A DNA stretch of 21,643 nt from a virus: positions 2,646 through 24,288 of the IMG/VR virus record IMGVR_UViG_3300030333_003064; one strand, written 5' to 3'. Positions 1-21,643 of this stretch are shown here, piece by piece. The notes below the pieces were generated by a model. It was not told the DNA's origin. It made no database searches and saw only the letters and a program-made list of their open reading frames with translations. Position 1 is the stretch's first letter. Every line of letters starts with the position of its first letter. The position numbers were made by a program, and so were the translations under genes.

Positions 1-2
1 AT

Positions 3-662
3 ATCGTGACAAAAGAAAACGCACGAGTAGCAAAAATCCTAGGAATAAAGGTATCAGCTAGATGCACAACCGTAAAACCTGCAGGGACGACATCTCTGGT
101 CCTCGGAACATCTTCAGGTATTCATGCATGGCATAATGATTATTATGTACGTAGGATGCGTGTAGGGAAAAACGAGGCTATATATAAATATTTATCTAAG
201 TCGCACCCTGAATTAATTGAAGATGAATACTTCAGACCACACGATACAGCAGTTATATCTGTACCGCAGAAAGCTCCAGCTAAATCAATACTTAGAACTG
301 AATCACCGTTTGATACTCTTGAAAGAGTTAAACGTGTAGCTCAAGAGTGGATTAAGCCTGGTCACAGACGTGGTAGTAATACTCACAATGTATCAGCTAC
401 AATATCTTTGAAAGAAGATGAGTGGGAAAAAGCAGGTGAGTGGATGTGGAGTAATAGAGATTATTACAATGGGTTATCAGTATTACCATATGATGGTGGT
501 ACGTATACACAAGCTCCGTTTGAAGACATTGACGAAGCTGAATATAATAAAATGTCTAAAGTATTATCTGATGTCGACTTAACGAAAGTAACAGAGACAG
601 ATGATAACACAGATCTGTCAGGCGAGTTAGCTTGCGCTGGTGGTAACTGTGAAGTTGTTTAA
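3..662 (+). CDS. nrdJ: Class II (adenosylcobalamin-dependent) ribonucleotide reductase, C-terminal part
   Basis: This is the last ~220 residues of a B12-dependent ribonucleotide reductase, which makes deoxyribonucleotides for genome replication. The reading frame is open to the left edge of the window, so the true start and the thiyl-radical cysteine lie outside; the GTG at 6 is probably not the start. Visible family features are the substrate/loop motif KPAGTTSLVLGTSSGIH, the following YYVRRMRVGKNE segment, and the C-terminal pair ACAGGNC (Cys-x4-Cys, ending EVV). That pair is the mobile thioredoxin-reducible couple typical of monomeric class II enzymes such as the Lactobacillus leichmannii reductase. 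Class II enzymes need no oxygen and no separate radical subunit, and they are frequent in marine phages. The next plus-strand gene starts 19 bases downstream. Assignment to the family is firm; class II rather than class I rests on the C-terminal motif and overall look. Confidence 0.87.
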   Translation: MVTKENARVAKILGIKVSARCTTVKPAGTTSLVLGTSSGIHAWHNDYYVRRMRVGKNEAIYKYLSKSHPELIEDEYFRPHDTAVISVPQKAPAKSILRTESPFDTLERVKRVAQEWIKPGHRRGSNTHNVSATISLKEDEWEKAGEWMWSNRDYYNGLSVLPYDGGTYTQAPFEDIDEAEYNKMSKVLSDVDLTKVTETDDNTDLSGELACAGGNCEVV

Positions 663-681
663 TTAAATAAAATTTTATATT

Positions 682-864
682 ATGAATTTAGAAGAATTAT
701 TAGATGAAATGCAAAACGAAATGCACAGTGCTCATGAAGATCTAGAAAAATTTTCAGGTGGTAACAAATCCGCTGGAACTAGAGTCAGAAAGAGTATGCA
801 ATCAATAAAATCTATGGCACAAGATGTCAGGGTTCAAGTTCAAGAAGTTAAAAACAGTATGTAA
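682..864 (+). CDS. Histone H1-like (Hc1-type) small DNA-associated protein
   Basis: A 60-residue protein, highly charged and predicted all-helical. The central GGNKSAGTRVRKSMQSIKSMAQDVRVQVQ region (about residues 26-54) matches what I know of Bacteroidota Hc1/histone-H1-like proteins, which carry 'GNKAAGTR-RK-MQ-LK-LAQ-IR-EVQ' at the same place. Those proteins are thought to bind or organise DNA, but their exact role is poorly known. The gene follows the reductase by 19 bases with an AT-rich leader and no Shine-Dalgarno sequence, and it is followed immediately by a hairpin terminator, so it is probably the last gene of the plus-strand unit. In a phage it could affect host or phage nucleoid structure; that is inference. 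Confidence 0.7.
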   Translation: MNLEELLDEMQNEMHSAHEDLEKFSGGNKSAGTRVRKSMQSIKSMAQDVRVQVQEVKNSM

Positions 865-868
865 AAAT

Positions 869-896
869 AAAGGGAGCTTAATTGCTCCCTTTTTTT
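869..896. terminator. Bidirectional intrinsic terminator between convergent units
   Basis: A perfect 7-bp stem, AGGGAGC (871-877) with GCTCCCT (884-890), encloses a 6-base loop and can be extended by A-T pairs. It is followed by T-rich sequence on the plus strand (890-896) and preceded by A-rich sequence (862-871), which gives a T-run on the minus strand. It lies between the last plus-strand gene (stop at 864) and the last minus-strand gene (stop at 914), so it can end both transcripts. Confidence 0.88.
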
Positions 897-913
897 ATAC
901 TTTAATAATAATA

Positions 914-1510
914 TTACGTTACATTTTTTGCCGCTTCTACCGCGCCGCCGCCTACTGTGCCGCCTAACGTTGACCCCTCTTTATCTTCATCATTCTTGTT
1001 AAGGTGTTTGTATAATTTGTTAGCAGAGCCAATAGTCTTTGTGGTTTTGTCAATAATTTTTTTACCAGTCTTTAATTTTCCTCCTATTACATTTAAACCA
1101 GCTTTTCCTAAATCTTTTAAATTTTTTTCTCCTTCTACTACACCAGCAGCTGTTCCTATTACACCAGCAAAACCAGTTGGATCATACTTTTGTGCTTTAC
1201 CCATACCGTGTTGAACTGATTGTAGTCGTTCTTTTAATGTGAAATCTTTACTTCTTTTATTAGGATCATTTCTAGCAGCCCATAATTCTGGATATTCTTG
1301 TTTAAACTTTTCTTGCTCAGGTGTAAGCTCCCATGACGTTGAATCAAACTCTGATGTATCAATATTTGAATGATCACCTGTTGCACCTCCTTGTAAAAGT
1401 GTGTCCCAATCAGGTTCATTGTCGTTAGTTAACGGTGACACTGTAGCATGTTTTGGAAAACCTTTCATTTTATAAGACAACCCACTTCTATTACTTTTAG
1501 TTCTTGCCAT
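914..1510 (-). CDS. Unknown protein with internal MKGFPKHATVS tag, Gly-rich C-terminus
   Basis: 198 residues, no enzyme family recognised. After a 12-residue basic start (MARTKSNRSGLS) comes YKMKGFPKHATVSPL. This is nearly the N-terminus of the protein encoded at 4532-5077, although the two proteins otherwise look unrelated and their codons differ synonymously. The middle (about 60-100) is polar and charged. The C-terminal half is Gly/Ala/Lys-rich with alternating small hydrophobic residues (GFAGVIGTAAGVVEGEKN, GLNVIGGKLKTGKK) and ends GGTVGGGAVEAAKNVT; it could pack as amphipathic helices. It is the last gene of the minus-strand unit, 18 bases from the bidirectional hairpin. The start at 1510 is favoured by the leader and spacing. 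An in-frame ATG inside the tag (residue 15) would remove part of the motif and is less likely. Confidence 0.72.
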   Translation of the reverse strand: MARTKSNRSGLSYKMKGFPKHATVSPLTNDNEPDWDTLLQGGATGDHSNIDTSEFDSTSWELTPEQEKFKQEYPELWAARNDPNKRSKDFTLKERLQSVQHGMGKAQKYDPTGFAGVIGTAAGVVEGEKNLKDLGKAGLNVIGGKLKTGKKIIDKTTKTIGSANKLYKHLNKNDEDKEGSTLGGTVGGGAVEAAKNVT

Positions 1511-1531
1511 AGTTGATATACAGTTTTTTAT

Positions 1532-1792
1532 TTATTTTGCCGTAGTCTCTTCTTTACCTTTCTTATTTTCTGATATTTTTTTAACTAACGCTTTCCAATC
1601 ATCAAAGTCTACATCATCTTCTCCTCCTCCAATTTCATTTATAGCTGCATTAACCTCACTGCTTGTTACGTTGTGTTGTTTTAAAAAATTATTTCTCCAC
1701 GCATCAGAGCCTTCATCGCCTGTAGGTGGAGTTGGTTTCCCTTGCATAGTTTGTTTTGTAAATGCGGACCATCCGTTCATTTTAAATGCCAT
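1532..1792 (-). CDS. Small MAFK-tagged protein
   Basis: 86 residues. It starts MAFKMNGWSAFTKQ, almost the same opening as the protein at 5790-6098 (MAFKLNGWSAFTSP), but the rest of the two proteins differs. The body contains an acidic stretch, GGGEDDVDFDDW (about residues 54-65), and a Lys/Glu-rich C-terminus (KKISENKKGKEETTAK). No signal peptide, membrane segment or known domain is seen. The gene sits 19 bases downstream of the neighbouring tagged gene with an AT-rich leader. Function unknown; it is probably co-expressed with the other tagged proteins. Confidence 0.75.
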   Translation of the reverse strand: MAFKMNGWSAFTKQTMQGKPTPPTGDEGSDAWRNNFLKQHNVTSSEVNAAINEIGGGEDDVDFDDWKALVKKISENKKGKEETTAK

Positions 1793-1811
1793 AATATTAT
1801 TTTTTTAATTG

Positions 1812-3344
1812 TTATAAAAATTTGTTATATCTTTGTCTTATAGCGAAGCCTTTAGCTCTGCTTTTGTTATTAATATATTCTTCATGTTTTTTAGAGCCAA
1901 ATTTAAATGGGTTTTGGTCTGCGTTCATTAAGCTTTCTTGAGAATAATAATTAATTTGTTTAGTTAACTCTTCTAGATTTTTGTTATTCCATTTAGCGTA
2001 AGCTGAACTAGTTTTAGGTGGACCCATTCTTTTGTCTAAATAATCTACAACTCCATCTTTATTATAATCTTTAGGGTCAAACTCTTGTTCTTTAGTTTCA
2101 GTTTCTTCAACTTCATTTTCATCTTCATTACCACCAATAGCAGCTTCTTCTTCAACTGGAGGTATATCTGGAGAAAATTTATTTTGATTCATTTTTGCTA
2201 TATCTTCGTCCATCATAGCGGTGAAATCATCAGTATATTCTTTATTTTCGTTTACATCAGCGGTTTGATTTTGGTCTTCGTCTTCTTCGACTATTGCTTT
2301 ACCTTCTAATTGGCTAAACGTTTTACTTCCTTTAGTTGTTGGGTAACTTACTGTTTTGTTACTTACATCTTTAAACAGATTCATTTTTTTCATAGCCTGT
2401 TCATGTGACACTCCATCTTCTCTTAGTTTTTGATAATCTTCCCAATTACCACCTCGTAAATCACTATATCCTTCAATAAGAGAATAGTACTTTTCTGGAT
2501 CCCTTGCCATTAATTCTTTTTTAATATGGTTTGGTATATCTTTTGGCCCATCTTTATGATTAATATACTTCATAGCTTTATCATAATACCTTTCAGCTAA
2601 TCTAACTTTATTAGCATCCTCAAACTCTTCTTTACTTTTTTCTATATTGCCAGCTAAAACCGGATGAGGTTTATAGTTAGTAACATCAATATTTCCTAAT
2701 ACATTAGATAGTTTATCAGCGTCCCAACCATAACCTTTACTTGCTGATTCTTTTAAATCTGTATCAATCCATCTAGCTTGGTTAAGCTTTTTTTGAAATA
2801 TTTTTTTTGCTGCATTTCTATCAAATCTACCATCTTTATAAATACGTACACCTTCTTTTTCTAGATTTTTTTTATTTTTCTTTACCCAATTTTTAAAATC
2901 AGCATTAGTAGGTTGTTTAAAACCTCCTTCATCATCAAGTTCAAAATTAAATTTAAGTGGATCATTTTTATAATTTTTTAATCTTTTTTGAACGTGTTCC
3001 CAGTTATCAATATTGATTTTATCTTGTTCTGTAATATCTCCTCCCCAACCAAAATAATCTGAACCTAGTTGATCTCTTACGTTATCAGAAGTGGTAGGAT
3101 TTAAGTGATGTGAACCAGAAGCAATTCCGCTTTGAGGTATAACATCAGGAGCTATAGAATAACCATGTTTTTCTTCAAATCTTTTATCATATTCTCTCCA
3201 CTCGTCTGCCTTGTCTCCATATTGTGCGTAAGGATCATATTCACCCTCACGATTATATGGGTGAGACGCAGAGTGGTACGTTGCAAAACTTTTACCTATA
3301 CCTGTTCCTTTACCGGGATTAAACCCTTTCATTTTAAATGCCAT
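1812..3344 (-). CDS. MAFK-tagged 510-residue protein with a calcium-loop-like motif
   Basis: The largest tagged protein. It opens MAFKMKGFNPGKGTGIGKSF. The body is hydrophilic and rich in Asn, Lys, Asp and aromatic residues, with no membrane segment and no family I recognise. A strongly acidic, probably disordered stretch spans about residues 348-425. It is followed by DYNKDGVVDYLD at 426-437, whose D426, N428, D430, D434 and D437 spacing fits an EF-hand/dockerin-type calcium-binding loop. The C-terminus is basic (KGFAIRQRYNKFL). Its start is 2 bases from the stop codon of the upstream thioredoxin-fold gene. Its size and late-block position would suit a virion or virion-associated protein, but that is a guess from context. 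Confidence 0.78.
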   Translation of the reverse strand: MAFKMKGFNPGKGTGIGKSFATYHSASHPYNREGEYDPYAQYGDKADEWREYDKRFEEKHGYSIAPDVIPQSGIASGSHHLNPTTSDNVRDQLGSDYFGWGGDITEQDKINIDNWEHVQKRLKNYKNDPLKFNFELDDEGGFKQPTNADFKNWVKKNKKNLEKEGVRIYKDGRFDRNAAKKIFQKKLNQARWIDTDLKESASKGYGWDADKLSNVLGNIDVTNYKPHPVLAGNIEKSKEEFEDANKVRLAERYYDKAMKYINHKDGPKDIPNHIKKELMARDPEKYYSLIEGYSDLRGGNWEDYQKLREDGVSHEQAMKKMNLFKDVSNKTVSYPTTKGSKTFSQLEGKAIVEEDEDQNQTADVNENKEYTDDFTAMMDEDIAKMNQNKFSPDIPPVEEEAAIGGNEDENEVEETETKEQEFDPKDYNKDGVVDYLDKRMGPPKTSSAYAKWNNKNLEELTKQINYYSQESLMNADQNPFKFGSKKHEEYINNKSRAKGFAIRQRYNKFL

Positions 3345-3346
3345 AA

Positions 3347-3742
3347 TTATTGAAATTTATTAAGTGTTATAGTATCAACTGCGTGCTGTACTGTTTTTTT
3401 ATCTGCTTCTAATTTAAACATTACATTAGGATTGAAGCGAGCTTTCTCAATACCGTTATCAAATATAATAACTGTCGGTACAGCTGTAATATTATAATCT
3501 GCTTGTATGTCCATAGATGACATAATATCAACACGATATACATTACATCCCTTTAATTTATTTAATTCATTAAACTGATTCATTTTATTCCAGTCAGCCC
3601 AAAATTCTACAGCAACAACATCTTTAGCTATTTTGTTTTTAAAATTACTATTATCAGCAAACTCTTGAGCAGAACATGTACCTATACAAAATACAAACAG
3701 CATTACAAATACATAAATAAAGTTAGATAAATCTAGTGTCAT
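3347..3742 (-). CDS. Exported thioredoxin-fold protein lacking the CxxC cysteines
   Basis: 131 residues. A hydrophobic N-terminus (residues 7-22) ends in CSAQ/EF, a signal-peptide junction of the kind common in Bacteroidota, so export to the periplasm is likely. The rest matches a thioredoxin fold: VVAVEFWADW (42-51), a later strand VYRVDI, and the cis-proline region AVPTVIIFDNG (P89). In thioredoxins the motif after FWA-W is CxxC. Here it is N52-K-M-N55, so both redox cysteines are replaced by Asn. The remaining C66 lies elsewhere and cannot form the usual couple. The protein is therefore unlikely to be a disulfide oxidoreductase and may act as a binding or chaperone module. Its start overlaps the upstream membrane-protein stop (ATGA, 3739-3742), which suggests translational coupling. 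Confidence 0.82.
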   Translation of the reverse strand: MTLDLSNFIYVFVMLFVFCIGTCSAQEFADNSNFKNKIAKDVVAVEFWADWNKMNQFNELNKLKGCNVYRVDIMSSMDIQADYNITAVPTVIIFDNGIEKARFNPNVMFKLEADKKTVQHAVDTITLNKFQ

Positions 3743-4083
3743 TTTCTTAAAAGTTTTATTTCCTCTTTCATTTCATCTACCTCCTTTATTACTGCGTTGA
3801 TTTGATTACGAGCCATTTGATCTTTCATGTTGAACTCCATACGAGTTGGCGGCCACGTATTAGTAGCAGCCGGATCACCCATGTCTATAGTATATGTACC
3901 AGTTCCTGGTTTAGGTAATTCCAAAGCTTTTTCTACTTTACCTTCTAGTTCTGCAAACTTAGAATTAATACTAGCCATTAAACCAAAATAAGCAGATACA
4001 ACTGTAACTACTGCTACAACTATACTGATTAATGTTTTAACACTAATTTGAAATTTACTTTCTTCTGAAAGTTCTTTAGCCAT
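3739..4083 (-). CDS. Single-pass membrane protein with coiled-coil segments
   Basis: 114 residues. A short charged N-terminus is followed by one membrane segment (about 17-39, LISIVVAVVTVVSAYFGLMA). Then come a helical charged stretch (SKFAELEGKVEKALEL), a Pro/Gly-rich loop with TWPPTRMEFN, and a C-terminal helix (about 90-114) with heptad-like spacing. This architecture fits a phage-encoded inner-membrane accessory protein, such as a holin-like or spanin-like component. No family signature proves either, and one transmembrane segment with a long soluble tail is not diagnostic. It overlaps the exported thioredoxin-fold gene by four bases, so the two may work together in the envelope. Confidence 0.75.
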   Translation of the reverse strand: MAKELSEESKFQISVKTLISIVVAVVTVVSAYFGLMASINSKFAELEGKVEKALELPKPGTGTYTIDMGDPAATNTWPPTRMEFNMKDQMARNQINAVIKEVDEMKEEIKLLRK

Positions 4084-4089
4084 AGCTAT

Positions 4090-4230
4090 TTAATTTTTTA
4101 AATTATCTATTTGTGGTGGTTTTGTTTCTATCTTTGGCTCTTGTTTTTTAACCTCAGACTTACTACCTCTCATGTAGTCAATACACATTTTAATTCCAGG
4201 TAACGCCTGGTTTCTATATCCTTTTGCCAT
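4090..4230 (-). CDS. 46-residue small protein (MAKGYRNQALPG...)
   Basis: A short reading frame that fills the gap between two genes: ATG at 4228-4230, stop TAA at 4090-4092. The peptide starts MAKGYRNQALPGIKMCIDYMRG and continues as a Lys/Glu/Pro-rich tail (KKQEPKIETKPPQ). Support comes from its perfect fit in the gap and from its leader, which is nearly identical to the one before the tagged gene at 4252-4506 (AATAAATAAATAAATTATGG in both). The second residue and the early basic residue resemble the MAFK openings of its neighbours. No domain recognised; one cysteine. Confidence 0.68.
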   Translation of the reverse strand: MAKGYRNQALPGIKMCIDYMRGSKSEVKKQEPKIETKPPQIDNLKN

Positions 4231-4250
4231 AATTTATTTATTTATTTATT
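4231..4250 (-). promoter_or_regulatory. Repeated A/T leader before the 46-residue gene
   Basis: On the minus strand the bases before the start read as TAAA repeats ending AAATT before ATG. This is the same as the leader at 4507-4523. Such A-rich, Shine-Dalgarno-free leaders are usual for translation initiation in Bacteroidota. Confidence 0.5.
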
Positions 4251-4251
4251 A

Positions 4252-4506
4252 TTAATTTCCAGGTTGTGGTTTTTTAAAAGAACGTAGCAAACTTTGGTGT
4301 CGTGGGTTATTTTCATCAAATTTAATCCCATAATAAGATTCTAGTTCACTTATGTAGTATGCTTTTTCTTTTGGAGTAAACTGAACATTCGTGGTATCTT
4401 GTTCTTCTGATTTTTGCTCCATGTGTTGATGATCGCCATCTGAATGCTTAGTGTCTGCGTGAGTAAAACCTGATCTCAACGGAAATCCTTTCATTTTAAA
4501 TGCCAT
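4252..4506 (-). CDS. Small MAFK-tagged His/Glu-rich protein
   Basis: 84 residues starting MAFKMKGFPLRSGF. The tag is followed by a His/Asp/Gln/Glu-rich hydrophilic stretch (THADTKHSDGDHQHMEQ, about 15-31) that could bind divalent metal but matches no named site. A C-terminal part resembling a compact helical module follows (PKEKAYYISELESYYGIKF, about 45-63), ending in RSFKKPQPGN. The start is fixed by the tag and by the repeated AT leader at 4507-4523. The protein has no signal peptide. Function unknown. Confidence 0.75.
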   Translation of the reverse strand: MAFKMKGFPLRSGFTHADTKHSDGDHQHMEQKSEEQDTTNVQFTPKEKAYYISELESYYGIKFDENNPRHQSLLRSFKKPQPGN

Positions 4507-4523
4507 AATTTATTTATTTATTT
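4507..4523 (-). promoter_or_regulatory. Repeated A/T leader before a MAFK-tagged gene
   Basis: Minus-strand sequence AAATAAATAAATAAATT directly precedes the ATG at 4506. It is shared with the leader at 4231-4250; weaker versions (TTAATAAATAAAAC) precede the tagged gene at 5790-6098. It probably serves as a translation-initiation leader. Confidence 0.5.
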
Positions 4524-4531
4524 GTTTAACT

Positions 4532-5077
4532 TTAAACTTTATCTTGCATTTTTTTAATTAGCTTAGTGCCTCTATAAACACCGCTAACAGGATGCTTAGA
4601 GCCTCGAGAGAATAAATCTCTAATTTTTGATCCCAATCTTCTTCTATTAGCCTTTCTATTAGCTCGTCTAGCTGCTCTTCTAGCTTTTCTTTCATCTCCT
4701 TTACCCACTCCTAAAAATTGACCAAGTTTTGTATCCTTGAATTTCTTTCGATCTTTCATCACCCGCGGCGTTTGAGAAATATATTCCGATTCTGTAGGAG
4801 TACTAATGTTAACTTCAGGTTCGTTGGAACTTGCACTAGGTAAATACTCTGTACTTACAGGTTGTGTATCTACAGATGTTCTAACAACCTCTGGCTCTGA
4901 AGGCATTATAGTATCTCCTTCAGTTACATAGTGATCTAATTTTTCTCTTCTAGGATCGTTCCAGTCCATTTCCGTTTGAGGAATATATTGTTTCATTTGC
5001 CTCTGTGATTGAGGAATATACTCCTTAAAAGCAGAAACTGTAGCGTGTTTAGGAAATCCTTTTCTTTTAAACGCCAT
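4532..5077 (-). CDS. MAFK-tagged protein with Arg-rich, nucleic-acid-binding-like C-terminus
   Basis: 181 residues starting MAFKRKGFPKHATVSAFKEY. The tag is the same as the one inside the protein at 914-1510. Next come short repeats around YIPQ (EYIPQSQ, QYIPQTE, and later EYISQTP), then a Ser/Glu/Pro-rich low-complexity middle (about 60-105). The C-terminus is very basic (KARRAARRANRKANRRRLGSK, about 129-150) and is followed by a helical end (GTKLIKKMQDKV). Such Arg/Ala-rich tails bind nucleic acid or pack with DNA in virions. Together with the tag this suggests a DNA-associated internal protein, which is inference. The stop lies 24 bases before the next tagged gene. Confidence 0.76.
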   Translation of the reverse strand: MAFKRKGFPKHATVSAFKEYIPQSQRQMKQYIPQTEMDWNDPRREKLDHYVTEGDTIMPSEPEVVRTSVDTQPVSTEYLPSASSNEPEVNISTPTESEYISQTPRVMKDRKKFKDTKLGQFLGVGKGDERKARRAARRANRKANRRRLGSKIRDLFSRGSKHPVSGVYRGTKLIKKMQDKV

Positions 5078-5079
5078 GA

Positions 5080-5787
5080 TTATTTTATTTTAAGTTTTAT
5101 TTTACCATCTTCAATATATAATCCTTCTGGTTCTTTTATTGCTTGCCCGTTAATATTATATATTACACTATTTTGCTTAGATTTATTTATAAGCTCGTCT
5201 ATGTTAGAGCTACAAGGTAATCCAGTATCGCAGTCTACATACTCCGTGATGTATTCTATAAACTCTACATATTCTATTTCTACTATAGTATCATAAACAA
5301 ATACTTCTACATATTCAATAACATCAACAAATAAAGTATCTAATATATCTTCATATACTGTTACTGTATCAGTAATATAAATATACTCAGGCACAAACAC
5401 TTCTACTTCTACTGTATCAACTATAATTTCATATACATACTCTGTATTAATTATAGTATCATATATTGTTTCATAAATAGTTTCATACTCTGTCACGTAT
5501 ACTGTATCACAATCTGGTGGTGGAGGAGCGCATTCTTCTATTGGTGTAGGTTCAGCATTATCTTCATCACTACCATCTACACAGTCTTCCCAACCATCAT
5601 TTAAATAAAACAAATTTGGGCCATTAGGTACACAACCATTAGGTGAATACTGTGTCCAGTTAGCTGGGTCATCTCCACAATAAAAACCATTTTGTTCTGC
5701 ACATTCAATACATAATTGTTGAAAGTCAAGTTGCGCACTAGCGAACGAGCTAATAAACGCAAATAAAATTATAATATATTTTTTCAT
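5080..5787 (-). CDS. Secreted repeat protein with LDLa-like motif and T9SS-type C-terminal sorting domain
   Basis: 235 residues. A signal peptide (residues 1-19, MKKYIIILFAFISSFASAQ) precedes a Cys-rich segment. In it, NDGWEDCVDGSDE (63-75), together with C26, C29, C37 and C52, looks like an LDL-receptor class A calcium-binding motif. Residues 93-186 are a strongly biased Asp/Thr/Tyr/Val/Ile/Glu repeat of alternating 'DT[IV]', 'EYV' and 'YETI' units, probably an extended beta-rich stalk flanked by DCD motifs. The end, VIYNINGQAIKEPEGLYIEDG (208-228) then KIKLKIK, matches the type A sorting domain of the Bacteroidota type IX secretion system. That domain directs proteins across the outer membrane and onto the cell surface. 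The gene lies between tagged genes with 2-base spacings on both sides. It could be a host-surface protein made during infection or a virion fibre element borrowed from host adhesins. Confidence 0.78.
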   Translation of the reverse strand: MKKYIIILFAFISSFASAQLDFQQLCIECAEQNGFYCGDDPANWTQYSPNGCVPNGPNLFYLNDGWEDCVDGSDEDNAEPTPIEECAPPPPDCDTVYVTEYETIYETIYDTIINTEYVYEIIVDTVEVEVFVPEYIYITDTVTVYEDILDTLFVDVIEYVEVFVYDTIVEIEYVEFIEYITEYVDCDTGLPCSSNIDELINKSKQNSVIYNINGQAIKEPEGLYIEDGKIKLKIK

Positions 5788-5789
5788 AG

Positions 5790-6098
5790 CTATTTGTTTT
5801 TATGTAATTTATCGTATATTTCTTTACCTTTTTTATCTAAGTCACTTCTTTTAACTGGCGCCTCGTTTTGCTCTTTTAAAAAGTCTTTATCGGCTTCTAT
5901 ATTAGATTTAAATCTATTTATATCTTGTTTTATTTTGTTTATAGCAGATTTTAAATTTGTTTGAACTTTTTTATTACCAATGTTTTTTGGGTTTAATCGA
6001 TCTAGCCTAAGATTAGCTAAATCTTTTCTAGCTTCTTTTAATCTTCTTTTATCGTCAGGGCTAGTAAACGCAGACCATCCGTTTAATTTAAATGCCAT
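5790..6098 (-). CDS. Small MAFK-tagged basic helical protein
   Basis: 102 residues starting MAFKLNGWSAFTSP, sharing its opening with the protein at 1532-1792. The rest is Lys/Arg/Asp/Asn-rich and predicted helical or coiled coil (RRLKEARKDLANLRLDRLNP, then AINKIKQDINRFKSNIEADK), ending in a basic tail (KGKEIYDKLHKNK). No known domain. It sits 2 bases from the stop of the LDLa/T9SS-like gene's start, in the same tight arrangement as its neighbours. Codon use is like the rest of the block. Confidence 0.75.
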   Translation of the reverse strand: MAFKLNGWSAFTSPDDKRRLKEARKDLANLRLDRLNPKNIGNKKVQTNLKSAINKIKQDINRFKSNIEADKDFLKEQNEAPVKRSDLDKKGKEIYDKLHKNK

Positions 6099-6120
6099 AG
6101 TTATTTGTTTTATTTATTAA

Positions 6121-6366
6121 TTAATAAACGTCTCCGTAAGGATTAATCTTTCTTCTTTCTTTTTCACTTAAACCTGCTTCTTTTAATAGCCTTTCTGCCT
6201 TTTGAGTTTTTGCTATTTTTTTCTCGTATTTTTTTTCAGGCCCCATATAAGGATCATCAGGATTAACACCTGGTCCATGTTTTTTAGCTAGTCTTTTTGC
6301 TCTTGCAATTTTTATATTTTTTCTTAATTTATCAAACGGTTTCCAGCCTTTCATCTTAAATGCCAT
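6121..6366 (-). CDS. Small MAFK-tagged very basic protein
   Basis: 81 residues starting MAFKMKGWKPFDKLRK. Lys and Arg make up a large share (KNIKIARAKRLAKKHG, KKYEKKIAKTQKAERLLKEA), with a Pro/Gly/Asp-rich turn in the middle (GPGVNPDDPYMGPEK). It ends ERRKINPYGDVY. It resembles a nucleic-acid-binding or DNA-packing peptide, but no family is recognised. The start is fixed by the tag and lies 3 bases from the stop of the upstream outer-membrane-like gene. Confidence 0.74.
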   Translation of the reverse strand: MAFKMKGWKPFDKLRKNIKIARAKRLAKKHGPGVNPDDPYMGPEKKYEKKIAKTQKAERLLKEAGLSEKERRKINPYGDVY

Positions 6367-6369
6367 ATC

Positions 6370-7413
6370 TTAAAATATTAAATAGTTAAAACCAAATTTT
6401 ACTTCGTATATTTCTTTACCCCAATATCTCATGTGTATACCTTCTACAAATAAACCTAAGCTTTTAGTTATCTTAGTTCCAAATATAATACCAGCGTCCC
6501 ACTCTGCCATACTGTCTTCATATTCATATGAGTAATCATCTAACCCATAATGATATGGTAAAAAGTTATACCATGTGTGCAACCAAAATTTAGGTGTATA
6601 CTTATAATAAGCAACTCCTAATACCGCACTAAGTTCTTTTTGTAAACCTAACTTCTCAAGTTCACGCTCATTGTATCTTGCAACCGCATCACCGAAGTAG
6701 TGGTTGAAGAACTCATCATTAGAGGTAGCTACTAACACTGAGTCTCCACCACTAACATCGTACCAGTTTTGGTCTATATAAAAACCTTGATTCCAAGGTT
6801 GAGGCACGTAGCCAAAGTCTTCTGCTAAATCTTGAAATGTACTTTCGCCTGGTACCCAAAAATCTTCTATAGGATTTACTCCATATACAGGATGCACTCT
6901 AAACATTGTCCCAATAGTAAAGTCCCAGTTACCTTTATTAAATCTTATTCTATAATCTAACGATGAGTATCTTAAATTTACCCTTTCATTATCTGTGTAC
7001 TGTGCTTTAACCACAAACCAATCGCCGAGGTAACGTAGCCAAAAATTTTGCTCAGTAAACTTTTCACCACGATTACGTATAAAAGAATAATTAAACAAAT
7101 ACTCCCAGCCATTAGCATTACCAATAGTAACATTGTCTGCAGTATTTCTTTCGGTTCCAGTATACCATGTTTGTCTTTTCGTCTCATAATCAAATCTAGC
7201 TATTTTGCGTAATCCTAACGTTAAATTATAATCATACGCGTTAATTTCAGTTATGTCTTCGTAACCTTTGTTTACAGCTCTATAATCTTCTCTTTCAGCA
7301 AATGATGTATTCATAGACATCGATGTATAGAAAGTTGAAAACTTAAAGAAGTCTTTTATCTGAGCCGTACTTATAGTACTAACTAACAGAAATAATAATA
7401 TTATGTTTTTCAT
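6370..7413 (-). CDS. Exported beta-barrel-like outer membrane protein
   Basis: 347 residues. A clear signal peptide (MKNIILLFLLVSTISTAQ, 1-18) has the usual Bacteroidota 'AQ' junction. The mature part is rich in aromatic residues and alternating strands (YNLTLGLRKIARFDYE, WDFTIGTMFRVHPVYG, KFWLHTWYNFLPYHYG) separated by polar loops. The final strand, EVKFGFNYLIF, ends in Phe, as outer-membrane beta barrels usually do for recognition by the assembly machinery. No named family is recognised. It lies inside the phage late block, next to tagged genes, and would be placed in the host outer membrane. Plausible roles are receptor masking or superinfection exclusion, or envelope disruption; none is shown by the sequence. 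Confidence 0.75.
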   Translation of the reverse strand: MKNIILLFLLVSTISTAQIKDFFKFSTFYTSMSMNTSFAEREDYRAVNKGYEDITEINAYDYNLTLGLRKIARFDYETKRQTWYTGTERNTADNVTIGNANGWEYLFNYSFIRNRGEKFTEQNFWLRYLGDWFVVKAQYTDNERVNLRYSSLDYRIRFNKGNWDFTIGTMFRVHPVYGVNPIEDFWVPGESTFQDLAEDFGYVPQPWNQGFYIDQNWYDVSGGDSVLVATSNDEFFNHYFGDAVARYNERELEKLGLQKELSAVLGVAYYKYTPKFWLHTWYNFLPYHYGLDDYSYEYEDSMAEWDAGIIFGTKITKSLGLFVEGIHMRYWGKEIYEVKFGFNYLIF

Positions 7414-7423
7414 TTTTAGTTAT

Positions 7424-7828
7424 TTAGCATTTCCATCTACGTCTAGCAGCTTTACCTCTTTCTCCGGTCCAGCCTTTTGATCTAGCGCAAAATGATTTTC
7501 TACGTTTAGCAGCCTTGCTACCTGGTTTTACTTTACCAGTTACAGCAGTTTTTAATTTGCTACCAGGGTTTTTACGTCTGTAAGCAGCAACGCCTTTAGC
7601 TGTCATACCAGCTCCTTCTTTTACAGTACGAAAATTACGATTTTTACCTTTAGTTGTTTTTCTAGGCTCGTTGCTCTTTTTTCTTTTTTTTCTTTTTTCT
7701 AATGGAGACTCTACTTCCATATAAGTATTAGGTGACGTAATAGTCATAGGTGCATTATCATGCATAAACGTTCTACGTCTACCACAAGGTGTTACATTAA
7801 ATGGATTATTTTTTTGAACGTACGCCAT
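7424..7828 (-). CDS. Basic phage protein with KSFCAR / RRWKC module (DUF6321-like)
   Basis: 134 residues. The C-terminal half carries a pattern I know from many marine phage proteins: GMTAKGVAAYRRKNPGSKLK (74-93) then KPGSKAAKRRKSFCARSKGW (101-120), ending RRRWKC. I associate it with DUF6321-type domains, but the exact Pfam name is from memory. C15, C114 and C134 are the only cysteines; the last two are conserved in the family and could bind metal or pair. The N-terminal part (MAYVQKNNPFNVTPCGRRRT) is specific to this protein, followed by a Lys/Arg-rich linker (44-65). The strong positive charge suggests contact with nucleic acid, but no function is established. No signal peptide. Confidence 0.76.
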   Translation of the reverse strand: MAYVQKNNPFNVTPCGRRRTFMHDNAPMTITSPNTYMEVESPLEKRKKRKKSNEPRKTTKGKNRNFRTVKEGAGMTAKGVAAYRRKNPGSKLKTAVTGKVKPGSKAAKRRKSFCARSKGWTGERGKAARRRWKC

Positions 7829-7831
7829 TGT

Positions 7832-8086
7832 TTATTTTTTAGGTACACAATTAGGTACTTTTCTACCACCTTTTTTCTTCATACCAATCATTTCATAACC
7901 TTTCCAACAAGGATCTTTTTTTCTACTTTTCTTTTTAGCAAAAGCAGACCGCATTGGGGGTCCATCACCTTTCATTTTGTCAATATGTTTTTCTATAGTA
8001 TCAGCTTGTTTTCCATGTGCCTTGACCGCATTACGTAGTTCTCCTACAACGTTCTCAAGGTTTTTATATTTCATTTTAAACGCCAT
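7832..8086 (-). CDS. MAFK-tagged protein with DPCW...PNCVP module
   Basis: 84 residues. The tag is in its shortest form here (MAFKMKYKNLENV). A helical stretch (ENVVGELRNAVKAHGKQADT, 11-30) and a linker ending in FAKKKSRKK follow. The C-terminus is DPCWKGYEMIGMKKKGGRKV then PNCVPKK, with C60 and C80. This last module is common at the end of small proteins in marine phage genomes, as I recall, with the two cysteines kept. Its role is unknown; a small metal-binding or disulfide-stabilised fold is possible. The tag is fused to a widespread phage module, which shows that the tag can be joined to different bodies. The start is 10 bases from the stop of the upstream gene. Confidence 0.78.
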   Translation of the reverse strand: MAFKMKYKNLENVVGELRNAVKAHGKQADTIEKHIDKMKGDGPPMRSAFAKKKSRKKDPCWKGYEMIGMKKKGGRKVPNCVPKK

Positions 8087-8096
8087 AACTAAAATT

Positions 8097-8405
8097 TTAA
8101 ATTTTTAATGTTGCTCTATTAGTTGTTGGATTATAAGTATAATTACTTGGGCTGTTACCAGAACTTTTAGATGCTCTATCTATAGCTCTTTCACTAGCGG
8201 TCATGCTGTTTCTTATTTCACCTTTATTAGTAAAAGAACCATCTAAATTCATATCACCTCTATTAATAAGAATATTTTTAGCTAAATTACTACTACCAAC
8301 TTGGGCTGATAATCTAGGATACAATTGATTCCTACCCATAAAAGCTTGTGTTTCAACTTTCTTGAATGGATTTCTAGAACAATGTATTTTAGAAAACTTA
8401 CCCAT
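8097..8405 (-). CDS. Unknown 102-residue phage protein
   Basis: The protein starts MGKFSKIHCSRNPFKKVE and is hydrophilic, Asn/Ser/Thr-rich towards the C-terminus (SSGNSPSNYTYNPTTNRATLKI). A segment NRGDMNLDGSF (48-58) has Asp/Asn spacing reminiscent of a calcium loop, but it is too short to claim. No signal peptide or membrane segment. It lies 1 base from the stop of the transpeptidase-like gene's reading frame (stop 8407), so the two are probably translated together. No family recognised. Confidence 0.68.
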   Translation of the reverse strand: MGKFSKIHCSRNPFKKVETQAFMGRNQLYPRLSAQVGSSNLAKNILINRGDMNLDGSFTNKGEIRNSMTASERAIDRASKSSGNSPSNYTYNPTTNRATLKI

Positions 8406-8406
8406 T

Positions 8407-9015
8407 TTATAATTTTAAATCTTTACTATCTAATAATGTATATGTAAAGCTATTACCCCATTTATCTCTAGCAACTCTACATATATCCATAAACTCATGC
8501 CAATCATCATTTGCTGCTATCACTTGACATCCAGCTGACCATTTATCTACCTTAGAAGATTTCTTACCTCCCCATTTTGTAGCTCGATGTATGTTAATTC
8601 CAAATAAACCTGTTTGGGTGTTGTCATCGCTTAAATCAAATTTGCCGTCTTTATTAGCATCTCTGTATACTGTAACATTCTTACATTGTCCCAATGCTTC
8701 ATATCTACCTTGGTGTAATCTAATTTTATGAGAACCGGGATATTGCCCTTCCTTCAAGACGGCCACACCTTCCTTTCTCATTATATTCTCCACCCAATAC
8801 TTACCGGGGTCAGTTGTACAATCATAACAGTAAAATTCCCATTGATCATCGCATTTAAATGACAACGTAATTTTATCATCAAACTTATTTGTTACCTCTA
8901 CTCCAGTGTCAGAATTTCTAACTCCTACTATATTAATATTATAGTCACCTGTTTCAAACCATTTGTAACCTTTGTCTTTTACCCCTTGTTCTATTATTTC
9001 TTTTGTTAATTTCAT
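8407..9015 (-). CDS. L,D-transpeptidase (YkuD)-like cell-wall enzyme
   Basis: 202 residues. The C-terminal half contains GINIHRATKW (139-148) and WSAGCQV (159-165). H143, S160 and C163, separated by 17 residues from His to Ser, fit the H-x(14-17)-[ST]-x-G-C active site of YkuD-type L,D-transpeptidases, with C163 as the nucleophile. Just before it, DANKDGKFDLSD (119-130) has the D119, N121, D123, D127, D130 spacing of an EF-hand calcium loop. An N-terminal helical part (1-22) may be a binding module. No signal peptide is seen, so it would act from the virion or after lysis. In a phage this fold may cleave or remodel peptidoglycan cross-links as an endolysin or during entry. Family is supported by motifs, the role is inferred. 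Its start overlaps the previous stop by four bases (9012-9015). Confidence 0.78.
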   Translation of the reverse strand: MKLTKEIIEQGVKDKGYKWFETGDYNINIVGVRNSDTGVEVTNKFDDKITLSFKCDDQWEFYCYDCTTDPGKYWVENIMRKEGVAVLKEGQYPGSHKIRLHQGRYEALGQCKNVTVYRDANKDGKFDLSDDNTQTGLFGINIHRATKWGGKKSSKVDKWSAGCQVIAANDDWHEFMDICRVARDKWGNSFTYTLLDSKDLKL

Positions 9016-9317
9016 TTTATCATTACTGTTAAGTCTGGACTAGTGCCAGTATTATGTATTATTAAATTAAATCTTGACGTATCAAATCTTAAATTATCCG
9101 ACAGCACTAAGGATGTCGCTGTAGGTATTTCTACGTTTTTTATAAAATAAAAATCAAGAGTATTAGAAGTATCAACTCCTAAATAAACTCTAACCGTAGC
9201 AGTGTTAGCGCTATTATTTGATATTAAAATTTTTTGTATAGCGCCAGTGTCATTACCATTTTTAGCTATTAGTGTTACAGCTGAGCCAGACGATGTTATA
9301 TTTTTGTATACTGCCAT
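9012..9317 (-). CDS. Small beta-rich protein, possible virion component
   Basis: 101 residues, predicted almost entirely beta strand with alternating polar and hydrophobic residues (SAVTLIAKNGNDTGAIQKIL, TATVRVYLGVDTSNTLDFYF, SLVLSDNLRFD). The pattern AIQKILISNNSANTATVRVY resembles beta-sandwich domains that recur in marine phage structural regions. No catalytic motif. It may be a head decoration, tail or fibre-associated protein; this is inferred from composition and neighbours. Start and stop overlap both neighbours (TAATG at 9317, ATGA at 9012-9015). Confidence 0.72.
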   Translation of the reverse strand: MAVYKNITSSGSAVTLIAKNGNDTGAIQKILISNNSANTATVRVYLGVDTSNTLDFYFIKNVEIPTATSLVLSDNLRFDTSRFNLIIHNTGTSPDLTVMIK

Positions 9318-9538
9318 TATCTTAAAAGTATTGTAAATGTTTTGGTAACCGTACCACTTCCAAAATCTCTAGCAGCACTCATTATTATAGAATAATTACC
9401 TCTACTTTCTTTCATTTCACCAAAAGATATAGTAGTATTAGCTGGAATAGTAATTATATTATCTCTATTTTTTCTAACAATATTACCGTCTTTTACAGCG
9501 TTTTTATGTTTTATTTGTTCGCTACCTATAAATTTCAT
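9317..9538 (-). CDS. Small beta-rich protein of the same block
   Basis: 73 residues. Charged N-terminus (MKFIGSEQIKHKNAVKDGNI) followed by beta-type segments (NIITIPANTTISFGEMKE, NYSIIMSAARDFGSGTVTKT) that end in TFTILLR. It has the same composition as the next gene and probably forms a pair with it. No known family. It overlaps the preceding tiny gene by four bases and the following gene by one, which implies translational coupling along this part of the operon. Confidence 0.7.
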   Translation of the reverse strand: MKFIGSEQIKHKNAVKDGNIVRKNRDNIITIPANTTISFGEMKESRGNYSIIMSAARDFGSGTVTKTFTILLR

Positions 9539-9606
9539 TTAATCGTTTTTATTATTCCTGCTGCCGCAACAAATGCTACGGCTACACAGATTGGACAAGG
9601 ACACAT
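9535..9606 (-). CDS. Tiny 23-residue Cys-rich membrane peptide
   Basis: ATG at 9604-9606, stop TGA at 9535-9537. The peptide is MCPCPICVAVAFVAAAGIIK plus TIK: a CPCPIC start followed by a hydrophobic Ala/Val/Ile stretch long enough to insert in a membrane. It overlaps the upstream stop by one base (TAATG) and the downstream ATG by four (ATGA), an exact fit between two genes that supports real translation. I recall similar short CP-x-C plus hydrophobic peptides in marine phage genomes. Function unknown; a metal site or lipid attachment at the cysteines is possible. Confidence 0.55.
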   Translation of the reverse strand: MCPCPICVAVAFVAAAGIIKTIK

Positions 9607-9785
9607 TATATTTCAAATCCAAAATTAAAGATCATAAATCTAAATCTAGGACATGTTCCTTTGTTATCGCACTTTGCACAAGGGCAAAACATTAATTCAA
9701 ACATAGTCCACGTTCCTAATCTAAAAGTTAATTCGTATACTTCTTTTTTGTTACCTGCTCTCCAGGAATTTATCCAATTAATCAT
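9606..9785 (-). CDS. 59-residue Cys-rich protein (zinc-knuckle-like)
   Basis: ATG at 9783-9785, stop TAA at 9606-9608. Sequence MINWINSWRAGNKKEVYELT (1-20), then a middle with FCPCAKCDNKGTCPRFRF (33-50). C34, C36, C39 and C45 give a C-x-C-x2-C-x5-C spacing that could hold a zinc ion. The N-terminal part looks helical and aromatic. It is followed at once by the 23-residue CPCPIC peptide, so two adjacent genes share CPC motifs. The 41 bases before it (9786-9826) are the gap after the giant gene. No recognised family. Confidence 0.62.
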   Translation of the reverse strand: MINWINSWRAGNKKEVYELTFRLGTWTMFELMFCPCAKCDNKGTCPRFRFMIFNFGFEI

Positions 9786-9826
9786 ATATTTTTCTAATTT
9801 GGTTATACTATACTATTATTACACGT

Positions 9827-12800
9827 TTATTGATGAGCATAACATTTTTTATTTGTATTCTCTGTTTTGTTCTTACATCTCTGCCCATTAGATTTAGTTG
9901 CTGTACACCTATATTCTTTCTTACCGTCACCATCAGTATCGCTTCCATCTTTGAATTCTCTATGATGAACGCACTTCCAAGATTTTTTATTTGTCTCCGT
10001 TGTATTACCACATCTTCTACCATTTGATCTTATACCAGAACATCTAACTGTTTTAATACCTTTCTTTTTCTTTTCTTCTTCTTCTTTTTTCTTTTCCTCT
10101 TCTTTCTTTTTCTTTTCTTCTTCTTTTTTAATTTTCTTTTCTTCTTCTTTTTTCTTTTTCTTTTCTATTTTAATTTCTTCTTTTGCCGCTTCTACTTCTT
10201 CGTCTTTAACACCTAACTCCCATCTATTCCAACCCAATACCATCGCGACTCTTTTCCAAGTTTCATGATTACCAGTTATAGCTTCTTCTAAATTATTAGC
10301 CTTATTAACAATCCTTGATAATGGTATATTAAGAGTAGCTTCTATAATACTAGCCCATTTATGTAACTCTGGGTTATCAATACTCCAACCTATTTTTTCA
10401 CCAACACCCTTATTGTACACTTCAGTGTCAAAAGCTTGGATTACTTTTCTAACCTTACTACCTATTGGTGGAGAAAGATTTATTACTTCTTTTGCTATTT
10501 TCCACTTATCTCGCTTTCCATATGGTAAATTCTTTTGAAGATTCCATTGTATAATAGTATTTTTAAGAGTAGATAATAAAGCTCCATATAAACCAGTACC
10601 TCTTAAAAACGAGTCTAACGCTTGGTTAAAAGTTCTTCTTGTTCTATTTTCTATTTCTTCTTCTTCATCTCCCCACACAAAAGCAGCTAACGCTGTTTGT
10701 AGTCCCGCGAATATAACATTTTGTATTGCGCCATAATATAATATTTTAGAAACATTTGTTTTCCAATCTCCTCTACGATTAACCAAATCAGACATAGCCT
10801 TTTTAGTCAACCTACCCATTTGCATTGTAACGTTTTGAAACGCTAATACTATTCTACCTAATGAACCCGCTTGCTGTTGTGATATTAAATCTTCCCTTGA
10901 AGATTGTTGCGTTTCTTCTGCGACTTCTTGGAAGTCTAACATAGCTTGCTCGTGAGCTTGTTTGTCGGACATTCCTTCTTTTTTGTATTTTTTAAACCGG
11001 TTTCTATACATCGAAGCCCCACCAAAAGCTATTGCAAAACTATCTGCAATTTGTGTTGGTGTAAAACCTTTTTGTAATAAATAATTAATTACCGCTCTTG
11101 GCGTAGCACCACCCTCAGCAAACGTTTTAGTTAACTCTGATGCTGATACATCTGTTTGTAAACCTTTTCTTCTTTGCTTTAACATAGGTGAATTAAAAAG
11201 CATAACAAAATCTTTCCAAAATTGTGGTTGATTAGCAAACGCCGCTGCCGCCTTAAATATATTATTATCTGACCAGTTTATAAAGTTAACTGTAGATATA
11301 GTTTGAAGTATAGCAGATCTCATATTAAAGAACATTATAGCACCAACAGAACCGTTTATCCATTCAGTAAAGCGATTTACAATTTTATCTTTACCGTACG
11401 TTCTATTAGTACCATTCTCCATACGATATAATATATTTTCTAAAGCCTCTACAAAGTTATCGCCATATAATGCTCTTATTTTATTTATATTTTCTTTAGA
11501 AAATATTATATCTTTATTATTAATCCACTCTTCTAGGAATTCTTTTCTACCGATTTTATCAACTATATTTCTCATATCAGACGGTATTGTTTCTACCATC
11601 CAATTTTCACTAGGCTTAACATACCCTTCTTTTCTTTTACTAATTTTTGATAAGCCTTCAGCAAATGATTTAGCATCAGAATTTTTATTTACATAATCTA
11701 TTAATTGTTTTTTTAATTGTTTTGATATACCTGGAATATCAAAACCTGCCTTATCCCATAAATATACCCTAATTGCCGTATCAACCGTAAAACTTGTTCC
11801 AGGTATTCTTTTGTTTAACTTAACACTAGGGAGTCGTTTCTTCAAAGATTTATAATCATCGACCATGTTTTGTTTATATGCGTTCCAATTTTTAATACCT
11901 TCGCTAAAAGGTTTAAATAAATTATCTGCAAAGAATTTTAAATCAGCATCGCCTTGTTTTCCTTTACCTAAAAAGTAATACATTAATCCTTTAAAGTCTT
12001 CCGCGGATGGTGGTATATAAAGACTTTTTAAAAACCTTTTAATATTTGGCTGCGCTCCTCTTTTTCTAGCTTCAGCATACGAAAATACTTTTCCAGCGTC
12101 TGTACCAGTCCTTCTTTCTAACATGTCGTTAAAATTTTTACTAGCATCTTGACTAAATTTTATTTTAGCTTGCACAACTTTTGATTTAACATCTAGTTGA
12201 TCTAATACTTTTTTTACAGCTTCAACGTTTTGTATTGCATCATCTACAAAATACATATCATTATATCCTTCTGCATATTTTTCTAGTATCCATTCAGCTT
12301 TAGCATTAGGAGAACTGTTAGCTAACCCTGTAATATTTTCTATTGGAATATCTAATCCTTGAGATTTTAAAAATTGCTGTATAGGACCAGCGGACTGTTG
12401 TGGTCTAGCTGTTAAAATAAATACATCTTTATTTCCAAACTTTTCTATTCTTTGTTTAGCCTTGTCTAATAACGGCCCGGGCGTCCCGTCAACAACATCG
12501 TTAAATTCTGTAAAATCAAATTCTCCACCTTGTTCTAATATAGCATCACCTTGTTCGGCAAATGTCTCAGCATCTAATCTACGTTTTTCATAACCAGAAA
12601 CAAATTTATCCATTTTTGATACAAACTTACTTGGCATGGGGCTGTCTATTGTCATATTATCTGTGTTAACTTCCATAAACGTATCTCCAAATAATATTTT
12701 AAAAGCTTCTTTGTTTCCTTGAACAGCCTCGTGGTTTCGTTTAACAATCGTATCTAATAAAGATCTTTCTTTTCTAGCTCTGTTTCTTTCTAAAGCAACA

Positions 12801-15800
12801 TCTAAAGACGTATCAACAAACACCATACTAACGTCGTACCCTTTGGCCTTAAACTCATCTACTAACTTTTGCATTTGTTTTATTGATCCTCCAGTACCAT
12901 CAACTACCACTCCATCACCCTCGCCTTGGTATTTCATCATTTTACCTTTAGCTATTTTTCTAGCTTGATGACCTAGCTTACCAAGTATACTTCTTTGTTC
13001 TGGGGTTAAATCTCTCATATCTTCAGGTAAACCATGATTCTTTTTTAACCACTCTAACGATATATCAGAATTAACGACTTTAAACCCTGCATTTTCAAGG
13101 CCTAATTTTTTTATAACATTTCCTTTACCACTACCAGCGCCACCAGCTAAAAATATAACCTTTCTTTTTGGTTTAGGTGTTCCATCAGGATTAGGCATTG
13201 TCACCCTAACGCCTGACTTTGTAAATCCTAATGTATCGTCAAAGTCAAAAATAGAAGCGCCTTGTGTTTTACCAGCTTGACTAAGTTTTATTACATTACT
13301 AAAAGCGTCACTTCGGGCAGCTTGCTTAGAATTTTTAATAGAAGCATCAGCTATAATATTTGCCATCACTTGTGCTCTTGTTCTTTCAATTAAAATCTCT
13401 TGATATGATTTTCCATCAGCTGATACTAAGTTTGCTTGATCTTTAGATTTTAAATGCTTCATTCTATTAAACTCAGCAGTACTAGTTTTTCCCCCAGGTC
13501 CATCGTCTATCATATCAGTACTATAATCTGAAGTAAATAATTGACTATGATTAGAAAATATAACATCAAGCTGTGCGTCTAAATCAAGCTCAGGGCTATT
13601 TATTAACTCCGCTACTCCTAACATTGTGTTACTATTAGCTTTAACATGCTCGCCTTTTGGCTTCATCTGACTTAAGGCGTTCTTTTTTCCTTTTTTAGAT
13701 TTATAATAAGAAGTAGCTTCTTTAAATTGAGGGTGCGAATCAGATATTGTCTGAGAACCTTCTCTAACGTCAATTAAATCAGTTCTTGATAAAGCCCTAA
13801 AACCTTGAACTATACTAGTTTGGGCTTGTAATATATTTATTGCAGATAAAACGCTTATTCCTCCATTATTAGGACCTTTTCTAGCTAACTCAATAATTGT
13901 TTTAGCTATATGTTTAGCTAATATTATATTTGCTGTATTTGCCTTTTCTATCTCTGGTGCTAATTCTTTTAATTTTTTTAATTTAGTTTCTTTAGATGTC
14001 TCTGCTAATATATTATTTATCTTTTTATATATACCACCAGGTATCATAATATTTTTTAATCTAACGTCTCCTAAAATTAAACCTGGTGGTAAAGATTGAG
14101 GTTTGTTATTTATTTTTAAGTTTTGAAGAGAAGGGTAGTATTTACCTGGTATACGCTTACCATCACTATCTAACGCATATCCTTTCACGTCAACTTTACC
14201 TTTTTTTATAAGAACTGTTTGCTCTTGCTTTGATAGCTTATTCCACTTTGGGTACATTTTTTCCTTAGCTGGGTCTAATACTCTATTCTTATAACCAACT
14301 ATTTCATATCCTATAGTATTCATTATATCAGAACCTAAAACTTTTGCTATAATATTAGCGTCACGATCTAACATATCTAAATTTGCATACCTTAAGTTAC
14401 CTTGCTTTTTTAAAGCGTCTTTAGTTTCTTGAGAAAATTTATCACTTTTAAATATACCTTGTTTAAATCTTATAGACTCTTCTTCTAATATAATATTTTG
14501 ATTATATGCATCAATTATGCTAGACATAGCGTACCCTGGTATCTCTGGTAATCCATCAACAAAGTCTCCATCAGGGTTTAATATAGCCTCTAAACCACCG
14601 CCTTGTTCAATTAAAGTTAATATATCATCTACATTTTTTATAACTGTATTTGATGCTTGTTCAGACATTTTCATGTCGTTTCGTAATGTAACATCTAATT
14701 CAGCAAGATAATTATCTTTTAATTGTCTATTTTGTAATTGTTCTACTTGTCCTAATTTTCCACTTTTTATTAAATCAGCTGCTACTTCATTAGCTATTCT
14801 AAGACCAATTGCGCTAGCTAAACTTTTTGCAAGAGATGTTTTTCTAGTACCAAGTGTTGAATTACCAACCTCATAACCAAGAATCTTTTGAGCGTTAGTT
14901 CCTCTAAAAAAAGCTAATAATTCTTTTTTAGTAGGTTTCAATCTAGTTTTTAAATTATAACCTTGAGAATATTTATTAAAACGTTTAGGTATAAGTCCCT
15001 TTTTTTGAAGATCTATTATATCACCTTTTTTTGTTATTCTTGTTTGTGTTTGAAAAATTTTTCTACCACCAGGAAAACGTTTTCCTCCAGCTTGCTTTTC
15101 CATTTGGTTAAGGTCATTTATATCAATATATTCTAGCAATGCTGGTAGATCATTTTTTATAAAATCGTTATAACTAGCTTCTGTTCCAAATATTTTTTGT
15201 ATTTTATTAGTTAACTTATTTGTAATTATTTTTTTAAGTTCTGTTCTTAACTTATCATTAGTAACTTCTGGCAACCTAGTACCAAACGCTGTATTTAAAG
15301 CTTGCTTAAATTCTTCTCTTAATTGTACAGCTTCTTCTTTTTGTTTTTTTGTTTTTGGTTTTAATATTAATGGAATTAAGTTATTTAAAGTTTCCTGCGT
15401 AACTTGATTACGTTTAGCTTCTTCTTTTGCTATTAACTGCTCTTCTGGTGATAGTTCTTGAGAGGCTTCTTCAAACATTGGCCTTCCTTCTTCTGTTCTA
15501 GCATCTATATCTCTAGCTTGACGTAATTCATCAACCATATACTCTGGTCGTTGCTGTACGTTTAGTACTTTATTTTTTAATTGTGAATTTATCCAACCAA
15601 ATAAACCTGTTGACTCTCCTGGAAAATCACTTTCATATTTAGCATTTTGTTCTGGTTTATAATTTTTTATATGACTACTAAGTTCATTATATACATCATT
15701 TTTAAATTGCTCTTTTACAGCTTGCGGCGCTTTCATGATACGCTCGTCTGTAACAGCCCCCATTATAAGATCACCAAGTGAATCTTCTTTAATTAAATTA

Positions 15801-18800
15801 TCTATAAAATCTTTAGAGCCAAAATCTTTCCAAAGTTTATTTCCCCCTTCTCCTTCGTAGGCACCCTTAGCCGCATCATTTACATCTGATGAAACATCTC
15901 TAGAAAACTTTATATTATCATCAAGATTTGTATCGTATTGTTCGTTGATATTATCTATAAACTCGCTGGTTTCTTGAGCTTCTTGAACCACTTTGGATTT
16001 TTCAGCTGCTTTTATATCTTTTATAGTTAAGCTACCATTTTTAATTTTTTCAGCTAATTTAGTAATAAAAGTTACAGCGTCAATTTCTCCCTCGAAACTG
16101 TAATCCATGTTAGCCTTTTTTGTGAATAGATTAGCTATTTTAGCTCCTAATCCCTTGTGTTTCTTTAAAACTTTTTTACTACCCACTAATTCCATGAAAT
16201 TCGTTATAACTTCATCTATTGGCATACCTTGAGTTCTTTGTCTCAATAGCAATCCTAAAGCAGGATCCACCGTGTCGACATGTTCCATTAGTTGTTCTGC
16301 TATTTCTCTAAACGCCTCTGGATTCATTCCTATAATCTTACTTAAAACAGTATGGCCATGTTCGTGGGTCTTAGTTTCTAATCTACCACTTCTAGCCATA
16401 TTTTCAACAACTTGAAATGCTATATATTTGCCCTCTTCTACAAGTACTTTTTTGCCATCTTTAATTTCAAATTTATCATCACTAACTTTAATATTAGAAC
16501 CATAAAGAGTTCCTTTTTCAATACCTTCTATTAATTGTTGTTTTTGGCTTTCAGATAAATCAGTTCTTCCTTCAACCCATTTAACAGCATCTTCTTTAGT
16601 TTGTAGACTAGTAAATCCGTCTCCTAAATCTATTTTACTTGATTTTTTAGTTTGTTCATTTATGTATTCAACATTAAAAAGATATTCTGCTTCATCACGT
16701 ATTTGTTTTTCAGAAGCATTTTTAATACCTTTTTCTTCAAGTGATAATTCAGCTTCTTTAAACAACCTATCTCTTTTTTCTCTTTTTTCTTTTTGCTTTT
16801 TTCCTCTACCATAAAGAGTAATTGAATTTAAAAAATTTACAAATTGTGAACTTTTAAATACATCAGATGCACCCATTAAATTTAACGAATTAGTAACGTC
16901 GTTGAGTTGAACTTCTAAATCCGCTAATAATTGCTTTTTTGTTACATCATCATAATCACCTGATTCAGATATCTCTTGACTTTTTCTTTTAATTTCTAAT
17001 TCAGCTTTCTTTAAATCATGGTATTGTTCAGCATAATTTTCATGAACTTGATCTAGTCTTGAAATTTGATCTTCTATTATAGTTTCTCGTTCTTGATGAA
17101 GTTCAACAACCTTGTCTTTTATTATATCAACTTGGGAGGATTTTGTTTTTCCATCTTTAATAGCCTGTTGAATTTGCTCATCACTTGGTGTTTCTATGCC
17201 TTCTTTTTTTAATTGATCTCTAGCGGCATTATATTCAGCTCTCATAAGTAAGTCTTCGTATCTTTCTAACTTACCACCAATATCATTATATTTTTGAATT
17301 ATAGATGGTGGTGTATAAAATTTACTTATATATCCTTTAAACGCAGGTGCACTTCCAAAAAATCCACCAAACAAACCACCAGTCCAACCAGAGTGATCAA
17401 CACCTTCCATTATATCAGGGTTTCCAGTCATTAAGTTTTGCCCTATTTGCGTAAATTGTTCTGACCATTTTTCTGCATAGACACTTGATGTTAATTTTAC
17501 GGTACTTGGGGCTAGAGTAGAATTAGCCATAGTAAAACGCTGTCGCAAAGTTTTACCGTATACTTGACCTGGCTTGAATTTAGTAAAAGCCTTAAAAAAA
17601 CTACCCATCAAAGGTTTACTAATAACGTATTCTGGTACAACTTCAAAAGTAGCGTAGCCAGCACTTGTTAACCATTTTTCCCAAGCTGCTGTCTCTGATT
17701 TTAATCCTTCAGATTTTATAATTTTATTATACTGTGCTTGGTCAATTTCGTTTCTAGCTAACATTTCATTTAACTCTTTTACCCTATAATCATTTTGCAT
17801 CATTCTTCCAAATTGATCCCCAAAGCTCATTCCTCCTAAAGATCCTACACCTAAGTAAGGATTTATAAAACTTGCGCCAATTGCCGCGAAAGTAGGAATA
17901 TTAGTACCAAATTCTTGTACTATAAATGGAAGTAGATTACCCGGGTCGTTTCTGTCTTCAAATTTAATTCGGTATTGTTGAAGAGCGAATTGATTACTAT
18001 ATTTATTAGCATTTAATCTATTAACCATTTTTTGATCAATCCTTCTGTGCCTTGCGCTATTTTGAGCTAATAAGTCTTTACCATCAATGTCCGGATCAAA
18101 CGGCGCCGCAACAGCATCTATGGCGGTTGTTGCAACTTTAGCGCCTGTGTAACAAATTTGCCAGAAAGCGTCCTCAAGTCCTCCACCAACATCTTTCATT
18201 CTATTTCTCCAAAAATTATAATCTTTTTCTACAATGCTCCAATATTCAGAGGTTTCTATTCCTGATTCTTCTAATTTTTTTCCAAGCGCTTTCCATCGAT
18301 CTTCAAAGTTAGCACTAAAATCTTCATTTGTACATTCAACAAAAGCAATGTCAGCCATCCAGTTTTCATAAACTGTTTTAGGCATTGTTTTAGTAACTTT
18401 AGAGTTATCTTTATTTGTTAACGTAACATTTATAAGTTCGTCACCCTCTTTGTGTGAAAACTTATAATCAGGATCCATAAAATTATTGTATGTGTCTATA
18501 CATTTTTTATATTCACCTTTGGGATTTTCTACAGTACCAAACATTTCTTCATTCCTCCAATGTACTTGGTTTTTCATCATTTCATATATCTGTAAATCTT
18601 TTTTTAACTCAGCCACTGCTTCGCTAGAGGCAAGTTTTATTTCAGCACCGTCACCAAAGCTTTTACTTTTCATTATATTATCAATGCTTTTTTCCCACGC
18701 GGAATCTTGGCTATTTTTAGTAACTAATTTTAGTGCTAAATTTTTTATTTCAGGATTATTTGCTAGCTCCATATAACCTTTAATTTTTTCACTTTGCCTA

Positions 18801-20890
18801 TTCTCACCTGAATATATAGAAGGACTTATATAATCATTTGTTGTCATAAAATAAGAATCAATACCAAGCTCGCTTAATTTTCTTGTTTTACCACCACCTA
18901 TATTTATTTCGTAATCTGGACCTTTTAATTTTATTAATTGTTCTAAAGCTCGAGTTAATTCGGCTTCATGTGGCAATGTAAGCTTTCTTGGTAGCCTAGC
19001 TCGTTGTTCTTCTGCCTTAGATGTTTCTCGTTGTACAGAAAATGTAGGCCCACTTATGTCACGATGCGCGGTTGGAGTTGGGTCATTAAAGCTGTCACCA
19101 CCATTGTGGTACCAACGTTGTTCCTGATATATGCTTCTCCCTCCACTAGCCATCTTTTGTGTGTAAGGTCTAAATACATTATCTATTGAACCAGGAATTC
19201 TTTCGTAAGATTCGTTTCCATTTTCGTCTACTAAAATTTTTACTCCAGCGTTTTTAGCAATGTCCTCTTTAATTTTTTTAGGATTCACTTGCTCTCCTAT
19301 TGCTTTATATAAACCTTTAAACTCAACATTTCTTTCTTCAAATCTTTCTTTTTCTTTTTCTGAAAATTCTACATCACCATAAACCGTATCCCATAAAAGA
19401 GTAGAAAGGGCTTTTTTATTTTTGTTTATTTCTAATTGAGTATATCGCGAAAAATCTGAAATATCGCCTTTGCTTCCTTTTATATATTTTTTAAAATCTT
19501 TTTCTGGATCAAGACCAAAATTTAAAATAACATATTTAGAGGGGTCTTTTTTATAAGATACTTTAACACTACGATGCTTCCACCCAAATGGACTGTGTAA
19601 GTCACGAATATTTGGATAAATAAACGGTCCTTTTACAAGTTCGTATTCAAAGTCTTCTTCGCCAAGTTTGTCCTTTAATATTTCCATACCTTCTTTCATA
19701 GGATACTTCCATATTGACATTCCTCCTTTTTCTAAATCACCTCCAGATATTACATCTCCGTGTGTTAACACTCCCGCGCCTAATTCTTCTATTTGTTGAT
19801 TATATAATTTTATTGCCTCTTCTTTATTTTTTTCATCTTCACTTTTACCAACATTATCTATCTCAATTAATTCTTTACCCTCTGCGCTATTAGGGTCAAT
19901 TGGCATCATTACATTTTTATCAGTACGCTTATAAAAATTACCTTCTTCATCTTTGTGATATTGGCTAAATGTTTTTGTTTCTTTTAGTAATTCATCAATT
20001 TCTTTTTTATCATTTTTCCAATTAGTATCATTTTCTTTTTTCCATTTAGGATTTTCTTTTAATTTATATTCTTCAAACTTCTTTAATTCCTCCATCTTCT
20101 TTTTTAATTCTGGATTTGATGAAAGAATTTTTTGATAATTTTTAGCGATTTTATTATCAGAAATTTTTTTCTTATTTACTTTCTCTTTAGTTTCTAAACT
20201 CCAATCTTCTTCATTTACTAATTCACCATTTTTAGTAACACGAGTACCACCAGCATCACTTGTTATTATTTCGCCACTTTCCGTTTTTGTAGAAAAAGGA
20301 TTTTCAGCTTGAAAAACTAAATCTTCAGTACTCATCTCTCCCCACCCTTCTTCAAATGAAGAACTACTAGTGCCGTATATTTGGCGTAATTTTTCTAAAG
20401 CGTTTTCACGCTCTTTGCTTTCAGCTCTTTCTTTAGATTCGGTTTTAGCTATATCTAATTTTTCCGTGTCCTTGTCTTCAATCCCACCTATTCCAGTCCA
20501 ATCTTGAGGTAGCCCTAAAGACTGTCTATGCTGCATGTATTCATCTTCACCACCAAACGCTGTAATTTTTCCGTCTAAACCCTCATGAAAAATCGTGCCA
20601 TCTGTATCGTCTTTATAATATTGACCTTTAGTATCTAACCACTCATATCCTTCACCTGTAGGGCTAGGCATATAAGTTTTTCCATAAGAACCTAATTGTT
20701 TATCAGTTCCATATTCATAATGATCAGGTTCTGTATTTTCTTGTTGATTGTTTTGAGACTGATCCGTCTCGTTGATTTGCTTACCCGCTGCGCTTGCTAG
20801 TTGAGCGCCAGGATTATCTAGTTTAAATTGTTCTTCATTTTCTGGCTCAACCTTTATCGGCGTGCCATCTGCTAATATGTATTCTATCAT
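9827..20890 (-). CDS. Giant multidomain protein: metallopeptidase motif, HAD phosphatase with inserted P-loop kinase, C-terminal zinc motifs
   Basis: 3687 residues in one uninterrupted frame, over half of the window. The N-terminus (MIEYILADGTPIKVE) leads into a long charged region (to ~600). Gly-rich hydrophobic patches lie at about 980-1025 and 1160-1175. H1509-E-H-G-H1513 is an HExxH zinc-peptidase motif, with a possible third ligand in DEVITNFME downstream. The HAD phosphatase has motif I DFDDT (D2549, D2551), motif II T2827 in LTARP, motif III K2864 and motif IV D2883-D2884. Between motifs I and II sits a P-loop kinase (GGAGSGKG, 2583-2590, K2589) resembling zeta-toxin or polynucleotide-kinase folds. 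Hydrophobic stretches follow at ~3181-3205 and ~3383-3410, then a Lys/Glu coiled tract (~3568-3610). Two Cys/His units end the protein: C3617, C3627, C3640, H3643 and C3662, C3672, C3683, H3686. I recognise the HAD/kinase and C-terminal regions from large marine phage proteins; such 'polyvalent' proteins are thought to enter the host with the genome. Enzyme activities are unproven. Confidence 0.88.
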   Translation of the reverse strand: MIEYILADGTPIKVEPENEEQFKLDNPGAQLASAAGKQINETDQSQNNQQENTEPDHYEYGTDKQLGSYGKTYMPSPTGEGYEWLDTKGQYYKDDTDGTIFHEGLDGKITAFGGEDEYMQHRQSLGLPQDWTGIGGIEDKDTEKLDIAKTESKERAESKERENALEKLRQIYGTSSSSFEEGWGEMSTEDLVFQAENPFSTKTESGEIITSDAGGTRVTKNGELVNEEDWSLETKEKVNKKKISDNKIAKNYQKILSSNPELKKKMEELKKFEEYKLKENPKWKKENDTNWKNDKKEIDELLKETKTFSQYHKDEEGNFYKRTDKNVMMPIDPNSAEGKELIEIDNVGKSEDEKNKEEAIKLYNQQIEELGAGVLTHGDVISGGDLEKGGMSIWKYPMKEGMEILKDKLGEEDFEYELVKGPFIYPNIRDLHSPFGWKHRSVKVSYKKDPSKYVILNFGLDPEKDFKKYIKGSKGDISDFSRYTQLEINKNKKALSTLLWDTVYGDVEFSEKEKERFEERNVEFKGLYKAIGEQVNPKKIKEDIAKNAGVKILVDENGNESYERIPGSIDNVFRPYTQKMASGGRSIYQEQRWYHNGGDSFNDPTPTAHRDISGPTFSVQRETSKAEEQRARLPRKLTLPHEAELTRALEQLIKLKGPDYEINIGGGKTRKLSELGIDSYFMTTNDYISPSIYSGENRQSEKIKGYMELANNPEIKNLALKLVTKNSQDSAWEKSIDNIMKSKSFGDGAEIKLASSEAVAELKKDLQIYEMMKNQVHWRNEEMFGTVENPKGEYKKCIDTYNNFMDPDYKFSHKEGDELINVTLTNKDNSKVTKTMPKTVYENWMADIAFVECTNEDFSANFEDRWKALGKKLEESGIETSEYWSIVEKDYNFWRNRMKDVGGGLEDAFWQICYTGAKVATTAIDAVAAPFDPDIDGKDLLAQNSARHRRIDQKMVNRLNANKYSNQFALQQYRIKFEDRNDPGNLLPFIVQEFGTNIPTFAAIGASFINPYLGVGSLGGMSFGDQFGRMMQNDYRVKELNEMLARNEIDQAQYNKIIKSEGLKSETAAWEKWLTSAGYATFEVVPEYVISKPLMGSFFKAFTKFKPGQVYGKTLRQRFTMANSTLAPSTVKLTSSVYAEKWSEQFTQIGQNLMTGNPDIMEGVDHSGWTGGLFGGFFGSAPAFKGYISKFYTPPSIIQKYNDIGGKLERYEDLLMRAEYNAARDQLKKEGIETPSDEQIQQAIKDGKTKSSQVDIIKDKVVELHQERETIIEDQISRLDQVHENYAEQYHDLKKAELEIKRKSQEISESGDYDDVTKKQLLADLEVQLNDVTNSLNLMGASDVFKSSQFVNFLNSITLYGRGKKQKEKREKRDRLFKEAELSLEEKGIKNASEKQIRDEAEYLFNVEYINEQTKKSSKIDLGDGFTSLQTKEDAVKWVEGRTDLSESQKQQLIEGIEKGTLYGSNIKVSDDKFEIKDGKKVLVEEGKYIAFQVVENMARSGRLETKTHEHGHTVLSKIIGMNPEAFREIAEQLMEHVDTVDPALGLLLRQRTQGMPIDEVITNFMELVGSKKVLKKHKGLGAKIANLFTKKANMDYSFEGEIDAVTFITKLAEKIKNGSLTIKDIKAAEKSKVVQEAQETSEFIDNINEQYDTNLDDNIKFSRDVSSDVNDAAKGAYEGEGGNKLWKDFGSKDFIDNLIKEDSLGDLIMGAVTDERIMKAPQAVKEQFKNDVYNELSSHIKNYKPEQNAKYESDFPGESTGLFGWINSQLKNKVLNVQQRPEYMVDELRQARDIDARTEEGRPMFEEASQELSPEEQLIAKEEAKRNQVTQETLNNLIPLILKPKTKKQKEEAVQLREEFKQALNTAFGTRLPEVTNDKLRTELKKIITNKLTNKIQKIFGTEASYNDFIKNDLPALLEYIDINDLNQMEKQAGGKRFPGGRKIFQTQTRITKKGDIIDLQKKGLIPKRFNKYSQGYNLKTRLKPTKKELLAFFRGTNAQKILGYEVGNSTLGTRKTSLAKSLASAIGLRIANEVAADLIKSGKLGQVEQLQNRQLKDNYLAELDVTLRNDMKMSEQASNTVIKNVDDILTLIEQGGGLEAILNPDGDFVDGLPEIPGYAMSSIIDAYNQNIILEEESIRFKQGIFKSDKFSQETKDALKKQGNLRYANLDMLDRDANIIAKVLGSDIMNTIGYEIVGYKNRVLDPAKEKMYPKWNKLSKQEQTVLIKKGKVDVKGYALDSDGKRIPGKYYPSLQNLKINNKPQSLPPGLILGDVRLKNIMIPGGIYKKINNILAETSKETKLKKLKELAPEIEKANTANIILAKHIAKTIIELARKGPNNGGISVLSAINILQAQTSIVQGFRALSRTDLIDVREGSQTISDSHPQFKEATSYYKSKKGKKNALSQMKPKGEHVKANSNTMLGVAELINSPELDLDAQLDVIFSNHSQLFTSDYSTDMIDDGPGGKTSTAEFNRMKHLKSKDQANLVSADGKSYQEILIERTRAQVMANIIADASIKNSKQAARSDAFSNVIKLSQAGKTQGASIFDFDDTLGFTKSGVRVTMPNPDGTPKPKRKVIFLAGGAGSGKGNVIKKLGLENAGFKVVNSDISLEWLKKNHGLPEDMRDLTPEQRSILGKLGHQARKIAKGKMMKYQGEGDGVVVDGTGGSIKQMQKLVDEFKAKGYDVSMVFVDTSLDVALERNRARKERSLLDTIVKRNHEAVQGNKEAFKILFGDTFMEVNTDNMTIDSPMPSKFVSKMDKFVSGYEKRRLDAETFAEQGDAILEQGGEFDFTEFNDVVDGTPGPLLDKAKQRIEKFGNKDVFILTARPQQSAGPIQQFLKSQGLDIPIENITGLANSSPNAKAEWILEKYAEGYNDMYFVDDAIQNVEAVKKVLDQLDVKSKVVQAKIKFSQDASKNFNDMLERRTGTDAGKVFSYAEARKRGAQPNIKRFLKSLYIPPSAEDFKGLMYYFLGKGKQGDADLKFFADNLFKPFSEGIKNWNAYKQNMVDDYKSLKKRLPSVKLNKRIPGTSFTVDTAIRVYLWDKAGFDIPGISKQLKKQLIDYVNKNSDAKSFAEGLSKISKRKEGYVKPSENWMVETIPSDMRNIVDKIGRKEFLEEWINNKDIIFSKENINKIRALYGDNFVEALENILYRMENGTNRTYGKDKIVNRFTEWINGSVGAIMFFNMRSAILQTISTVNFINWSDNNIFKAAAAFANQPQFWKDFVMLFNSPMLKQRRKGLQTDVSASELTKTFAEGGATPRAVINYLLQKGFTPTQIADSFAIAFGGASMYRNRFKKYKKEGMSDKQAHEQAMLDFQEVAEETQQSSREDLISQQQAGSLGRIVLAFQNVTMQMGRLTKKAMSDLVNRRGDWKTNVSKILYYGAIQNVIFAGLQTALAAFVWGDEEEEIENRTRRTFNQALDSFLRGTGLYGALLSTLKNTIIQWNLQKNLPYGKRDKWKIAKEVINLSPPIGSKVRKVIQAFDTEVYNKGVGEKIGWSIDNPELHKWASIIEATLNIPLSRIVNKANNLEEAITGNHETWKRVAMVLGWNRWELGVKDEEVEAAKEEIKIEKKKKKEEEKKIKKEEEKKKKEEEKKKEEEEKKKKGIKTVRCSGIRSNGRRCGNTTETNKKSWKCVHHREFKDGSDTDGDGKKEYRCTATKSNGQRCKNKTENTNKKCYAHQ
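10059..10166. repeat. Polypyrimidine/polypurine tract inside the giant gene
   Basis: The plus strand is pure C/T for 71 bases (10059-10129) and again for 35 bases (10132-10166), broken only by AA. On the coding strand it encodes the Lys/Glu run (KKKKKEEEKKIKKEEEKKKK type) between the giant protein's body and its zinc motifs. It is low-complexity and is probably a slippage-prone linker. Confidence 0.85.
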
Positions 20891-20923
20891 AACTGTTTCG
20901 TTAGTTACCCGTGTTAATAATTA

Positions 20924-21643
20924 CTATTTTTCGTTTGGTATAAATATACCATCTTCATTAATAATACCTTCTTTAGTTTGTGGTGTAGCTTGAGTAACTG
21001 GATTAGTTACTTGTGGTTTATTTATATTCATTTTTAAATTTCTTCTTGCAGCAGGACTTAAATTATTAATATAATTTTGCTCTAATGCTTTGGTGTAATA
21101 TTCTGCTAAATAATCTTTTAACATGGTTTCATCTTGCATTATAGCGTCTGATATAATTTTAGCATCTTCTGATGTTATTCTACCATCTTCTGGCGTAGGA
21201 TCTTTTACTTGTGCTTCTGGTATTCCCATATCTGTATAAGTTCCCTTTTGTATAGCAGAAATTAAATCATCTTTAAACGTTCTGTTACCAAACATTCTGT
21301 CCATTGATAATGACGCTAGATTTCCAGTCTCTACAATTTTTTCTTTAACATTATTGTATTCTTTTTGATAGTTAAAAGCAGGGTCATCACCTGGATTAAC
21401 ATCTCCGGCTAAATTAACAACATTGTCTACTAAAGCTTTTATGCCTTCCCTACTAGCTTGATCAACTTTCATTCCGCTAATTTTATCAGTTATATCCTCC
21501 ATAGACAACCATTTACCGTCACTCATTTCGTAACCTGGAACCTTGTCTTTAAAAATAGGTTGGCTGCTTCCATTTATTATATTCATAATATCATTAGCCA
21601 TAGGCCCTAGTTTTTCAACAGGATTATGACCAAAGTTTTGCGT
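20924..21643 (-). CDS. Unknown late-block protein, 5' end cut by the window
   Basis: At least 225 residues from the ATG at 21601. The frame stays open for 14 more codons to the window edge (TQNFGHNPVEKLGP before MANDIMN) and reads like natural protein, so the start probably lies outside. The protein is acidic, helical and polar (KVDQASREGIKALVDNVVNLAG, DPTPEDGRITSEDAKIISDA) and ends in a Pro/Thr/Gln-rich tail (NKPQVTNPVTQATPQTKEG). No signal peptide, membrane segment or family recognised. It precedes the giant gene by 33 bases, and position suggests a virion structural or assembly role. Confidence 0.7.
   Translation of the reverse strand, partial: TQNFGHNPVEKLGPMANDIMNIINGSSQPIFKDKVPGYEMSDGKWLSMEDITDKISGMKVDQASREGIKALVDNVVNLAGDVNPGDDPAFNYQKEYNNVKEKIVETGNLASLSMDRMFGNRTFKDDLISAIQKGTYTDMGIPEAQVKDPTPEDGRITSEDAKIISDAIMQDETMLKDYLAEYYTKALEQNYINNLSPAARRNLKMNINKPQVTNPVTQATPQTKEGIINEDGIFIPNEK

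Follow-up and report, generated by a model that had tools for sequence, protein, structure and literature searches.

The tagged genes

The window, a stretch of 21,643 nucleotides, is part of a virus record of 47,251 bases, in which it spans bases 2646-24288. Seven of its minus-strand ORFs open with MAFK, with starts at 1792, 3344, 4506, 5077, 6098, 6366, and 8086; the original prediction had named these seven, and both the ORF list and the sequence bear it out at every position. Six of the seven predicted proteins match M-A-F-K-[MLR]-[KN]-G-[FW], here called the tag, the exception being the 8086 protein (MAFKMKYKNL). An eighth minus-strand gene (914..1510, 198 aa) carries the tag behind a leader: the predicted protein reads MARTKSNRSGLSYKMKGFPKHATVS, with the leader MARTKSNRSGLS followed by YKMKGFPKHATVS, so that the gene was correctly predicted to be tagged, but from residue 13 rather than residue 12. 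A scan of the whole 47,251-base record found the motif at no other gene.

The other tagged genes, all on the minus strand, encode proteins of 86 aa (1532..1792, MAFKMNGWSAFT); 510 aa (1812..3344, MAFKMKGFNPGKGTG); 84 aa, His-rich (4252..4506, MAFKMKGFPLRSG); 181 aa (4532..5077, MAFKRKGFPKHATVS); 102 aa (5790..6098, MAFKLNGWSAFT); 81 aa, basic (6121..6366, MAFKMKGWKPF); and 84 aa, with a C-terminal DPCWKGYEMIG...VPNCVPKK module (7832..8086). The 1812..3344 protein has one relative (L091) with a similar start and a partly similar body, while its other relatives match at the N-terminus only. The 4532..5077 protein ends in a basic module, FKDTKxGQFLGVGKGDERKARR, that recurs in another tagged protein (L286). 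Some similarities extend beyond the tag core: the 1510 and 5077 proteins have KGFPKHATVS in common, and the 1792 and 6098 proteins NGWSAFT. A variant of the tag, MAYVQKNNPF, precedes a DUF6321 domain (PF19846) in a 134-aa protein at 7424..7828 (minus strand). The 102-aa protein encoded at 8097..8405 (minus strand, MGKFSKIHCSRNPFKK) is a possible degenerate member by resemblance only, its NPFKK-type N-terminus being less like the tag. The DUF6321 (7424-7828) and DPCWKGY (7832-8086) modules match parts of larger phage families, one of which (phrog_727) contains both; the other is phrog_10346.

The untagged neighbors with starts at 3742, 4083, 5787, and 7413 have signal-peptide-like or membrane N-termini, and a further untagged neighbor is endolysin-like. 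Tag and signal peptide therefore look like alternative addresses for late proteins. Three of these minus-strand genes lie inside the tag cluster and have signal-peptide-like starts: a thioredoxin-like protein (3347-3742), a Tyr/Thr/Val-rich repeat protein (5080-5787), and a possible outer-membrane protein of 347 aa (6370-7413).

Affiliation of the phage

The strand carrying the tagged genes also encodes terminase, portal, capsid, a protein in the scaffold position, and a 3,687-residue protein. Both the capsid and the terminase match those of Cellulophaga phage phi38:1 (Pervagoviridae), Flavobacterium elemoviruses, Maribacter phage Panino, and a spring-water assembly, at 41-46% (capsid) and 46-63% (terminase) identity to the best listed relatives, and PHROG portal and virion structural families are also matched. 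Judging from its capsid, portal, and large terminase, which are homologous to theirs, the phage can be placed as a relative of the Pervagoviridae and elemoviruses. The tag-bearing family consists of uncultured ocean viruses whose hosts are probably Flavobacteria.

The tag was not found in phi38:1, Panino, or the spring-water record, all read whole, or in elemoF from base 10,000 onward, and its exact pattern is missing from all four whole records of the cultivated relatives and the spring-water assembly. Searches by tblastn with the tag alone or its consensus against cultivated phages returned nothing meaningful and no tagged phage, the method being blind to a 7-residue tag on its own since a match of that length cannot reach significance. 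The peptide was not found mentioned in the literature searched.

Distribution among uncultured viruses

In IMG/VR, at least 120 stretches match a degenerate DNA pattern that encodes M[AP]FKMKG. Among the matches listed, nearly all are ORF starts followed by very different bodies, with up to seven in a 14-kb stretch, and the window's major-capsid family is present in 48 of the 50 long tag contigs. The same pattern matched 62 stretches in 84,980 bacterial and archaeal species genomes; these are chance-like, so that, at this sensitivity, the tag does not count as a feature of hosts or prophages. In a capsid tree (FastTree only, with most of the no-match contigs not covering the tag zones), tag-bearing contigs are found throughout the environmental clade, which adjoins the tagless cultivated group.

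Exact FKMKG seemed to be missing from most capsid-near contigs, but absence is not claimed, since most of these contigs stop short of the tag zones and four with no exact match (G054, G057, G067, and G095) have variant tags where the zones can be read. Another contig, G087, has no match to a wider motif, but a metallopeptidase-like homolog in it starts MAFSMKP. Contigs without the exact peptide carry variants at the same places, among them MAFTRKSFP, MAFKQKGPLFF, MAYTQKNNPF, and MAFKMKKFSGF. The DUF6321 proteins illustrate how versions can be interchanged on a single body, opening with MAYVQKNNPF (as at 7828, a recurrent variant of the tag module), MAYIQSNNPF, or MAFKMKGWSPY; their homologs in Pelagibacter phages, Methylophilales phages, and cyanophages start directly in the body, without a tag.

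In 341,971 residues there are 49 copies of exact [FY]KMKG, where 0.33 would be expected, and 47 of them are within residues 1-25. The wider motif, M-[APTSG]-[FY]-[KNTVI]-[MLQR]-[KSNR], was applied to 20 assembled contigs and found at 87 of 1164 genes, against 1.4 expected and a maximum of five in 200 simulations, a ratio that is flattering because the rule was written after examples had been seen and the exact tag was the reason for picking 11 of the 20 contigs.

The distribution within genomes is also far from even. Among the matches listed, 103 of 104 exact tags are on the strand of the capsid gene, in zones that flank the structural operon: about -8 to -17 kb from the capsid gene (some at -31 to -33 kb) and +13 to +34 kb, with a single outlier at +57 kb. 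None of those listed is in the structural core, from ~7 kb upstream to 13 kb downstream of the capsid gene, and the exact pattern read backwards has zero matches. Genes with the wider motif are on the late (longest-gene) strand in 86 of 87 cases (P about 1e-11). The search of related phages proposed with the original prediction has thus turned up further tagged proteins, clustered in the late block rather than scattered among early genes. The upstream tag zone of contig G067 contains groEL and groES, which lie about -12 to -8 kb from the capsid gene; the idea that tagged proteins are GroEL clients was dropped, because relatives with groEL have no tags.

What is tagged

As predicted, the bodies behind the tag are unrelated: among the matches listed, 188 distinct tagged proteins fall into 80 body clusters at E 1e-3, or 97 at 1e-6. 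Pfam and PHROGs assign a function to almost none of them. They do have general properties in common. Net charge per residue averages +0.107 for tagged bodies and -0.007 for other small late proteins (p 2e-22), and SPxK/SAxK-type motifs are found in 38 of 86 tagged proteins vs. 25 of 392 others. By a simple hydropathy rule, none of the 86 has a membrane or signal stretch, as compared to 77 of the 392 (p 6e-8); the tag is kept off secreted and membrane proteins, and the view that it is not itself a secretion signal holds. Being basic and free of recognizable signal peptides and membrane segments, the tagged proteins resemble cargo or internal proteins.

One family of 25 proteins with an HExxH motif (L090:537-899 and about 24 homologs), minimal and metallopeptidase-like, is usually tagged, and most members are about 100-165 aa long. 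At the N-terminus of these proteins M and F never vary and A and K are conserved at 90% or more, with residues 8 onward and the spacing variable. AlphaFold gives residues 1-15 a pLDDT below 50, i.e., the tag is predicted to be disordered, with a folded domain behind it whose predicted structure is weakly similar to IrrE/PprI and SprT-like proteins.

Possible functions

The conservation of the tag could arise at the DNA or the peptide level, and if at the latter, by common descent or by common use. At the DNA level, it might mark gene starts for recombination, as an anchor, or promote translation initiation as an A/T-rich downstream box. These A/T-rich genes do favor AAA and TTT codons, and AAA at the first tag lysine (0.89) is slightly above background (0.78). 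The remaining synonymous codons are close to background, however: the third position of glycine carries only 0.05 bits, all four glycine codons are used, and GGG exceeds its background frequency. Upstream of the tagged genes there is nothing but the A-richness common to other genes there. Nor is the tag tied to the start codon: among the matches listed it begins at residue 3 in 164 of 188 proteins and at residues 4-21 in the other 24, behind leaders such as MARKSKAK, so that offsets up to about 20 residues are tolerated. These observations support the peptide rather than the DNA as the selected unit, as proposed from synonymous differences in the window; a DNA-level or initiation element is largely refuted and seems very improbable. 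Purifying selection on the tag is apparent from dN/dS in close pairs, a check the original prediction called for, with a value of 0.33 for tag codons, but at this short distance the tag is no more tightly constrained than the bodies (0.23), in part because variants replace each other.

Descent from an old paralogous family, whose duplicates had disordered bodies that diverged and left only the N-terminus recognizable, would not require the tag to be an address at all. The genes are clustered, some have longer N-termini in common (FNPGKGTG, FPKHATVS), and many tagged bodies are of low complexity, all of which might be expected of such a family. Independent bodies are tagged as well, however, including DUF6321, tagless in unrelated phages, and the weakly SprT/IrrE-like HExxH fold; a single body family can carry differing tags (MAYIQSNNPF or MAFKMKGWSPY); and retention of the N-terminus would itself require selection. 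We consider this explanation improbable. A better contender, if still an unlikely one, is that the tag is a docking motif unrelated to packaging, by which the proteins bind some shared partner of phage or host origin inside the infected cell: a chaperonin, a membrane or lysis factor, or a host-takeover hub. Variant-tagged genes surround the phage groEL/groES in several contigs, any cytosolic partner would suit the exclusion of the tag from secreted proteins, and some bodies, such as the HExxH metallopeptidases, are enzyme-like. On the other hand, the cultivated relatives carry groEL/groES without tags, and a strongly basic set encoded on the late strand is closer to internal virion proteins than to the members of a pathway.

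Our preferred reading, which we hold with about even confidence, is that the tag is a docking or address peptide on late proteins, probably a capsid-targeting signal. The phage would add a linear peptide, read as such, to the front of soluble late proteins, all of which would then be collected by one common phage partner; the scaffold-position protein adjoining the capsid gene, the portal, and the 3,687-residue protein are candidate receptors. The most likely destination would be the inside of the assembling particle, since the tagged proteins are small, basic, and encoded with structural proteins, and there they might be loaded as cargo or as DNA-associated internal proteins, as the T4 internal proteins and P1 DarB are. 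A common receptor, packaging, and injection of the tagged proteins are what we infer; the shared motif, its conservation as a peptide, the unrelated bodies, and its place in one phage clade and the late block of that clade are observed. Counting against packaging, phi38:1, elemo, Panino, and MW202828 have related particles and no tag, and not all tagged proteins are basic, some being neutral or acidic. In a broader and more tentative form, to which we give somewhat less than even credence, one degenerate N-terminal zip code in a clade of marine Bacteroidota phages would load dozens of interchangeable, unrelated proteins, from basic DNA-binding-like peptides to metallopeptidases and others, and new genes would join the virion by gaining the tag.

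Comparison with known systems

Phage genomes are rich in small late genes lacking assigned function, and to our knowledge no loading signal has been described for the phages of marine Bacteroidota. A packaging tag would be a compact one. A clade-wide peptide also provides a sequence rule by which to predict the small late proteins that go together, probably within the virion, and brings the recruitment of cargo by uncultured phages within reach of testing. Encapsulins, which are cellular compartments, offer one parallel: short linear peptides, C-terminal as a rule, load unrelated cargo into their HK97-type shells. The tag resembles these as a short linear peptide on unrelated cargo, but is N-terminal and phage-borne.

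T4 internal proteins are targeted by a 10-residue N-terminal signal, which also works on foreign cargo (PMC10229621). Like the tag, the signal of IPI-III is a short N-terminal peptide on soluble proteins, in T4 bound for the head core; here too an N-terminal peptide is common to unrelated proteins encoded in the late block, but there are many more cargo families and a leader may come before the tag. No prohead protease family was recognizably matched among the proteins searched (a subset of genes, from which a divergent protease could escape), and no conserved position that might be a cleavage site was seen after the tag; the cleaved form of the T4 system is therefore unsupported here, and packaging, in contrast to T4, is suggested by sequence. 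In P1 DarB the first 30 residues suffice for capsid targeting (PMC9024508). That signal is likewise N-terminal, but on one large protein, as compared to a motif of 6-8 residues on dozens of small ones. The tag is probably analogous to the T4 and P1 signals rather than homologous; no sequence relation to T4 is claimed. The podovirus phi-crAss001, which infects Bacteroidota, stores phage proteins in its head and tail; these are large ejection and RNA-polymerase proteins, for which the available part of the report describes no common N-terminal tag (PMC10172136).

Other features of the record

Short runs of N interrupt two genes, a ribonucleotide reductase gene immediately before base 1 of the window and a late gene near record base 24270, and suggest scaffold joins in the record. 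The 3,687-residue late protein (window 9827-20890, minus strand) has an AAA_33/zeta-toxin-like kinase domain at about residues 2573-2719 with a HAD-like stretch after it; two Cys/His repeats (RCxATxxxGxRC...CxxH) are at the C-terminus.
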